The notes below the pieces were generated by a model. The model had not been told where the DNA came from. It did not search any database and saw only the letters and a list, made by a program, of their open reading frames with translations. A program made the position numbers and the translations under genes. This document shows positions 1 through 64,000 of a DNA stretch of 64,000 nucleotides, in pieces. The stretch comes from Sphingobium scionense (lineage in GTDB: Bacteria; Pseudomonadota; Alphaproteobacteria; Sphingomonadales; Sphingomonadaceae), in assembly GCF_014197035.1 (NCBI RefSeq), contig NZ_JACIEU010000001.1, positions 1-64,000 of the forward strand. The letters are read 5' to 3'. Within the stretch, counting starts at the first letter, position 1. The number at the start of each line of letters is the position of its first letter.

Positions 1-374
1 CCGAAGAAGGGATCGGCCACCGGCACGCCGTCGAGCAGCACCAGGGTCCGGCTCGACGCATTGCCGCCCAGCGCGCGCAAGGTAGCGCCCTGGTTGGAGG
101 GATTGGACGAACGGCTGTCGGACCGGCGGAACTGCTGGAAGCCCGCGACATCGGCCAGCACGCTCTCGATCCGACCCGACGCCGCATCCGCCAGCCGATC
201 CCGGTCGATCACCACAGACCCATAGGCCGGCGTCCCCGGCGGCAGGGCGAGGCCCGTGCCGGTCACCACGATTGACGCGGCGGCCATCGCTTCGCCAGCA
301 CCATCGGGTGTTTCCGCCTGCGCCGCGAAGGGCGCCATTGCCATGCCGAGCGCGAGCCATTTTGTTCTGCGCAT
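1..374 (-). CDS. TonB-dependent receptor, N-terminal part (cut by window start)
   Basis: Reading the minus strand from an ATG at 374 gives 124 residues open to the window edge. A hydrophobic leader ending near AQA is followed by a short linker, an IVVTGTG box and a plug-type stretch with the LRALGG and LVLLDGVPV motifs typical of TonB receptor plug domains. The barrel lies outside the window. It is the last visible gene of a minus-strand group after the porin and YVTN genes, and a hairpin separates it from the porin. Because the neighbouring dehydrogenase has a lanthanide signature, an uptake role for a metal-chelate or PQQ is conceivable, but that is inference only. Confidence 0.85.
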   Translation of the reverse strand, partial: MRRTKWLALGMAMAPFAAQAETPDGAGEAMAAASIVVTGTGLALPPGTPAYGSVVIDRDRLADAASGRIESVLADVAGFQQFRRSDSRSSNPSNQGATLRALGGNASSRTLVLLDGVPVADPFF

Positions 375-402
375 ATATCCTCCCCTGCCGCCCCGTCATG
401 CG

Positions 403-438
403 AAGGGGCGGCATCCCTTCGATAGGATGCCGCCCCTT
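403..438 (-). terminator. Hairpin terminator after the porin gene
   Basis: A perfect 14-bp stem (403-416 with 425-438) with an 8-base loop lies just downstream of the porin stop codon at 480. There is no long T run after it, so termination strength is uncertain. It separates the porin from the TonB receptor that starts at 374. Confidence 0.6.
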
Positions 439-479
439 GCCGGAACATTGGCCTTTGGGCCGATGCTCCTGCCTTCCGC

Positions 480-1859
480 TCAGAAGAAGAGGATCGCGCC
501 GGCAGCAATCGTGTCGCCCTGCGCCTCATTGCCATTATGCGCCTTGGACGTGCTGTGGATATATTCGCCGATCAGCGTCACCCAGCTGGTCAGGCCATAG
601 CGGCCCTGCCCCACCCAGCTGCTATTCCTGCGGATAAGCGTCGGGTTGGCGAGCGCGTCGGCGGCATTGGCATAATGGAGATTGCTCTCGCCATAGCTGC
701 CGCCGACCGAGAATTTGCCGAAGGTTGCCAGCCCCTGAAGATAGAAGCCGTCGCTGTCGCGCTTGTTGCCGGCAGCATCGGTGTCGAACAGGTTGAGCGC
801 CGTCGTGCCCAGACCCGAACCATTATAATAATAGCCGGTGAGGACGATCGGGCCGTAGCCGATCTTGGCGCCGGTATCGAAGCCGCTGCCGGTATAGGAA
901 ATGCCGTCGACGCGATTATGCCGCTGGGTGATGCCCGACAGCCAGGCGCGGGCCGAGAAATCGCCGAACTTGCCGTCATAGACGATCTTGCCCTGGAAGC
1001 CGGGCGACTTGTTGCTTTCACCCGGTCCCGTCAGCGATTCGAGCGGCTGGAACACACCGACCGAGACCTGGAAGCCCGACAGGCTGGGCGAGGTGTACGT
1101 GATCTGCGGCTGGAAGTCGGTGTAGATATAGCCGATGCCGATGCGGCCGAGCGAGGTGTTGGACGGTGCGACATTGCCGCCGCTCGACCCAACCGACAGC
1201 AAAGTGATGTCGTTCAATATGCCTTCCGAGCCGAACAGGCCGATGTCGCGACCCAGCTTGAACTCGCCCAGGCCCGAACGGCCGATGGTCATGTAGGTCT
1301 GGCGGAAATCGATGCCGGCGGTCTGTAGCGCCACCGGCCGGCCGCCGGCATTGGCGCCGCCGCCGACGGAATAATCCGCGCTGTTGATGCCGGGATACAT
1401 GCCGAAATGGGCGCCGACGTCCCAGCCGCCCTGGTTGGTCGTGACATCAAACTTCAGATAGCCGGGCAACAGGCCGTTGCGGATCGCCGAACTATTGCCG
1501 CCGACCGGCACCACGCCGCCGACGACATCCGTATTCGGCCCCGCCGCCTGGCCATTTTCATGGGTGTAGAAACCATTGACCGATCCGGAAATCTTGACCG
1601 TGACGTCGCCCACATCGAAGCCGACGCCGCTGTCGGCGACGCGCACCACGGGCTTGCCGTCCGACGCGGCGGGCGCGGCGGCAGCGGCTGGCGCCGCGGC
1701 GTCCTCCTTTGCCAGCTGGGCATATTCCTCGTCGGTGAGTATCCCCTTTTCATGCAGCCTTTTCAGCAGTTCGCTCGTCGTGCCGGCGCTCGCCGGCGTT
1801 GCCCCTGCGACGAACAGCAACGCCATGGCGGCGCTGCCGAGGAATGTTCCCCGTGCCAT
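480..1859 (-). CDS. Outer-membrane porin (phosphate/OprO-like family)
   Basis: 459 residues with a Sec signal peptide (cleavage near PASA, residue about 25). A short helical segment follows (SELLKRLHEKGILTDEEYAQL), as seen at the N-terminus of many OprO/OprP-like porins, then an Ala-rich linker and a barrel rich in alternating aromatic/Gly strands. The chain ends in Phe-Phe, the usual outer-membrane assembly signal. It sits in the alcohol oxidation cluster, and its promoter region carries the motif at 1928-1946 shared with the dehydrogenase and exaC, so co-induction with alcohol oxidation is likely. The substrate cannot be read from the sequence. Confidence 0.85.
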   Translation of the reverse strand: MARGTFLGSAAMALLFVAGATPASAGTTSELLKRLHEKGILTDEEYAQLAKEDAAAPAAAAAPAASDGKPVVRVADSGVGFDVGDVTVKISGSVNGFYTHENGQAAGPNTDVVGGVVPVGGNSSAIRNGLLPGYLKFDVTTNQGGWDVGAHFGMYPGINSADYSVGGGANAGGRPVALQTAGIDFRQTYMTIGRSGLGEFKLGRDIGLFGSEGILNDITLLSVGSSGGNVAPSNTSLGRIGIGYIYTDFQPQITYTSPSLSGFQVSVGVFQPLESLTGPGESNKSPGFQGKIVYDGKFGDFSARAWLSGITQRHNRVDGISYTGSGFDTGAKIGYGPIVLTGYYYNGSGLGTTALNLFDTDAAGNKRDSDGFYLQGLATFGKFSVGGSYGESNLHYANAADALANPTLIRRNSSWVGQGRYGLTSWVTLIGEYIHSTSKAHNGNEAQGDTIAAGAILFF

Positions 1860-1927
1860 CTCATCCTCCCTCTTGTGCGCCGGTCGTGCCGGCTGTCGGG
1901 AAGAGTGGGCGGCGGCGATGGCGGCCG

Positions 1928-1946
1928 AAATTGGACTTTGGTTCTC
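1928..1946 (-). promoter_or_regulatory. Shared alcohol-regulon motif upstream of the porin
   Basis: On the minus strand the sequence AACCAAAGTCCAATTTC ends 68 bases before the porin start codon. It matches the dehydrogenase site (4423-4440) at 13 of 16 core positions and the exaC site (19153-19169) similarly. A binding site for the LuxR-type regulator at 6280 is inferred from position and co-occurrence. Confidence 0.6.
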
Positions 1947-1990
1947 ATCCTCTCCGCTCTGGCCGTCATATACTTTGGATCAATAGGGGG

Positions 1991-2953
1991 TCAGGGCGCG
2001 ACGGCGATGCCCCACGGCCCGGCGCCGACCGCTACCGTGCCGACGACCTTGCCGGCAGACAGGTCGATCACCGAGACATTGTCCGAAAGGCCATTGGCGG
2101 CAAAAGCGCGCGCGCCGTCCGGGCTGACCGCGACATGCCAGACCCGCTTGCCGACCGGCACATAGGCCCGGACCTTGCGGGTGGCGACATCGACCAGCGC
2201 GACATGATTGGCACGGCCCAGCGCCACGACCGCCGTCTTGCCGTCCGGCGTGAAACGGATGCCGCAGGGCAATAGCTGATAATCCTGCACGCCAGGAATG
2301 GCGAAATGCAGCGTCTCGACGATCCTGCGCGTGGCCGGATCGGCAATCTGCACCGTGCCGCCCATCTCCGCCGCGATCCACAGTTCCTTGCCATCGGCGG
2401 TAAATTCCACATGGCGCGGGCGCTGATCAGTCTCGGTCGCATCGACCATCGTCTTGCTCGCCAGGTCGATCCAGTTGACGACGCCGTCATCCTCCGATGT
2501 CACCACCACCCATTTGCCGTCGGGGCTCTGCGCCACGCCCTCGGGCTCCTTGCCGACATCGACCTGGAAGGCGACCTTGCGGCTGTCGAGGTCGATCGCG
2601 GTCAGCGCAGCATTATCCTCATTGGCGACGAACAAGGTCCGGCCATCGCGCGACAGGAAGAATTGCTCTGGATCCTGGCCCGATGGCAGGTCCGCGACGA
2701 GCTTGCCGGTCGCGCGGTCGATCATCTGCACCGCATGGTCGTTGCTGGCGCAGAGCAAGACATATTTGCCATCCTTCGTCACGGCGATGCCGCGCGGCCG
2801 TCCGCCCACCGGCCAGGTCGCGACCGTCTGCATCGTGGCGGCATCGATCACGCTGATGCTGTCGCCGCGCTCGTTGGAGACATAGAGCGTCTCGGCCCGG
2901 ACGGACGGGATCGCCGCCGCCAGCGCAAGCCCCATCACCACATGCTTCATCAT
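1991..2953 (-). CDS. YVTN beta-propeller protein associated with PQQ-dependent catabolism
   Basis: 320 residues with a signal peptide (cleavage near VRA-E, residue about 20), followed by about seven repeats of the form LYVSNERGDSISVID / TPDGKTAVVALG, i.e. YVTN-type blades. It matches the description of the periplasmic propeller family found beside PQQ-dependent alcohol dehydrogenases. The biochemical role of that family is not settled; a scaffold or metal/cofactor handling function is possible. It is divergent from the cytochrome c550 gene and shares a 165-bp promoter region with it. Two adjacent ATG codons could serve as start. Confidence 0.88.
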   Translation of the reverse strand: MMKHVVMGLALAAAIPSVRAETLYVSNERGDSISVIDAATMQTVATWPVGGRPRGIAVTKDGKYVLLCASNDHAVQMIDRATGKLVADLPSGQDPEQFFLSRDGRTLFVANEDNAALTAIDLDSRKVAFQVDVGKEPEGVAQSPDGKWVVVTSEDDGVVNWIDLASKTMVDATETDQRPRHVEFTADGKELWIAAEMGGTVQIADPATRRIVETLHFAIPGVQDYQLLPCGIRFTPDGKTAVVALGRANHVALVDVATRKVRAYVPVGKRVWHVAVSPDGARAFAANGLSDNVSVIDLSAGKVVGTVAVGAGPWGIAVAP

Positions 2954-3018
2954 GCCCGCACCCTCTCGTCCTTTTGGTCTGATAGCGGATTAGCCCCCGG
3001 CCCGTCCCGGCGGGATTG

Positions 3019-3034
3019 TACCAATGGCCAATGG
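3019..3034 (+). promoter_or_regulatory. Degenerate copy of the alcohol-regulon motif between YVTN and cytochrome c550 genes
   Basis: TACCAATGGCCAATGG contains a tandem CCAATGG repeat. It resembles the ACC-AAGGTCCAATTGG motif of the dehydrogenase promoter only with a one-base gap. It lies 84 bases before the c550 start and 65 bases before the divergent YVTN start. This is weaker than the other three copies. Confidence 0.35.
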
Positions 3035-3118
3035 GGGCCGGTCCCGCCCTTCCCTACAATCGGCAGCGACAGGGAAGGCAAGCGGCAACACAGGCCGCAG
3101 CACAGACGAGGATTTGGG

Positions 3119-3547
3119 ATGAGGAACTTCGGACGGATCGCATTGTTCGGCGCGGCCTGCCTGGCGGGCGGATCGATCACATCGGCACTGATGGCGCATG
3201 GCAACGTCACGCCCCAGGCGGTCGACACATCGGCCCTGCCGGAGATCGGTGCCGACTGGCTGCAGCATAATCCCTATCGCGGCAATGCGACGGCGGCGAA
3301 TATCGGCGAATCCGCCTATGGCCAGAATTGCGCCCGCTGCCACGGGCTGGACGCGGAGAGCGGCGGCATCGCGCCGGACCTGCGCTATCTGGAGGTCGGC
3401 GATACCGGCGACGAATGGTATATCCAGCGCTTCCAGCATGGCTCCAGCCATGACGGCAAGGTCTATATGCCGCCGATGGGCGAGGTTCTGGGGCAGAAGG
3501 CCGGATGGGCTATCCGCGCCTGGCTCGAAACCAAGCATCAGGAGTGA
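3119..3547 (+). CDS. pedF: Cytochrome c550, PedF type
   Basis: 142 residues. The start ATG at 3119 was chosen because a signal peptide follows it directly; the longer upstream reading lacks one. One haem c motif (CARCH, residues about 71-75) and a distal Met in the MPPMGE segment fit a small periplasmic class I cytochrome. PedF-type c550 proteins accept electrons from quinoprotein alcohol dehydrogenases in pseudomonads. It begins a plus-strand operon, with the binding protein 5 bp downstream and the PQQ dehydrogenase next. Confidence 0.85.
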   Translation: MRNFGRIALFGAACLAGGSITSALMAHGNVTPQAVDTSALPEIGADWLQHNPYRGNATAANIGESAYGQNCARCHGLDAESGGIAPDLRYLEVGDTGDEWYIQRFQHGSSHDGKVYMPPMGEVLGQKAGWAIRAWLETKHQE

Positions 3548-3552
3548 TCGCG

Positions 3553-4416
3553 ATGGATCGCCGCGCCTTTTTGAGCAGCGCGGCGGCCGCCGCGCTGTTG
3601 GGCTATATGTCGGGCGGGCAGGCTGCAAAGGCCGCGCCGCTCGGCAAAGTCAGGGAATTGGGTGTCCTTCGGGTCGCAGTCTACAAGGACAACCGCCCCT
3701 GGTCCTGGCGCAAGGACGGCAAGCTGACCGGGATCGACGTCGATCTGGCCCAGGCACTGGCCAAGGGGCTGGGCGTGCGCGCCGACATTGCCGAACTGGT
3801 CGCCGACGAAAGCGCCGACGACGATTTGCGCAACGGGGTGTGGAAGGGCGGCCTTCTGGGCTTCCAGCCGGCCGACATCATGCTGCATGTGCCGTTCGAC
3901 CGCAGCTTTGCCGCGCGCAACGACCAGGTCGCGATCATCGCGCCTTATTATCGCGAGAGCTTCCAGTTTGCGGCGGTCAAGGGCGAGATCGACGTCAATG
4001 CGCCGCCGACCCAATATCGCGGCAAGCGGCTGGCGGTCGAAATCGACTCCATTCCCGATTTCTATCTGATCGGCACATTCGGCGGCATATTGGCCAGGGA
4101 TGTCGTTCATTTCCACGGCGGGACAGAAGCCGTCACCGCGCTGACCGATGGCCGTGCCGACGGCGCGCTCGCCAGCCGGGCGCAGATCGAGGCGGTGCTG
4201 CACGACAGCGGCGCCACCAACATCGTCCGCCGCACCAGCCCCCTGCCCGCCTTCACCTCGGCCGGATGGGACATCGGCATGGCGGTCAAGGAGAATAGCC
4301 GGAACCTGGGCGATGCGGTCGAGACGATCCTGGCGGAGATGACGCAATCGGGGGCGCTCAAGGCGATCTTCGAGCGCCACGGCGTCGCCTATGCGCCGGC
4401 CGTCGCGGCGGGCTGA
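3553..4416 (+). CDS. Quinoprotein-associated periplasmic substrate-binding protein (MoxJ-like)
   Basis: 287 residues from ATG 3553, which has GGAG 8 bases upstream. The N-terminus MDRRAFLSS is a Tat-like signal. The rest is a type 2 periplasmic binding fold: [14 protein letters not shown] near the mature N-terminus, then [15 protein letters not shown], and D-rich ligand segments such as [13 protein letters not shown]. The family is found beside PQQ alcohol dehydrogenases with no ABC permease, as here. MoxJ-type proteins are linked to dehydrogenase maturation or substrate/PQQ binding; the exact job is unproven. It lies between cytochrome c550 and the dehydrogenase. Confidence 0.85.
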
Positions 4417-4422
4417 TCCGGC

Positions 4423-4440
4423 GACCCAAGGTCCAATTGG
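4423..4440 (+). promoter_or_regulatory. Shared alcohol-regulon motif upstream of the PQQ dehydrogenase
   Basis: GACCCAAGGTCCAATTGG ends 71 bases before the dehydrogenase start. The core ACCCAAGGTCCAATTG agrees with the exaC copy at 15 of 16 positions. It contains the self-complementary CCAATTGG. It implies that the dehydrogenase has its own promoter inside the c550 operon. Confidence 0.65.
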
Positions 4441-4511
4441 CACGGCCGCCGTGCCCCATAAGGTGCTGCATCGACGGCGTTGATCACGCCGGAAAACAAG
4501 GGAGGATGACT

Positions 4512-6266
4512 ATGACGGGACGTTTCACGCGTTCGTTCCTGGGGGCAGCCGCGATCGCGCTGGTGGCCGGGGCCGCGCCGCTGCTGGCGGCCGATGCGGC
4601 AGGCGGGCCGACCGATGCCGACCTGATGAACGATGCCGCATCGACCGGCGACGTGCTGACCTATGGCATGGGACCGCAGGCGCAGCGTTTCAGCACGCTC
4701 AACCAGATTAACACCGACACCGTCAGCAAGCTGGTTCCCGCCTTCGCTTCGTCGCTGGGTGGCGAGAAGCAGCGCGGCCAGGAATCCCAGCCGCTGGTCT
4801 ATGACGGCACCATCTATGTCACCGGTTCCTATTCGCGGCTCTATGCCTTCGACTCCCGCACCGGCGAGGAGAAATGGGAATATAATGCCCGCCTGCCCGA
4901 CGACATCATGCCCTGCTGCGACGTCGTCAATCGCGGCGCGGCGATCCATGGCGACAAGATCATCTTCGCCACGCTCGACGCACGGCTGGTGGCGCTCAAT
5001 CGCCATACCGGCAAGGTGGTGTGGAACAAGCAGATCGCGGACTACAAGGCCGGCTACAGCGCGACCGCCGCGCCGCTGATCGTGAAAGGCATGGTCATCA
5101 CCGGCAATTCGGGCGGCGAGTTCGGCATCGTCGGCGCAGTCGAGGCCCGTGACGTGGATACCGGCGAGCTGATCTGGCACCGCCCGGTGATCGAAGGGAA
5201 TATGGGCACCTTGCGCGGCAAGGATAATGGCATCACCGGCAAGCTCAATGCGACCTGGCAGGGCGATCTCTACAAGACCGGCGGCGGCGCGACCTGGCTG
5301 GGTGGCACCTATGACCCGGAAACCAATCTTCTCTATTTCGGAACCGGCAACCCGGCTCCCTGGAACAGCCATCTGCGGCCCGGCGACAATCTCTACACCG
5401 CGTCAACGCTGGCGATCGATCCCGAAACCGGCGTGATCAAATGGCATTACCAGACCACCCCGCATGACGGCTGGGATTTCGACGGCGTCAACGAGTTCAT
5501 CCCGTTCGACGCGACGATCAACGGCAAGCCGATGAAGCTGGGCGCCAAGGCGGACCGCAACGGCTATTTCTTCGTGCTCGACCGGACCAACGGCAAGTTC
5601 GTCAGCGCCAACCGCTTCGTCATGCAGACCACCTGGGCCAGCGGCTATGACAAGAATGGCAAGCCGATCGTGATCCCGGCCGGTCGCCCCGGCGCGCCGA
5701 GCGCGACCGAAAAGGGCAGCACCGTCTTCTCCTCGCCCAGCTTCTTAGGGGGCAAGAACTGGATGCCGATGGCCTATAGCAAGGACACCGGCCTGTTCTA
5801 CATCCCGTCCAACGACTGGGGGATGGACATCTGGAACGAGCCGATCGCCTACAAGAAGGGCGCCGCCTATCTGGGCGCGGGCTTCACCATCAAGCCGATC
5901 GCCGAGGATCATATCGGCGCGCTGCGGGCGATGGACCCCAGGACCGGCAAGATCGTCTGGGAATATAAGAACAAGGCGCCGCTGTGGGGCGGCGTGCTGT
6001 CGACCGCCGGCAACCTGGTCTTCACCGGCACGCCCGAAGGCTATCTGAAGGCCTTCGATGCCAAGACCGGCAAGGAATTGTGGAAGTTCCAGACCGGGTC
6101 GGGCGTGGTCGGATCGCCCGTCACCTGGGAACAGGATGGCGAGCAATATGTCGCCGTCATGTCCGGCTGGGGCGGCGCGGTGCCGCTGTGGGGCGGCGAA
6201 GTGGCCAAGTCCTTCAAGGACATCAATCAGGGCGGTTCGCTCTGGGTGTTCAAGCTGGCCAAATAA
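4512..6266 (+). CDS. PQQ-dependent alcohol dehydrogenase with lanthanide signature (PedH/ExaF-like)
   Basis: 584 residues. ATG 4512 has GGAGG with a 6-base spacer; ATG 4506 touches the ribosome site. A Sec signal (cleavage near LAA, residue about 27) sends it to the periplasm, where it would oxidise primary alcohols with PQQ and pass electrons to cytochrome c550. Visible features are the adjacent Cys135-Cys136 pair that stacks on PQQ, tryptophan-docking propeller blades, the metal ligands Glu203 and Asn280, the catalytic Asp322 and Asp324 in WDFDG. The second Asp two residues after the catalytic one is the mark of lanthanide-dependent enzymes; calcium enzymes have Ala or Ser there. The spacing Asn-42-Asp equals that of PedH. 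Metal use is inferred, not measured. Confidence 0.92.
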
Positions 6267-6279
6267 GGAGGCGAGGACG

Positions 6280-7047
6280 ATGATCGTCATTGGGCGCGGA
6301 CAGACTATGCACGGCGGAAATCGCGGGCAATTTGCCGCGCCCCCGCCTATGATCCATCATCATGGCCAGGGGGCGGACATGCAGGTCGAAGACAGCGGTG
6401 CGATGATGGAAAGGGTGCTGATCGTCGACGACCACCCGCTGGTGCGCGACGGGCTGCGCAGCGTGATCGCGGTCAGTTTCGACGGCTGCGAGATTTTCGA
6501 GGCGGCCAGCCTGGAGGAAGCGCTGGCGACACTGGAGAAACAGTCCAATTTCGACCTGGTGCTGCTCGACCTCAATATTCCCGACGTGAAGCGGCTCGAT
6601 GGCCTCAAACTGCTGCGCAGCCGCCACCCGATCCTGCCGGTGGTGATGGTGTCGGGCGCGTTCGACCGGGCGATCGTGCGCGAGGCGCTGGGCGCCGGCG
6701 CGGCTGGCTTCATCCCCAAGTCGATGAAGCGCAGCGCCATCGTCGATGCGCTGCACCGGGTGGTGTCAGGCGAAATCTACATGCCCGACGCGATCGACGA
6801 GGCGCCGCAGGAAAGTGCCGAGGAAGCCGATATCCTGACCCGGATCGCCAGCCTGACGCCGCAGCAGCGGATCGTGCTGACCCATCTGGTCCATGGCCGG
6901 CTGAACAAGCAGATCGCCCATGACCTCAGCGTATCGATGACCACGGTGAAGGCGCATGTCTCCGCTATCCTGCAGAAGCTCAACGTCTTCAGCCGGACCC
7001 AGGCGGTGATCCTGGCCAACCGGGTCCATTTCGACGGCGACAATTGA
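6280..7047 (+). CDS. LuxR/NarL-family response regulator, AgmR/ErbR-like
   Basis: 255 residues from ATG 6280, which has GGAGG 8 bases upstream; ATG 6379 or 6403 are alternatives closer to the conserved domain. The receiver begins VLIVDDHPLVRDG, the likely phosphoacceptor is Asp97 (LVLLDLNIP) and the conserved Lys is Lys147 (IPKSMK). The C-terminal LuxR helix-turn-helix spans the last 70 residues (NKQIAHDLSVSMTTVKAHVS). It lies 13 bp after the PQQ dehydrogenase. By analogy with pseudomonad AgmR/ErbR it probably activates alcohol oxidation genes, and the hybrid kinase at 12299 is a candidate partner. Confidence 0.88.
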   Translation: MIVIGRGQTMHGGNRGQFAAPPPMIHHHGQGADMQVEDSGAMMERVLIVDDHPLVRDGLRSVIAVSFDGCEIFEAASLEEALATLEKQSNFDLVLLDLNIPDVKRLDGLKLLRSRHPILPVVMVSGAFDRAIVREALGAGAAGFIPKSMKRSAIVDALHRVVSGEIYMPDAIDEAPQESAEEADILTRIASLTPQQRIVLTHLVHGRLNKQIAHDLSVSMTTVKAHVSAILQKLNVFSRTQAVILANRVHFDGDN

Positions 7048-7073
7048 GCGCGGAAAATAGGAAATCCCGCGCT
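7047..7073 (+). terminator. Hairpin after the response regulator
   Basis: A 7-bp GC-rich stem (AGCGCGG at 7047-7053 with CCGCGCT at 7067-7073) begins in the stop codon of the regulator. It closes the alcohol oxidation block before the convergent marC operon. There is no T run. Confidence 0.45.
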
Positions 7074-7204
7074 TAACTTCGCATATTTCCCGCACATTAC
7101 GACATTTTGATGCCGATGTTGGAAATCATGTTACGCGCCCCATCCCTATCGTCCCCTGTTCCTGACTAGCATGGAGCAGGGGCTGTAGGACAGGCGGGGA
7201 CGGG

Positions 7205-7822
7205 TCAGAAGCTGGCCTTCAGCCCATCGATCACGAATTGCGCCGCGAGCGCGGCGAGCAGCACGCCGAGCAGGCGGGTAATCACCGCCTCGATCTTGGT
7301 GCCCAGGATCGCCATCAGCGGCCCGGCCGCCAGCAAGGCGCCCAGCATCAGCACCAAAGTCACCGCCACCGCCACCAGCACGACCAGCCGGTCGACCATG
7401 CCGTCGGCGCGCGACATCAGCAGCATGACGGTCGCGATCGAACCCGGCCCGGCAATCATCGGCATCGCCATCGGGAAGACGGAGACATCCTCCACTTCGG
7501 GTGTCTCGGCAATCTTCTGCGCCCGGTCCTCGCGCCGCTGGGTGCGCTTTTCGAACACCATGTCCATCGCGATCATGAACAGCATGATGCCGCCGGCGAT
7601 ACGGAAACTGTCCAGTTCGATGCCGAGCACGCCGAGCAGCTGCTTGCCCCACAGGGCGAAGACCAGCAGGATGGCGGCCGCAATGCCGACCGCGCGGATC
7701 GCCATCGACCGACGCTGGGCGATGGTCGCCCCGGTGGTCAGGCTGGCATAGATGGGCGCGCAGCCCGGCGGATCGATCACCACGAACAGGGTGACGAAAG
7801 CGGATATGAACAATTCCATCAT
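7205..7822 (-). CDS. MarC family integral membrane protein
   Basis: 205 residues with six predicted hydrophobic segments and the family landmarks DPPGCAPIYASLT near the N-terminus and MPMIAGPGSIATV in the middle. MarC/YhgN proteins are inner-membrane proteins of uncertain transport function; the old link to multiple antibiotic resistance was not upheld. It is the last gene of the yggT-DUF167-folD-NTF2-marC operon and overlaps the preceding stop by 4 bp. Confidence 0.88.
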   Translation of the reverse strand: MMELFISAFVTLFVVIDPPGCAPIYASLTTGATIAQRRSMAIRAVGIAAAILLVFALWGKQLLGVLGIELDSFRIAGGIMLFMIAMDMVFEKRTQRREDRAQKIAETPEVEDVSVFPMAMPMIAGPGSIATVMLLMSRADGMVDRLVVLVAVAVTLVLMLGALLAAGPLMAILGTKIEAVITRLLGVLLAALAAQFVIDGLKASF

Positions 7823-8466
7823 GACGGCGCCCCCACCTTGTCGTCGATCACCACATCATAGCCGGTCCCGTTCCACATGCGGACGGTGACCCGGCGGCTG
7901 CCATCGGTCGCGACATCGGCGGACCAGATCAGGCTGTCATCCTGTGGCACCGGCGGCGCTTCCCCCTTGGCGGGCGGCGGGCCTTCGGGCCGCGCGCCGC
8001 GCTTGCAGGTCGCGACCTTGCCGGTCAGAAATTCCGGCGCGTCCCGTTCGGTCGCCAGACGATCGCCATGATCGAGGATCCAGTGCCATCGTCCCTTCTT
8101 GTCGCGCCGCCACAGGGTGGTGAAATAGCCGACCGATCCGTCGGGCCGTTTCCAGTTGCCGGTGCTGGCGGCGAGCAGCCCGTCGCAGGAGACATAGACG
8201 ATCGACGGCGACCAGCTGACCGAGGCCGGCGGGTCCGCCTGCTTCTTCAGCCAGTCCTTCGCCATCACCCGCTGCGGCACGAACATCACCGCATCGTCCG
8301 CCGCCGTTTCGCGAAAGGCGGTCCATTGCCCCTTTTGCTGGGCAAGCCGGTTGAAGGCGATTTCGGCCGCGATCACCGAGCTGGGATCGGGCTGGTAGCG
8401 CATCGGCGGCTTGGCCGCGACCAGCATCACCAGGCTGAGGGCGAGGAGCGCGCCGCGCCCCTTCAC
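7819..8466 (-). CDS. Exported NTF2-like (DUF4440-type) protein
   Basis: 215 residues from GTG 8466, which overlaps the folD stop as GTGA; an in-frame ATG further down would remove the leader. A short hydrophobic leader ([13 protein letters not shown]) suggests export. The middle ([26 protein letters not shown], shown here only in part as [13 protein letters not shown], then [11 protein letters not shown] and [11 protein letters not shown]) has the pattern of SnoaL/DUF4440 cone-shaped folds. No catalytic residues can be assigned. Its position between folD and marC probably reflects co-transcription more than a shared pathway. Confidence 0.75.
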
Positions 8467-9356
8467 AGCCCCTCCGGCTTGGCGAAGCCCGCGCGCGCAT
8501 GGGCTGCGACCAGCGTGTTGCGCAGCAGCACCGCGATCGTCATCGGGCCGACGCCGCCGGGGACCGGGGTGATGGCGCGAACATGGGACAGCGCTTCGGC
8601 CGTGGCGACGTCGCCGACGATCCGGCCCTTGCCATCTTCGGTATCGACCACGCGGTTGATGCCGACGTCGATTACGGTCGCGCCCGGCTTGATCCATTCG
8701 CCCTTCACCATTTCGGCGCGGCCGACGGCGGCGACCACGATGTCGGCGCGATGAACGATGCTGGCAATGTCGCGGGTGCGGCTATGGGCGATGGTGACGG
8801 TGCAATTTTCCGCCAGCAGCAGCGCCGCCATCGGCTTGCCGACGATGTTGGAACGACCGACCACGACCGCCTCCATGCCCGACAGGTCGCCCAGTTCATC
8901 CTTCAGTAGCATGATGCAGCCGAGCGGCGTGCAGGGCACCAGCGCGTCCTGCCCGGTGGCGAGGCGCCCGGTATTGACGACGTGGAAGCCGTCGACATCC
9001 TTGGCCGGGTCGATCGCGGCGATCACGGCCGCCTCGTCAATATGCTTGGGCAGCGGCAGCTGGACCAGGATGCCGTCGACGCGGTCGTCATGGTTCAACT
9101 CCTCGATCAGGTCGAGCAGATCTTCCTCGCCGATGCTGTCGGGGCGCTTGAACTCGAAGCTTTCCATGCCGGCGGCGAGCGTCATCTTGCCCTTGTTGCG
9201 GACATAGACGCTGCTCGCAGGATCCTCGCCCACCAGCACCACGGCCAGGCCGGGCTTGCGACCGGCCTGCGCGACGAAGGCGGTGACGCCGTCGGCGACC
9301 TTGTCCCGCAGGGTTGCGGCAAAAGCCTTGCCGTCGATGATCTTGCCGATGGTCAT
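8463..9356 (-). CDS. folD: Bifunctional methylenetetrahydrofolate dehydrogenase / methenyltetrahydrofolate cyclohydrolase
   Basis: 297 residues, normal for FolD. It converts 5,10-methylene-THF to 10-formyl-THF in the cytoplasm. Seen are [14 protein letters not shown] (with the catalytic Lys in the YVRNK region), [12 protein letters not shown], the NAD(P)-binding [13 protein letters not shown] and the C-terminal [11 protein letters not shown]. It is in a chain of 4-bp overlaps: DUF167 upstream and the NTF2-like gene downstream. Confidence 0.97.
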
Positions 9357-9676
9357 GTCGTTTCAACCCATTTCGTGATGATGGCGGCCAGCCGGTCCAA
9401 CGCCTGCGCCCCGCCCTGTATCCGCAACCGCTTTAGCCGGTTGGTGTCACCCGATTCCAGCAAAATCGCGCCCCTGGGCCAATCCAGCCGCCTGGCCAGC
9501 AGCGCGACCAGCGCCGCATTGGCCTTTCCCTTTTCCGGCACGGCGCGCACGCGGGCCAACAGCCAGTGCGCGCCATGTTCATCGGTCCAGCGCCCACCGA
9601 CATCCTCCCGCGTGGCGCCGGGCGTCAGGCGGACCGCCAGAATGAGGTCATTCCCGTCCCGGCGCCAGCCGATCAC
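9353..9676 (-). CDS. DUF167 (YggU-like) protein
   Basis: 107 residues. [18 protein letters not shown] at the N-terminus and [19 protein letters not shown] in the middle are the hallmark of the DUF167 fold. Function is unknown in the family. The classic genomic neighbour is YggT, as here; stop and start codons overlap by 4 bp on both sides. Confidence 0.92.
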
Positions 9677-9966
9677 ATCAGGCTGGAAAAGAGCGGCGGC
9701 AGGATCGCCTGGCGGATGATGAGAATGCCCAGCAAGACGACCATCGGTGTCAGGTCGAGCGCGCCGAGGTCCGGCATGATCCGGCGGATCGGATTATAGA
9801 TGGGCGCCGTCATCCGATCGAGCGCGACCATCACGGTGCGCACGAAATCGCTGCCCATGTTGACGACATTGAAGGCGATCAGCCAGCTCATGACGGCCTG
9901 GATGATGATGATCCACCACAGCACGTCGAGCAGGATGACGATGGTCTGATAGAGGGCGTAGGCCAT
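9673..9966 (-). CDS. YggT family membrane protein
   Basis: 97 residues with two hydrophobic segments (residues about 5-27 and 72-92) around the conserved TAPIYNPIRRIMPDLGALDLTP loop, quoted here in part as PIRRIMPDLGALDLTP. The family is linked to osmotic shock tolerance and ion uptake, with no settled mechanism. First gene of the operon running to marC; its promoter should lie in 9967-10126. Confidence 0.93.
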   Translation of the reverse strand: MAYALYQTIVILLDVLWWIIIIQAVMSWLIAFNVVNMGSDFVRTVMVALDRMTAPIYNPIRRIMPDLGALDLTPMVVLLGILIIRQAILPPLFSSLM

Positions 9967-10126
9967 GCGGTCTCCGATAGAGAAGTTGCCGCCGCTCTAG
10001 CCGAGGCATGGGGCCGGCCACAAGTCGAGACAGTCCCTTATTCCACCAAAGGGCGCCACAATTCGGCAAAAGCAGCCTTCGACAGGAAGGGGTAGCGGCC
10101 ACGGCCTGCGGCGCTATAGCTGGGCC

Positions 10127-10648
10127 ATGGATTTTCGTGACGCCTCCCCCGCCGACGCCCCGCTGATCGCCGCCATGCATGTCGAAAGCTGGCGCATCGC
10201 CTATGCCCATATCATGGATCCGGCCTATCTGGCGGGCGGGATCGAGGCCGAGCGCCTGGCCACCTGGACGGGGCGACTGGAAAGCCCGGCACCGGGCCAG
10301 CGCATCATCATTGCCGAACGGGACGGGCAGCCGATGGGCTTTACCTGCATCATCGGCGGCGCCGATGATCGCTGGGGCACGCTGGTCGACAATCTCCACG
10401 CTTTGCCCGCGGCGCGCGGCACGGGACTTGGCACCGCATTGCTGGCGCGCGGGGCGCAATGGGCGATCGGGGGCTGGCCGCAGACCGGCCTGTTCCTGTG
10501 GTGCTACAGCGACAACTTGGCGGCGCGCGGATTCTATGCCGCGCGCGGCGGGGTCGAGGTCGAGGATTGGGACAAGCCCGGCCCGGACGGCCGGACCCTG
10601 CCGGAAAAGCGCATATATTGGGCTGATCCGGCGATCCTGATCCGATAA
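10127..10648 (+). CDS. GNAT family N-acetyltransferase
   Basis: 173 residues. The GNAT fold is shown by the N-terminal MDFRDASPADAPLIAAMHVE, the acetyl-CoA loop LPAARGTGLGTALLARGAQ, where R-GTG-GT fits the R/Q-x-x-G-x-G/A motif, and the later LFLWCYSDNLAARGFYAARG strand-helix. The substrate is unknown. It is monocistronic and converges on argB with an 8-bp gap. Confidence 0.9.
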   Translation: MDFRDASPADAPLIAAMHVESWRIAYAHIMDPAYLAGGIEAERLATWTGRLESPAPGQRIIIAERDGQPMGFTCIIGGADDRWGTLVDNLHALPAARGTGLGTALLARGAQWAIGGWPQTGLFLWCYSDNLAARGFYAARGGVEVEDWDKPGPDGRTLPEKRIYWADPAILIR

Positions 10649-10656
10649 ATCCGGGC

Positions 10657-11562
10657 TTATTTGCGGATCAGCGTGCCCGCGCCGCGATCGGTGAAGATTT
10701 CCAGCAGCATGGCGTGCGGCACCCGGCCGTCGAGGATGACGGCGGCGTCGACGCCGCTCTCGACCGCCTTGACGCAGGTTTCCAGCTTCGGGATCATGCC
10801 GCCGGTGATGGTGCCGTCAACCTGCAGCGCATGGATCGCCGCCGGATCGAGATCGGTCAGCAATTCCTTGTCCTTGTTGAGCACGCCCGGCACGTCGGTC
10901 AGCAAGAAGAAGCGCGACGCCTGAAGCTCGGCGGCGATCGCGCCGGCCATGGTGTCGGCGTTGACATTATAGGTATGGCCGTCAGCGCCGATGCCCACGG
11001 GCGCGACCACCGGGATGATGCCGTCCTGGGTCAGCGTGTCGAGGATGCGACGATCGACCGAGACCGGATCGCCGACGAAGCCCAGATCGACATGGCGTTC
11101 GATACCCGAATTGGGATCGGGCGCACGGCTGTGGCCGACCTTCTCGCACAGGACGAGGCCGCCATCCTTGCCCGAGATACCGACCGCGCGACCGCCCGCG
11201 CCGCTGATCCAGCCGACGATTTCCTTGTTGATGGACCCCGCCAGCACCATTTCGGCGATCTGGGCGGTTTCCTTGTCAGTGACGCGCAAGCCGTTCACGA
11301 AGTGCGATTCGACGCCCAGCTTCTTGAGCATCGCGCCGATCTGCGGCCCGCCGCCATGGACGACGACGACATTGATGCCGACCGCCTTCATCAGGACGAC
11401 GTCTTCCGCGAAGTCGCGCGCCGCCTCCGGATCGCCCATGGCGTGGCCGCCATATTTCACGACGAAGGTCTTGCCCGCATAGCGCTGCATATAGGGCAGC
11501 GCCTCGACAAGGGTTTCGGCCTTCGCGAGGAGCGCGGGATCGGGGGCGTAGTTGCTGGTCAT
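10657..11562 (-). CDS. argB: Acetylglutamate kinase
   Basis: 301 residues from ATG 11562; ATG 11574 would add four residues (MRAR). It phosphorylates N-acetylglutamate in arginine synthesis. Seen are [10 protein letters not shown] near the N-terminus, the glycine-rich [23 protein letters not shown] and the C-terminal [10 protein letters not shown]. Neither start has a clear ribosome site, and a strong hairpin (11567-11590) covers the region. It may be co-transcribed with yhhQ upstream. Confidence 0.96.
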
Positions 11563-11566
11563 GCGC

Positions 11567-11590
11567 GCGCGCATAAGCCCATATGCGCGC
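11567..11590 (-). terminator. Alternating CG hairpin over the argB start region
   Basis: A perfect 9-bp stem (GCGCGCATA at 11567-11575 with TATGCGCGC at 11582-11590, 6-base loop) lies between yhhQ and argB. It ends within the upstream ATG of argB. It may terminate yhhQ transcription or hide the argB start; there is no T run. Confidence 0.4.
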
Positions 11591-11599
11591 TACGGCAAG

Positions 11600-12232
11600 T
11601 TATCGATCGAGGCGACGGCCCAATGCGACCGCTGCGGAGATGAGCGGCGGCACCAGGATGATCGACAGCAGCACCTTGGTAATCATCTGCCCGACCATCA
11701 GGTCCATGATCGGCCGCTCGCCATAGAAGGAGATGGTGATGAACAGCAGGGTGTCGACGATCTGCGACACGACGCTGGCCACCATGCCGCGCAGCCAGAC
11801 CAGTCGGCCCTCGCCGCCGGCCAGTCGCGAAAAGATGAAGACGTTGAGCGTCTGCGACGTGCCATAGGAAATGAGGCCCGCCAGCATCATGCGCGATCCC
11901 TGTCCCACGACGATCGGGAAGGCATCGACGGCGGGCGGATACATGCCCGGATCATGCGGCAGGGCGATGACGATATGAATGAGCGCGGCCGACACCAGCA
12001 GCGGCACGAAGCCGAAGCGCACCAGCGCGGTCGCGGTCTTCTGGCCGTGCAGTTCCGACACGGCGCTGGAAATGATGACCAGCAGCAGGAAGGCGAAGAT
12101 GCCGGCCTCCACCGCGAGCGGCCCCAGGGCGACCTGTTTCACCCCCAGCACGCCGGCCATGCAGACCATGCCGCCATAGAGGATGGAAAAGACAAAGAGG
12201 GAGCGGGTCAGCGGCGCGGGCGATGAAGTCAT
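11600..12232 (-). CDS. yhhQ: Queuosine precursor transporter (VUT/YhhQ family)
   Basis: 210 residues with about six hydrophobic segments. The family pattern is seen in ILYGGMVCMAGVLGVKQV near the N-terminus, VISSAVSELHGQKTA and SQIVDTLLFITISF, with an acidic residue in a membrane segment. YhhQ imports queuine precursors (preQ0/preQ1) for tRNA modification. It starts 66 bp after the end of the hybrid kinase gene and reads into argB. Confidence 0.9.
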   Translation of the reverse strand: MTSSPAPLTRSLFVFSILYGGMVCMAGVLGVKQVALGPLAVEAGIFAFLLLVIISSAVSELHGQKTATALVRFGFVPLLVSAALIHIVIALPHDPGMYPPAVDAFPIVVGQGSRMMLAGLISYGTSQTLNVFIFSRLAGGEGRLVWLRGMVASVVSQIVDTLLFITISFYGERPIMDLMVGQMITKVLLSIILVPPLISAAVALGRRLDR

Positions 12233-12298
12233 CGCCAGCCCTTACCGGGATTCGGCCTGCGGGGGAAGATGGCGCGGCACGCCCTGTCCCGTCCCCTT

Positions 12299-14548
12299 TC
12301 AGGCCAGCATGGTGCGCAGCAGCGCGCGCAACTGGGCGGGCTTTACCGGCTTGTTGAGCAGGGGGATGTTGGCAGCGGCGAGTTGCGTCTTGAGCGGCTC
12401 GCCGCGATCGGCCGAGATCATGACGGCGGGGATGCGGGCGCCGAAATGATCGTGCAGGCGGGTGATGACCGTGTCGCCGGTTTCCCCGTCCTTCAAATGA
12501 TAGTCGACCAGGATGATGTCGGGCCGGCGGCCATCGGCGAACAGCGCGGCCGCCTGGTCATAGCCGTCGGCGGTGACGACGCTGCATCCCCAGCCGGTGA
12601 GCAGGGTGCGCATGCCCGACTGGATCTGCTTTTCATTGTCGACCACCAGCACCGACAGGTCGCGCATCGACCGGTCGCGGGTCGGCTGGCCGGTATCGCC
12701 ATCCTCCTCACGCTGGGGCTGGCCGATGGGGAGGGCGATGGCGAAGGTCGCCCCCTGCCCCGGCTGCGAGCGCAGGGTGATGGGGTGGCCCAGCATGTCG
12801 CTGGCCCGCTTGACGATGGCCAGGCCGAGGCCCTTGCCCTGGCTGCGCGTGTCGAGGCGGCGAAATTCCTCGAAGATCAGCGCCTGCTGTTCCGGCGCGA
12901 TGCCGGGGCCGCTGTCTGTGACGCTGATTTCCACCCGGTCGTCATGCTGGACGCAGGCGACCGAAACCGTGCCGCGCGGCGTGTAGCGGATGGCGTTGGA
13001 GATGAAATTCTGGAGGATGCGGCGCAATAGGCGCAGGTCGGTCTCGACCCAGAGCGGCTGCGCTTCGATCCTGAAGGCAAGGCCCGCCGATCGGGCCATG
13101 GGGGCAAATTCGACATTCAGCGTCTGGAGCAGCCGGTCGATACGGAACGGACCGATTTCCGGCTGGATCGCACCGGCATCCAGGCGCGAGATTTCCAGCA
13201 GCGCCTCCAGCAGATCCTCGACCGAATCGAGCGCGGTCGAGGTCTGGTTGACCAGCGCGCGGGTCGGCAGCGCCAGCCGCCGGTCCCCCAGCGCCGCGAC
13301 GAACAGCCGGGCGGCATTGAGCGGCTGGAGCAGGTCGTGGCTGGCGGCGGCGAGGAAGCGGGTCTTGGACAGGTTCGCCTTTTCCGCGACGATCTTGGCA
13401 TCGATCAGCGCCGCCTCGATCGCGCGGCGCTCGGCCACTTCGCCTTCCAGCTTGCGGTTGAGGTCGACCAGTTCGCCGGTGCGTTCCGACACGCGCCGTT
13501 CCAGCGTCTCGGCCGTTTCCTGGAGGCTGGCCTGCGCGCGCAGCATGTCGGTGACGTCGGTGAAGCCGAACACCTGGCCGCCATCGGCCATGGCGTTGCT
13601 GCGCAATTCGAAATGCCGTTCCCCGGCGGTGCAGAGGCAGACCATCGCCTGCTGATCCGCGCCGCCGCCGCGCCAGTCGAGACAGCCCTGATCGTCCATT
13701 GCCAGCGTTTCGCGGCACCAGCGCTGCAAGTCGGCATGATTGCCCAATGCACCGGCGAAATTTTCCGGCAAGGCGAGCAGCCGGCGCAGCGCGTCGTTCC
13801 AGGCGGCCAGTTGTCCGCCGCCGTCGAACACGCAGACGCCCTCGGACAGATTGTCGAGCGTCGACTGCAGCACGACATTGCGTTCGGCCAGTTCGCGGGC
13901 ACGGGCGCGGGCATCTTCCGCCTTCGCCTCGGTAATGTCGGTATAGATGCCGACGATGCCGCCTTCGCTGGTGCGCAGTTCGTTGATCTGTATCCAGCGA
14001 CCATCGGCCAGCCGCTGCACCTGGCCGCCATCGGCGATGCCGTGCTTGGCCAGGCGATCCGACACCCAGCGATCGGGCGCGACCTGTGCCCCGGCCGGCC
14101 CCTGGCTGTGGGCGGCGATGCGGGCGATGTCGTGGAAGGTCAGATTCTGGTCCAGCCGCTCGGCGACCTGCGGCCAGAAACCCAGATAGGCTTCATTGTA
14201 GAGGATCAGCCGGTCTTCGGCATCGAACAGCACGAAGCCTTCATTGATCGATTCGATCGCATCGCGCAGGCGCACCTGCGCGGCGTCCGCATCGGCATGG
14301 GCTTCGGCCAGATCGGCATTGGCCTTGGCGAGGCGGCCGAGCGCATCCTCCAGCTGGAGCGTCCGGTCGCGCACCTTGGCTTCGAGCGAGATGGCAGTTT
14401 CGAACATGGAGAAGGCGTTGGCCGACATGTCGGTCGAGCGTTCCACCCGGTCCATCAGCGCGCCATTGATCTTGCGCAGCTTGCGCACCTCCTCGCGCAG
14501 GGCATCCAGCTCCGCGTCGGTTTCAAGGGAAGTGCGCAGCTCGCTCAT
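12299..14548 (-). CDS. PAS hybrid sensor histidine kinase, NahK/ErcS'-like
   Basis: 749 residues, no membrane segment. An N-terminal coiled coil (about 1-85) leads to a PAS-type domain (AIESINEGFVLFD), a second PAS (TLDNLSEGVCVFD), another coiled coil, a HisKA box AAASHDLLQPLNAARLF with the phosphoacceptor His, an HATPase (NAIRYT, DSGPGIAP, GKGLGLAI) and a C-terminal receiver with Asp in ILVDYHLKDGE. This layout and the HDLLQPLNAARLF box match NahK/ErcS', the kinase encoded beside the FIST protein NosP in pseudomonads. It overlaps the FIST gene by 4 bp. Likely role: relays the FIST signal to the alcohol oxidation regulator; this is inference. Confidence 0.88.
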   Translation of the reverse strand: MSELRTSLETDAELDALREEVRKLRKINGALMDRVERSTDMSANAFSMFETAISLEAKVRDRTLQLEDALGRLAKANADLAEAHADADAAQVRLRDAIESINEGFVLFDAEDRLILYNEAYLGFWPQVAERLDQNLTFHDIARIAAHSQGPAGAQVAPDRWVSDRLAKHGIADGGQVQRLADGRWIQINELRTSEGGIVGIYTDITEAKAEDARARARELAERNVVLQSTLDNLSEGVCVFDGGGQLAAWNDALRRLLALPENFAGALGNHADLQRWCRETLAMDDQGCLDWRGGGADQQAMVCLCTAGERHFELRSNAMADGGQVFGFTDVTDMLRAQASLQETAETLERRVSERTGELVDLNRKLEGEVAERRAIEAALIDAKIVAEKANLSKTRFLAAASHDLLQPLNAARLFVAALGDRRLALPTRALVNQTSTALDSVEDLLEALLEISRLDAGAIQPEIGPFRIDRLLQTLNVEFAPMARSAGLAFRIEAQPLWVETDLRLLRRILQNFISNAIRYTPRGTVSVACVQHDDRVEISVTDSGPGIAPEQQALIFEEFRRLDTRSQGKGLGLAIVKRASDMLGHPITLRSQPGQGATFAIALPIGQPQREEDGDTGQPTRDRSMRDLSVLVVDNEKQIQSGMRTLLTGWGCSVVTADGYDQAAALFADGRRPDIILVDYHLKDGETGDTVITRLHDHFGARIPAVMISADRGEPLKTQLAAANIPLLNKPVKPAQLRALLRTMLA

Positions 14549-15696
14549 CGGCCGATCGCCAATCCGCTGAAGGTCTGGTTGACGTGCAACGCATGATATT
14601 GCTCGCCATAGGTGTTGAAGCCGATGACCCGGTTGCCGGCATAGAGGGCGGAAACATCGCGCGAAATCTGGCGCTGCTCCGCATCGATGCGGTTGAGCAC
14701 GCAGTCGAAGGCGATGATCCGGTCCACCTCTCCCACGCGGGCATGCAGGTCGGCAAATAGCTGGCGCATGCCGGCGATCCGATCCACCGGCTCACCGATG
14801 TTGAGGACGATCCCCTCGTCGATCGCGCAATAGAAGGTCAGGCTGCCGTCGGCATTGGCGCTCTGGATCGAGCGGACATGATATTCGCCGCCGGCCCTGA
14901 CCATCGGCGGATGCGCCGCGAAAAATTCCATGCCCAGTTCCTCGCCGGCATGGCCGGCCAGGCGCAGATATTCGGCCGCGGCGGGCTCTGCATTGATCTC
15001 CGTCACGATGCGTTCGTGCGGGATCGCGCCGGTAATCACCATCTTGGCCGCGCCGGGCTGATAATGCTGCGCCTTGAAGACGTGCATCGGCCGGGTCGAG
15101 GAGAGGATCGCCACCACGGCAGCGCGGGCATGGAAACGGCCGCCATCGAAGATCGCGGTCTGGCGGAAGGCGAGATCGTCGCCCGACGATCCGCCGATCA
15201 GCGGAATGTCGCCAAGCGCATCCTGGATCGTCATGGTGAGCAATTCCTCCCGATGCGAGAGGCCGTCGACCAGGAACAGCGCGACATGATTGACCAGCCC
15301 GCCCAGCCGGCGGCTGTCCCGGTCCGCCTGCGCCGCCAGCGCCCGCACGATTTCGCGCGCGGCGACCGGATCGAAATTGTCGATGTCGTCGAAACAATGG
15401 GATGTCATGCAGAAATCGGCAGCGGGAAAGCCGATCACGGTCAGGCTGTCATGATCATAGCCCGCATCGGTCAGTTCGCCCGAGCTGGTGCAGCCGATCA
15501 CGGTTGTGCATTCGCTGTGCCGGTTGATCGCCCGCGCCAGGCTGTCCCGGTCATAATGCTGGGAACAGAAGATCACGGCGCCGGCCAGCGGCTCCGTGCC
15601 GAGTTGATCCACCAGATCCGCCATCGCCTCGAACGGATCGTCGGCATGGGAGGACGCAAATCCTATCCCTGCCCTTACCCCTGCGCCTGTCGCCAT
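14545..15696 (-). CDS. FIST-domain sensor protein (NosP-like)
   Basis: 383 residues, cytoplasmic. FIST N domain (residues about 20-220: FCSQHYDRDSLARAI, IGCTSSGELTDAGY, LIGGSSGDDLAF) and FIST C domain (about 230-365: ITGAIPHERIVTEIN, FDCVLNRID, GFNTYGEQ). FIST proteins next to NahK-type kinases bind haem and sense nitric oxide (NosP). Whether this one binds haem cannot be seen. It is translationally coupled to the kinase and follows DUF3422 by 42 bp, so it probably belongs to the exaC transcript. Confidence 0.9.
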   Translation of the reverse strand: MATGAGVRAGIGFASSHADDPFEAMADLVDQLGTEPLAGAVIFCSQHYDRDSLARAINRHSECTTVIGCTSSGELTDAGYDHDSLTVIGFPAADFCMTSHCFDDIDNFDPVAAREIVRALAAQADRDSRRLGGLVNHVALFLVDGLSHREELLTMTIQDALGDIPLIGGSSGDDLAFRQTAIFDGGRFHARAAVVAILSSTRPMHVFKAQHYQPGAAKMVITGAIPHERIVTEINAEPAAAEYLRLAGHAGEELGMEFFAAHPPMVRAGGEYHVRSIQSANADGSLTFYCAIDEGIVLNIGEPVDRIAGMRQLFADLHARVGEVDRIIAFDCVLNRIDAEQRQISRDVSALYAGNRVIGFNTYGEQYHALHVNQTFSGLAIGR

Positions 15697-15738
15697 TGTC
15701 TCTCCCCATCGCCCATTTTCTTATGCTTTGGGGCATTA

Positions 15739-17037
15739 TCATGTAGCGGGTTCCACCGGCCTGTCACGCGAAACAAGCCGGCTTCTGGCGCCATGGATCA
15801 GGTGGAAGACCAGCCATGCGACGAACGGCATGGCAAGCCCCAGCAGCAGCGTCGCGGACAGGCGCGGCCAGTGCTTTTCCAAGGCCTTGAGCGGATAGGA
15901 GAGCAGGCCGAGCGCATAATAGCTGACGGCAACCGTCGACAGTCCTTCGACCAGTTGCTGGAGCTGAAGCTGCATCCGCGCGCTGCGGTCCATCGAAGCG
16001 AGCAGCCGGCCATTCTGGTTCTCGATATGGGTTTCGATCCGGGTGCGCAGCAGGGCGGTGAACTGCGCCGCGCGGCCATTGAGCAGCGCCAGCCGATCGG
16101 TCAGCGCCGCGCAGGTGCGCACGGCAGGCCAGAGCCGCCTTTCGGTGAAGTCGGCGAGCGAGCGATGACCGGCGATCGGCACGACATCCAGTTCTGCAAG
16201 GCGACTGGCGACGATCCGGCCATAGGCAGCGGTCGCACTCATCCGATAGGCGCAACCGCTGTCGATCGACAATATATCGGCGGACAACTGGATCAGTCGC
16301 CCCAGCAGCACATCGTCCCGCACCTCGCCGGCGGCCAGCGCCCGGCCGACCTGCTCCAGCGCCTGTTCCAGCCGGTCGAGATCGGCCCAGGCCGTGCGCG
16401 CAGGCGGCAAGCCGAGCAGCGCCAGATTGCGATAATTGCCCAATTCCTGCAGCCGCTGGACGCAGCGGGCAAGGTCGCCGGGCAGCAGGCCATTGGCGGC
16501 CACCACCATCCGGCCATAGCCATCATCATGGATGCGGAAATCGGTCCAGATGCGCGCGCCGCCACCGACATGGCAGGTGACGAGCTGCCCCGCCGGGAAA
16601 CCGGCACTGGCCAGCAGCTCCGCGGCGGCGCCCTCATCCGCGACGATCGCCAGCCGCACGGCGCGGATCACCGCCCCCGGCAGATATTCGGCCCAGGCGA
16701 TCGCGGCACGGGCATCCGCCGCATCGGGGAAATCCCAGCCGACCGGGTCGCTGCCGCTGCGCACCAGGGTGACCGTGCTGGCTTCGCTATGCTGTTCCCA
16801 GTGGAGATGGATGTCGGCGCCCAGCCGGGCCTCGCGATGGCGGCTGTCATGCCCCGGACGCAGATCGCCCGGCATGGCGGGCAAGGCCGCCAGTTCCGCC
16901 GTGCGTGCGTCCGCATCGAGCAGGCGAACAAGCTGGATCATCCGTGCCGGGACGGTCAGCGCAGGCTCGCGGCGCAACTGCATCTCGCCCACCACCTGCG
17001 GGCGCAGCGCATGTTCGGTGAAGCGCCGCTCAGCCAC
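15739..17037 (-). CDS. DUF3422 family membrane-anchored protein
   Basis: 432 residues from GTG 17037 (GTG 17040 is also possible), overlapping the DUF779 stop by about 8 bp; the longer reading to 17148 lies inside DUF779. The N-terminus FTEHALRPQVVGEMQLR, with HLHWEQHSEASTVTLVR further on, fits DUF3422. A long helical region (LLNGRAAQFTALLRTRIE) precedes two C-terminal hydrophobic segments (about residues 365-385 and 392-415). Function is unknown. Its recurrent place near PQQ/aldehyde dehydrogenase genes suggests an envelope role in alcohol metabolism, but this is a guess. Confidence 0.85.
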   Translation of the reverse strand: MAERRFTEHALRPQVVGEMQLRREPALTVPARMIQLVRLLDADARTAELAALPAMPGDLRPGHDSRHREARLGADIHLHWEQHSEASTVTLVRSGSDPVGWDFPDAADARAAIAWAEYLPGAVIRAVRLAIVADEGAAAELLASAGFPAGQLVTCHVGGGARIWTDFRIHDDGYGRMVVAANGLLPGDLARCVQRLQELGNYRNLALLGLPPARTAWADLDRLEQALEQVGRALAAGEVRDDVLLGRLIQLSADILSIDSGCAYRMSATAAYGRIVASRLAELDVVPIAGHRSLADFTERRLWPAVRTCAALTDRLALLNGRAAQFTALLRTRIETHIENQNGRLLASMDRSARMQLQLQQLVEGLSTVAVSYYALGLLSYPLKALEKHWPRLSATLLLGLAMPFVAWLVFHLIHGARSRLVSRDRPVEPAT

Positions 17038-17422
17038 CACGCGCCGGCTCTCCAGCGGCTTCCAGCAGATCCGCCTCCGCATCGGTGAAGACGCGCGAGC
17101 GGACGATGAATCGCTGCCCCTCCGGGCTTTCGAGCGACATGCCGGCACCCCGCCCCGGCACCACGTCGATCGTCACCTGGGTATGGCGCCAATATTCGAA
17201 CTGGGCCGCGCCGATCCACACCGGCACATCACCCGCGACATGGCCCAGCAGCACATCCTGCGGGCCGACCCTGAACTCGCCGCGCGGGAAGCACATCGGC
17301 GCGGAACCGTCGCAGCAGCCACCCGACTGATGGAACATCAGCGGGCCATGCTGGTCGGTCAGGCGCGCGATCAGCGCGTCGGCCGCGGGCGTGGCGAGAA
17401 TGCGGGCAGGACAATCGGCCAT
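17030..17422 (-). CDS. DUF779 protein, aldehyde dehydrogenase partner
   Basis: 130 residues. The core MFHQSGGCCDGSAPMCF and IGAAQFEYWRHTQVTIDVV are characteristic of DUF779. The vicinal Cys pair and nearby Cys suggest a metal or redox site. The family is nearly always next to an ExaC/AldA-type aldehyde dehydrogenase, as here; its biochemical role is unknown. It lies 138 bp after exaC, separated by a tandem repeat and two hairpins. Confidence 0.9.
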   Translation of the reverse strand: MADCPARILATPAADALIARLTDQHGPLMFHQSGGCCDGSAPMCFPRGEFRVGPQDVLLGHVAGDVPVWIGAAQFEYWRHTQVTIDVVPGRGAGMSLESPEGQRFIVRSRVFTDAEADLLEAAGEPARGG

Positions 17423-17435
17423 CGATCCGATCCTT

Positions 17436-17480
17436 CAGAACCAAAACTGGCAGAACCAACATTGGCAGAACCAAAGCTGG
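17436..17480. repeat. Three tandem 15-bp repeats between exaC and DUF779
   Basis: Units at 17436-17450, 17451-17465 and 17466-17480 read CAGAACCAAAACTGG, CAGAACCAACATTGG and CAGAACCAAAGCTGG. The phase of exactly 15 bp and the position before DUF779 make it a candidate protein-binding array or slippage product. Confidence 0.8.
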
Positions 17481-17506
17481 CGGGCATCCGGGGGAGGATG
17501 CCCGCC
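17479..17506 (-). terminator. Perfect 11-bp hairpin after exaC (distal)
   Basis: GGCGGGCATCC (17479-17489) pairs with GGATGCCCGCC (17496-17506) around a 6-base loop. It follows the hairpin at 17513-17550 in the exaC transcript. Together they could attenuate read-through to DUF779 or stabilise the exaC mRNA 3' end. Confidence 0.6.
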
Positions 17507-17512
17507 AAAGGT

Positions 17513-17550
17513 GCGGAGCGCCAAGAAAGGAGAGAGAAGGGGCGCTCCGC
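17513..17550 (-). terminator. Perfect 10-bp hairpin directly after exaC
   Basis: GCGGAGCGCC (17513-17522) pairs with GGCGCTCCGC (17541-17550) with an 18-base purine-rich loop. It begins 10 bases after the exaC stop codon. Confidence 0.6.
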
Positions 17551-17560
17551 TGTGGATCCG

Positions 17561-19084
17561 TCAGAAGAAGCCCAGCGCCTTGGGGCTGTAGCTGACCAGC
17601 AGATTCTTGGTCTGCTGATAATGGTCGAGCATCATCTTGTGATTTTCGCGGCCGATGCCCGACTGCTTGTAGCCACCAAAGGCCGCATGGGCCGGATAGG
17701 CATGGTAGCAATTGGTCCAGACGCGACCGGCCTGAATGCCCCGGCCCATGCGATAGGCACGGGCGCCGTCGCGGGTCCAGACGCCCGCGCCCAGGCCGTA
17801 GAGCGTGTCATTGGCGATGGCGAGCGCCTCCGCCTCGTCCTTGAAGGTGGTGACGGCCAGCACCGGGCCGAAAATCTCCTCCTGGAAGATGCGCATCTTG
17901 TTATGGCCCTTGAGCACGGTGGGCGTCACATAGAAGCCGTCGGCCAGTTCGCCGTCATGGGTGGCGCGATCGCCGCCGGTCAGCACCTCCGCCCCCTCTT
18001 CCTTGCCGATCGCGATGTAGGAGAGGATTTTTTCGAGCTGGTCGTTCGACGCCTGGGCGCCGATCATCGTCGAGGGATCGAGCGGGCTGCCCTGCTTGAT
18101 CGCCTTCACCCGCGCGATCGCCCGTTCGATGAACTTCTCGTAGATCGATTCCTGGATCAGCGCGCGGCTGGGGCAGGTGCAGACCTCGCCCTGGTTGAGC
18201 GCGAACATGGCAAAGCCTTCGAGGCATTTGTCGAAATAATCATCGTCCGCATCCATCACATCCTCAAAGAAGATGTTGGGCGACTTGCCGCCCAGTTCCA
18301 GCGTGACGGGGATCAGGTTTTCCGACGCATATTGCATGATCAGGCGGCCGGTCGTGGTCTCGCCGGTGAAGGCGATCTTGGCTATCCGCTTGTTCGACGC
18401 CAGCGGCTTGCCGGCCTCCACGCCGAAGCCGTTGACGACGTTGAGCACGCCGGGCGGCAACAGGTCGCCGATCACTTCAAGCAGCACGAGGATCGACATC
18501 GGCGTCTGCTCGGCGGGCTTGAGCACGATGCAGTTGCCGGCGGCGAGCGCGGGCGCCAGCTTCCACACTGCCATCAGGATCGGGAAGTTCCAGGGGATGA
18601 TCTGGCCGACGACACCCAGCGGCTCGTGGAAATGATAGGCGATGGTGTCATGGTCGATCTCGCTGATCGACCCTTCCTGGGCGCGGGCGCAGCCGGCGAA
18701 ATAGCGGAAATGGTCGATGGCGAGGGGGATATCGGCATGGGTGGTCTCGCGGATCGGCTTGCCATTGTCGATCGTTTCGGCGAGCGCGATGAGGTCGAGA
18801 TTGGCCTCCATCCGGTCGGCCATCTTGAGCAGGATGTTGGAGCGATCGGTCGACGACATCTTGCCCCAGGCATCCTTGGCGGCATGGGCGGCGTCGAGCG
18901 CGGCCTCGATATCGTCCGCCGTGCCGCGCGCGACCTGGCACACGACCTGGCCGGTGACCGGCGAGATATTGTCGAAATATTGCCCCTTGGCCGGTGCCGT
19001 CCACTGGCCGCCGATATAATTGTCGTAGCGGTCGCGGATCAGGGTCTGGCCGGCGAATTTATCCAGCGCCTGTTGCAGCATCAT
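17561..19084 (-). CDS. exaC: NAD-dependent aldehyde dehydrogenase, ExaC-type
   Basis: 507 residues, cytoplasmic. It would oxidise the aldehyde made by the PQQ dehydrogenase to the acid. Seen are [12 protein letters not shown], the Rossmann FTGETTTGR, the catalytic Glu in [12 protein letters not shown] and the catalytic Cys in [14 protein letters not shown], plus [13 protein letters not shown] near the end. The GEVCTCPSR form is that of the ExaC/AcoD/AldA group. It heads a minus-strand series (DUF779, DUF3422, FIST, hybrid kinase), and its promoter has the shared motif at 19153-19169. The divergent neighbour is an FAD/NAD(P)-binding gene. Confidence 0.94.
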
Positions 19085-19152
19085 CTTGTCTCCTGGGTCG
19101 ATTTTGTGATCGTCTTTCAGCCTTCAGAAGATGGCGAAGCAGGGCGCGGGTG

Positions 19153-19169
19153 CAATTGGACCTTCGGTC
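19153..19169 (-). promoter_or_regulatory. Shared alcohol-regulon motif upstream of exaC
   Basis: On the minus strand GACCGAAGGTCCAATTG ends 68 bases before the exaC start. The core is identical to that of the PQQ dehydrogenase at 15 of 16 positions and has the same distance to the start codon. Confidence 0.65.
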
Positions 19170-19287
19170 GGATCGCCCGGATGCGGGATGAGGCGGGCAT
19201 GAGGCGCGACATGTTCCGCGCCCTCGACAGCGGCCTTATGGGCTGCTCTATCTGGCAGCTCCTGACCTGCCCGGAGAGATTTCCCCC

Positions 19288-20640
19288 ATGTTCCACGTTT
19301 CCCACCTGGTCATCGTCGGTGGCGGGTTCAGCGGCACGCTGCTGGCGATCAACCTGCTGCGCTACGGGACGATGCGGGTGACATTGGTCGAGCGGCGGCC
19401 CGAGCGGCTGGGCAAGGGCGTCGCGTTCGGCAGCGCTCTGCCCGACCATATCCTCAACGTCCGCGCCGGCAACATGAGCGCCTTTCCCGACCAGCCGGGC
19501 CATTTCGCCCAATGGCTGGCGGATACGAACGGCGGGTCCGACGCCAGCTTCGCGACGCGAGCGACCTATGGCCACTATCTTTCCGCGCTGCTGGACAAGA
19601 CCCGCGCCGAGGCGGGCGACCGGCTGAACGTGATCGATGGCGCGGCGGTCGATATCCGCATGACCGGCGATGGCTGTATCGTCGAACTGGCGTCGGGCAA
19701 GATGCTGACGGCCGATGCGGTGGCGCTGGCGCCGGGGAATCTGCCGCCGCATGACCTGCCGCCATTCCGGGACAAGGCGCCCCCGCTCTATGTGTCCGAA
19801 CCCTGGGGCGCCGACATTGCCGAGGGGCTGACGCCGAGCGACAAGATACTGCTGCTGGGCACGGGCCTGACCGCGGTGGATTGCGCGCAGACGCTGGACA
19901 GCGCCGGCTTTCGTGGCTCGATCCTGGCGCTGTCGCGACGCGGACTGGTGCCGCACAGCCATGCGCCGGCCATGCCCTTCCCTGCCCTGCGCGAGCGTCC
20001 GGCCGCCCATTGCGCCGGGCTGGTCCGCACCATCCGCCAGCGGGCCGAGGCGGTCGGCTGGCGCCGCGCGGTCGACGAACTGCGCCCCTTCACCCAGGAT
20101 ATCTGGCGGGCGGCCTCCCCGGTCGAACGGGCGCGCTTCCTGCGCCACGCCCGGCCCTATTGGGACGTGCATCGCCACCGCATCGCGCCGCAGGTGGCCG
20201 AACGGATCGCCGCGATGCAGGCGAGCGGGCGGCTGCGGATCGCGGCGGGCCGGATCATCGGTGCGCGCGATGCCGACCGGGGACTGATCGTGCAATGGCG
20301 GCCGCGCGGCGGCGAACAGGTGCAGGAAATCCGGGTTGCGCGGGTGGTCAATTGCACCGGGCCGCTGGCCGACCTTGGCCGGGCCGACGATGTGCTGCTG
20401 CGCCGGCTGGCGGATCGTGGCGCGATCCGGCCAGATGCACTGGCGATCGGCATCGACACCAACCGGCAGGGCCATGCCATCGCGCGCGACGGCAGCGCGC
20501 AGGAACGGCTTCTGGTGGTCGGGCCGATGACGCGCGGCGCCCATTGGGAGATCGTCGCCGTGCCGGATATCCGCCGCCATAGCTGGGACATGGCGCGCGC
20601 GCTGACCGGCGCACAATGGGTGGAGGCGGAAGGGCTTTAG
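19288..20640 (+). CDS. FAD/NAD(P)-binding protein (NAD_binding_9 type)
   Basis: 450 residues. The N-terminus LVIVGGGFSGTLLAINLLR is a GxGxxG dinucleotide fold, followed by LGKGVAFG..LPDHILNVRAGNMSAFPDQP, a segment typical of the HcaR/NAD_binding_9 family (quoted as LPDHILNVRAGNMSAF). A second nucleotide site is at ILLLGTGLTAVDCAQTL, and VARVVNCTGP near residue 350 is the usual ATG-like motif. The substrate is unknown. It is divergent from exaC, and its 3' end runs into an interspersed repeat. Confidence 0.85.
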   Translation: MFHVSHLVIVGGGFSGTLLAINLLRYGTMRVTLVERRPERLGKGVAFGSALPDHILNVRAGNMSAFPDQPGHFAQWLADTNGGSDASFATRATYGHYLSALLDKTRAEAGDRLNVIDGAAVDIRMTGDGCIVELASGKMLTADAVALAPGNLPPHDLPPFRDKAPPLYVSEPWGADIAEGLTPSDKILLLGTGLTAVDCAQTLDSAGFRGSILALSRRGLVPHSHAPAMPFPALRERPAAHCAGLVRTIRQRAEAVGWRRAVDELRPFTQDIWRAASPVERARFLRHARPYWDVHRHRIAPQVAERIAAMQASGRLRIAAGRIIGARDADRGLIVQWRPRGGEQVQEIRVARVVNCTGPLADLGRADDVLLRRLADRGAIRPDALAIGIDTNRQGHAIARDGSAQERLLVVGPMTRGAHWEIVAVPDIRRHSWDMARALTGAQWVEAEGL

Positions 20641-20740
20641 AGCAAATTCCGATCCGACTGCGTCAGATCGGTTGTTCTAAGTTTTTGGTTTAACGCGTTT
20701 TCCGAGTCATCAGGTGATTCCACCTGATTAGAAAACGCTC
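20638..20740. repeat. Interspersed palindromic repeat, copy 1
   Basis: About 103 bp beginning in the stop codon of the FAD gene and ending at the stop codon of the convergent kinase gene. The 3' half (CAGGTGATTCCACCTGA nested within GTTTTC...GAAAAC) is nearly identical to that of the copy at 59547-59652. In this position it can act as a bidirectional terminator. Confidence 0.85.
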
Positions 20741-22071
20741 TAAACCGGCAGCTCGACCTGCGCGCGCAGCCCGCCATCAGGGGCACGTGCCAAAATCACC
20801 CGCCCCTGATGCGCCTGCGCCGCCGACTGGACGATCGACAGGCCGAGGCCGACGCCACCGGTGCTGCGGTTGCGGGAGGGTTCGCCGCGATAGAAGGGCT
20901 CGAAGGCGCGGGCGATATCGGCCTGTTCCATGCCCGGTCCGTCATCCTCGATCGTGACGATCGCCCTGCCCTCGTCGCGCATCACCCGCACCCGCGCGCG
21001 GTCGCCATATTTGATCGCATTGTCGATCAGGTTGGTGAACAGCCGCTTGAGCAGGATCATGTCGCCCGCGATGATGACCGGCTCCGCGCCCGTCAGGGTC
21101 ACGTCGCGGCCCATATCGGCAAAATCATCGACCAGCCCCTCGACCAGCAGTCCAAGGTCGAGCGGTTCCTTGAGCCGGGGGCGGTTTTCATTGTCGACGA
21201 AATCGAGGGTGGTGCCGATCAGCGCCTCCATCTGGCGGATTTCCTCTTCGGCCGCGATCCGCACCGGCGCGGGCGCGGCGGTGAGGTGGAAATGGAGGCG
21301 CGACAGCGGCGTGCGCAGATCATGCGCGATCGCGCCGACGACCGACGTGCGTTCGCGCACATAGCGGGCGATGCGCGCCTGCATCTCGTTGATCGACTGC
21401 GCCGCCAGCCGGATCTCGCTCGGCCCGTCGAGCGGGATCGGCTGTTCCTCCCGCCCTGCCCCCATCCGCTCGGCCGAGGCGGCGAAGGCACGGATTGGCC
21501 GCGTCAGCCGCGCACTGAACCAGAGGCTGAGCGGCACCACCAGCAGGATGCCGACCAGGAAGGCATATTGGCCGAGCAGCCGCCAGAGCGACCGCCCACC
21601 CCGCGCCTCCCGCGTGATCATCCGCCACTCACCGTCGGACTGGCGGATCGCGGCGGTGAAGGTGCCCAGGATGAAGGGATCGGCGACGCCATCGGGGCCA
21701 TAGAGCTGCATTTCCTCGACGAACTGGCCGATCCGCTCGCGATCGCCGGGGTCGAGGCGGATGCGGACATCGGCCGCGAGCAGGCTGAGGCGCCGGGCCA
21801 GCAGCGCGGCGATCAGCCGTTCGGCCGGGTCGGTCGACGCCGGCGGCGCGGCCGTCTGCCGCACCTCATGCACCACCGGCTCGTCGCGCAACAGGGGCTG
21901 GCCATGGACGATGCGGGCAATCTCATAGACCGACAGCGGCACCCGTTCGGGCGGGATGAAATAGAGCAGCAAAGTGAGGCTGAAGGCGGTCAGCGTCAGG
22001 ATTACGACCAGGGCGAGCGCCAGCAGATGGGCGTGGATCGAATTGGCCCAGCGCAGGAAGCCCGCCTTCAT
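20740..22071 (-). CDS. EnvZ/OmpR-type sensor histidine kinase
   Basis: 443 residues from ATG 22071, which overlaps the regulator stop as ATGA. Membrane helices at about 12-38 and 165-188 enclose a periplasmic domain of about 125 residues. HAMP follows (about 188-240), then HisKA with His250 in GAIAHDLRTPLSRL, and HATPase (NLIDNAIKYGD, EDDGPGM, GGVGLGLSIV). It forms a pair with the upstream OmpR-type regulator. The divergent position next to the HiPIP/DUF1592 operon suggests that operon as the target. Confidence 0.93.
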   Translation of the reverse strand: MKAGFLRWANSIHAHLLALALVVILTLTAFSLTLLLYFIPPERVPLSVYEIARIVHGQPLLRDEPVVHEVRQTAAPPASTDPAERLIAALLARRLSLLAADVRIRLDPGDRERIGQFVEEMQLYGPDGVADPFILGTFTAAIRQSDGEWRMITREARGGRSLWRLLGQYAFLVGILLVVPLSLWFSARLTRPIRAFAASAERMGAGREEQPIPLDGPSEIRLAAQSINEMQARIARYVRERTSVVGAIAHDLRTPLSRLHFHLTAAPAPVRIAAEEEIRQMEALIGTTLDFVDNENRPRLKEPLDLGLLVEGLVDDFADMGRDVTLTGAEPVIIAGDMILLKRLFTNLIDNAIKYGDRARVRVMRDEGRAIVTIEDDGPGMEQADIARAFEPFYRGEPSRNRSTGGVGLGLSIVQSAAQAHQGRVILARAPDGGLRAQVELPV

Positions 22072-22829
22072 CCGCGCTGCACCGGCGCCTGGAAGATATA
22101 GCCTTCGGATCGGACGGTGTGGATCAGTTCGCCACGCGCGCGGGTGCCGAGCTTGCGACGCAAGCGGCTGACCTGGGTGTCGATCGCCCGGTCGAACACA
22201 TCGGCATCCTCGCCCCGCGCCAGTTCGACCAGCGCGTCGCGGTTCAATATCTGCTGGGGATGCTCGATGAAGGCGAGCAGCAGGGCGAACTCGCCCTCTG
22301 ACAGGCTGATGATGATGCCGGCGGGATCGCGTAGCACCCGACGCACCGGATCGAGCTGCCACCCTTCGAAATGATAATGGGCCAGCACCGGCTGGCGGGT
22401 GTCGGCGACCGGACGGCGGCGGCGCTGCAACGCACGGATGCGGGCGAGCAGTTCGCGCGGCGACAGCGGCTTTGGCAGATAGTCGTCGGCGCCCATTTCC
22501 AGGCCGGTGATCCGGTCCCCCTCCGTCCCCAGCGCCGACACCATGATGATGCCGGCATCCTGCTGTCCCGCGAGCGAGCGGGCGATCGACAGCCCGTCCT
22601 CGCCCGGCATCATCACGTCGAGGACAATGATGTCGACCGGCTGATGGGCGAGGATGGCGCGCATCGCCGGGCCATCCGCCGCTTCGCTGACGACATAGCC
22701 TTCCTGCATCAGGAAGGCGCGGACCAGCGCGCGCAGCGACGGATCGTCATCGACGATCAGGATATGCGTGTCGCCCGGCGCGCTGTCGCCTGTCAGCTTC
22801 GCTGTCACCCTCACCTCTCCTCTTCCCAT
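22068..22829 (-). CDS. OmpR-family response regulator
   Basis: 253 residues from ATG 22829 (AGGAG 4 bases upstream); the open frame extends to 23042, but that part enters the divergent promoter. The receiver has HILIVDDDPSLRALV, phosphoacceptor Asp in IIVLDVMMPGEDG and Lys in DDYLPKPLSPREL; the C-terminal winged helix ends with RLRRKLGTRARGELIHTVR and GYIF. It probably binds the two palindromes at 22863-22932, which would make the system self-controlled. Confidence 0.93.
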   Translation of the reverse strand: MGRGEVRVTAKLTGDSAPGDTHILIVDDDPSLRALVRAFLMQEGYVVSEAADGPAMRAILAHQPVDIIVLDVMMPGEDGLSIARSLAGQQDAGIIMVSALGTEGDRITGLEMGADDYLPKPLSPRELLARIRALQRRRRPVADTRQPVLAHYHFEGWQLDPVRRVLRDPAGIIISLSEGEFALLLAFIEHPQQILNRDALVELARGEDADVFDRAIDTQVSRLRRKLGTRARGELIHTVRSEGYIFQAPVQRG

Positions 22830-22862
22830 TCCGCTCCTTCTAGCCGCCGGCCCGCGCCGGAT

Positions 22863-22883
22863 TTTGTCAGGCCCGACACAAAG
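22863..22883. promoter_or_regulatory. Palindromic site 1 in the regulator/HiPIP intergenic region
   Basis: TTTGTC (22863-22868) faces GACACAAA (22875-22882) across six bases; the right arm has one inserted base. Its centre is about 53 bp, or five helical turns, from site 2. The same arms TTTGTC/GACAAA recur in both sites. Confidence 0.55.
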
Positions 22884-22914
22884 GGCGGAATAAGCGCCTG
22901 CATTCTGCGCCGAT

Positions 22915-22932
22915 TTTGTCGGCGCTGACAAA
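22915..22932. promoter_or_regulatory. Palindromic site 2 in the regulator/HiPIP intergenic region
   Basis: TTTGTCGGCGCTGACAAA is a perfect 6-bp inverted repeat with a 6-base spacer. It lies 80 bases before the HiPIP start and 85 bases before the regulator start. Confidence 0.6.
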
Positions 22933-23012
22933 TTAATCCGGCGCCCCCCTGTTAGAAGGATCGCACAAGAGGACCGGAACAACCGGGCCGGCAGGGAAGA
23001 GGAGTGGGCCGC

Positions 23013-23321
23013 ATGGCGGCAAGCGATATTCATGGCCGTCACTGGAGCCGGCGATCGGCATTGGGCCTGATCGCCTGTGTGCCGCTGGGGATTGCGAGCA
23101 TCGCCCAGGCGGCCGAGTGCGTCGATCCGGCCAGCCTGTCGGCCGCGCAGAAGAGCATGCGCAAGTCGCTGGGCTTTCGCACCTCGAATGATGTGACCAA
23201 GCGCTGTGGCTTGTGCGCCTTCTTCACCGCCGCCCAGCCGGGTTGCGGCAAATGCGCGCTGCTGAGCGGCGGCATCGTGCCGACCGAGGGCGTGTGCGAC
23301 AGCTGGGCGAAGAAGAGCTGA
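23013..23321 (+). CDS. High-potential iron-sulfur protein (HiPIP)
   Basis: 102 residues from ATG 23013 (GGAG with 8-base spacer); a GTG at 23004 overlaps the ribosome site. A Tat-type leader (SRRSALGL, then AQA near residue 33) fits export of a folded iron-sulfur protein. The mature part has Cys65, Cys68, Cys81 and Cys95 in the C-x2-C...C...G-x-C-x2-W order of HiPIPs that bind one 4Fe-4S cluster; Cys78 is extra. It would be a soluble periplasmic electron carrier. First gene of a seven-gene operon; the next gene overlaps by 1 bp. Confidence 0.87.
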   Translation: MAASDIHGRHWSRRSALGLIACVPLGIASIAQAAECVDPASLSAAQKSMRKSLGFRTSNDVTKRCGLCAFFTAAQPGCGKCALLSGGIVPTEGVCDSWAKKS

Positions 23322-23977
23322 TGGCGAACCCCGCGCGCCAATATGTCTGGGATCTGCCGATCCGCCTGTTCCACTGGGCGCTGGTCGGCCTGATCGGCTT
23401 TTCCTGGTGGAGCGCGGAAACCTATCACATGGACTGGCATCGCCTGTCGGGTCAGGCGCTACTGTTCCTGATCGTCTTTCGCCTGATCTGGGGCCTGATC
23501 GGGTCCGGGCCGGCGCGTTTTACCCAGTTCCTGCGCGGGCCGCGCGCGATCTTCGCCTATCTGACCGGCCGTGCTCCGGCTGCGCCGGGCCATAATCCGC
23601 TGGGCGGCTGGAGCGTGATGGCGATGCTGCTGGCGCTGTCGGTCCAGGTCGGCACCGGCCTGTTCGCGGTCGATATCGACGGCATCGAATCCGGGCCGCT
23701 GTCGCATCTGGTCGATTTCGACCAGGGGCGTTTGGCCTCCGACATTCACGGCATCAGCTTCACCATCCTGCAAATCCTGATCGGCCTGCATGTTCTGGCG
23801 GTGCTGTTCTACCTGCTGGTGCGGCGGCGCAACCTGATCGGGCCGATGGTCAGCGGCCGGGCGAAAGTGACCGGCGAACCGGTGGCGGTGCGGCGTGCTT
23901 CGCCTGTCGCCTTCGCTGTCGCGACCCTGCTGGCGGGCACCCTCGCCTGGTGGGTCTTTGCCGATCCGACGCTGTGA
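23321..23977 (+). CDS. Cytochrome b561-type membrane protein
   Basis: 218 residues. It begins VWDLPIRLFHWALVGLIGFSWW (quoted in part as WDLPIRLFHWALVGLIG), the signature of bacterial b561/NiFe-type b cytochromes with His in the first helix. Four or five hydrophobic helices follow, with further His candidates in AETYHMDWHRLSGQ, SDIHGISF and LIGLHVL. It would carry electrons between the quinone pool and periplasmic carriers. The start overlaps the HiPIP stop, pointing to tight co-expression. Confidence 0.9.
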   Translation: MANPARQYVWDLPIRLFHWALVGLIGFSWWSAETYHMDWHRLSGQALLFLIVFRLIWGLIGSGPARFTQFLRGPRAIFAYLTGRAPAAPGHNPLGGWSVMAMLLALSVQVGTGLFAVDIDGIESGPLSHLVDFDQGRLASDIHGISFTILQILIGLHVLAVLFYLLVRRRNLIGPMVSGRAKVTGEPVAVRRASPVAFAVATLLAGTLAWWVFADPTL

Positions 23978-23997
23978 CTGACATGAAAGGGACGAGG

Positions 23998-24468
23998 ATG
24001 AGGATGCACGATACAGCGCAGATGAAGCGGCCGGCCGCCATGCTGGCGCTGCTCTGCGCGGTACCGCTGGCGGCGGCGCCCGGCGATATCGTCGCCACCC
24101 GGATCGCGGGTTTTCGCGAGGTCGGCGCGGCGTTCAAGAATATCAATGACGAGCTGAAATCGGCCACGCCGCAAACCTATGTAATCCAGATTTCGGCGCG
24201 CCAGATTCGCGACTATGCCCGCCAGCAGCAGGGTTGGTTCCCGGCCGGCAGCGGCCCCAAGCCCGGCGTCAAGACGGCGGCCAAGCCGGAAATCTGGAGC
24301 CAGCCGGCCGCATTCAAGGCGGCGCAGGACGGCTTCACCGCGCAGGCCAACAGCTTCGCCACCGTCGCGGCGAGCGGCGACGTCGCGAAGATGCGCGCGG
24401 CGGCCAAGACGCTGGGGCAAAGCTGTGGCACCTGCCACCGCAGCTTCCGTGTCGAGGAGAAGCGCTGA
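23998..24468 (+). CDS. Cytochrome c' family protein
   Basis: 156 residues from ATG 23998 (AAAGGG upstream); ATG 23983 and 24004 are alternatives. A signal peptide ends near AAA-PGD. The four-helix-bundle class is suggested by the C-terminal haem motif CGTCHRSFR, FREVGAAFKNINDEL near the start and WSQPAAFKAAQDGF in the middle. The expected partner of cytochrome b561 in this family setting. Role: periplasmic electron carrier or gas-binding haem protein. Confidence 0.88.
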   Translation: MRMHDTAQMKRPAAMLALLCAVPLAAAPGDIVATRIAGFREVGAAFKNINDELKSATPQTYVIQISARQIRDYARQQQGWFPAGSGPKPGVKTAAKPEIWSQPAAFKAAQDGFTAQANSFATVAASGDVAKMRAAAKTLGQSCGTCHRSFRVEEKR

Positions 24469-25259
24469 TGTGGCGCCGGGCGGCCGCGATCCTGTGGCTG
24501 GCGCAGCCGGCCGCGCTCTGGGCGCAGGCCGCCGACCTGCCGCCCGAGGCGGCAAGTGGCGAGCCGCTGCCGGCCGGTGTCAGCATCCGCAAGGTCGGTG
24601 ACCAAAGCGTCTATGTCGATGCCCATGGCCGCACCCTCTATGGCATGGACATGCGCGCGGTGACCGGGCGGACCGGGCATCAGCCGCTCTGGTGTTCGGG
24701 CGATTGCCTGACCCAATGGACGCCGCTGGCCGCACCCGCCAAGGCGGAGGTCGTCTCCGCGCCGCCCGAGTTCGGCGGCGATCGCAAGGCACCCCGGCTG
24801 AAGCAGGACGGCGCCGACTGGATCGTGATGCAGGGACCGAGCGGGCCGCAATGGGTCTATAAGCGGGTCAATCTGGTCTTCACCCATGCCGGCGAGCGGC
24901 CGGGCACGATCGGGCATGAGGGCGAGGACGGGCTGGTCTGGAACAGCCTGAAATATGTGCCGGCCGCGCCCAAGATCGACGCGCCAGCCGATGTGACCGC
25001 GCGGCTGGTGGACGGGCGCTATCTGCTGGTCGATGGTCAGGGCAATTTGCTGGTGACGCATAAGGGCAAGGCCTGTGGCACGGCCTGCGCCGACTGGCGC
25101 GTCTTCCCGGCGGGCATGGCGCGACGGGGCATGGGCGCCTGGACCGTGCGGCCCGATGGCGACCGCGCCCAATGGGCCTATCGCGACCGGCCGGTCTTCA
25201 CCATCGAGGGCGACGACCCGGCGGACATTCCCGCCGAGGCCGAACCGCTGATCCCATGA
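24468..25259 (+). CDS. Exported PF03640 (COG4315) repeat protein
   Basis: 263 residues with a signal peptide (cleavage near WAQA). Two copies of the secreted-repeat type are visible: VYVDAHGRTLYGMDMR with CSGDCLTQWTPL, and YLLVDGQGNLLVTHKGK with CGTACADWRVFP. Each copy has a Cys-x3-Cys pair. Function is unknown in the family; no lipobox was seen here. It overlaps the cytochrome c' stop (TGATG). Confidence 0.82.
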   Translation: MWRRAAAILWLAQPAALWAQAADLPPEAASGEPLPAGVSIRKVGDQSVYVDAHGRTLYGMDMRAVTGRTGHQPLWCSGDCLTQWTPLAAPAKAEVVSAPPEFGGDRKAPRLKQDGADWIVMQGPSGPQWVYKRVNLVFTHAGERPGTIGHEGEDGLVWNSLKYVPAAPKIDAPADVTARLVDGRYLLVDGQGNLLVTHKGKACGTACADWRVFPAGMARRGMGAWTVRPDGDRAQWAYRDRPVFTIEGDDPADIPAEAEPLIP

Positions 25260-25276
25260 TATTTCGCAAGGAGAGG

Positions 25277-26461
25277 ATGATCGTGCAGAATCATCGCAAA
25301 CTGATCCTGCTGCTGGGCGCGCTGCCCCTAACGACCTCTGTGTTGGCGCAGGGCGATGCGCCCCCCAAACCGACCGCACCCGCAGCACTGCCCGCGCCAC
25401 CGGCCAATGGCGAGATGGGTTTCGTCGTCAGCCATTTCGCCCCCGCCATCTATCAGGGCAAGGAGGACTGTCCGCAGGGCCTGGCCGCCACGCTGCGCGA
25501 AAATTATCTCCAGACCCAGCCGGTTGGCGAGCGGACGCGGCTGCTGGAAAAGGCGAACGAGAAGGAACTGACCGCGCGCTGGACCGGCTATGCCTTCGGT
25601 CCCGACAATATCAACATCTGCACCCATCCCGACAAGTTCGACCGGCCGCCGCAGCGCATGGTGCAGGGCAAGGTCGCGCAGGGGCTGAACCTGGACGATG
25701 ATGAGGGTGGCGCGGCGGCGGGCGACACCTGCGGCCATGCCAATTTCACCGGCCCGGCGGGTGAGCCGGGTGTCGACAACCAGATGTGGCGGGCGATGGG
25801 CTGCGTGCGGACCTGGCGCGGGGTCGACGGCACGGGCGGCGATATCGTCAAGGGCCTGACCCAGTTTCTGGTGAGCGGCGAACATAGCCAGGTGCTGCTG
25901 CTCAGCGGCGTTGATAGCCTTGAGAATGATCCCGACGTGACGGTGATCTACGCCAATAGCGAAGATCGGGCGGTGGTGGATTCGCGCCAGAATTTCATTC
26001 CCGGCGCCAGCTACAGCGTTACCGCCAATGGCGCCCATCGCAATGTGCTGAAAGGGCGGATCGTCAACGGCGTGCTGACCACCGAGCCGGCCCATATCCG
26101 CCTGAAGCAGAATTGGGGCCAGGGGTCGGAGCGCGACATTCGTGGCCGGCGCAACGAATATGATTTCACCAGGGCGCGGTTGCGCTTCACCTTCCAGCCG
26201 GACGGATCGATCAAGGGCATTGTCGGCGGCTATCAGCCGATCTGGAACGTGATGGCCAGCGCCTCAGTCGGTGGCGAGGGCGCGGCGACCACGGCCGGCT
26301 ATGACTGCGCCGCCATGTATGCGGCGCTCAAGGCGATGGCCGATGGCGATCGTGATCCGGCGACCGGCCAGTGCCGCCGCATTTCCAGCGGCATGGAGGC
26401 CTGGGCCGTGCCCGCCTTCATCACCGACCGCCTGCCCCAGCCCAAGGTGGCGCAGCGATGA
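25277..26461 (+). CDS. Unrecognised exported Cys-rich protein
   Basis: 394 residues from ATG 25277 (AGGAG 3 bases upstream); ATG 25256 overlaps the previous stop as ATGA and would add seven residues. Signal peptide ends near VLAQ. I do not recognise the family. At least six cysteines occur in EDCPQG, NICTHP, DTCGHA, MGCVRT, YDCAAM and GQCRRI, which suggests disulfides or metal/haem ligation; there is no CxxCH. The order of a soluble globular domain with N-terminal Pro-rich linker (residues 22-45) fits a periplasmic enzyme. It overlaps the DUF1592 gene by 4 bp. Confidence 0.8.
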   Translation: MIVQNHRKLILLLGALPLTTSVLAQGDAPPKPTAPAALPAPPANGEMGFVVSHFAPAIYQGKEDCPQGLAATLRENYLQTQPVGERTRLLEKANEKELTARWTGYAFGPDNINICTHPDKFDRPPQRMVQGKVAQGLNLDDDEGGAAAGDTCGHANFTGPAGEPGVDNQMWRAMGCVRTWRGVDGTGGDIVKGLTQFLVSGEHSQVLLLSGVDSLENDPDVTVIYANSEDRAVVDSRQNFIPGASYSVTANGAHRNVLKGRIVNGVLTTEPAHIRLKQNWGQGSERDIRGRRNEYDFTRARLRFTFQPDGSIKGIVGGYQPIWNVMASASVGGEGAATTAGYDCAAMYAALKAMADGDRDPATGQCRRISSGMEAWAVPAFITDRLPQPKVAQR

Positions 26462-28176
26462 GCGGGCCGTTTTGTCACAGGGCGCGCTGGGCGCTGCTCG
26501 CCGGGTTGCTGCTGAGCGCCTGCACGGTCGAGAAGGCGCCGCAGACCGCTGCCACGCCCGACGCCAGCTTCGCGCCCTTGAAGACGCCACTGGGCCAGGT
26601 GGCAGGGATGCGCCGCCTGACCGAAGCGCAATATCGCAACAGCATCGCCGACATCTTCGGCCCCGACATCAAAGTCGCGGGCCGGTTCGAGCCGATCGTG
26701 CGGCCGGTGCATGAGCTGATCGCCACCGGCGCCAGCGCATCGACCATCTCGCCCGCCGGGCTGGAACAGTTCGACGCGATGGCGCGCAACATCGCCGCGC
26801 AGGTCTTCGCGCCGGATCGCCGCGCCCAGTTCATGCCCTGCGCCCCGCGCGACGCGGCCGCGCCCGATGCCGATTGCGCCGCGCGGACGCTGATGCCGAT
26901 CGGTCGCTACCTGTTCCGCCGGCCGATGACGCAGGAGGAGATTGGCGCCTTCGTCATGATGGCGGGCAAGGGCGCTGGCGATGGCCAGGGTTTCTATGAC
27001 GGCATGCAGCTGGCGATGGCGGCGATGCTAGTGTCGCCGCAGTTCCTCTACATCATCGAGAGCGCGGAGCCCGACCCGGCAGCGCCCGGCAGCCTGCGGC
27101 TCGACAACCATGCCCGCGCCGCGCGGCTGAGCTATCTGCTGTGGAACACGACGCCCAATGAGGCGCTGCTGCGCGCGGCCGACGAGGGCAAGCTGACCGA
27201 TCCGGCGCAACTCGCGGCGATCGCGCAGAAGATGGTGCGTTCGCCCCGGCTGGAGGATGGCGTGCGCGCCTTCTTCGCCGACATGCTGTTGTTCGAGAAG
27301 TTCGACGAAATGGCCAAAGACCAGATCGTCTATCCCCGCTTCAACCCCGATGTCGCGTCGGCCCTGTCCGAACAGATGCTGCGCATGATTGTCGACCAGC
27401 TGGTGACGCGGCAGGGCGATTATCGCGACCTGTTCACCACCCGGCGGACCTTCATCAACCGGGCGCTGGGGCCGCTCTATCAGGCCAAGGTGTCCAGCAT
27501 GCAGGGCTGGGTGCCCTATGAGTTCGGCGAAGGCGACGATCGCGCCGGGCTGCTGGGCCAGGCCGGTTTCCTGGCGCTCTATTCCCATTCGGGCCGCAGT
27601 TCGCCGACCCTGCGCGGCCGGGCGATCCGCGAACTGCTGCTGTGCCAGCCGGTGCCCAATCCGCCGGGCAACGTCAATTTCACCGCCGTGCAGGATGTCG
27701 GCAACAAGGCGATGCCGACCGCGCGCATTCGCCTGAACGCCCATAACAGCGATCCGGTCTGTGCCGCCTGCCACAAGATCACCGATCCGCTGGGCCTGCC
27801 GCTGGAGCGGTTCGATGGCATCGGCGCCTTCCGCCGGACCGAAAATGCCGCGCCGATCGACACCGCCGGCGTGTTCGAGGGCACCGCTTTCCAGGGCAAT
27901 GTCGGCCTGGGCCAGGCCCTGGCGGCAAGCAAGTCGACCACCGAATGCGTCGCCGGCCGCGCCTTCCAATATGCGACCGGCCGCATGCCGGAGGATGAGG
28001 AGGCGACCGCCATGGCGCTGGAACAGGGCTTCGCCGCTGACGGCTATCGCATCCAGGCACTGTTCCTGCGCGTCGCGACCATGGCCGATGCCTATCGCGT
28101 CAGCACCCCGCCGTTGGCCAAGCCGCAGGTCGCGATGATGACCAGCCCGCATATCCGTGAAGGAGACCGTCCATGA
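26458..28176 (+). CDS. DUF1592/DUF1588-type cytochrome lipoprotein
   Basis: 572 residues. A lipobox LLLSAC gives a Cys near residue 22. Domains in the planctomycete-type order are seen: DUF1587-like (MRRLTEAQYRNSIADIFG), DUF1595-like (RYLFRRPMTQEEIGAF), DUF1592 (RLSYLLWNTTPNEALLRAA), DUF1588 with a CAACHKITDPLGLPLE haem motif, and DUF1585-like end. Such proteins are known mainly from planctomycetes and some proteobacteria, without a defined reaction. It is coupled by ATGA overlaps to both neighbours; the DUF1552 partner follows. Confidence 0.87.
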   Translation: MSGPFCHRARWALLAGLLLSACTVEKAPQTAATPDASFAPLKTPLGQVAGMRRLTEAQYRNSIADIFGPDIKVAGRFEPIVRPVHELIATGASASTISPAGLEQFDAMARNIAAQVFAPDRRAQFMPCAPRDAAAPDADCAARTLMPIGRYLFRRPMTQEEIGAFVMMAGKGAGDGQGFYDGMQLAMAAMLVSPQFLYIIESAEPDPAAPGSLRLDNHARAARLSYLLWNTTPNEALLRAADEGKLTDPAQLAAIAQKMVRSPRLEDGVRAFFADMLLFEKFDEMAKDQIVYPRFNPDVASALSEQMLRMIVDQLVTRQGDYRDLFTTRRTFINRALGPLYQAKVSSMQGWVPYEFGEGDDRAGLLGQAGFLALYSHSGRSSPTLRGRAIRELLLCQPVPNPPGNVNFTAVQDVGNKAMPTARIRLNAHNSDPVCAACHKITDPLGLPLERFDGIGAFRRTENAAPIDTAGVFEGTAFQGNVGLGQALAASKSTTECVAGRAFQYATGRMPEDEEATAMALEQGFAADGYRIQALFLRVATMADAYRVSTPPLAKPQVAMMTSPHIREGDRP

Positions 28177-29513
28177 GCTTCACCCTCGATCGCCGCACCG
28201 CGCTGCGCGGCATGGTCAACGGCATGGCCGTGGCCGTCGGCCTGCCGCTGCTCGACATCTTCCTCGACGGCAACGGCACCGCCATGGCGGCGACCGGCGC
28301 GCCGATGCCGATCCGTTTCGGCACCTGGTTCTGGGGGCTGGGCGTCAATCCGCCGCGCTGGTTCCCCAGCGCCGCCGGCAAGGATTATGAGCTGAAGGTC
28401 GAGCTGGCCTCGATCGAGGCGCTCAAGCACAAGGTCAACATCCTGGGCGATTTCACCCTGCCGCTCGACGGCAAGCCCAACCTGCCGCACATCAGCGGCG
28501 GCATCGGCATCCGCACCGGCATGGCGATCGATTCCGACCGCGGCCTGCCGGGGCCGTCCTTCGACGTGTCGATCGGCGACGTGATCGGCACCCGCACCCG
28601 ATTCCGGTCGATCGAGCTGTCGGCGACCGGCGATCCGCGCAATTCGCTGTCCGGGCGCGGCAATGGCAATCTCAACCCGGCGGAAGTGTCGCCCGCCGCC
28701 CTTTATACAAGGCTGTTCGGCGCAGGCTTCCATGATCCCAACAGCGCAACCTTCACCCCCGATCCGGCGGTGATGGCGCGGCGCAGTGTCCTGTCCGGCG
28801 TGTCCGAGCAGCGCCAGGCGCTGGAGGCGCGGCTAGGCGCGGCCGACAGGCAGCGGCTCGACCAATATTTCACGTCGCTGCGGCAGCTCGAAAACCAGCT
28901 CGACGTGCAGCTGACCAAGCCGGCGCCGATGCAGGCCTGTGTCGTGCCACCCAAGGTGCCCGACCTGCCGGTCAATGCCGAGATCGAGAATGTCATGCGC
29001 AATCACGAGATCATGACAGATCTGCTGGTGATGGCGATGGCGTGCGACAATGTCCGGCTGTTCAACATGAACTTCAACAATGGCGCATCGTCGCTGACGC
29101 GGGTGGGCAGCACCATCACCCATCATCAGCTGACCCATGAGGAGGTGCTGGACAACCGGTTGGGCTATCAGCCCGAAGTCACCTTCTATGTCGACAAGTG
29201 CATGGAAGCCTGGACCTATTTCATCAAGGCGATGGACGCGGTGAAGGAAGGCGACCGCACCCTGCTGGATAACAGCCTGGTCTTTGCCCATAGCGAGACC
29301 GAGTTCGCCAAATTCCACACCATCGACAATATCCCGATGATGACGGCGGGATCAGCCGGCGGGCGCATCCATACCGGCCAATATATCACCGGCGACGGAT
29401 CGCCGGTCAGCCGGGTGGGCCTCACCCTGCAACAGGCGATGGGCGTGCCGGTCGACCGTTGGGGCACGGGCAGTCTGGAGACGAACAAGATCATCCCCGG
29501 ACTGATCGTCTGA
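28173..29513 (+). CDS. DUF1552 family exported protein
   Basis: 446 residues with a Tat-like leader (LDRRTALRGM, hydrophobic stretch, AMAATG). The DUF1552 pattern is visible in LGVNPPRWFPSA, LSGRGNGNLNPAEVSP and ITHHQLTHE, with FNMNFNNGASS and FAHSETEFAKFH further on. The fold resembles the sulfatase/DUF1501 type, but no catalytic residue can be assigned. It is the last gene of the operon and converges on the beta-helix gene with a 4-bp gap. DUF1592-DUF1552 pairs recur in other genomes. Confidence 0.87.
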   Translation: MSFTLDRRTALRGMVNGMAVAVGLPLLDIFLDGNGTAMAATGAPMPIRFGTWFWGLGVNPPRWFPSAAGKDYELKVELASIEALKHKVNILGDFTLPLDGKPNLPHISGGIGIRTGMAIDSDRGLPGPSFDVSIGDVIGTRTRFRSIELSATGDPRNSLSGRGNGNLNPAEVSPAALYTRLFGAGFHDPNSATFTPDPAVMARRSVLSGVSEQRQALEARLGAADRQRLDQYFTSLRQLENQLDVQLTKPAPMQACVVPPKVPDLPVNAEIENVMRNHEIMTDLLVMAMACDNVRLFNMNFNNGASSLTRVGSTITHHQLTHEEVLDNRLGYQPEVTFYVDKCMEAWTYFIKAMDAVKEGDRTLLDNSLVFAHSETEFAKFHTIDNIPMMTAGSAGGRIHTGQYITGDGSPVSRVGLTLQQAMGVPVDRWGTGSLETNKIIPGLIV

Positions 29514-29517
29514 TCCC

Positions 29518-32500
29518 CTATTCCATCCGCGCCGCGTAGAGGCCGTGATGCGACAGCATGAACAGGGTCTTGCCGTCCGAACCGCCGAACAGCAGTTGTA
29601 GCGGCCGTTCGGGCACGTCGATCCGGCCGATCGGCTTGCCGTCGGGCGCGTAGACGAAGACCTGGCCATTAGCGACATAGACCCGGCCCTGCGCGTCGCT
29701 GACCACGCCCTCCCCGCCGCGATCGGCGAAGGGCGTGAGGTCGGTCAGCGTGCCGTTGCCGGCGACCAGCGCGCTGTAGGTGCGGTTTTCCGATCCGTTG
29801 GTGACATAGATGCGCTGGCCCGGCTTGCCCTGAACGAAGCCATAGCTGTCGAGCGTGTGGGAGAAGCGCAGGCCGCGATGGTCGACCGGTCCCTGGGCGA
29901 AGACGCGCCAGGCCGGCAGGGCGATGCTGCCGTCGGGCGAGACATAGGCCTGCGCATTGGACTGTGCGGTGTCGTGGGCGAACATGTCGGCGAGCGTGGT
30001 GAACTGATAGGTCTTGGGATCAATCTGGTCCCTGAACTCGCCATTCACCCACCAGTTGACCGGGAAGATCGTGGCCGCGCTGCCCTGCCCGGCGGGCGTC
30101 GCCGGGATGACGCTGATCTGCGTGTCCGGCGCGCCGGGGGTGACGCTGTAGACGGTGCCGTTGCGGCCATAGGAGGAAAGGACCAGCAGATTGCCCGACT
30201 TGTCGATGGTCAGGTTCACCGGATCGAGCGCGGCGTCGCGGATCATCTCCAGCCGGCCCGCGTCGGACCAGCGCCAGATGCGCTGGAAGAAGCGGTCGAT
30301 GAAATAGAGCCGCCCCTGCGCATCGATTGCGCCGCCGCCTAATCCATAGAAACCGTCAGCGAGTTTCTCCACGCTGGCGCCGCCGAAGGTCGAGGGCGAG
30401 ACCGGATCGGGCTTCGCCGGCACGTCCAGCACGGCGAACTCGCGCTCGCGCACTTCAAGGCCGTGGGTGATGTCCTGAATCGCGTTTTCGAACGGATATT
30501 TGGTGAGGCGCAGGAAGGTGCCGCAGCCATTTTCGTCGCAGGTGCCGACCCCGCTTTCGGCGTTCACATGGACGTTGCGAAAGCGGATGTCGTGCGAATT
30601 ATAGAGCGACACCGCGGTCGGCGCAGGCTTGCGCGTGCGGGTGACGCGATAGCCGTGGAAATTGGCGACCAGGATGTTGCGGGAATCGCGGATTTCGAGC
30701 GCGACGGCATCGCCGCTCTCGCCCGCCTCGCCTTCGGTCTGGGGCGCCAGCAATTCCCAGTTGGCGACGCGGTTGAGGCCGATTTCGGTGCGGACATGAT
30801 GTTCGACCGAGGCCTGGATCAAGCGGCCCGGTGTTTCCGTGTCGGAAATCAATATGCCCGGATGACCGAAGGTGCTGGGGCTCCAGATATTGGCGAAGGT
30901 GCCCCCGCCGCCCTGCGTCACCCAGAGGCTGGCATATTGGCCGCCCCAGCGGCGCGATGCGTCGGGATCGGCGGTGGCGTTGTTGTTATAGGGATTGCGC
31001 CGGCTGCCATCGAAGGCATCGGTGCCATGGCCGCCCTGGAACTTGACGTCGTTGACCATGGAACTGGCGCCGGCCTTCCACAACAGGCCGGTCGCGCGCG
31101 GATTGGCGCCATTGGTGTCGAGCGCCAGGCCGGCGACGATCGCGTCGCCGCCCTGCGCGCTTTCCACCAGCGCCTTGGGCGCGCCGACGCCCTGGAAAGC
31201 GGGCGTGCCGTCGGGCAGGACGATCTGGGTCAGGCTGGGGTGGAGACCGAGCAGCACCGTGTCGGCGCGCAGCCGCAACGTGTCGCTGACCTTGTAGAAG
31301 CCGGCAGGGAGGTAGACGACGCGATGGCTGTCGATCGCCTTCTGCAGCACGGCGGTGTCGTCCGTACTGTTATCGCCCTTCGCCCCCAGCGCGCGGACAT
31401 TCACCCATTCGGAGACGGGCGGCAGCGGACGGATCGCAGGCGCACCGGGCGCCGGCAGGCTGGCGATCGGCTGCGCCTGCATGTCTGTTTTATACTCGCC
31501 GATCCGGCCAAGCCCCGGCAGGGTCAGGCCATGGGTGAAGGAGGAAACCTTGTAAGCCTTCCCCTGCCCCGCCACGGTGCGGCCGCTCTCGCGGAAGCGA
31601 GCAAAGGTCGGCGTGTTGGCGGCCAGCACATTCTGGAAGCCGACCTGGGTATAGACATTCTTCTCATTGGAGATGATGACGCCGGCCTTCGACACATTTT
31701 CGAAGCGGACATCCTGGCCCCAGAGCCAGTCGCCATAGCCCCGGTCGATCTCGATCCCGACCGGCACGTTGCGGAAGGCGACATTGAGCAGGGTCAGGCC
31801 CGCTTCATGCTCGCGGATGGCGGCGTCGCGCTGTCCTTCGAACGTTGCATCGACCAGGGCGAAGGGCCAGGCCGGCGAGGTCTTTTCCGCGAGGATGCCA
31901 TAGCGGCCGCCCTTGAAGTGCAGATCCTCCGCCTCGTTGGCGACATGATAGAGGCCGGCGAGCCCCGACCCGATGTCGAAATCGACATGGCTGACGAAGC
32001 TGTGCTGGGCGGAATGGAAGCGGATCGCGGTCGCCGCCGGATTGCTGTCCATGATGCGGAAATCGATATTGCCGAGCGCGGAATAGAAGGTGCCCGGATT
32101 GGCGTCGGCGATGGTCTTGTCGAACGGCACGCTGCCGGCCGGGGGGAAGGCGGCGGGCCAGCTTTCCTTGTCGGTCTGACGCTTGCCGCCGGTGAAGATC
32201 AGCATATGGGCGACGCCGCGCTGAAAGCCCGGCGTGTTGGCGCCGAGCAGGATCGTCGGACGCTGGGCGCCGATGCCGAAGATGCGCACGCCCGGCCACA
32301 GAAAGAGCGTGCGGCTGATGCGATAGGTGCCCTGGGGCAGGAAGACGATGCCGCCGCCGGGTGTCGCGGCGGCGGTGTCGAGCGCCTGCTGGATCGCGGC
32401 GCTGTCATCGGCGCGGCCATCGCCCACGCCCTTCACCGTCACGGCGCGCGCATCGTCGGGCATGGCGGTATAGACGGACGGGGACGCGAAAGCCGGCCGC

Positions 32501-32571
32501 GCCGCCGCCAGACATAGCAACACCGACGCACAGGCCCCACTCAATCCACGATAGGTCAGGCCACGATACAT
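29518..32571 (-). CDS. GH55-like double beta-helix protein with C-terminal beta-propeller (paralogue 1)
   Basis: 1017 residues from ATG 32571 (signal peptide to AFAS). Two pectate_lyase_3-type beta-helix modules (about 40-370 and 400-660) have the repeated GDGRADDSAAIQQALD / GDNSTDDTAVLQKAID openings and FLPQGTYRISRTL / YLPAGFYKVSDTL strands. This layout is that of GH55 exo-beta-1,3-glucanases. An SMP-30/NHL-like propeller follows (about 710-1017: GGGAIDAQGRLYFID). Paralogue of the gene at 35756. It lies downstream of a TonB receptor on the same strand. Glycan specificity is not proven. Confidence 0.75.
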   Translation of the reverse strand: MYRGLTYRGLSGACASVLLCLAAARPAFASPSVYTAMPDDARAVTVKGVGDGRADDSAAIQQALDTAAATPGGGIVFLPQGTYRISRTLFLWPGVRIFGIGAQRPTILLGANTPGFQRGVAHMLIFTGGKRQTDKESWPAAFPPAGSVPFDKTIADANPGTFYSALGNIDFRIMDSNPAATAIRFHSAQHSFVSHVDFDIGSGLAGLYHVANEAEDLHFKGGRYGILAEKTSPAWPFALVDATFEGQRDAAIREHEAGLTLLNVAFRNVPVGIEIDRGYGDWLWGQDVRFENVSKAGVIISNEKNVYTQVGFQNVLAANTPTFARFRESGRTVAGQGKAYKVSSFTHGLTLPGLGRIGEYKTDMQAQPIASLPAPGAPAIRPLPPVSEWVNVRALGAKGDNSTDDTAVLQKAIDSHRVVYLPAGFYKVSDTLRLRADTVLLGLHPSLTQIVLPDGTPAFQGVGAPKALVESAQGGDAIVAGLALDTNGANPRATGLLWKAGASSMVNDVKFQGGHGTDAFDGSRRNPYNNNATADPDASRRWGGQYASLWVTQGGGGTFANIWSPSTFGHPGILISDTETPGRLIQASVEHHVRTEIGLNRVANWELLAPQTEGEAGESGDAVALEIRDSRNILVANFHGYRVTRTRKPAPTAVSLYNSHDIRFRNVHVNAESGVGTCDENGCGTFLRLTKYPFENAIQDITHGLEVREREFAVLDVPAKPDPVSPSTFGGASVEKLADGFYGLGGGAIDAQGRLYFIDRFFQRIWRWSDAGRLEMIRDAALDPVNLTIDKSGNLLVLSSYGRNGTVYSVTPGAPDTQISVIPATPAGQGSAATIFPVNWWVNGEFRDQIDPKTYQFTTLADMFAHDTAQSNAQAYVSPDGSIALPAWRVFAQGPVDHRGLRFSHTLDSYGFVQGKPGQRIYVTNGSENRTYSALVAGNGTLTDLTPFADRGGEGVVSDAQGRVYVANGQVFVYAPDGKPIGRIDVPERPLQLLFGGSDGKTLFMLSHHGLYAARME

Positions 32572-32595
32572 CAGGCAGGCTCCGTAAAAAGAAGA

Positions 32596-32621
32596 TGTCC
32601 CGGCCGTGCAGGACCGGGACA
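32596..32621 (-). terminator. Hairpin after the TonB receptor
   Basis: TGTCCCGG (32596-32603) pairs with CCGGGACA (32614-32621), 10-base loop, between the receptor stop and the beta-helix start. An A/T-rich stretch follows in the minus-strand direction (tttttacgg), consistent with partial termination. Confidence 0.6.
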
Positions 32622-32649
32622 AGTTTGGGGGGAGAGATGTTATGTTTTA

Positions 32650-35619
32650 TCAGAAATTGAAGCGGACACCGGCGCGGTAGATGCGGCCCAGCGTGTCGTA
32701 GAGCGCCGGGTTGATATCCAGACCGGTGTTGGTCTGGGGCGAGGCGACCGGATCCTTGTCGAACAGATTGTCGACCTTGCCATAGAGGGAGACACGGTCG
32801 CTGAATTTGAAGGTGGCGCCGATGTCGACATAGAAGGCCCCCTTCATCTTGTTATAGTCGATGGTCGGATGGTTCGCGGTCGAGGTCGGGCAGGACGACT
32901 GGCAGACGACATATTGATTGCCGAAGGTGCCGTCGCTGATCCAGCGTTCCTGCACCGTCAGGCTGAACTTGCCGCTGTCATAGGTTTGTACCGCCAGCCA
33001 TTTCCAGTCAGGGGTGTTGCCGTTGTTGGCGCCGGCCTGATCGACCGCATCGACACCGGCAATGCCGGCATTGACGATGAACTTGCGGATATGGGTGCCC
33101 AGCGCGCGGACGGTGAAGTTGCCCGGCAGGCCCAAGGGCTGCTGCCACTGATAGCTGGCCTCGATATCGAAGCCGCTGGTCCGCCAGGAGGCGAGATTGA
33201 ACGGCTGGACATTGATATAGTTGAGGCTGGGATTGGCATTGTCGAGGCTGAAGCCGCCGCAGAAGGCCTGATTGCCGTCATAGCAGAACTGGACGATCTG
33301 CTGCGCCGACAGGCTGGAGACGACGCCCTTCAGCTTGATGTCATAATAGTCGAACGACAGGCTGAGGCCAGGCAGCCAGGAGGGACGCGCCAGCACGATG
33401 CCGATTTCGGTGTTGCGGGCGATTTCCGGCTTCAGGTTCGGATTGCCGATGGTGTTCTGGAACGCCTGAACCGCTGCGCCCTGGAAGGGGTCGCTGAAGT
33501 TCGGCAGGGTCGTGACGGTCGGCGCGGCGAACAGTTCCGACAGGTTGGGCGCACGCACGTCGCGCGAGGTGACGGCGCGCAGGCGGATGCCGTCGAGCGG
33601 CGTGTCCCAGGTGCCGCCGACCTTCCACGCCCAGACCGTGCCCGACGTGCTGTAATGGGTGCCACGGCCCGCGGCGTTCAGGTTGGCGCGGCCGACCGCC
33701 TCGCTGTCGAACAGCGGCATGTCGATTTCCGCGAAGCCTTCATAGACTTCATATTTGCCGCGACCATTTTTGTAGTTGCCGGCCGCCCAGTTGCTGCCCT
33801 GTGCGCCATTGAGCAGCGGGTCGGCCGGATAATCGGCGCTGTTCGGGCTGATGTCGGACACGCCCGCGCCATAGGGATCGGCATTCACGCGGTAGAATTC
33901 GCGGCGATATTCGGCACCGAAGGCGACCGACAGCGGTCCTGCCCACAATTCCACCGGATTGCCCGAGAAGTTGAGGCTGGCGACGTCCTGGGTCAGCTTG
34001 GTGTGCTGGAACGGACCATTGTCATGCGGCGCAAGATAGGCGAGCGCGGCCGCCGAGGGGGTGAAGCCACCGAAGATGTTGATCGGCTGGCAACCCAGCA
34101 CGCGGGCGGCCGGATCGGCGCAGACGATCGCGCCGTTGAGGGTGATCGCATTGGCCGCCGCTGCATAGCGGTTCTGCAGCACGATATCCTTCACCTGGAT
34201 GTCCGAGATGGTGATGCCATGCTCATAATAGGTGTCATAGTTCCAGTCGGTGCCGGCGAGATCGAACTTGCCCTTGGCACCGGCGACGAAGCGATATTGC
34301 TTGCGGTCGGTATAAACCTGCGGATCGGGGAAGGCGGCGTTGGACGAGCCGAAGCCGAAGGAAGTGATGCCGGCGGTGGCGCAACGGTCGCGCACCAGCT
34401 GCGGCAGATAGGGGTTGGAGCATTGGACGGTCAGGCTGGCGCGGCCATAACCGGGGCTGGGCTGGTTGTTGGTCTTCACCTGCGCGACATTGACCGTGAC
34501 ATAGGCTTCGTTGTTATCGGCGAAATCATAGCCGATCCGGCCATAGCCGTTGATGCGTTCCAGCGAGGATTTGAGCGAAGCGCCCGAACCCGGCGCGCCC
34601 GACAGGTCGCCGCCTTCGCAGAAGCTGTTGCCGCGATAGCAGTTGGTGACCGCGCCGGTGCCGGTCGGCGTGCCGTTCGAGCCATAGTTGAACTGATAGG
34701 GATTGCCATTCTGGTCGAAGGCGATGCCCTGCAGCGGCCCGTTGTTGATCAGGCCATAGCGGGCATATTGATAGGGCTGGGCGTAATCGCGGTAATTATA
34801 TTGCGGCAGGCCGTTGTTGGTCTGGCCGGTGTTCATCAGCGTGGTCGCGCGATACCAGTTGCGGCTGCCGGCCAGATCGGTGCCGAAGTCGCCGGCGCCC
34901 ACGCCGCCTTCATGGTCATATTCGCCGCTGACGACGACATGCAGGCGATCGTCCATGAAGGACTTGCCATAGGCGGCCTGGACCAGCGCGGTTTCATCAT
35001 CGCCATATTTGGTAATGCTGCCCAGGATATTGCCCTTGAAGCCTTCGAAATGGGTGTCGGTGATGAAGTTGACCACGCCGCCGACCGCGTCAGAGCCGTA
35101 GGAGGCCGACGCGCCGCCGGTGACGACGTCGACGCGCTTCACCAGCAGCTGCGGAAACATCGAGATGTCGGGCACGCCGGTGACGTTGGCGCCAACAACG
35201 CGCTGGCCGTCGAGCAGGGTCAGGGTACGGATCGCGCCCAGGCCGCGCAGCGAGAAGGAGCTGAGGCCCTGCTGGCCGCTGGAGGTGGAGAAGGTGCCGG
35301 TGGCGGCGCCGGTCGAACCCTGGAGCGAGGGCAGCTGGGCGATCGTGTTGAAGATGTTGGGCTGGGCGTTGTTGGCGATCTGCTCCTCACCGATGACGGT
35401 GGTGGGCGTCGGCGCATTGAAGCCGCTGGTGGTGATGCGCGATCCGGTGACGATGATGTCGGCGCTCTGTGCGGCCGGAGCATCGCTCGTCCGGGCCTGC
35501 GGCGCGGGTTCGGCCGCCGGTTCGGTCTGGGCCTGGGCGGTGCCGGCCAGCGCCATGATGGCGACCGCGGCCAGACTGACGCCCGCCATATGCCGATGGA
35601 TTGCGATCTGCACGTTCAT
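32650..35619 (-). CDS. TonB-dependent receptor (Region 3)
   Basis: 989 residues from ATG 35619, with GAAGAGGA upstream; the longer frame has no leader. Signal peptide to AQAQ, a Pro/Ala linker, then DIIVTGSRITTSGFNAPTP and a plug domain (SSFSLRGLGAIRTLTLLDGQR, VDVVTGGASASYGSDAVGG), and a barrel ending AGVRFNF. It imports an unknown ligand across the outer membrane; the flanking GH55-like proteins suggest a glycan or oligosaccharide. The motif at 35718-35733 is upstream. Confidence 0.92.
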   Translation of the reverse strand: MNVQIAIHRHMAGVSLAAVAIMALAGTAQAQTEPAAEPAPQARTSDAPAAQSADIIVTGSRITTSGFNAPTPTTVIGEEQIANNAQPNIFNTIAQLPSLQGSTGAATGTFSTSSGQQGLSSFSLRGLGAIRTLTLLDGQRVVGANVTGVPDISMFPQLLVKRVDVVTGGASASYGSDAVGGVVNFITDTHFEGFKGNILGSITKYGDDETALVQAAYGKSFMDDRLHVVVSGEYDHEGGVGAGDFGTDLAGSRNWYRATTLMNTGQTNNGLPQYNYRDYAQPYQYARYGLINNGPLQGIAFDQNGNPYQFNYGSNGTPTGTGAVTNCYRGNSFCEGGDLSGAPGSGASLKSSLERINGYGRIGYDFADNNEAYVTVNVAQVKTNNQPSPGYGRASLTVQCSNPYLPQLVRDRCATAGITSFGFGSSNAAFPDPQVYTDRKQYRFVAGAKGKFDLAGTDWNYDTYYEHGITISDIQVKDIVLQNRYAAAANAITLNGAIVCADPAARVLGCQPINIFGGFTPSAAALAYLAPHDNGPFQHTKLTQDVASLNFSGNPVELWAGPLSVAFGAEYRREFYRVNADPYGAGVSDISPNSADYPADPLLNGAQGSNWAAGNYKNGRGKYEVYEGFAEIDMPLFDSEAVGRANLNAAGRGTHYSTSGTVWAWKVGGTWDTPLDGIRLRAVTSRDVRAPNLSELFAAPTVTTLPNFSDPFQGAAVQAFQNTIGNPNLKPEIARNTEIGIVLARPSWLPGLSLSFDYYDIKLKGVVSSLSAQQIVQFCYDGNQAFCGGFSLDNANPSLNYINVQPFNLASWRTSGFDIEASYQWQQPLGLPGNFTVRALGTHIRKFIVNAGIAGVDAVDQAGANNGNTPDWKWLAVQTYDSGKFSLTVQERWISDGTFGNQYVVCQSSCPTSTANHPTIDYNKMKGAFYVDIGATFKFSDRVSLYGKVDNLFDKDPVASPQTNTGLDINPALYDTLGRIYRAGVRFNF

Positions 35620-35717
35620 TCCTCTTCCCCTCTTGTCACCAAGCGCCCTCCCGGCGTCGGCGTCGCCCATGGCGGGCTATTGTGTGAGCCTTAGTCCCTG
35701 CCCCGTCCGGTCGCACT

Positions 35718-35733
35718 TACGACATAGGTCGTA
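35718..35733. promoter_or_regulatory. TACGAC-N4-GTCGTA palindrome upstream of the TonB receptor
   Basis: TACGACATAGGTCGTA, preceded by GCACT, lies about 99 bases before the receptor start. Nearly the same string with the same flank occurs at 38845-38860 before the second beta-helix gene. Confidence 0.65.
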
Positions 35734-35755
35734 GATGCGCCGGAACGGCGGATTT

Positions 35756-38700
35756 TCAGGGCTTTGCGGCGTAGAGCGCGTGGTGCGTCAGGATGAAAAG
35801 CGTGCGTTTGTCGGGGCCGCCGAACAGGATCTGGAGCGGCCGGTCGGGCACGTCGATGCGGCCCGTTTCCTTGCCGTCCGGCCCGTAGACGAAGATCTGG
35901 CCATTGGCGACGAACACCCGGCCCTGCCCGTCGACCGCGACGCTCTCACCGCCGCGATTGGCGAAGGGCTTCAGCGCGGTCAGCGTGCCGCCCGTTCCTA
36001 CCGTGCCGCTATAGGTGATATTCTCCGACCCGTTGGTGACGAACAGACGATCGCCGATCTTGCCGGAGACGAAGCCATTGGCGTTGAGCCCGTCGGACCA
36101 GCGCCAGCCGGTATGATCGATCGCCCCCTGCTGCCAGACGCGGAAGGCCGGCAAGGACAGGCTGCCGTCGGGCGAGACATATTCCTTGGCCTTGGGCGTG
36201 CCGACGTCGCGGGCGAACATTTCGGCAAGCGTGGTGAACTCGTAGGTCTTGGGGTCGAGTTGGTCGCGAAACTCGCCATTATTCCACCAGTTGACCGGCA
36301 GCAGTGTCTTGCCCGCGCCAGTGCTGCGCACCGGGGTCGGCTGGATCAGCGTCAGCGCGTCCTTGGGACCGGCGGGGTCGAACGAATAGGCGCCGCCCTT
36401 CGCGCCGAGCGAGGACAGGACCATGACATGGCCCGAAGCGTCGATGGCGAGATTGACCGGATCGAGCGCATGGTCGCGCACGATCTCCAGCCCCTTGCCT
36501 TCACTCCAGCGGTGGATGCGCTGGAAACGGCGGTCGATGAAATAGAGCGCGCCCTGTGCATCGACAGCCGCGCCGGAGATCGACCAGAAGCCGTCCTCCA
36601 GCTTCTCGACCTTGGTGCCGGACGGCGCTGCGGCCGGAACGGCGCTGCCGGCCGGGCCGATATCCAATGCGGCAAACTCGCGCTCGCGCACCAGCAGCTT
36701 GCGGCTGACATCCTCGATCGCATTGTCGAACGGATATTTGCTGGCGCGCAGGAAGGTGCCGCAGCCTTCATCGTCGCAGGTGGCAAAGCCGCTTTCGCCA
36801 TTCACATGGACGTTGCGGAAGCGGATATTGCCGGAGTTGGTGATCTTCACCGCGCTCTTTTCGGGCGCATAGGTGCGGGTGACGCGATAGCCATGATAAT
36901 TGGCGAAGAGCAGGTTGCTGGAGTTGCGGATGTCGAGCGAGATGGCGTCGGGGCCGTCATCGACCTCCTGCTCGGTCTGGGGGGCCAGGAATTCCCAGTT
37001 GCGCACATTATCGAGCACGATCTCGTTGCGGGCATGATGTTCGACCGACATTTCATAGACATGGCCGGGCGTGTCGGTGTCGGTGACATAGAAGCCCGCC
37101 TGGGCGAAGCTGTTGGGGCTCCAGACGTCGGCGAAGGTGCCGCCGCCACCATCCGTCACCCAGATGCTGGGATATTGGGCGTCGAGCCGGCTGTCGGTGA
37201 CCGGGTCGCCGGTGTTGACGCGCAGCGTGCCGAGCATCTTGCCGTCGGCGGTGGGCGTGCCGCCACCGCCCATGATCTTGACGTCCTCGACCAGGCTCTG
37301 TTCGCCAGAACGCCAGAGCAAGGCGGAAGCGCGCGGGTTCACCCGGCCGGTGAAGAGGCCGAGGCCCGAGAGGATATTGTCGCCGCCCTTGCGGCTTTCC
37401 AGGATCGGCAGGACCGCGCCGAGGCCGGCATGATTGGGGTTGTTGTCGGGGATGAACAACTGGGTGATGGCCGGGTGCAGGCCGATCAGGATGCTGTCCG
37501 GGCGCAGGGTCAGCCTGTCCGTCACCTTGTAGAAGCCGGTCGGAAAATAGAGGATGCGGTTGGCGTCGATCGCCTTTTGCAGGGCGGCGGTATCGTCCGC
37601 CTTGCCGTCGCCGATCGCGCCCAGGGTGCGGACATTGACCCACTGCTCCATCGGCGGCAGGTCGCGGATCGCGGGCGCGCGCGGTGCCGGCATGGCGGAG
37701 AGTGGTTGGATGTCGGCGGTGGTGGCGTATTCGCCCGTATGGCCGGGCGCCGGGACGGCGAGGCCATAGGAGAAATTGGCGACCTTATAGGCCTTGCCCT
37801 TGCCGTCGATCGCCCTGCCGCTGTCGCGGAAGCGGGCGAAGACCGGGCTGTTCAGGACAAGCGCATTATCGAAGCCGACCTGGGTGAAGACATTCTTCTC
37901 GTTCGAGATGACGACGCCGGCCTTCGACACATTTTCGAACCGGACATCCTTGCCCCAGAGGCTGTCGCTGTAGCCGCGGTCGATCTCGATCCCGACCGGC
38001 GTATTTTTTATCGCGACATTGACGAGGGTGAGGTCGACCTCATGCTCGCGGATCGCTGCGTCGCGCTGACCGTCGAAGGTCGAATCGAGCAGGGTGAACT
38101 GCCAGGCTGGCGAGGTCTTTTCGGTGACGATGCCGTAGCGACCGCCCTGAAAATGGACATTCTCGATCACGTTGCCGGCCTGATAGACGCCGGCAAAGGC
38201 GGTACCGAGGCGGAATTCCATATGGCTGAGGAAGGCATGCTGGGCCATGCGGAAGCGCACGCCGGCGGCCGCCGGATTGCCGGCGCCGATCTCGATATCG
38301 ACATTGCTCATCGACGAATAGAAGGTGCCCGAATTGGCATCCCGCACGATTTTGTCGCGCGGCACCACGGTCGGCACCGGGACCGGCACCTTGCCGACCT
38401 GATATTGATCGCCGCCGGCGAAGATCACCATGGTCGACACGCCCTGCTGGAAGCCGGGGGTGTTGGCGCCGAGCAACAGCACCGGCCGGGTCGGGCCGAC
38501 GCCATAGACGCGCACGCCCGCCGGCACGATCAGCGAGCGGGTGATGCGATAGGTGCCCGAAGGCAGGAAGACGATGCCATGGCCGGTCGAATCGCGGGCC
38601 TGGTCGAGCGCCTGCTGGATCGCGGCGCTGTCGTCGGCGCGGCCATCGCCCACGGCCTTCACCGTCACCGCATGGGGTTCGGCCGGCGCGACCGGGAAGA

Positions 38701-38779
38701 CCGAGGTCGTCGCGGCAAAGGCCGGCGTCCCAAGCGTTGTTGCCGCCAGCAAAGCCGCGATCATGCTGCGTCCGATCAT
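35756..38779 (-). CDS. GH55-like double beta-helix protein with beta-propeller (paralogue 2)
   Basis: 1007 residues, signal peptide to AFA-ATT. Same architecture as the gene at 29518: a helix module opening KAVGDGRADDSAAIQQALD, a second opening TLGAIGDGKADDTAALQKA, and a C-terminal propeller (VDAQGALYFIDRRFQRIHRW). Several stretches are identical in both paralogues (such as ENVSKAGVVISNEKN against ENVSKAGVIISNEKN), which points to a gene duplication. It has its own promoter with the motif at 38845-38860. The product may act on a beta-1,3-glucan; this is inferred from fold only. Confidence 0.75.
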   Translation of the reverse strand: MIGRSMIAALLAATTLGTPAFAATTSVFPVAPAEPHAVTVKAVGDGRADDSAAIQQALDQARDSTGHGIVFLPSGTYRITRSLIVPAGVRVYGVGPTRPVLLLGANTPGFQQGVSTMVIFAGGDQYQVGKVPVPVPTVVPRDKIVRDANSGTFYSSMSNVDIEIGAGNPAAAGVRFRMAQHAFLSHMEFRLGTAFAGVYQAGNVIENVHFQGGRYGIVTEKTSPAWQFTLLDSTFDGQRDAAIREHEVDLTLVNVAIKNTPVGIEIDRGYSDSLWGKDVRFENVSKAGVVISNEKNVFTQVGFDNALVLNSPVFARFRDSGRAIDGKGKAYKVANFSYGLAVPAPGHTGEYATTADIQPLSAMPAPRAPAIRDLPPMEQWVNVRTLGAIGDGKADDTAALQKAIDANRILYFPTGFYKVTDRLTLRPDSILIGLHPAITQLFIPDNNPNHAGLGAVLPILESRKGGDNILSGLGLFTGRVNPRASALLWRSGEQSLVEDVKIMGGGGTPTADGKMLGTLRVNTGDPVTDSRLDAQYPSIWVTDGGGGTFADVWSPNSFAQAGFYVTDTDTPGHVYEMSVEHHARNEIVLDNVRNWEFLAPQTEQEVDDGPDAISLDIRNSSNLLFANYHGYRVTRTYAPEKSAVKITNSGNIRFRNVHVNGESGFATCDDEGCGTFLRASKYPFDNAIEDVSRKLLVREREFAALDIGPAGSAVPAAAPSGTKVEKLEDGFWSISGAAVDAQGALYFIDRRFQRIHRWSEGKGLEIVRDHALDPVNLAIDASGHVMVLSSLGAKGGAYSFDPAGPKDALTLIQPTPVRSTGAGKTLLPVNWWNNGEFRDQLDPKTYEFTTLAEMFARDVGTPKAKEYVSPDGSLSLPAFRVWQQGAIDHTGWRWSDGLNANGFVSGKIGDRLFVTNGSENITYSGTVGTGGTLTALKPFANRGGESVAVDGQGRVFVANGQIFVYGPDGKETGRIDVPDRPLQILFGGPDKRTLFILTHHALYAAKP

Positions 38780-38844
38780 GTCCGCCTCCCATCCTCATTT
38801 TTATAGATGGTGCATGGCTAGGGGAGCGGTCGCGGCTTGGCACT

Positions 38845-38860
38845 TGCGACAAAGGTCGTA
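38845..38860. promoter_or_regulatory. TGCGAC-N4-GTCGTA palindrome upstream of paralogue 2
   Basis: TGCGACAAAGGTCGTA with the flank GCACT is a near copy of the site at 35718-35733 (14 of 16 bases). It lies 66 bases before the start codon of the beta-helix gene. Confidence 0.65.
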
Positions 38861-38933
38861 GTTTTCCTGTGGGGTGGCGCGGCCTTATAGCGGGAAAACC
38901 AATCCCCCTGCCCCAGCGACCAAGGACGCCCGC

Positions 38934-39476
38934 TTGCCGATTTCCGCCGACCCTGCCCCCGTTTCGCCCAAAGCCGTGGGACGCGCCATCATCGTCATGG
39001 GGGTGAGCGGCTGTGGCAAGTCGACGCTGGGGGCGATGCTGGCGCAGGCGCTGGACTGCCCGTTCCTGGAGGGCGACAGCTATCATTCGACGGCGGCGGT
39101 GGAAAAGATGCGCGGCGGGGAAGCGCTGACCGACGCGGATCGCTGGCCCTGGCTCGACCGGCTGGGCGCGGCGATCGCCGGCACGGTGGCGGCGCAGGGC
39201 GTGGCGGTGGCCGCCTGCTCGGCATTGAAGCGCGCCTATCGCGACCGGCTGCGCGCGGCGATCGGTGTGCCGGTGCATTTCATCCTGCTCGACAATGATC
39301 GCGACGAACTGCTGGCGCGGCTGGGCAACCGGCCGGGCCATTATATGCCCGCCAGCCTGCTCGATAGCCAGCTCGCCACGCTGGAGCCGCCAATGCCCGA
39401 GGAAGGCGCGATGATCCTGACCACCAATGTCCCGGCGACCGAGCTGCGCGACCGGGCGCTGGCCTGGCTGGGATAG
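38934..39476 (+). CDS. gntK: Gluconokinase
   Basis: 180 residues from TTG 38934, which has AAGGAC 6 bases upstream and gives the usual GntK length; GTG 38874 gives 200 residues and ATG 38998 would cut the first strand. The P-loop MGVSGCGKSTLG, FLEGDSYHSTAAVEKM, DRWPWLDRLGAAI, CSALKRAYRDRLR and NRPGHYMPASLLDSQLATLE are all GntK hallmarks. It makes 6-phosphogluconate from gluconate and ATP. It is alone on the plus strand, divergent from the beta-helix/propeller gene. Confidence 0.92.
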   Translation: MPISADPAPVSPKAVGRAIIVMGVSGCGKSTLGAMLAQALDCPFLEGDSYHSTAAVEKMRGGEALTDADRWPWLDRLGAAIAGTVAAQGVAVAACSALKRAYRDRLRAAIGVPVHFILLDNDRDELLARLGNRPGHYMPASLLDSQLATLEPPMPEEGAMILTTNVPATELRDRALAWLG

Positions 39477-40115
39477 GGTCACACCGACGCGACAGTTGAA
39501 AGTTCATAGTGTCGATAGCCAGCGATAGCGGGTCGAAAATGGACATGACGCGCCTGCCACGCGCCGACGAAGCGACAGTGACGCGACACCGACGTCATAG
39601 GGGCGCTCCTCCGACGCGACCGTGAAGCGACAGCAAGGCGACAATTGGACCGGCGGCGCGCGCGACGCCGAACGGCGGAGCGGCGAAGGGCGTCGTGACG
39701 GAAGAATGGCCTGTTCCATCCGACAGGATAGATCAGAGAAAGACCGAGTAGGAAAGCGCCGCCAGACCACCATTAGCGGATGTTCCTCATTCCTCCCCAA
39801 GCTTGTCTTGGGGAGTTCAATGGAGACACGTGTCTCCATTGAACAGCGCGAAGCGCTGACGGAGGGGCAATGGCGCAAGCGCAACGCTATTGCCCCTCCA
39901 CCGCCTTCGGCGGTCCCCCTCCCCAAGCAAGCTTGGGGAGGATTTTCGGACAGTCCCCAAACCACCCAAATCCGTCATCCCAGCGCAGGCCGGCATGACG
40001 AGATAGAGGGCCGTCCGCAAACGAGCGGTAGTGATCGGCCACCCTTTCCCAACAGCAACTGCCCCTCCCGTAACGGGAGGAGCTGATGCCCGCATCGATG
40101 GCTTTGCCCGCAGGC
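39477..40115. other. Non-coding stretch with repeats between gntK and the GH35-like gene
   Basis: No convincing gene. The first 180 bp contain irregular recurrences of gcgaca/gacgcgac. The centre holds the hairpin cluster at 39793-39941. The last part (39950-40085) is featureless to the eye. Open frames that span it have repeat-derived, low-complexity proteins without ribosome sites. Confidence 0.7.
39793..39941. repeat. Mosaic of five adjacent palindromes
   Basis: In order: CTCCCCAAG/CTTGGGGAG (39793-39815), a perfect 30-bp palindrome (39815-39844, centre GACACGTGTC), AGCGC/GCGCT (39845-39857), GGAGGGGCAAT/ATTGCCCCTCC (39861-39899), CCGCC/GGCGG (39901-39913) and CTCCCCAAGC/GCTTGGGGAG (39919-39940). 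The first and last units are versions of each other, so the whole can also fold as one long cruciform. It resembles REP-like intergenic mosaics of sphingomonads. Confidence 0.8.
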
Positions 40116-41735
40116 TTAGCGATAGCGGCCCATCGTCACCTTGAGCCAGACCGGCTTGTCGATGAGGTTGAGGCCATAATCGGTCTGGTCGCCGTTCCAG
40201 ATCCGGTCGAAGACCCAGTTGTCGCCCTCGAAATGGCCTTCCTCGACCTTGACGATCATGCCGTTGGCCGGGGCGCCTTCGCGCGCGCCGAACTGGACGC
40301 GGACATGATCGCCGGTGAAGAGAAATTCATTGGCCGAAAGCTGCGCCACGACCATGCCGCCGACCATCGCCTTGTCCCAGGCCGGGGTGTCGGCATTGGG
40401 GAACCATTCGCGCTGGCCGAACTGCCACTGGCCAAAGCTGGCCGTGACCGTCCAGTCGCCCATGGTGGTGCTGAGCGGCGTGCCATCGTCCGGCCGGGCC
40501 GCGCCCCAGGTCGGATGGGCGAAGGCGATCTTGGCCCAGGGGCGCATCGCGGCGCCGAGCACGCCGAATTTGGAGGCGAAGGCGTGGATGGTCGCGTCGT
40601 CGAAGCTCTTGGCGCCGAGCGGATAGTTGAAATAGTCGGCATCATCCATGCCGAAGGGCGCGAAGCCGATCGCGCCGCGTCCCAGCGCCGACCAGAAATA
40701 GCGGGCATATTCAGCGGCATTGCCGATTTCGGGCACCATCAGCGCATTGTCGGGCCTAGTGTAGAGATCGAGATGCTTGAAGACGTTGCGGCTGCCCCGG
40801 TCATAAATGTCGGGCGCGGCGAGATCGAGCGAGGGGGCCGCCGCCTTCCAGATGTCGATTACGTCGCCCTGCGGCCCGCCGCTCGACACGCTCATCGGAT
40901 CGACCGGCTTGTAGGGATCGGTCAGCGAGGCGTTCACATACATGGGCAGTGGCTTGATCGCCTTGCCGGCCTTGGCCAGTTCCTCGATATAGCGGGCGGT
41001 GTACCAGCTGTTGAAGGTGCGATCTGCGGTATCGCCGAACACGTTCTTCCAATTGCCTGCCGGCTTCTTGAGCGCACGGGTCAGCTCGGCGGGCACCGGA
41101 CCGTCGAACAATTTCTGCGCGGTGGCGCTGAAATCGCGGGGATTCTGGTAGCTGCCGACTTCATTTTCGGGCTGCACCATGATGACCGTATTTTGCGCAT
41201 CATGATCGCGCACATAGGTCATGAGCTTCAAAAAGGCACGCTTGTCCGCCGCCAGCGTGGCCGCGCCATGAGGCGAGAGCACGCCATGATCCTTCCCATC
41301 GGCGGTCTTCATGCGCGGGAAGCGGCGATTGTCGAGCTTCACCCAGTCGGGGGTATAGGCAAGGCCGGTATTCTTCCAGGCGCCGAACCACAGGAGGACG
41401 ATGCGCTTGTCATGGGCGCGCGCCTCGTCAAGCAGGGTCTGGACGAAGCTATAGTCGAACTGGCCTTCCCTGGGCTCAAGCTGTTCCCAGGCGACCGGGA
41501 CTTCGACGGTGTTGGCATGGATGCTGTCGAGCCGGTCCCAGACCTGCTTCAGCGGGGCGGCATAATTGCTGCTGTTATTGACCTGGCCACCCAGCATCAG
41601 GAAGGGCGCGCCATCGACGATCAGGGCGTGGCGGCCATTCCGGCTTTCGATATGCGGCACCGGCCCGCCATTCTGGGCCAGCGCGGGGGTGGCGAGCAGC
41701 ATGGCGCCCGTGAGCAGGGGAAGAAGATTGCGCAT
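40116..41735 (-). CDS. GH35-like (DUF5597) beta-galactosidase family protein
   Basis: 539 residues with a signal peptide to ALAQ. The TIM barrel begins MLGGQVNNSSNYAAPL and shows IHANTVEVPVAWEQLEPREG; likely acid/base Glu in MVQPENEVGSY and nucleophile Glu in LMVPEIGNAAEYARYF. The C-terminal portion (about 400-539) fits the DUF5597 beta domain of this class. It would remove beta-galactose or a related sugar. Last gene of the minus-strand fucose operon, 13 bp after the mutarotase. Confidence 0.85.
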   Translation of the reverse strand: MRNLLPLLTGAMLLATPALAQNGGPVPHIESRNGRHALIVDGAPFLMLGGQVNNSSNYAAPLKQVWDRLDSIHANTVEVPVAWEQLEPREGQFDYSFVQTLLDEARAHDKRIVLLWFGAWKNTGLAYTPDWVKLDNRRFPRMKTADGKDHGVLSPHGAATLAADKRAFLKLMTYVRDHDAQNTVIMVQPENEVGSYQNPRDFSATAQKLFDGPVPAELTRALKKPAGNWKNVFGDTADRTFNSWYTARYIEELAKAGKAIKPLPMYVNASLTDPYKPVDPMSVSSGGPQGDVIDIWKAAAPSLDLAAPDIYDRGSRNVFKHLDLYTRPDNALMVPEIGNAAEYARYFWSALGRGAIGFAPFGMDDADYFNYPLGAKSFDDATIHAFASKFGVLGAAMRPWAKIAFAHPTWGAARPDDGTPLSTTMGDWTVTASFGQWQFGQREWFPNADTPAWDKAMVGGMVVAQLSANEFLFTGDHVRVQFGAREGAPANGMIVKVEEGHFEGDNWVFDRIWNGDQTDYGLNLIDKPVWLKVTMGRYR

Positions 41736-41748
41736 CAGATCGGGTCTC

Positions 41749-42093
41749 TCAGGGCTGTTCGTCTAGGGAAAATATGCGGGTGGCGGCGGTCCATTTGGCG
41801 CCGGGGACGGACCAGGGCAACGGCCGCTGGACGCCGTCCATCTGCGCTTCCCAGGCCTGCACCGCCGGATCGGCAACGTCGGCCGCCGCCTTGGCCGCCG
41901 GGTCGAAATCCGGGCCGGTCTCCATCAGCATGACCAGCCGGTTGCCGCTCCGATAGATGTCCATCGCCCGGACATCGGCGGCGCGGATGCTGGCGCCGAT
42001 GGCGGGCGGCAGCGCGCCGGACGCATGCCATGCCTCATATTGGGCAATGGCGGCTTCATCGTCGGCCAGGTCGATCAGCAGGACGTGACGCAT
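41749..42093 (-). CDS. L-rhamnose/L-fucose mutarotase family protein
   Basis: 114 residues from ATG 42093, which overlaps the preceding stop as TGATG. RHVLLIDLADDEAAIAQYEAWH, here quoted as RHVLLIDLADDEAAI, and IRAADVRAMDIYRSGNRLVM plus a conserved M-ETGPDF segment fit PF05336. The enzyme interconverts anomers; among fucose genes the likely substrate is L-fucose. Confidence 0.85.
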   Translation of the reverse strand: MRHVLLIDLADDEAAIAQYEAWHASGALPPAIGASIRAADVRAMDIYRSGNRLVMLMETGPDFDPAAKAAADVADPAVQAWEAQMDGVQRPLPWSVPGAKWTAATRIFSLDEQP

Positions 42094-42836
42094 CACATCA
42101 CCCAGCCGCCGTCGATCACATGGACCGCACCGGTGGTGAAGGCGGCGTCGTCGCTGGCGAGATAGAGGACCAGACCGGCGATCTCCTGCGCCTTGCCCAG
42201 GCGTCCCATCGGCTGGCGCGCGACGAAGGCGGTCTGGGCGGCTTCATAGTCGCCGGTGTCGTGCAGCCGCTGTTGCAGCGAGGGGGTGTCGACGGTGCCG
42301 GGGCAGATGCAGTTGCAGCGAATGCCCTGCCCGACGAAATCGGCAGCGACCGCCTTGGTCAGGCCGATCACGCCCGCCTTGGTCGCGCCATAGGCGAAGC
42401 GGTTGGGGATGCCCTTCACCGAGCTGGCGATGGAGGACATGTTGACGATCGCGCCCGCGCCCTTTTCCACCATGCCCGGCAGGAAGGCCGAGATGGTGTG
42501 ATATTGGGCGGTCATGTTGAGCGCGACGGCAAAGTCCCAGTCGGACTGGCTGCATTCCAGGATATTGCCGGCATGGACGACGCCGGCGATGTTGGCGAGG
42601 ATGTCGATCGGGCCGATGTCTGCGGCGAGCGCGCGCACGGCGGCGCCGTCGGTGACGTCGAGGGCGAGCCGCTCGCAGCCCTCCAGCCCGTCGAGCGCAT
42701 CGAGATCGCGGTCGGTGGCGAAGACGCGCGCGCCCTCCGCCACGAAACGCTCGACCGAGGCGCGGCCGATGCCGCGGGCGGCGGCGGTGATGAGCGCGGC
42801 CTTGCCGGCGAGGCGCCCGTTCTGTGTGCCGCTCAT
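42093..42836 (-). CDS. SDR oxidoreductase, probable 2-keto-3-deoxy-L-fuconate dehydrogenase
   Basis: 247 residues from ATG 42836 (ATGA overlap with the UxaA-type gene). Rossmann TAAARGIGRASVERF, NIAG, catalytic Ser in MSSIASSVKG, YxxxK as YGATKAG and the C-terminal YLASDDAAFTTGAVHVIDGG are all present. The close resemblance in layout to BDH2/KDF dehydrogenases and the gene neighbourhood suggest oxidation of 2-keto-3-deoxy-L-fuconate at C4. Other sugar-acid substrates remain possible. Confidence 0.85.
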   Translation of the reverse strand: MSGTQNGRLAGKAALITAAARGIGRASVERFVAEGARVFATDRDLDALDGLEGCERLALDVTDGAAVRALAADIGPIDILANIAGVVHAGNILECSQSDWDFAVALNMTAQYHTISAFLPGMVEKGAGAIVNMSSIASSVKGIPNRFAYGATKAGVIGLTKAVAADFVGQGIRCNCICPGTVDTPSLQQRLHDTGDYEAAQTAFVARQPMGRLGKAQEIAGLVLYLASDDAAFTTGAVHVIDGGWVM

Positions 42837-44035
42837 GCGCGCGCCACCATCGGCAGACATTCGGGACCGATGGGATCGAAAGCCTTGTAGGTCAAAATAA
42901 ACTCCTGATGGCCCAGTTGTTCGGAAAGGCTGCGTTCGCCCGCCGCGACGGCGAGGATGGCATCATAGATTTCCTGGCCGACCTGATCGAGGGTCGCTTC
43001 GCCCTCCAGGATGCGGCCGGCATTGACGTCCATGTCGGCGGCCAGGCGGCGGCCGGTTTCGGGATTGGCGCAAATCTTGATGACCGGCGAGATCGCCGAT
43101 CCGACCACCGATCCACGCCCGGTGGTGAACAGGGTGACATGCGCGCCGCAGGCGATCAGTTCCACGATCTCGGCATTGTCGGAGATATTGGGGAAGCCGA
43201 AGCGCGGCTCGCCATCGGGCACGACGTCGAGCAGATAGAGGCCGCCCATTGGCGGGATATCGCCCGGCTTCAAGATACCGTCGATCCGCGAGCTGCCCGA
43301 CTTGCTGTAGGCGCCCATGGATTTTTCCTCTTGGGTGGTGAGGCCGCCTTCGGCATTGCCCGGCGCGAAGCTGCCAAAGCCCATGACGGTATAATAGGCC
43401 TCCGCCTTCTGCACGCAGGCCTCGATCGCGGCGGCGAGTTCGGGCGTGGAGGCGCGGTCGGCCATGATCTTCTCGCAGCCGACCAGTTCGCCCGTCTCCT
43501 CGAAGATGCAGGCCGCCCCTTCCGCCACCAGCCGGTCGAAGGCGCGGCCGACCGCCGGATTGGCGGTGATGCCGCTGGTGCCGTCCGACCCGCCGCAGAT
43601 GGTGGCGACGACCAGTTCCTCGACGCCCATCGGCACGCGCTCGACCGACGCGATCTGCGCCCGCACCCGATCGACCGCCTCCAGACCGGCGGCGATGGTG
43701 GCGGCGGTGCCGCCCTTTTCCTGGATCACCAGCAGTTCGGCCGGGCGGCCGCTGGCCTCCACGACGGCGCGCAGCTTTTCGCGGTTGAAGCTTTCGCAGC
43801 CGAGCGAGACGATGACGAGGCCGCCGACATTGGGATGGGTGGCGATCGCCTCCATCACCTTGGCCGCATAGGCATTGGGATAGCAGCCGGGGAAGCCGAT
43901 CAGCTGGACATCGGGATCATCCGCCTTGTCGACGATGCGGCGCGCGACATGGTGCGCGCATTCGACCAGATAGGCGACGGCGACGACATTGCGGATGCCC
44001 TTGCGCCCGTCGGACCGGAGCCAGCCCTGGATCAT
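42833..44035 (-). CDS. UxaA-family dehydratase, large (catalytic) subunit
   Basis: 400 residues from ATG 44035 (overlaps the small subunit stop as ATGA). GWLRSDGRKGIRNVVAVAYLVEC opens the altronate/galactarate dehydratase C-terminal domain (quoted here as GWLRSDGRKGIRN). Further marks are GFPGCYPN, SLGCESFN, CGGSDGTSGITANPAVGR and NISDNAEIVELIACGAH. It is a separate chain, as in split SuyAB-type enzymes. In this cluster it most likely dehydrates L-fuconate to 2-keto-3-deoxy-L-fuconate, in place of the enolase-type FucD. Confidence 0.88.
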   Translation of the reverse strand: MIQGWLRSDGRKGIRNVVAVAYLVECAHHVARRIVDKADDPDVQLIGFPGCYPNAYAAKVMEAIATHPNVGGLVIVSLGCESFNREKLRAVVEASGRPAELLVIQEKGGTAATIAAGLEAVDRVRAQIASVERVPMGVEELVVATICGGSDGTSGITANPAVGRAFDRLVAEGAACIFEETGELVGCEKIMADRASTPELAAAIEACVQKAEAYYTVMGFGSFAPGNAEGGLTTQEEKSMGAYSKSGSSRIDGILKPGDIPPMGGLYLLDVVPDGEPRFGFPNISDNAEIVELIACGAHVTLFTTGRGSVVGSAISPVIKICANPETGRRLAADMDVNAGRILEGEATLDQVGQEIYDAILAVAAGERSLSEQLGHQEFILTYKAFDPIGPECLPMVARA

Positions 44036-44340
44036 GCGCCCTGCTCCAGCGCGGTGCGGGTGTGGCTGCTGATATAATCGCTCTTCATATTGTGCATATG
44101 GACCCATTGGCCGGCCACCACCGGCGCGGTCATCGACCCGATCGGCGCGCCATATTTGATGACCTTGTCACCCTGCGCCAGCGCCACGCGGGCGATCTTG
44201 TGGCCGATCGCGATCCCCTCGCGCGCGGGGATGGTGCCGCCGGATACGGGCAATATGTCGCCCGCCTCGATCGCGCTGACGCAGATCAGCACATTGTCGT
44301 CGGGGTGCAGCAGGATGAGGCGGCTGTCATGTTCAAGCAT
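44032..44340 (-). CDS. UxaA-family dehydratase, small SAF-domain subunit
   Basis: 102 residues from ATG 44340; the open frame extends ten codons upstream into the aldo/keto reductase gene. LILLHPDDNVLICVSAIEAGD and IAIGHKIARVALAQGDKVIKYG (quoted in part: IGHKIARVALAQGD, VIKYGAPIG) and HMHNMKSDY are the SAF domain marks of the UxaA N-terminus, normally involved in metal/substrate binding. It overlaps its partner by 4 bp, as expected for subunits of one enzyme. Confidence 0.88.
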   Translation of the reverse strand: MLEHDSRLILLHPDDNVLICVSAIEAGDILPVSGGTIPAREGIAIGHKIARVALAQGDKVIKYGAPIGSMTAPVVAGQWVHMHNMKSDYISSHTRTALEQGA

Positions 44341-45316
44341 GGCTGTGGGCCTTGGCAAGAGGATGGGCACGGGCGGCGGCGTCGAGCGCCGGCCAGAGCG
44401 TGTCGGTTATGGAGGCGCCCAGACGGGCGATCGTGTCATGGACCTGATCTGCGCCGACCAGGCCGGGGATCACGGCCATGACCTGCGGGTGGCGCAGCGG
44501 ATATTGCAGCGCGGCGGCGGGCAGCGCGACGCCGGCATCGCGGCAGAGCGCCGCCATGGCCTGGGCGCGGGCGAGGATCGCCGCGTCCGGGGCGGCATAA
44601 TCGAAATGGAGCGGGCCGCTGAGATCGCGGGCGAGGATGCCGCTATTATAGGGGCCGCCGACGATGACCTGCACATCGGCGCTGGCGCAGCGGTCGAGCA
44701 GTTCCTCCGCGCCGCGATCGAGCAGGGTGTAGCGGCCGGCGATCAGGATCGCGTCCAGCTCCACCCGGTCGAGCAGGTCGTGGCAGATCGCGACCTCGTT
44801 CACGCCGATGCCGATCGCGCCGATCGCGCCGGCATCACGCAGGTCGCGCATCGCCCGATAGCCGCCGTCGAGGAAGGCGGCGAGATGATCGGCATGCGCG
44901 TCGCCATGGGTCAGGCGGCCGATATCATGGGCGAGCAGCAGGTCGATCCGGTCGCGGCGCAGGCGCTTCTGGCTGCTTTCGAAGGACCGCAGCACGGCAT
45001 CATGGCCATAGTCGAAATGCGGCTCGAACGGGTCAGCATCGACGAAGCCATGGCGTTCGCCCTGCGCATCGGTTGGCAACAGCAGGCGGCCGACCTTGGT
45101 CGAGACCCGCGCCCTGCCGTGCGGGTCATGGTCAGCGAGCGCGGCGCCCAGCCGCCGTTCGGCAAGGCCAAAGCCATAATGGGGGGCGGTGTCGAAATAG
45201 GCGATGCCGGCGGCAAAGGCGGCGTCGAGGGTGGCGCGCGCCTCCGCATCGCTGACGACGCGATAGAGATTGCCGATGGGCGCGGTGCCCATGCCCAGGG
45301 TCGGGAAATCGATCAT
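44333..45316 (-). CDS. Aldo/keto reductase, probable L-fucose dehydrogenase
   Basis: 327 residues from ATG 45316 (ATGA overlap with the lactonase gene). It begins PTLGMGTAPIGNLYR; catalytic AKR residues are in AYFDTAPHYGFG (Asp, Tyr) and TKVGRLL (Lys), with the helix LLLAHDIGRL and C-terminal PAAALQYPLRHPQVMAVIPG. It would oxidise L-fucose (or D-arabinose) at C1 to the lactone with NAD(P). The next gene encodes the lactonase. Confidence 0.88.
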   Translation of the reverse strand: MIDFPTLGMGTAPIGNLYRVVSDAEARATLDAAFAAGIAYFDTAPHYGFGLAERRLGAALADHDPHGRARVSTKVGRLLLPTDAQGERHGFVDADPFEPHFDYGHDAVLRSFESSQKRLRRDRIDLLLAHDIGRLTHGDAHADHLAAFLDGGYRAMRDLRDAGAIGAIGIGVNEVAICHDLLDRVELDAILIAGRYTLLDRGAEELLDRCASADVQVIVGGPYNSGILARDLSGPLHFDYAAPDAAILARAQAMAALCRDAGVALPAAALQYPLRHPQVMAVIPGLVGADQVHDTIARLGASITDTLWPALDAAARAHPLAKAHSHA

Positions 45317-46137
45317 GCGGCGGCTCCCTGCGTGATGCGATAGAGACGCGCGGCATTGTCGGCGAAGATGGCGCGATGGGCCGCGACCGGCACCGAGGCG
45401 CGGGCGAGGTCGAGCCAGGCGGCATAGTCGGACGCGAGCGTCAGCACCGGCCAGTCGCTGCCCCAGAGCAGGCGTTCCGGGCCGAACAGGGCGAGCAGTT
45501 CGGCGATGAAGGGAGCGGCGGCGCCCTCCCCTGCCCCCGGCGCCAGTTCGGTGAGCAGGCCCGACAGCTTGCAGGCGATATTGGGGCAGGCGGCGAGATC
45601 GGCCATGGCGGCGCGCCAGTCCGCCGGGATCGCGTCGCCGACCAGCGGCTTGGCGGCGTGATCGATGATGATGGTGAGGTCGGGCTGGCGCCGGGCCAGA
45701 CGGGCGAGCGAGGCGAGATGCTGCGGCCGCACCAATGCGTCGAGCACCAGCCCTTCGCGGGCCAGTGCCGCGAAGCCGGGTGCCAGTGCCGGATCGTCGA
45801 AACAGTCGGGCGCGCGGCCCTGCATCATCGGACGGATGCCGACCAGTGGCCCCGCGACCTGCAGCGCCGCGACGCGGGCAGCGACATCGCCGGTGAGATC
45901 GGCCCAGCCGACGACGCCGGCGATGCGAGCGGTTTCGGCCGCAAGCGAGAGCAGCCAATGGGTGTCGGCGTCCGATTCCTGGCTCTGCACCAGGATCGCG
46001 GCATCGACCTTGTTGGCATCGAGCTGCGCGAGCAGATCATCCAGCCCATAGTCGCGATGGATCGCCGGCAGGTCCGCGCCGGGCCAGCTGCAATCGTTGC
46101 GGCCGAGCTGCCAAAGATGGACATGAGCGTCGATCAT
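45313..46137 (-). CDS. Amidohydrolase, probable L-fuconolactonase
   Basis: 274 residues of the amidohydrolase_2 family: N-terminal MIDAHVHLW, LVQSQESDADTHWLL, GIRPMMQG, IIIDHAAKP and the metal/catalytic RLLWGSDWPV. It would hydrolyse L-fucono-lactone to L-fuconate. ATGA overlaps on both sides (permease before, AKR after) show that it belongs to the same operon. Confidence 0.9.
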   Translation of the reverse strand: MIDAHVHLWQLGRNDCSWPGADLPAIHRDYGLDDLLAQLDANKVDAAILVQSQESDADTHWLLSLAAETARIAGVVGWADLTGDVAARVAALQVAGPLVGIRPMMQGRAPDCFDDPALAPGFAALAREGLVLDALVRPQHLASLARLARRQPDLTIIIDHAAKPLVGDAIPADWRAAMADLAACPNIACKLSGLLTELAPGAGEGAAAPFIAELLALFGPERLLWGSDWPVLTLASDYAAWLDLARASVPVAAHRAIFADNAARLYRITQGAAA

Positions 46138-47375
46138 GCCGCCCCGCCCTTGCCGCGCATGCGATGGGCATAGGCCGCGACCACCAGGAAGCAGAGTGCG
46201 GGCACCGCCATTGCGGCGTTGATCGTGCCGGCCATGTCGGAAATCAGCCCCATGAGCGCGGTCAGCACCGCGCCGCCGATGATGGCCATGACGATCATCG
46301 ACGCGCCCGGCTTGGTCAGCGGGCCGAGGCCGTCGAGCGAGAGGACGAAGATGGTCGGGTACATGATCGACATGAAGAAGCTGGCGGCCACCAGCGCGAC
46401 GACGCCGGGCAGGCCGAGCCAGACCGAGCCGACCAGTGCTAGGCCGAGATTGACGAGCGCGAACAGCCGCATCAGCCGCGCGCCATCGAAGCGGGAGAGC
46501 AGCGCCGCACCGGCAAAGCGGCCGGCCATGAACAGGCCGAGCGACAGGGTCAGCAGCCAGGCGGCATGCTGGGCGGTTATCCCCGGCAGCGCGGCCTGGG
46601 CATAGCGGATGAGATAGCTCCAGATGCCGACCTGGGCGCCGACATAGAAGAATTGGGCGGCGACCCCGGCCAGATAGCGCGGGCGACGCAGCAACTGGCG
46701 ATAGCCGGCCAGTGGCGAGGCGGCGCCGGCATGGCCCTCCACCGCCGCCTTCGGGAAGGGCGTGCGCGCGAGCAAGGCCGCCCAGGCCAGCACGACCAGC
46801 GCGATCAGCAGATAGGGCAGGCGCACGGCCGAGGCAGCAGCGGCGCCCTGTGCCGGCGCATCGGACAGGATCAGCGTCGCGCCCAGCGCCACGCCGGTGA
46901 TCGAGCCAAGCGGATTGAATGCCTGGGCGAGGTTGAGGCGGCGGGCGGCGCCGGCGGCATCACCCAGCACCGCGACCATCGGATTGGCGGCGGTTTCGAG
47001 GAAAGCGAGGCCACTGGCGATCACGAACAGGGCGAACAGGAAGAAGGGATAGCTGACCGCGGCGGAGGCCGGCAGGAACAGCAAGGCGCCGAGCGCGAAC
47101 AGCAGCAGGCCCAGGATCACCGTCGCCTTGTAGCCGAAGCGCTGCGCCGTCAGCGCGGCGGGAATGGCGAAGCAGAAATAGCCCAGATAAAAGGCCGACT
47201 GGACCAGGCCCGAGGCGAAGTCCGAAAGGGCGAAGGCGTGCCGGAAATGGGCGATCAGCACGTCGTTGAGATTATTGGCAAGGCCCCAGAGGAAGAAGAG
47301 GCCGATCGTCAGCATGACCGCCATCTTTGTGGCGCCGCTATCTTCCTGTCTGTCTACCCTGGCATCTGCCTGCAT
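46134..47375 (-). CDS. fucP: L-fucose:proton symporter
   Basis: 413 residues with twelve hydrophobic helices; ATG 47375 is preferred (GAGAGG upstream). FFLWGLANNLNDVLIAHFRHAF is the FucP signature (Asp and Asn of helix 1), quoted in part as LWGLANNLNDVLI; ETAANPMVAVLGD and QAFNPLGSITG are also family marks. It imports L-fucose across the inner membrane. First gene of the minus-strand fucose operon, 92 bp after the TonB receptor, from which it is separated by two hairpins. Confidence 0.92.
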   Translation of the reverse strand: MQADARVDRQEDSGATKMAVMLTIGLFFLWGLANNLNDVLIAHFRHAFALSDFASGLVQSAFYLGYFCFAIPAALTAQRFGYKATVILGLLLFALGALLFLPASAAVSYPFFLFALFVIASGLAFLETAANPMVAVLGDAAGAARRLNLAQAFNPLGSITGVALGATLILSDAPAQGAAAASAVRLPYLLIALVVLAWAALLARTPFPKAAVEGHAGAASPLAGYRQLLRRPRYLAGVAAQFFYVGAQVGIWSYLIRYAQAALPGITAQHAAWLLTLSLGLFMAGRFAGAALLSRFDGARLMRLFALVNLGLALVGSVWLGLPGVVALVAASFFMSIMYPTIFVLSLDGLGPLTKPGASMIVMAIIGGAVLTALMGLISDMAGTINAAMAVPALCFLVVAAYAHRMRGKGGAA

Positions 47376-47402
47376 CACCCATCCTCTCTATTGGCGAACA
47401 TG

Positions 47403-47433
47403 GCAGGCCCGTCCCTGTTGGGATCGGGCCTGC
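47403..47433 (-). terminator. Hairpin between TonB receptor and fucP (distal)
   Basis: GCAGGCCCG (47403-47411) and CGGGCCTGC (47425-47433), 13-base loop. It follows the hairpin at 47442-47460 in the receptor transcript and could limit read-through from the highly expressed receptor to fucP. Confidence 0.55.
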
Positions 47434-47441
47434 GCAGTCGG

Positions 47442-47460
47442 GGGAGGTTATACGCCTCCC
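47442..47460 (-). terminator. Hairpin directly after the TonB receptor
   Basis: GGGAGG (47442-47447) pairs with CCTCCC (47455-47460), 7-base loop, 7 bases after the receptor stop. Confidence 0.5.
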
Positions 47461-47467
47461 ATGCGGA

Positions 47468-50200
47468 TCAGTAGCTGATCCGGGCCGTCAGGCTGATGCG
47501 ACGGTCATTGACCACCACGTCACGCGGACGGCTGTCGATGCCGAAATAGGTCGCACGACGGGTGTTGGTCAGGTTGGTGCCGTCCAGCGCCAGCGCGAAC
47601 TGCGGCGTCACATTATAGCTGATCGACGCATCGAGCTGACCGAAGGGCTTGTTGAAGATCGGCAGGCTGCCGGTGCCGTTGCCCGCCGTGGTGACGACAT
47701 ATTTGCTGCGCCAGTTATAGGCGACGCGGGCCGACAGGCCGCCCTTCTCGTAGATGCCGACGATATTGTAATTATATTTCGACAGCAGTTCGAGCGGAAC
47801 GTTGGTGACCGGGCCGCTGGTGGCGGGCGACGGTGCCTGCGAGTCCACATAGGTGAAGTTCGCCTGCATGCCGAGGCCATCGAACGGACCGGGCAGGAAG
47901 TCGAAGAACTGCTGATAGGCGAGTTCGAAGCCCTTCACCTTGCCCTTGGCGACATTGCCATAGGATGTCACTTCGTAAGTGTAGGTGTTGCCGTTGTCGA
48001 AAGTCACTTCACGGTTGGCGACCGCAGTCTGGATGTAGTTCTTGATATTCTTGTAGAAGGCCGCTGCGGTCAGCGAGCCGGTCCGCGAGAAATACCATTC
48101 CAGCGTGGCGTCCAGATTATCCGACTTCATCGGCTTCAGATACGGGTTGCCGCCGCTGGCCGTATGAATCTGATTTTGCTGCGCACTGCCCGGCTCAGTG
48201 ATTGTCAGGCTGGGAGCAAGCTGGGTGAAGCTGGGGCGCGAGATATTCTTCGCGGCCGCGAAACGCAGCTGCAGATTATCGGTCAGATGGACGCGCAGGT
48301 TCAGGCTCGGGAGGACCGAGGTATAGTCATCCGACACCGCAATCGGGTTGAACACGGTCGGGCCGTTGGTTTCGGTGCCATCCGGATTCTGGATGATCGT
48401 GGTCTGCTGATAATAGCCCGACACGTCGAGATTGGTGCGGATCACGCGGACGCCGATATTGCCGTCGACCGGATCGGCCTTGAAGAAGGCGGTGGCATAG
48501 CCGGTGAAGGTCTTCTGCCGCTGCGCATTCGTGCCGCTCTGGGTATAGGCTGGCGCGCTGGCGATGCCCAGCGTGTCGAGCGTATTTTGATAGTTGCGGA
48601 TGATGCCGCGGTTGAAGGCGATGATGTTGCCGAACAGGTCGGCGTCGCCACGGAAGAAGTCGCCCAGGTCAACCGTTTCCAGTTCGCTGGGGATGCCCGA
48701 CAGGCCGGTATAGCGATAGCCGGTGTCGATCGTGCGGTTCTTGCGGTCGGCATAGCGGAAGCCGGCCTTGATCGACGACAGGATGCCGGCATCGAAGCGA
48801 TATTCGGCGTCCAGGCGCGCAGTCTTGTCCGACGCCTTCGATTCATTGAGGTTATCGAGATAGAAGGCGCTGGTGTAGGTCGCCGCATTGGTGAGGCCGG
48901 TGGCCGAACCGATGTTCACGACCGGGATCGAACCGGAAATATCCTGATAAAGCGTATCGGCGGTGCCATTCAGGCCGAAGATCGAGCGCAGATTCTTGGT
49001 CTTCGCATCGACATACTGGCCGTCGGCGGTAACGGTCAGCTGGTCCGTCGGCTTCCACTTCAGGTTCAGCGAATAGTCCGTCGTGGTCGAATGACGGGTC
49101 TGGGCGCTGGTGTTGTTGCCGACCGGCACGTTGATGAACGTGCCGCTCTGGAAATCGCCATTGTCGGCATAGGTGAAGGCCGCGCCGGGCTGAGGAGTAA
49201 TCGAGACGTCGGAACTGTAGGCGAAGAAGCTATAGTCATCGTACCGGAACTTGTAGTCCGAACGGAAGACTTCGGCGGTCAGCTCCAGCGTGTCGCTGGG
49301 GCGCCACTGGAGCGCGACATCGGTGCCGAGGCGACGACGATCGCCATAGACTTCGCCGATACCGGTACCATGCGGCAGGGTCGTGGTCTGGCCAAGACGG
49401 CCGAGCTGGATGGCGGTCGCATAATCGACCGGCGAGACGGGATTACCGTTCGCATCAACCGACTGATCGAGCGTGTAGAAAGGCTCGGTCGAGATCGTGT
49501 CCTGACGGAAGGACGTCTTCTGGAAGGAGACGCTGGCGAGGATGCCGATTTCACCGATGCCGGTGTCCCAGCGATCGCTGACCATCAGCGAGGCCGAGGG
49601 CTTGAACTTGTCGGTCAGGTCGAAATAGCTCTGGGTCGCGGTGGCGGCGACCTTCAGGCCATCGAAGTCGAACGGCTTGCGGGTGCGGAAGTTGATCGTG
49701 CCCGACAGCTGATCCTCGATCAGGTCGGCCGACGGATTCTTGTAGACGTCGATGCCGGCCAGCAGTTCGGACGGGATGTCTTCGAGGCTGAGCTGGTTGG
49801 CGCCCGAGGCGGTGAAGATGTCGCGGCCGTTGAGTTCGGTGCGGACCTGGGTCAGGCCGCGGATCGCGACCGAGCTGCCTTCGCCATATTGGCGCTGCAC
49901 CTGGATGCCGGGGATGCGCTGCAGCGCTTCGGCGACGTTCCGGTCGGGCAGCTTGCCAATGTCTTCGGCGACGATCGAGTCGACGATCACATCGCTGTTG
50001 CGCTTGATCGACTGGGCGCTGGAAAGGCTGGCGCGGACACCGGTGACAACGATGCCATCTTCGGACACAGGAGCATCGCTCGACTGTTCCGCAGCCACAT
50101 CCTGGGCATGCGCCTGGACGCCGCACCCCAGCATGACGCTGGCGAGCGAGATACCGGCGAGCAATTCCGCGCGCGACGGAATGTTAAGATTCTTGAACAT
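47468..50200 (-). CDS. TonB-dependent receptor (fucose/glycan locus)
   Basis: 910 residues from ATG 50200 (AGAGGAAG about 7 bases upstream); the frame extends to 50314 without a leader. Signal peptide to AHAQ, then GIVVTGVRASLSSAQSIKRNSD, quoted in part as VVTGVRASLSSAQSIKRN, which is typical of the large glycan-type receptors of Caulobacter, Xanthomonas and Sphingomonas. Plug marks are LPDRNVAEALQRIPGIQVQR and DIYVYKNPSAD-like IDVYKNPSADLIEDQ; the barrel ends LTARISY. Likely imports the oligosaccharide degraded by the adjacent enzymes. Confidence 0.93.
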   Translation of the reverse strand: MFKNLNIPSRAELLAGISLASVMLGCGVQAHAQDVAAEQSSDAPVSEDGIVVTGVRASLSSAQSIKRNSDVIVDSIVAEDIGKLPDRNVAEALQRIPGIQVQRQYGEGSSVAIRGLTQVRTELNGRDIFTASGANQLSLEDIPSELLAGIDVYKNPSADLIEDQLSGTINFRTRKPFDFDGLKVAATATQSYFDLTDKFKPSASLMVSDRWDTGIGEIGILASVSFQKTSFRQDTISTEPFYTLDQSVDANGNPVSPVDYATAIQLGRLGQTTTLPHGTGIGEVYGDRRRLGTDVALQWRPSDTLELTAEVFRSDYKFRYDDYSFFAYSSDVSITPQPGAAFTYADNGDFQSGTFINVPVGNNTSAQTRHSTTTDYSLNLKWKPTDQLTVTADGQYVDAKTKNLRSIFGLNGTADTLYQDISGSIPVVNIGSATGLTNAATYTSAFYLDNLNESKASDKTARLDAEYRFDAGILSSIKAGFRYADRKNRTIDTGYRYTGLSGIPSELETVDLGDFFRGDADLFGNIIAFNRGIIRNYQNTLDTLGIASAPAYTQSGTNAQRQKTFTGYATAFFKADPVDGNIGVRVIRTNLDVSGYYQQTTIIQNPDGTETNGPTVFNPIAVSDDYTSVLPSLNLRVHLTDNLQLRFAAAKNISRPSFTQLAPSLTITEPGSAQQNQIHTASGGNPYLKPMKSDNLDATLEWYFSRTGSLTAAAFYKNIKNYIQTAVANREVTFDNGNTYTYEVTSYGNVAKGKVKGFELAYQQFFDFLPGPFDGLGMQANFTYVDSQAPSPATSGPVTNVPLELLSKYNYNIVGIYEKGGLSARVAYNWRSKYVVTTAGNGTGSLPIFNKPFGQLDASISYNVTPQFALALDGTNLTNTRRATYFGIDSRPRDVVVNDRRISLTARISY

Positions 50201-50346
50201 TTTACGCTTCCTCTCCCCTGGCCCCTGGTCGGAGCACTGATCGATTCGATGCCGCGATGCCGCGGCAAAACATATTCCCCTGCCGCGATATTTCCCTATT
50301 GGGAGCGATACCAACGCGGCGCTCTCTTACTCTCCGTTTCCGGTTT

Positions 50347-50370
50347 GTGAAATATAAAAATTGATTTCAC
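50347..50370. promoter_or_regulatory. Inverted repeat in the TonB receptor / IclR divergent promoter
   Basis: GTGAAAT (50347-50353) and ATTTCAC (50364-50370) are perfect 7-bp arms with a 10-base AT-rich spacer. The position between the receptor and the IclR gene makes it a candidate operator for the IclR protein. Confidence 0.6.
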
Positions 50371-50452
50371 CTGTAGATGGTGTGTAGGGAAGGACCAACA
50401 GATGATGGCGCTACCAAAGGCGAGATAGCGCCCGATTGGTGAGGGGATCGGG

Positions 50453-51244
50453 ATGGACGGAAAGGCGCGATACCAGGCGCCCGCCCTGAAAAAAGGGCTG
50501 GAAATTCTGGAACTTCTGGCCGGTTCCAGCGAGCCGCTGATCATGTCCGACATCTCCGCCGCGCTCGGCCGGTCGGTCAGCGAGATTTTCCGCATGCTCC
50601 AGGTGCTGGAAGAGCATGGCTATATCGCCCGCGCCGAGGATGGCTATCGCCTGACCAACCGGCTGTTCACCCTGGGCATGAGCCAGCCGCCGATTCGCGA
50701 CCTTGCCTCCACCGCCTTGCCGGTGATGCAGGAACTGGCGCGGCAGGCCGGGCAAAGCTGTCATATGGCGGTGGTGTCGGGCGCGGAAATGGTCGTCATC
50801 ATCGCGATCGAGGCGCCGGGCCTGTCCGGCTTTGCCGTGCGCGTCGGCTATCGCCGGCCGCTGCACCGTTCCAATTCCGGCCGCATCCTGCTCGCCTTCC
50901 AGTCGCCCGAAAATCGCGAGGCGATGCTGAAGGACATCCGGGCCAGTGATCCGCAATTGGAGGAAGGCGATCTGGTCGCGCGGCTGGACGCCGCCGTTGC
51001 GGCCGGCGGCGCGGTGTCGCCCAGCCCGATGCTGACCGGCATCACCGACCTGTCGGCGCCGATCCTGGTCGGCGGGATCGCCCGCGCATCGCTGACCATG
51101 CCCTTCGTCGACGGCGCCGCCAACCGGGCGAGCATCGAGCAGTGCAATGATCTGGTGCGCGCCGCCGCGCAGGCGATCGGCGCGGCCATGTCGCCGATCA
51201 AGAATGCGCCGTCCCGCGCCGCCGCCATGGAGGAAGAGCAATGA
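50453..51244 (+). CDS. IclR-family transcriptional regulator
   Basis: 263 residues. Winged helix at about 8-70 (ALKKGLEILELLAGSS, IMSDISAALGRSVSEIFRMLQVLEEHGYI, quoted in part) and an effector domain from about 75 (GQSCHMAVVSGAEMVVI, GYRRPLHRSNSGRILLAF, DLSAPIL). IclR proteins bind small catabolic ligands; a fucose-pathway intermediate is likely. It is divergent from the TonB receptor-fucP operon and overlaps the first esterase gene by 4 bp, so it can control both arms of the locus. Confidence 0.93.
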   Translation: MDGKARYQAPALKKGLEILELLAGSSEPLIMSDISAALGRSVSEIFRMLQVLEEHGYIARAEDGYRLTNRLFTLGMSQPPIRDLASTALPVMQELARQAGQSCHMAVVSGAEMVVIIAIEAPGLSGFAVRVGYRRPLHRSNSGRILLAFQSPENREAMLKDIRASDPQLEEGDLVARLDAAVAAGGAVSPSPMLTGITDLSAPILVGGIARASLTMPFVDGAANRASIEQCNDLVRAAAQAIGAAMSPIKNAPSRAAAMEEEQ

Positions 51245-52209
51245 CCCTGCTGGATCGCCGCAGCGCGCTGATCGCCGCCGCGGGCCTTGCCGCCCTGCCC
51301 GGCCTTGCGGGTGCGCAGACGACGACGGCCGACGAGGTGATCGAGCTGTGGTCCGGCCCGCCGCCCGGCGACACGAGCGCGCGGATCGTCCGCAAGATCG
51401 ACGATCAGTCGAAAGACCCGGCCAAGCCCGATCGTTGGGTGACGGGGATCGCCCGCCCGGTGCTGGTGGTGCGCCGCCCCGCCCGCCCCAATGGCGCGGC
51501 GATGCTGGTGGTGCCCGGCGGCGGCTATGGCTTCCTGTCCTACGACAATGAAGGCACGAGCCAGGCTACCTGGCTCAACGAACGGGGCATCACCGCCTTC
51601 ATCCTGCTCTATCGCCTGCCCGGGGAAGGCTGGGCGCAGCGGCAGGACGTGCCGTTGCAGGATGCCCAGCGCGCGATGCGGCTGATCCGCGCGCGGGCTG
51701 TCAATTTCGCTGTCGACAAGGACCGGGTCGGCGTGCTCGGCTTCTCGGCGGGCGGCCATCTGGCGGGATCGCTGGCGACGCGGCATGGCGAGCGCGTCTA
51801 TGCCCCGGTCGATGCCGCCGACCGGGAAAGCGCGCGCCCCGATGTCGTCGGCCTCATCTATCCGGTGGTCAGCCTCGACGCGCCCTTCACCCATGGCGGG
51901 TCGCGCGACATGCTGCTGGGCGAGAGCGCCAGCGCCGAGATGCGCCGGGCGCGATCGGTGGAGATGCGGGTGGACGCCGATACGGCGCCCATCTTCCTGG
52001 TCCATGCCAGTGACGACGGGCTGGTGCCGCCGGCCAACAGCATCGCCCTGTTCCAGGCGATGGAGGCGGCCAAGCGCCCGGTCGCGCTCCATATCTTCGA
52101 GGATGGCGGCCATGGTTTCGGCACGCGCCTGCCCAAGGCGATGCAGGCGTCGGCCTGGCCCGGCCTGTTCGCGACCTTTGCTGCCAAGCAGGGATTGCTG
52201 GCGCAATGA
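51241..52209 (+). CDS. Exported alpha/beta hydrolase (acetyl-xylan-esterase-like)
   Basis: 322 residues with a Tat-like leader (LDRRSALIAAAG) ending near AGAQ. VVPGGGYGFLSYDNEG supplies the oxyanion region, the nucleophile Ser is in VLGFSAGGHLAGS, Asp in VHASDDGLVPP and His in DGGHGFG. The BD-FAE/COG0657 type includes esterases that act on acetylated polysaccharides. In this setting it probably removes acetyl groups from the glycan; the substrate is not proven. Confidence 0.85.
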   Translation: MTLLDRRSALIAAAGLAALPGLAGAQTTTADEVIELWSGPPPGDTSARIVRKIDDQSKDPAKPDRWVTGIARPVLVVRRPARPNGAAMLVVPGGGYGFLSYDNEGTSQATWLNERGITAFILLYRLPGEGWAQRQDVPLQDAQRAMRLIRARAVNFAVDKDRVGVLGFSAGGHLAGSLATRHGERVYAPVDAADRESARPDVVGLIYPVVSLDAPFTHGGSRDMLLGESASAEMRRARSVEMRVDADTAPIFLVHASDDGLVPPANSIALFQAMEAAKRPVALHIFEDGGHGFGTRLPKAMQASAWPGLFATFAAKQGLLAQ

Positions 52210-52994
52210 AGACAGCGCTGTCGATAGGCCTGCTGGCACTAGCCGCCAGCGCCGGGGCGACGCCCCCGGCCTATCAAAGCGCGCCCGAACGTCGCACCGT
52301 CGCGGACAAGGATTGGGGGCCATGGCTTGGCCCGTTCCGCGCCAGGCTGGTGCCCAGCCTGATGCAGGATTTTGGCGAACGCTATCTCTACGCCCCGGCC
52401 AATGCCGCCCTGCCCGCACCGAAACCCGGCGAACAGCGCGTCGTGTTCCTGGGCGATTCCATCACCGATCGCTGGAACCTGGCCGCCAGCTTCCCCGGCA
52501 AGCCCTATGTCAATCGCGGCATCGGCAGCCAGGTGACGGCACAGATGCTGTTGCGCTTCCATCAGGATGTCGTGGCGCTGAAGCCCAAGGTCGTGGTGAT
52601 CCTGTCCGGGATCAATGACGTCCAGGGCTTCCTGCAACAGGAAAGGCCCGAGCAGATCGAGGCCAATTGGGAAGCGATGGCCGACATCGCCACCGCCCAT
52701 CATATCAGGGTCGTGTTCGGATCGATCCTGCCGGTCAACAACTATAGTGACGCCGCGAAGGATGTGGTGGCGGAGCGCAAGCCGGCCGAACTGGTCGCGC
52801 TCAACCAGTGGCTGCGTGCCTATTGCGCGCAGCACGGCCATGTTTTTGCGGACTATCATAGCGCGCTGGTCGACCAGAACGGCCTGATGACCGCCGCCTA
52901 TACGCAGGACGGCGTGCATCCGCTCGACAATGGATACGCCGTGATGGCACCCATCGCGCAACACGCGATCGAACAGGCATTGCGCCACAAATGA
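52206..52994 (+). CDS. SGNH/GDSL hydrolase 1
   Basis: 262 residues with a signal peptide to about residue 18. SGNH blocks: Ser in VVFLGDSITDRWN, Gly in NRGIGSQVTAQ, Asn in VILSGINDVQGF and the Asp-x-x-His in QDGVHPLDNGYAV. Likely periplasmic acetylesterase. It overlaps the alpha/beta hydrolase by 4 bp and is followed by a paralogue. Confidence 0.9.
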   Translation: MKTALSIGLLALAASAGATPPAYQSAPERRTVADKDWGPWLGPFRARLVPSLMQDFGERYLYAPANAALPAPKPGEQRVVFLGDSITDRWNLAASFPGKPYVNRGIGSQVTAQMLLRFHQDVVALKPKVVVILSGINDVQGFLQQERPEQIEANWEAMADIATAHHIRVVFGSILPVNNYSDAAKDVVAERKPAELVALNQWLRAYCAQHGHVFADYHSALVDQNGLMTAAYTQDGVHPLDNGYAVMAPIAQHAIEQALRHK

Positions 52995-53008
52995 GGAAGG
53001 GGAGAACA

Positions 53009-53806
53009 ATGATGTATCGCCTGACGGCGGCGCTTTGCGCACTGGGACTGGCCGGCACCGCTTATGCCGAAACCAAGGTGCCCGGCGATCCGCATGCCGA
53101 CGATCCGGTCGGCATCGTCGCCGATCCCTGCCCCACCCATGAAAAGCCAAGCGACGAGGCCAGCTGGAAGCTGTGGAACCTGCACATGCTGACCCGCGAT
53201 TTCGGGCAACTTTGCCGCTATGCCGCCGCCAACAAGGCGATCGAGGGCCAAAAGGTCCGCGTCGTCTTCATGGGCGATTCCATCACCGACAACTGGATCA
53301 ACCTGGACCCGACCATGTTCCAGAACGGGCTGGTCGATCGCGGCATCAGCGGCCAGACGACGCAGCAGATGCTGGTGCGCTTCCGCAATGACGTGATCGC
53401 GCTGAAGCCGCAGGCGGTCCACATCATGGCGATGACCAACGACATCGCCGGCAATACCGGCGCGGCGACGATGGAAACGGTGCTGGGCAATATCCAGACC
53501 ATGGCCGATCTCGCCCGCGCCCACGGCATCAAGGTCATCATCGCCTCCGTCCCGCCAGCCGCCGCCTTCCCCTGGAGCCCGGGCATGACGCCCGCGCCGC
53601 AGGTCGCCGCGATCAACACATGGCTGGCCGATTATGCCCGCGCCAACGGCTTCACCTTCGTCGATTATCACAAGGCGATGGCGCAGCCCGACGGCGCGAT
53701 GAAGCCGGGCCTGTCGAGCGACGGCGTCCATCCGACCAGGGAAGGCTATGCCATCATGCGGCCGCTGGCCGAGGCCGCGATCGCCCAGACTTTGGGGAAG
53801 AAGTGA
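53009..53806 (+). CDS. SGNH/GDSL hydrolase 2
   Basis: 265 residues from ATG 53009 (GGAAGGGGAG upstream); ATG 52991 overlaps the previous stop but lacks a good ribosome site. Signal peptide to AYAE. SGNH blocks: VVFMGDSITDNWI, DRGISGQTTQQ, IMAMTNDIAGN and SDGVHPTREGYAI. It has about the same length and block order as hydrolase 1, so a tandem duplication followed by divergence is likely. It may take a different acetylated position. Confidence 0.9.
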   Translation: MMYRLTAALCALGLAGTAYAETKVPGDPHADDPVGIVADPCPTHEKPSDEASWKLWNLHMLTRDFGQLCRYAAANKAIEGQKVRVVFMGDSITDNWINLDPTMFQNGLVDRGISGQTTQQMLVRFRNDVIALKPQAVHIMAMTNDIAGNTGAATMETVLGNIQTMADLARAHGIKVIIASVPPAAAFPWSPGMTPAPQVAAINTWLADYARANGFTFVDYHKAMAQPDGAMKPGLSSDGVHPTREGYAIMRPLAEAAIAQTLGKK

Positions 53807-55431
53807 TGCAGGATTTCGGACGCCGATCCTTCCTGGCGGGCGCGGCTGCGCTGGGCCTGGCCAATGCCGCCCGCGCGGCCAGCCCGATGGGCACCGCCAA
53901 AGGCCCGGTACAGGCAAGCTGGCCCTCGCTGGTCGACAATTACCGCTATCCCGACTGGTTCCGCGACGCGAAGCTGGGCATGTGGTCGCACTGGGGGCCG
54001 CAATCGGTGCCGGCGCAGGGCGACTGGTATGGCCGCTTCATGTATATGCAGGGCCACCCGATGTACGAGCATCACCTCAAGACCTACGGCCATCCGTCGG
54101 TCGCGGGGATGAAGGACATCCAGAATCTCTGGACCGCCGACAAGTGGGATCCCGATGCGCTGATGGCCAGATATCAGAAGGCCGGCGCCAAATATTTCAT
54201 GGCGCTCGCCTGCCATCACGACAATCTCGATTGCTATGACAGCCGCTACCATGCCTGGAACAGCCTGCGCGTCGGGCCGAAGAAGGATATTGTCGGCATC
54301 TGGGAAAAGGCTGCGCGCAAGGCCGGCCTGAAATTCGGCGTGTCCAACCACGCCGCCCATGCCTGGCACTGGTATCAGCCGGCCTATGGCTATGATCCGG
54401 TCGGCCCGCAAAAGGGCGTGCGGTATGACGCGTTCCGGCTGCGCAAGGAAGACGGCAAGGGCCAATGGTGGGAAGGGCTGGACCCGCGCGAACTCTATAC
54501 CGGCGGCCATGCCGTGCTGCCCGACGGCATCGACACGATCGAGGCGATGGACAAGTGGCACGACGTCCATAACGGCCAGTGGATCGAGACCGGACCGAAG
54601 GACGATCCGGCCTATGTCACCCGCTGGCTGCTGCGCCAGACCGACCTGGTCGCGAAATACAAGCCCGACATGGTCTATATGGACGATCATGAACTGCCCT
54701 TCGGACCCGTAGGGCTGGAAGCGGCAGCGGACTATTATAACCGGTCGATCGAATGGCACGGCAAGATCGACGTGGTCATGACCGGCAAGCAGCTGAAGCC
54801 CTATGCCCGGTTCGGCATCGTCCAGGATGTCGAGCGCGGCTATACCGACCATATCTGGGACGAGCCCTGGCAGACCGATACCTGCATCGGCGACTGGTTC
54901 TACAATATCGCCCGCCTGACCGACAAAAGCTACAAGAGCGCCGAGCAGGTAATCCAGCGGCTGGCCGATGTCGTTTCGAAGAACGGCAATCTGATGCTGT
55001 CCATTCCGCAGCCCGGCGACGGCGCCATCGACAGCGAGGCGGAGAAAATCCTGGACGCGATGGCCGGATGGATGGTGCATGGCGGCGAGGCGATCTTCGG
55101 TTCGCGGCCGTGGAAGCGCTATGGCGAAGGGCCGACCCAGGCGATCGTGGGCATGCAGAATGAGGAGAAGGCCAAGCCCTTCACCGCGCAGGACATCCGC
55201 TTCACCACCAACAAGGGCGCGCTCTATGCGCTGTTCCTGGGCAAGCCCGCCGGATCTACGACCATCCGCTCACTGGCGCGCGGCCATGGGACTGGCACAA
55301 TCGAGCGGGTGACGCTGCTCGGCGGCGGCCAGCTTGCCTTCCGTCAGGATGGCGCGGGCCTCCACTTCACCATGCCGCACGGCATCGATTTCGTCCCCGC
55401 CGTCCGCATCGACGGCCGGGGTCTGGTTTAA
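53806..55431 (+). CDS. GH29 alpha-L-fucosidase
   Basis: 541 residues from ATG 53806 (overlaps the preceding stop as TGATG). Tat signal (FGRRSFLAGAAAL, cleavage near ARAAS). WFRDAKLGMWSHWGPQSVP and AGAKYFMALACHHDN are GH29 marks with the usual His residues; the likely nucleophile Asp is in MVYMDDHELPFG. A C-terminal beta domain runs from about 440. It releases L-fucose from glycans in the periplasm, which matches the fucose permease and pathway next door. Confidence 0.92.
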   Translation: MQDFGRRSFLAGAAALGLANAARAASPMGTAKGPVQASWPSLVDNYRYPDWFRDAKLGMWSHWGPQSVPAQGDWYGRFMYMQGHPMYEHHLKTYGHPSVAGMKDIQNLWTADKWDPDALMARYQKAGAKYFMALACHHDNLDCYDSRYHAWNSLRVGPKKDIVGIWEKAARKAGLKFGVSNHAAHAWHWYQPAYGYDPVGPQKGVRYDAFRLRKEDGKGQWWEGLDPRELYTGGHAVLPDGIDTIEAMDKWHDVHNGQWIETGPKDDPAYVTRWLLRQTDLVAKYKPDMVYMDDHELPFGPVGLEAAADYYNRSIEWHGKIDVVMTGKQLKPYARFGIVQDVERGYTDHIWDEPWQTDTCIGDWFYNIARLTDKSYKSAEQVIQRLADVVSKNGNLMLSIPQPGDGAIDSEAEKILDAMAGWMVHGGEAIFGSRPWKRYGEGPTQAIVGMQNEEKAKPFTAQDIRFTTNKGALYALFLGKPAGSTTIRSLARGHGTGTIERVTLLGGGQLAFRQDGAGLHFTMPHGIDFVPAVRIDGRGLV

Positions 55432-57791
55432 TGCAAGGACAGGGAATGACTGGGATGATCGCAAAGCGCTATAAGGCAAGACTGGCGGGGATCGCATTGG
55501 GTGCATCCTGCATCGCCATCGCCGCACCGGCGCTGGCCGCGCCGATGGCGCTGCTCGACCGCAATGGCAGCCGGGTCGCGATCGAGCCCTATGCCCCCAA
55601 CATCGTGCGCGTGACCATCGCCGTCGATCCCGACCTGGCGCAGGCGGCACCGGGCGAAGGCCCCAATGCCAAGGCCGATGCCACCGGCTGGACCCACAGC
55701 AGCGACGCGACCGGCGATATCTTCAAATCCTCGGCGATCTCGCTGACCATCGACGCCCAGCCCTGGCCCGGCGCGCCGACCCAGATGCAGCGATATTTCG
55801 CCCCGGCCCTGCCCCCGGTCAGCCTGTCGGTGAAGGATGCCAGCGGCACCGTCCTCACCAAGATGACCGGCTGGGAAATGTCGCCGGTGACGGTCAATGG
55901 CGAGAAGAGCTTTAAGGTCGGCGCCAGCTTCGATTCCCCGGCGGACGAACATTATTATGGCCTGGGCCAGAACCAGGAAGGCTATATGGATCTGCGTGGC
56001 AAGCAGATCGACTGCCAGCATCATTATGATGCGCCAGCGGGCGAAACCGTCTGCGTGCCCTTCCTGGTCACCAACAAGGGCTATGGCATCGTCTGGGACA
56101 ATCCGGCACGCACCCTGGTGTGGCCGGGCCTGCACAGCTCGACCCGCTTCCAGAGCCAGGTCGGCGAGCGCGTGTCCTTCTTCGTCATCACCGGCAAGAC
56201 CACCGATGACCTCTATGCCGGCTATGCCAAGCTGACCGGCGCGACGCCGCTGCCGCCCAAGGCCGGTTTCGGCCTGATCCAGAGCAAGGCGCGTTACGAG
56301 AGCCAGAAGGAACTGCTCGACGTCGCCAATGGCTATCGCCAGCGCAATCTGCCGCTCGATATCATGGTGCTCGACTGGTTCTACTGGACCCGCATGGGCC
56401 AGCTCGACATCGACCGCACCTATTATCCCGATCCCAAGGGGATGAACGACCAGCTCAATGCCATGGGCATGCGGTCGATCATCAGCGTATGGCCGCGGTT
56501 CGAGCGCGAAGGCCGCTATTTCGAGTATCTCAAGTCCAAGGGCTGGTTCCTGAAGGACAAGGACGGCAATCCGGTCGACGGCCTGCCGATGCGGTCCGAC
56601 CGGGCCGGCGCGCTGATCGACAGCACCAACCCGCAAGCGCGGGAATGGTTCTGGGGCAAGCTGCGCGACAATATTGCGAGCCAGGGCTTCGACTGGTTCT
56701 GGCTGGACGAGACCGAACCGGATCTGGTGCCGGACGGCTATTTCTATTCGATCGGTTCGGGCGACCGCTATCATAACCTGTTCCCGCTGGTGCATACGTC
56801 GGGCGTGGCCGAAGGCTCGGAGCGCGACCGCCCCAATTTCCGCAACATGATCCTGGCGCGCGCCGCCTATCTCGGCTCGCAGCGCAATGGCGGCCTGTTC
56901 TGGTCGTCAGACATCAAGTCGACCTGGGAAGCGCTCGACCGGCAGGTGCCCGCCGGCCTCAACTTCACCGCGTCGGGCCTGGCCTATTGGGGCAGCGACA
57001 TTGGCGGCTGGCAGTGGCCGAGCGGCCCCAAGGCGCAGCATCCGGTGCTGCTCGATCCGGCCGGCATGACGGCGGCGAGTGCGGACTATACCGATTATCC
57101 CGAACTGTTCGTGCGCTGGTTCCAGTATAGCGTTTTCACGCCGACGCTGCGCATTCATGGCCAGCGCCCCGGCACGGCGCTGTGGGAATATGGCAAGGCG
57201 GCCGAGCCGATCCTGGCCGACTGGCTGCGCCTGCGCTACACTCTGATCCCCTATATCTATGCGCTGGGCCGCCACACCTATGACACCGGCGCGCCGTTCA
57301 TGCGCGGCCTGTTCATGGACTTCCCGAACGATCCCAATGTGTCGGATATCGGCGACCAATATATGTTCGGTCCCGCCTTCCTGGTCGCCCCGGTGACCAA
57401 GCAGGGCCAGACCAAGCGCTCGGTCTATCTGCCGGCCGGCACCGCCTGGTATGATTATTGGACCAACCAGAAGTTCGAAGGCGGCCAGACGATCGAGGTG
57501 GACGCCCCGATCAATCGCATCCCGCTGTTCGTGAAGGCCGGTTCGATCGTGCCGATGGGCGTGCAGGTGAAGAGCACGGCCGAGAAGCAAGCCCTGGAGA
57601 GCATCCGGGTTTATCCGGGTGCCGATGCGCGCTTCACCCTTTATGACGATGACGGCACGACCAATGCCTATCGCAAGGGCGGCTTGAAGGCCGAGCTGGT
57701 CTGGGACGACAAGGCAAAGACGCTGACGAGCAAGACGAAGCTGCCCACCGGCCAGGCCATCGGCGGCCTGGTGCAGATCGTCGGTCAATAA
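55431..57791 (+). CDS. GH31 glycosidase, alpha-xylosidase-like
   Basis: 786 residues from ATG 55431 (TAATG overlap); ATG 55446 is an alternative with AAGGACAGGG upstream. Signal peptide to ALA-AP. GH31 blocks: YYGLGQNQEGYMDLRG, PPKAGFGLIQSKARYES, DIMVLDWFYW, nucleophile Asp in WFWLDETEPDLVPDG and acid/base in the SDIKSTWEALDRQ region. The W-x-D-x-x-E-P-D form and overall size fit Xyl31A-type alpha-xylosidases of xyloglucan loci; no PA14 insert was seen. Alpha-glucosidase activity cannot be excluded. Confidence 0.87.
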   Translation: MQGQGMTGMIAKRYKARLAGIALGASCIAIAAPALAAPMALLDRNGSRVAIEPYAPNIVRVTIAVDPDLAQAAPGEGPNAKADATGWTHSSDATGDIFKSSAISLTIDAQPWPGAPTQMQRYFAPALPPVSLSVKDASGTVLTKMTGWEMSPVTVNGEKSFKVGASFDSPADEHYYGLGQNQEGYMDLRGKQIDCQHHYDAPAGETVCVPFLVTNKGYGIVWDNPARTLVWPGLHSSTRFQSQVGERVSFFVITGKTTDDLYAGYAKLTGATPLPPKAGFGLIQSKARYESQKELLDVANGYRQRNLPLDIMVLDWFYWTRMGQLDIDRTYYPDPKGMNDQLNAMGMRSIISVWPRFEREGRYFEYLKSKGWFLKDKDGNPVDGLPMRSDRAGALIDSTNPQAREWFWGKLRDNIASQGFDWFWLDETEPDLVPDGYFYSIGSGDRYHNLFPLVHTSGVAEGSERDRPNFRNMILARAAYLGSQRNGGLFWSSDIKSTWEALDRQVPAGLNFTASGLAYWGSDIGGWQWPSGPKAQHPVLLDPAGMTAASADYTDYPELFVRWFQYSVFTPTLRIHGQRPGTALWEYGKAAEPILADWLRLRYTLIPYIYALGRHTYDTGAPFMRGLFMDFPNDPNVSDIGDQYMFGPAFLVAPVTKQGQTKRSVYLPAGTAWYDYWTNQKFEGGQTIEVDAPINRIPLFVKAGSIVPMGVQVKSTAEKQALESIRVYPGADARFTLYDDDGTTNAYRKGGLKAELVWDDKAKTLTSKTKLPTGQAIGGLVQIVGQ

Positions 57792-57804
57792 GGAGACAAA
57801 GAAG

Positions 57805-59280
57805 ATGACGGGTATCAATCGCCGCGAACTGGGCCTGGGGCTTGGCATGGGTCTGGGCGCCGCCGCGCTGGGCGCGGGCCTGGCCGGCAGCACCGGCGCG
57901 AATGCGCAGGCCGCTACGGCGGCCGCCGGCGCGCCGCAGGGCAACCTCGCCTTCCCCTCCGATTTCCTGTGGGGTTGCGCCACAGCCTCCTATCAGATCG
58001 AGGGCGCCGTGAACGCCGATGGTCGCGGCCAGACCAACTGGGACGTGTTTTCCCACACGCCCGGCAAGGTCGCCAATGGCGACACCGGCGACGTCGCCTG
58101 CGACAGCTATAACCGCTATCAGGACGATATCGCCCTGCTGAAGGCGCTGGGCGTCAAGGCCTATCGCTTCTCGATCGCCTGGTCGCGCATCTTCCCCAAT
58201 GGCCGGGGCAAGCCCAATGCCAAGGGGCTGGACTATTATAACCGTCTGGTCGACGGGCTGCTGGCGGCGGGCATCACCCCGCATGTCACGATGTTCCACT
58301 GGGATCTGCCCCATGCCCTGCCGGGCGGCTGGCAGAATCGCGACACCGCTCACGCCTTCGCCGACTATGCCGGCTACACCGCCGGCAAGCTGGGCGACCG
58401 CGTCAATCACTTCATGACGGTCAACGAACTGCGCTGCTTCACCGATTTGAGCTACATGACCGGCGGCAAGGCGCCGGGCCTGAAGCTGCCGATGAAGGAG
58501 GTGAACCAGGTGCGCCACCATGGCGTGCTGGCCCATGGTCTGGGCGTGCAGGCGATCCGCGCCGCGACCAAGTCGGGCACGCAGGTCGGTATCGCCGACA
58601 ATCCCAACATCTATGTCCCCGCGATCGAAACGCCCGAACATATCGAGGCGGTGAAGAAGGCCGTGCGCGAGGAGAACGCCATGTTCCTCACCGCGATCAT
58701 GGAAGGCCGCTATATCGACAGCTATCTGACCGCGCAGGGCAAGGACGCCCCGGTGGTCAAGGAAGGCGACATGAAGCTGATCGGCGCGCCGCTCGATTTC
58801 CTGTCGGTCAATGTCTATACCGGCAACACTGTCCGCGCCGACGAAAGTGCGCCCTCGGGCTACAAGATCCTGCCCCATCCGGGCCAGGCGCCGCGCATGC
58901 CCTCCCCCTGGCTCTATGTCACGCCGGAGGTCATCTATTGGGGGATGCGCGCCATAGCCGAGAACTGGAAGCCCAAGGGCCTCTATATCTCCGAAAATGG
59001 CTGCTCGGCCGACGACAAGGTGGCCGAAGACGGCAAGGTCTATGACACCGATCGCGTCATGTATCTGCGCAACTATCTGACCCACCTCCAGCGCGCGACC
59101 CGCGAAGGCATTCCGGTGAAGGGCTATTTCGTCTGGAGCCTGATGGACAATTTCGAGTGGGAGGATGGCTATACCAAGCTGTTCGGCATCCACCATGTCG
59201 ACTTCAAGACCCAGAAGCGCACGCCCAAGCTCTCCGCAGACTGGTATCGCGAACTGGTGCGCACCAACAAGCTGGTGTGA
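57805..59280 (+). CDS. GH1 beta-glucosidase
   Basis: 491 residues; ATG 57805 has AAGGAG upstream. A twin-Arg-like leader (INRRELGLGLGMG) ends near NAQA. GH1 marks: FLWGCATASYQIEGA, YRFSIAWSRIFPNG, HWDLPHALP, acid/base Glu in MTVNELRCF and nucleophile Glu in LYISENGCS, then YFVWSLMDNFEWEDGY. The residue after the acid/base is Leu, where most GH1 enzymes have Pro (NEP). Beta-glucosidase or a related exo activity on short beta-glucans. Confidence 0.93.
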   Translation: MTGINRRELGLGLGMGLGAAALGAGLAGSTGANAQAATAAAGAPQGNLAFPSDFLWGCATASYQIEGAVNADGRGQTNWDVFSHTPGKVANGDTGDVACDSYNRYQDDIALLKALGVKAYRFSIAWSRIFPNGRGKPNAKGLDYYNRLVDGLLAAGITPHVTMFHWDLPHALPGGWQNRDTAHAFADYAGYTAGKLGDRVNHFMTVNELRCFTDLSYMTGGKAPGLKLPMKEVNQVRHHGVLAHGLGVQAIRAATKSGTQVGIADNPNIYVPAIETPEHIEAVKKAVREENAMFLTAIMEGRYIDSYLTAQGKDAPVVKEGDMKLIGAPLDFLSVNVYTGNTVRADESAPSGYKILPHPGQAPRMPSPWLYVTPEVIYWGMRAIAENWKPKGLYISENGCSADDKVAEDGKVYDTDRVMYLRNYLTHLQRATREGIPVKGYFVWSLMDNFEWEDGYTKLFGIHHVDFKTQKRTPKLSADWYRELVRTNKLV

Positions 59281-59286
59281 CCCAAG

Positions 59287-59320
59287 CGCCGCCGCCATCC
59301 CCTTACGGATGGCGGCGGCG
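59287..59320 (+). terminator. Terminator of the plus-strand glycan operon
   Basis: A perfect 14-bp stem (59287-59300 with 59307-59320) with loop CCTTAC, seven bases after the GH1 stop. No T run follows. Confidence 0.7.
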
Positions 59321-59546
59321 ACCTAGGGCCAATCGCCATTCAGCGCTGACGGCCTGCAAATGGCGGTTCTCCGTGCTTCCGGTGCTCACGTACTTTAAGT
59401 ACGCTGCGCTCCGGGTCACGGAAAACCACCATTTTCGTCACGTCATCATCTGAATGTCGATCGCCCCTAAAATTCCACGCCATATCGACATATGGCGTCG
59501 CATGGGCATTATCCCCTCGCATTGCCGGCCGCTGACTCGCGCCGCG

Positions 59547-59652
59547 TAGAGCAGATTTCGCTCCGACTGCGTCGGCTCGAAATCTGCTCTATGTTTTTGC
59601 TTTGCCGCGTTTTCCGAGTCATCAGGTGTTTCCACCTGATTAGAAAACGCTC
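59547..59652. repeat. Interspersed palindromic repeat, copy 2
   Basis: About 106 bp. The first half forms a perfect 12-bp stem (GAGCAGATTTCG with CGAAATCTGCTC); the second half carries the CAGGTG..CACCTGA hairpin inside GTTTTC..GAAAAC, almost identical to copy 1 at 20638-20740. It lies 30 bp before the M28 peptidase gene. Confidence 0.85.
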
Positions 59653-59681
59653 GAATATCCAAGAGAGATAAGGAGTTACCC

Positions 59682-61358
59682 ATGACGATGTCGCCGCTGT
59701 CCCGTGCCTCCCGCGCCGCATGGCGGACGCTGGCCTGTGCCGGGCTGCTGTCCGCTTCCGCCCTGGCCGTGGCGGCCACGACCGCGCCGCAATTCGACGT
59801 CGCGCGCATCGTCAACGACATCAAGATCCTGGCCAGCGACGAGTTTGAAGGCCGTGGCCCGGCGACCCGCGCCGAGACCAAGACGATCGACTATATCGCC
59901 AAGCAGATGGCGGCAGCCGGGCTGAAGCCCGCCGGCGACAAGGGCACATGGTTCCAGGACGTGCCCCTGCGCATGTCGAACATCACCGGCACGCCCAGCC
60001 TGTCGATGACCGTGGGCGGCGCGGCCCAGCCGCTGACCCAGGGCACGGAAATCGCCGTGCGCGCGGCCGAGACCGGCCAGTCGGCGGTCAAGTTCGCGAA
60101 CCTGCCGCTGGTCTTCGTCGGCTATGGCGTGAAGGCGCCCGAGCGCGGCTGGGACGATTTCAAGGGCGTGGACCTTAAAGGCAAGATCATGGTCGTGCTG
60201 GTCAACGACCCCGATTTCGAGGGCGGCGAAGGCGATTTCGGCGGCAAGCTGATGACCTATTATGGCCGCTGGACCTACAAGTATGAAGAAGCCGCGCGCC
60301 AGGGCGCGGCCGGCGTGCTGGTGGTGCATGAAAGCGAGCCGGCCTCCTATGGCTGGGCGACGGTCAAGAACAGCAACACCAACACCATGTTCGACATCGT
60401 CCGCGCCGATCCCAAGAGCGCCCACACCCAGATGGAAGGCTGGATCCAGAAGGATCTGGCCGCCAAGCTGCTGGCCGCGTCAGGCGTCGATTTCGAGGCG
60501 GCCAAGGCGGCCGCGCGCAAGAAGGACTTCAAGCCCATTCCCCTGAAGGCGACGATGAGCGCCGACTATGCGGTGAAATCGGAAATCATCACGTCGCACA
60601 ATGTCGCGGGCATCCTGCCGGGCAGCAAATATCCCGACGAGACCGTCATCTATTCCGCCCACTGGGACCATCTGGGCATCGGCGCGCCGGACGCGAAGGG
60701 CGACACCATCTATAATGGCGCGCGCGACAATGCGTCGGGCACCGCCGCGCTGCTGGAACTGGCCCGCGCCTATGCCAAAGGACCCAAGCCCGAGCGCAGC
60801 GTGCTGTTCCTGGCAGTGACGGCCGAGGAAAAGGGCCTGCTGGGTTCGGAATATTATGCCGACAATCCGCTGCGCCCGCTGGCGACCACGGCCGGCGTCA
60901 TCAACATGGACGGCCCCTTCGCCGCCGAGAAGACGGTGAACTTCTCCATCTCCGGCGCGGCGAAGCTGGACCTGCTGACCCTGCTGACGCAGGAGGGCGA
61001 GAAGCTGGGCCGCCATTATACGCCGGACGCGCGCCCCGAAGCGGGCAGCTTCTACCGCTCCGACCATTTCCCGATGGCCAAGCGCGGCGTGCCCGCCATC
61101 TCGTTCAATCCGGGCCGCGAACTGGTGAATGGCGGCGCGGCGCGCGGCAAGGAACTGGGCGATATCTATACCCGCGATCGCTATCACCAGCCGGCCGACC
61201 AGTATGACGACAGCTGGAACACCAGCAGCTGGGAAGGCGACATGACCTTGCTCTACAATGTCGGCCGCCGCGTCGCCGACGGCCATGACTGGCCCAACTG
61301 GTCGAGCGACAGCGAATTCCGCGCGGCCCGCGACGCCAGCCAGGCACAGCGCAAGTAA
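59682..61358 (+). CDS. M28 family metallopeptidase with PA domain
   Basis: 558 residues with a signal peptide to about residue 32. A PA-type insert spans about 130-290. Zinc ligands are visible in YSAHWDHLG (His), NGARDNASGTAALLELA (bridging Asp), VTAEEKGLLGSEYY (Glu), and a His toward YHQPADQY. It is probably a periplasmic aminopeptidase. It is transcribed alone and converges on the Lrp gene. Confidence 0.9.
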   Translation: MTMSPLSRASRAAWRTLACAGLLSASALAVAATTAPQFDVARIVNDIKILASDEFEGRGPATRAETKTIDYIAKQMAAAGLKPAGDKGTWFQDVPLRMSNITGTPSLSMTVGGAAQPLTQGTEIAVRAAETGQSAVKFANLPLVFVGYGVKAPERGWDDFKGVDLKGKIMVVLVNDPDFEGGEGDFGGKLMTYYGRWTYKYEEAARQGAAGVLVVHESEPASYGWATVKNSNTNTMFDIVRADPKSAHTQMEGWIQKDLAAKLLAASGVDFEAAKAAARKKDFKPIPLKATMSADYAVKSEIITSHNVAGILPGSKYPDETVIYSAHWDHLGIGAPDAKGDTIYNGARDNASGTAALLELARAYAKGPKPERSVLFLAVTAEEKGLLGSEYYADNPLRPLATTAGVINMDGPFAAEKTVNFSISGAAKLDLLTLLTQEGEKLGRHYTPDARPEAGSFYRSDHFPMAKRGVPAISFNPGRELVNGGAARGKELGDIYTRDRYHQPADQYDDSWNTSSWEGDMTLLYNVGRRVADGHDWPNWSSDSEFRAARDASQAQRK

Positions 61359-61369
61359 GATGTGAGGCG

Positions 61370-61395
61370 TGGCGGCCGGTGCCTACCGGCCGCCA
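61370..61395. terminator. Bidirectional terminator between M28 and Lrp genes
   Basis: A perfect 11-bp stem with a GCCT loop (61370-61380 with 61385-61395). It lies 12 bases after the M28 stop and 3 bases from the Lrp stop, so it can serve both convergent genes. Confidence 0.7.
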
Positions 61396-61397
61396 TG

Positions 61398-61859
61398 TCA
61401 TATCGGCAGTTCGTGGGTCGACTTGATTTCGGACAGGGCGACGGTCGAGTTGATTTCCTGGACGCCGGGCAGCTTGCTCAGCCGTTCGAAGAAGAAGCGT
61501 TCATAGGCCTCGATATCCTTGGCCACGATGCGCAGCATGAAATCCATCGTGCCGAGCAGCACGAACGCCTCCAGCACTTCGGGAAAGCCGCCGATCGCGG
61601 CGCTGAATTCGTCCAGATTGGCGCGGCCATGGGCGTTGAGCTTTACCTGGGCGAAGACCTGGGCGTTGAGGCCGACCTTGCGCCGGTCGAGCAAGGCCAC
61701 CCGCTTGCGGATCAGCCCTTCCTTTTCCAGCCGGTCGATGCGGCGCCAGCAGGGCGACGGGGTCAGCCCGACCTTGTCCGCGATCTCCGCCGTGGTCTGG
61801 CTGGCATCGCGCTGCAATTCGCGGAGAATCTTCCGCTCGAAATGGTCGAGTTCGATCAT
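61398..61859 (-). CDS. Lrp/AsnC-family regulator
   Basis: 153 residues. The helix-turn-helix (about 5-55: LQRDASQTTAEIADKVGLTPSPCWRRIDRLEKEG, quoted in part as EIADKVGLTPSPCWRRI) is followed by a RAM domain (FVLLGTMDFMLRIVAKD). It is divergent from a Leu/Phe/Val dehydrogenase gene and likely controls it in response to an amino acid, as in BkdR/Lrp pairs. A 41-bp nested palindrome lies in the intergenic region. Confidence 0.95.
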   Translation of the reverse strand: MIELDHFERKILRELQRDASQTTAEIADKVGLTPSPCWRRIDRLEKEGLIRKRVALLDRRKVGLNAQVFAQVKLNAHGRANLDEFSAAIGGFPEVLEAFVLLGTMDFMLRIVAKDIEAYERFFFERLSKLPGVQEINSTVALSEIKSTHELPI

Positions 61860-61870
61860 ATTTTCCTACA

Positions 61871-61911
61871 TATCGCCGATGACAGGATAATTCATCCTCA
61901 TATTGGCGATA
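61871..61911. promoter_or_regulatory. Nested palindrome, probable Lrp operator
   Basis: TATCGCC (61871-61877) pairs with GGCGATA (61905-61911), and AGGAT (61884-61888) with ATCCT (61894-61898). All are symmetric about 61891. It lies between the Lrp and dehydrogenase starts. Confidence 0.65.
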
Positions 61912-61983
61912 TCGGGCTTCAAATCAGGCAAGATTCTTCTCTGGCGACCGGCGATAAGGCGGCATCATCCCGAGGAGAAGAAT

Positions 61984-63036
61984 ATGGTTTCCCGTCCTGC
62001 CCGCCTGAACCCGCCGATGCAGTCGGTGCGGCTGCTTGATCCCGCCAGCGGGCTGGACGGCGTGATTGCCATCCACAGCACCGCGATCGGGCCGGGCGCC
62101 GGCGGCTGCCGCTTCTGGCATTATGCCGATATCGGCGCGGCGCTGGACGATGCCTGCCGCCTGGCCGAGGGCATGAGCTACAAGAATGCCATGGCCGGCC
62201 TGCCCTTTGGCGGCGCCAAGGCGGTGCTGCGCCGGCCCGAAGGCGAGTTCGACCGGGTCGCGCTGTTCCAGGCGTTCGGCCGCGCGGTCGAGGAACTGGG
62301 TGGCACCTATGTCACGGCCGAGGATGTCGGCACCAGCGTCGCCGACATGCAGGCGGTCGCCAGCCAGACCCGCCATGTCGCCGGGCTGGACGTAGCCGAG
62401 GGCGCTGCCGGTGGCGATCCGTCGCCCTGGACCGCGCTGGGCGTGTTCGAAGCGATGCAGGCGGCCGCCCGCCAGTCGCTGGGCGCCGAACTGTCCGACC
62501 TGACGGTCGCGGTACAGGGCACCGGCAATGTCGGTGCGGCGCTGTGCCGTCGCCTGGCCGATGCCGGCGCCCGACTGGTGATCGCCGACATCGATCCGCG
62601 CCGCCGCAACACGCTGGCCGCCGTGCTGAACGCGAATGTGGTGGACGTGGCCGACATCGCCGCGGTCGAGGCGGACATCTTTGCCCCCTGCGCCCTGGGC
62701 GGCGCGCTCGATCCGCAGAGCGTGGCGGCGATGCAGGCCCGCCTGGTCTGCGGCGCGGCCAACAACCAGCTGGCGACGCCCGATGTGGCGGAACTGCTGC
62801 GGACGCGCGGCATCGTCTATGTGCCCGACTATGTCGCCAATGCCGGCGGCATCATCAGCGTGTCGGCCGAATATCTGGGCGAGGACCGCGCCAGCGTCGC
62901 CGCCCGCGTCGATCAGATCGGCGGCCGGGTCGCCCAGATACTGGACCAGGCCAAGCGCGAGGATCGCTCCCCCGCGCTGGTCGCCGACGAAATGGCCGAA
63001 GCCATCATCGGCGAAGCGGAACGCCAGGCGGCGTAA
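61984..63036 (+). CDS. Leu/Phe/Val/Glu-type amino-acid dehydrogenase
   Basis: 350 residues from ATG 61984, with GAGGAGAAG upstream; the longer frame runs through the operator. GPGAGGCRFWHY, the catalytic Lys in MSYKNAMAGLPFGGAK, TAEDVGTSVADM and the NAD fold VAVQGTGNVGAALCRRL fit leucine/phenylalanine dehydrogenases; ending VPDYVANAGGII. It would deaminate a branched or aromatic amino acid to the 2-keto acid. Divergent from Lrp. Confidence 0.92.
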   Translation: MVSRPARLNPPMQSVRLLDPASGLDGVIAIHSTAIGPGAGGCRFWHYADIGAALDDACRLAEGMSYKNAMAGLPFGGAKAVLRRPEGEFDRVALFQAFGRAVEELGGTYVTAEDVGTSVADMQAVASQTRHVAGLDVAEGAAGGDPSPWTALGVFEAMQAAARQSLGAELSDLTVAVQGTGNVGAALCRRLADAGARLVIADIDPRRRNTLAAVLNANVVDVADIAAVEADIFAPCALGGALDPQSVAAMQARLVCGAANNQLATPDVAELLRTRGIVYVPDYVANAGGIISVSAEYLGEDRASVAARVDQIGGRVAQILDQAKREDRSPALVADEMAEAIIGEAERQAA

Positions 63037-63050
63037 TTGCAAACTCCCCT

Positions 63051-63080
63051 CTGCGCTGCCGGTCAGTCCCGGCAGCGCAG
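63051..63080. terminator. Terminator between dehydrogenase and MFS genes
   Basis: CTGCGCTGCCGG (63051-63062) and CCGGCAGCGCAG (63069-63080) form a perfect 12-bp stem with a 6-base loop. It overlaps the stop codon and last codons of the MFS gene and lies 14 bases after the dehydrogenase stop. Confidence 0.65.
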
Positions 63081-64000
63081 GGTGGCGAGCGCCGCCAGCA
63101 GCATGACGGCGCCGGCAAAGGCCATGGTCCAGATCGGTTCGGTCGGGAAGAAATGGCGCATGATCGTGCCCATCACCGTCGCCACCAGCAATTGCGGGAT
63201 GACGACGAAGGCGTTGAACAGCCCCATATAGATGCCGAGCTTGGTCTGCGGCACGCTGGAGGCGAGCATCGCATAGGGCATGGCGAGGGTCGAGGCCCAG
63301 GCGATGCCGATCGCCACTTCCGACAGGAGCAACGCCTGTGCATCGCGCAGGACCAGGAAGGACAGGAAGCCGAACGCGCCGAGCGTCAGCGCCAGCGCAT
63401 GGGTCCGGGCCTGGCCGATGCGACGGGCAAGCGGCTGGAGCAGGAAGGGCGCGGCGAAAGCGGCGACACCATTATAGGTGGCGAACAGGATGCCGACCCA
63501 ATTGCCCCCTTCATTATAGGCGGCGCTGGTCGGATCGGCCGATCCGAAGACATATTGGGCGACCACCGGCGTGGTGTAAATCCACATGATGAAGAGCGCC
63601 GACCAGGTGAAGAACTGGACCAGCGCCAGCTTCTTCATCATCGCCGGCATGGTCGCGAAATTGCCTACCACATGGCTGAGCAGATTGTCGGTCCGGCCCT
63701 GCGCATGAAGGCCGCGCGCGACGATGCGGGCGATGCCATAGGCCGCAAGGAGCCCGCCCAGCAGATAGAGTTCCTTTTCCAGCGCCCAGCCCCAGACGGC
63801 GGCGATGATGGCGAGGCCCGCGACGATCCAGAACGGACCACCGGCGGGGACCGGCGGCGCCTCCTCTTGCCTTGCCGCTTCGCTGGCCTGGGCAAAGCGG
63901 GCCATCTGCTCGGGCGAATATTCGCGGGTGGTGAGCACGGTCCAGAGCACGGCGAGGAACAGCGCGGCGCCGCCGATATAGAAGCTGATCCGCACCGTGT
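63063..64000 (-). CDS. MFS sugar transporter (SLC45-like), C-terminal part (cut by window end)
   Basis: About 312 residues are open from the window edge to the stop at 63063. Around eight hydrophobic helices and a charged cytoplasmic loop (EYSPEQMARFAQASEAARQ, quoted in part) are visible; LVQFFTWSALFIMWIY and WASTLAMPYAMLASSVP resemble bacterial SLC45/sucrose-maltose transporters, which often sit near glucosidases. The N-terminal part is outside the window. The likely substrate is a di- or oligosaccharide. Confidence 0.8.
   Translation of the reverse strand, partial: TVRISFYIGGAALFLAVLWTVLTTREYSPEQMARFAQASEAARQEEAPPVPAGGPFWIVAGLAIIAAVWGWALEKELYLLGGLLAAYGIARIVARGLHAQGRTDNLLSHVVGNFATMPAMMKKLALVQFFTWSALFIMWIYTTPVVAQYVFGSADPTSAAYNEGGNWVGILFATYNGVAAFAAPFLLQPLARRIGQARTHALALTLGAFGFLSFLVLRDAQALLLSEVAIGIAWASTLAMPYAMLASSVPQTKLGIYMGLFNAFVVIPQLLVATVMGTIMRHFFPTEPIWTMAFAGAVMLLAALATLRCRD

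Follow-up and report, generated by a model that had tools for sequence, protein, structure and literature searches.

The closest described relatives of the locus analyzed here are the PSCyt3/PSD genes of Planctomycetes and Verrucomicrobia, which share the same five PSD/PSCyt3 domains with its DUF1592 protein. In the accessible part of the study of Verrucomicrobia bins, DUF1592/DUF1552-type genes are frequent in some members of that phylum, and PSCyt3 genes usually adjoin a family of unknown function (PMC5615132), which we assume to be DUF1552. A likeness of another kind is found in the DUF1800-DUF1501 pair, likewise a Tat-like exported protein beside a helical partner, a copy of which is present in the genome studied here (L129). 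The C terminus of DUF1592 has weak profile similarity to DUF1800 (43% probability, E-value of 2.5e-4 over 71 columns); unlike DUF1592, the DUF1800 protein of L129 shows no haem motif on inspection by eye. The Cbp2D protein of Cellvibrio japonicus combines DUF1587 with c-type haem domains, one of which reduces copper oxygenases, but it differs in being a multidomain protein with carbohydrate-binding and YceI-like domains, and the accessible sections of its description mention no DUF1552 partner (PMC8981238). Members of the alkaline phosphatase superfamily (PafA, nucleotide pyrophosphatases/phosphodiesterases [NPPs], and sulfatases) resemble DUF1552 in predicted fold but have Asp where, judging from the order of structural elements, DUF1552 has invariant His. 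Finally, related gene cassettes are found on Sphingobium replicons that carry HsaA-like genes, which links them to the steroid and saponin catabolism of alpha-tomatine-degrading Sphingobium: alpha-tomatine is degraded by S. herbicidovorans MH, in a study whose accessible part does not name the cassette (PMC10653915). As the preliminary description of this DNA had it, the literature that we searched assigns a reaction to neither DUF1592 nor DUF1552.

The window, i.e., the entire analyzed stretch of 64,000 nucleotides from the soil bacterium Sphingobium scionense, carries seven plus-strand genes at positions 23013-29513, exactly where they were first placed. Compared to the PSCyt3/PSD genes, this unit adds a Cys-rich beta-barrel protein, a PF03640-like protein, a high-potential iron-sulfur protein (HiPIP), cytochromes c' and b561, a two-component system, and a hydroxylase-VOC operon encoded elsewhere. 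The features are as follows.

20740..22071, minus strand: sensor histidine kinase, EnvZ-like (HATPase_c, 88.2 bits; HAMP, 48.9; HisKA, 23.3, below the cut-off of 26.9)
22068..22826, minus strand: OmpR-type response regulator, start codon uncertain (Response_reg, 101.9 bits; Trans_reg_C, 71.1)
22840..22879, minus strand: two-component promoter/operator, TGTC-N6-GACA (pattern match with 1 mismatch; palindrome at 22862-22878)
22916..22955, plus strand: operon promoter/operator, TGTC-N6-GACA followed by TGNTAR (0 mismatches; palindrome at 22914-22930)
23013..23321, plus strand: HiPIP with a Tat-like leader and six conserved Cys residues (PF01355, 25.5 bits; possibly starting at a GTG at 23004)
23321..23977, plus strand: cytochrome b561, membrane protein (PF01292, Ni_hydr_CYTB, 77.1 bits)
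23983..24468, plus strand: cytochrome c' with CxxCH and a Sec-like leader (PF01322, Cytochrom_C_2, 90.5 bits)
24468..25259, plus strand: PF03640-like secreted protein (12.5 bits, below the cut-off; cassette homologues, 187-204 bits)
25256..26461, plus strand: Cys-rich secreted protein outside known families, beta-barrel in the predicted model (pLDDT 90.6)
26458..28176, plus strand: DUF1592 lipoprotein with a CxxCH haem motif (PSD3-PSD5-PSD4-PSCyt3-PSD2)
28173..29513, plus strand: DUF1552 (HXXSHH) protein with a Tat-like leader, alkaline phosphatase superfamily fold in the predicted model (168.4 bits)

The tight coupling initially noted for these genes was borne out: they are joined by overlaps of 1 nt (HiPIP/b561 and c'/PF03640) or 4 nt (PF03640/Cys-rich, Cys-rich/DUF1592, and DUF1592/DUF1552) and by a single 5-nt gap (b561/c'). 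By eye, the Cys-rich gene has an alternative start at 25277, after the AGGAGAGG stretch, which would change its junction with the PF03640-like gene to +17. The leaders were likewise read by eye, with no signal-peptide program. The two Tat-like leaders (HiPIP and DUF1552) and the lipobox (DUF1592) were recognized as originally described, but Sec-like leaders of c', the PF03640-like protein, and the Cys-rich protein raise the count from the proposed five of seven to six.

The complete seven-gene set was found, with its order kept, in 11 compared genomes of Sphingobium and Sphingomonas, and in a regional comparison the two-component genes adjoined the operon in all 7 relatives that hold it. At the level of sequence comparison, the seven genes constitute a conserved unit, and the co-occurrence proposed as a check at the outset is seen in both the kept order and the genus-wide counts given below. 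A chance grouping of unrelated redox genes has a negligible probability, being ruled out by the kept order, the exclusive co-occurrence, and the common operator, and no points in its favor were found. The Cys-rich, DUF1592, and DUF1552 genes reappear as a cassette in other loci; three to four genes make up the core of the operon, and the carriers accompany it mostly in sphingomonads. These loci were surveyed in a set of 79 named loci, taken from the best 80 of 269 confirmed candidates ranked by DUF1592 similarity; the set includes several loci from one genome and re-includes three of the compared genomes (L042/G009, L043/G036, and L052/G019). The search profiles were rebuilt twice, in the course of which the PF03640-like profile drifted to a longer, five-repeat form.

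The convergent pectate-lyase-like and TonB genes at 29518-38779 were considered as members of the system and rejected for their patchy occurrence beside the operon: the pectate-lyase-like gene adjoins it in three relatives (G016, G021, and G029) and is missing there in four (G009, G036, G019, and G007). Their absence from the operon's side in these four relatives also counts against the idea that an exported hydrolase, combined with redox proteins, acts on a carbohydrate or polymer, as proposed for PSCyt proteins with carbohydrate-binding modules. Such modules occur in some PSCyt genes, according to the accessible part of PMC5615132, rhamnosidases lie near some cassettes, and PQQ-dehydrogenase-like genes are found in 9 of the 79 loci (from the best 80 of 269); however, the hydroxylase and VOC partners described below do not point to sugars, and we consider a carbohydrate substrate quite improbable.

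All three electron carriers belong to their assigned families. The HiPIP scores above the profile cut-off (25.5 versus 22 bits), and all 25 aligned rows retain its six Cys residues, of which a HiPIP needs four for its cluster. Five His residues of b561 are conserved in 18 of 18 rows, and cytochrome c' matches its profile and carries the C-terminal CxxCH, which is present in 25 of 25 rows. Among the 94 genomes of the genus, every HiPIP match (15 of 15) and every full-length c' match (35 of 35) lies no more than 9 kb from a DUF1592 gene, and neither was found in the 63 genomes free of DUF1592; in the genomic sequences of this genus, HiPIP and full-length c' are thus confined to DUF1592 loci. The count of 35 omits seven above-cut-off partial c' matches away from DUF1592, some of them in genomes that lack DUF1592, plus weaker partial matches. 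Conversely, HiPIP is missing from 17 of the 31 DUF1592 genomes and full-length c' from five (G033, G073, G074, G076, and G105).

The adjacency of b561 and c', seen in the operon and in sister cassettes, speaks for a rival reading with the same parts but electron flow opposite to that of the leading explanation given below. In this version, quinol would feed b561, then c'/HiPIP and the DUF1592 haem, and finally a redox metal of DUF1552 that activates oxygen, making the pair an exported hydroxylase. The invariant His residues of DUF1552 would suit such a role, as would the domain of Cellvibrio Cbp2D that can reduce a copper oxygenase (accessible part of PMC8981238). Against it, the 79-locus set (from the best 80 of 269) has no b561 within reach in 8 of its 23 loci labelled as sphingomonad and in 54 of the remaining 56, and we regard this direction as rather unlikely. 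The original proposal of a chain leading from the quinone pool to a DUF1592/DUF1552 oxidoreductase retains its dedicated carriers; the direction, however, is not fixed by the data, and the predicted fold of DUF1552 weakens the proposal.

In the DUF1592 protein, the PSD4, PSCyt3, PSD5, PSD2, and PSD3 domains all score above their Pfam cut-offs. The CxxCH motif is present in 77 of 77 sequences, preceded by an invariant H429; no Met or His following the motif is invariant among these 77, and no distal haem ligand is assigned. The DUF1552 protein matches PF07586 at 168.4 bits (cut-off of 30), and 82 of 82 sequences retain H106, H318, H322, H382, and E/D375, with S/T108 in 80 of 82; the sulfatase formylglycine motif CxPxR is found in none of the 82. 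Its predicted model aligns with PafA (VIA Z of 17.0, rmsd of 4.0 over 276 residues), while Foldseek gave an E-value of 3.1e-6 and a TM-score of 0.37 (0.3-0.4 overall) with a large rmsd, and sequence identity to the superfamily is about 10%. DUF1552 is therefore predicted to adopt an alkaline phosphatase/sulfatase superfamily fold with four invariant His residues, which makes its assignment as an oxidoreductase less secure, the predicted fold being that of hydrolases. Profile kinship of DUF1552 with DUF1501 (11% probability, E-value of 0.0027, 38 columns) was too weak to rely on. Searches for solved relatives yielded nothing useful, whether started from single sequences (DUF1592, DUF1552, the Cys-rich protein, and the hydroxylase) or from profiles, which were made for all of these except the hydroxylase.

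Neither Pfam nor NCBIfam has a match for the Cys-rich protein, and its predicted beta-barrel has no clear match among PDB folds, the best Z of 6.8 falling in the range of common arrangements; an avidin-like barrel and a quinohemoprotein amine dehydrogenase domain were dismissed at that score, and no family is claimed. This protein is encoded in 21 of 94 genomes of the genus and in 2 of 398 genomes sampled across the phylum, including the window's own. The PF03640 (Lipoprotein_15) match of its neighbor falls below the cut-off of 24.4 bits, whereas three cassette homologues with five repeats score far above it; a PF03640-like gene is not within reach in 14 of the 79 loci (from the best 80 of 269).

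The two-component system is of the OmpR/EnvZ type, with receiver and winged-helix domains in the regulator and HAMP and kinase domains in the sensor. A palindromic promoter pattern, partly derived from sites later recovered with it, gave 27 matches in 14 genomes, all 27 at three promoters, and a reversed-pattern control gave 0. These promoters precede the two-component genes, the operon (where the operator is kept across homologous regions), and a distant hydroxylase gene of the sterol desaturase family, all of which share, by sequence comparison, a single promoter/operator. Since the operator is common to both, the early suggestion that the two-component system is dedicated to the operon holds. 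The hydroxylase was assigned by its PF04116 domain, with His boxes read by eye; we take PF04116 to be the superfamily of sterol desaturases. Its gene is usually followed by one for a secreted VOC protein, though not in L154 and L163, and, among the 99 loci compared, 12 others have a VOC relative immediately after DUF1552. A hydroxylase homologue with 76% identity occurs in cassette loci L050 and L051. Weak operator matches (3 mismatches) read in L148-L153 precede a hydroxylase gene in 2 of 6 cases and not in the other 4; four further such matches fall outside this reading. The initial view of one unit with its own carriers was thus correct but incomplete, as the regulon adds the hydroxylase-VOC operon elsewhere.

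Such control is also consistent with an envelope stress response, in which the system would repair or detoxify damage by nitric oxide or by membrane-active lipophiles (saponins or quinones), with remodeling of membrane lipids as the task of the hydroxylase. The apparently autoregulated promoter, the membership of a membrane hydroxylase in the regulon, and the binding of NO by members of the c' family speak for it. However, the hydroxylase operon of the window's clade continues with SDR, PF04075, EthD, and SnoaL genes that look catabolic, catabolic genes surround the sister cassettes, and the Cys-rich family looks too patchy in the genus for a general stress role; we consider a stress response unlikely.

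The steroid context comes from sister cassettes. In Sphingobium, the Cys-rich gene and HsaA (at ≥96%) occur on one identical set of 12 plasmids, which are mutually related. In pMSHV, about 5 kb separate the cassette from HsaA/HsaC-like genes, and in pTomMM7Aa, it is about 370 kb away from HsaA; a KshA_C protein gene is directly behind DUF1552 in L089, and L100 has a GH106 rhamnosidase and a P450 near the cassette. In Novosphingobium, none of 8 HsaA plasmids carries the Cys-rich gene, and the sole plasmid with that gene is absent from the 35 HsaA records. No steroid cluster was found beside the operon: HsaA, HsaC, Rieske (KshA-type), and flavin monooxygenase queries had no match in the 64-kb window at an E-value of 1e-3. 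In the 79 loci (from the best 80 of 269), the Rieske and flavin monooxygenase queries matched one locus each (L089 and L093, respectively) and the HsaA and HsaC queries none. The plasmid cassettes share 31-34% identity (Cys-rich) and about 51% identity (DUF1552) with the window's proteins, so that their substrate may differ from that of the window's system.

Our leading, albeit tentative, explanation is a signal-controlled envelope redox system that would oxidize hydrophobic polycyclic isoprenoids, with electrons leaving via the DUF1592 haem, c', HiPIP, and b561. We infer its substrate, electron direction, and metal chemistry, committing to steroids, sapogenins, and triterpenoid-like compounds as the candidate substrate class. 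The kinase would sense a hydrophobic compound, or the changes that it causes in the envelope, and the response regulator would act at the operator; binding or presenting the compound may fall to the Cys-rich beta-barrel and to the VOC protein, and DUF1552, with a putative metal center, and the haem lipoprotein DUF1592 would oxidize it as a pair. From there, electrons could reach c' and HiPIP and then either a terminal oxidase or, via b561, the quinone pool. Counted as support were the kept unit, the confinement of the carriers to DUF1592 loci, the regulon with its hydroxylase, VOC behind DUF1552, the steroid context of sister cassettes, and the alpha-tomatine degradation by S. herbicidovorans MH; counted against were the steroid-gene-free window, the Novosphingobium mismatch, the kinship of the 12 plasmids, the 370-kb gap, the scarcity of steroid-query matches in the 79 loci (from the best 80 of 269), the divergence of the plasmid cassettes from the window's proteins, and the hydrolase-type predicted fold of DUF1552. 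A bolder and doubtful extension would have DUF1552 as an alkaline phosphatase fold rebuilt into a redox enzyme, with His in place of acidic ligands holding a redox metal; together with DUF1592, it would form a new class of exported oxidoreductases for polycyclic isoprenoids, served by the c'/HiPIP/b561 chain and its own regulon, with the DUF1800-DUF1501 and planctomycete PSCyt pairs as distant cousins.

This locus offers a handle on DUF1592 and DUF1552: the regulon and its promoter are defined, an electron chain is dedicated to the system, a fold is predicted for DUF1552, there is a candidate substrate class, and cultured, named Sphingobium strains make the widespread DUF1592/DUF1552 pair testable.

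The seven genes lie on the forward strand, downstream of a divergent OmpR/EnvZ-type pair of response regulator and kinase genes, and are coupled, as first described, by small overlaps (1 to 4 nt) and a single 5-nt gap. The features of this region are as follows:

22862-22878, intergenic region, palindrome TTTTGTCAGGCCCGACA
22914-22930, intergenic region, palindrome TTTTGTCGGCGCTGACA
23013-29513, forward strand, seven-gene operon
23013-23321, forward strand, HiPIP gene, first of the operon
29518-38779, reverse strand, pectate-lyase-like/SGL gene, large neighbour and second pectate-lyase-like paralogue, converging on the operon
32650-35670, reverse strand, the large neighbour, which clusters with a TonB-type gene

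Domain searches assigned the products, in order, to HiPIP, cytochrome b561, cytochrome c', a PF03640-like family, no known family (the Cys-rich protein), DUF1592 and DUF1552. Judged by eye, six of them carry export leaders, one more than previously counted, and b561 is a membrane protein. The HiPIP has six Cys residues conserved in 25 of 25 aligned rows; its cluster needs only four, so the protein perhaps contains an extra disulfide. The two pectate-lyase-like paralogues share 58% identity, and the first is kept beside the operon only in three near relatives.

The full gene set is not missing from relatives: the seven genes and the two-component genes keep a common order across 11 genomes, comprising that of the window, three near relatives (90 to 100% protein identity), four others of the genus (about 49 to 91%) and those of loci L044, L045 and L046. 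Seventy-nine named loci, from the best 80 of 269 candidates, together hold 89 DUF1592 genes and are labelled as sphingomonads, Caulobacteraceae, Rhodospirillales, Steroidobacter and various metagenome bins. The core holds together even where loci have diverged: DUF1552 is directly downstream of DUF1592 in all 89 cases, and in 79 the gene immediately upstream encodes the Cys-rich protein, its position being cut by contig ends in 3 more; the PF03640-like gene is present in 65 of the 79 loci. Judging from the same loci, electron carriers beside this three-gene cassette are mainly a sphingomonad feature, with HiPIP in 18 of 23 sphingomonad-labelled loci versus 6 of 56 others, c' in 20 versus 4, and b561 in 15 versus 2. 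Carriers are encoded upstream, downstream or on the opposite strand, depending on the locus, so their association with the cassette probably arose more than once. Several of the loci carry two cassettes (in tandem in L065, L069, L072, L095, L102, L113 and L119), which suggests expansion for different substrates. Loci L036, L037 and L038 encode a second, diverged cluster, DUF1592 (810 aa)-DUF1552-ankyrin-c'-b561, which in L036 has genes for adenosine deaminase and purine nucleoside permease close by and is a possible nucleoside-linked paralogue.

Among 94 genomes of the genus, DUF1592 was found in 31 and the Cys-rich family in 21. All 15 HiPIP matches (14 genomes) fall within 3.4 kb of a DUF1592 match, and all 35 full-length c' matches (26 genomes) within 8.9 kb, the chance of a single match falling so close being about 0.6%; seven partial c'-like matches above the cut-off, located away from DUF1592, were excluded from the 35. 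The 63 genomes without DUF1592 had neither HiPIP nor full-length c'; of the 31 with it, 17 lack HiPIP and 5 lack full-length c'. Fisher p values for co-presence, not corrected for relatedness, were 1.5e-8 for HiPIP and 1.6e-18 for c'. This confinement, together with the shared gene order, upholds the earlier view of a conserved unit with electron carriers. In one genome (G090:C2:997438-998924), the DUF1592 gene consists of two fragments, has a single in-frame stop and is apparently broken.

The operon shares its promoter with other genes. With up to two mismatches, TTTTGTCNGNNCNGACA has 5 matches in the window versus 0.67 expected, 4 of which are the two palindromes, each read on both strands; TGTC-N6-GACA was present in 12 of 12 homologous regions from 10 genomes. 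The palindrome is a putative binding site of the response regulator. A search of the window's genome with the core revealed a second site, with an identical 19-nt stretch, 58 bp upstream of an operon for a PF04116 hydroxylase, a secreted VOC protein, an SDR, a PF04075 oxidoreductase, EthD and SnoaL. The pattern KTGTC-N6-GACAAA-N17-TGNTAR, with one mismatch allowed, gave 27 matches in 12 of the 14 genomes searched, and its reversed form gave none in the 14. Three promoters account for every one of the 27 (operon 12, two-component genes 6, hydroxylase gene 9, the last followed by a VOC gene in 7 of 9 loci). The pattern was partly derived from sites that it later matched; the hydroxylase loci of genomes G007, G009 and G082 were seen for the first time through this search. 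This common promoter bears out the proposal of a dedicated two-component system. VOC relatives (E value of 1e-6 or better) occur in 18 of the 99 loci compared, in 12 directly behind DUF1552 (L029, L030, L034, L050, L051, L055-L060 and L094), and the hydroxylase is encoded, at 76% identity, in cassette loci L050 and L051, an arrangement that lends the regulon independent support.

In DUF1592, which in the window comprises five PSD/PSCyt3 domains, the CxxCH motif, H429 and four further Cys residues are kept in 77 of 77 sequences. Because no invariant Met or His lies beyond this haem-binding motif, the haem is possibly five-coordinate or else bis-His. Its C-terminus weakly resembles DUF1800, and a DUF1800-DUF1501 gene pair in the same genome (L129, contig C9, near 77077) is the best analogue known for an exported unit of two proteins built on this plan. 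The Cys-rich protein gave a confident, strand-rich model (pLDDT 90.6) with no clear match among PDB folds, its weak matches being beta-barrels. The AlphaFold2 model of DUF1552 (82 sequences; mean pLDDT 89.4, pTM 0.85) matches the alkaline phosphatase superfamily fold: Foldseek gave a best E value of 3.1e-6, with a low TM score (0.37) and large rmsd, and VIA-align placed PafA first (Z 17.0, rmsd 4.0 over 276 residues), followed by NPPs and sulfatases. Motifs of that superfamily include Asp-x3-His and an Asp after a core strand. Judged from how the secondary-structure elements follow one another, H318/H322 and E/D375 of DUF1552 would occupy the respective places. All 82 sequences share H106, H318, H322, H382, R143, C291 and an acidic residue at 375, and 80 of them have Ser/Thr at position 108; the sulfatase motif is absent. 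DUF1552 may act through metal chemistry.

Hints to the substrate come from steroid catabolism. The Cys-rich protein matches 13 of 72,556 plasmid records, 12 from Sphingobium (pMSHV of S. herbicidovorans and plasmids of 11 'Tom' strains) and 1 from Novosphingobium; precisely these 12 Sphingobium records carry HsaA at 96% or above, one of them being the source of the query. On pMSHV, the cassette is about 5 kb from HsaC-like, HsaA-like and Rieske genes (best models HsaC, 269 bits, and HsaA, 398 bits, each below the 450 cut-off), with a rhamnosidase-domain gene on its opposite side; on pTomMM7Aa, about 370 kb separate the cassette from HsaA. The Cys-rich gene of pMSHV is annotated as two overlapping pieces (L182, 11573-12918) and may therefore be frameshifted. 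According to an mBio paper (PMC10653915), tomato-root Sphingobium isolates degrade alpha-tomatine, strain MH (NBRC16415) yielding putative intermediates. Locus L089 has a KshA_C protein (187.8 bits) directly behind DUF1552, L100 has a GH106 rhamnosidase and a P450 near the cassette, and PQQ-dehydrogenase-like genes occur in 9 of the 79 loci from the best 80 of 269 (Pfam was run on two). Against the steroid reading count the Novosphingobium plasmids with HsaA, none of whose 8 matches the Cys-rich protein; the same 79 loci, in which HsaA and HsaC had no match and the other steroid queries matched one locus each (Rieske in L089, flavin monooxygenase in L093); and the 64-kb window, where no steroid query matched.

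Within the limited literature searched, no paper combined DUF1592 and DUF1552, and the portions consulted of PMC8981238, PMC5615132, PMC7789669 and PMC2754498 gave no reaction for them, in agreement with the preliminary description. Of its suggested carrier chain from the quinone pool, the carriers stand, HiPIP and full-length c' being confined to DUF1592 loci in the genus; the direction of electron flow is inferred. We tentatively propose, at somewhat less than even confidence, a regulator-controlled envelope system that would oxidize hydrophobic polycyclic isoprenoids, with electrons leaving via the DUF1592 haem, c', HiPIP and b561, and in which the barrel-like Cys-rich, PF03640-like and VOC proteins would each have a role. 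The DUF1592-DUF1552 pair was already known, whereas its dedicated electron chain, partners and regulon are new relative to the literature searched.
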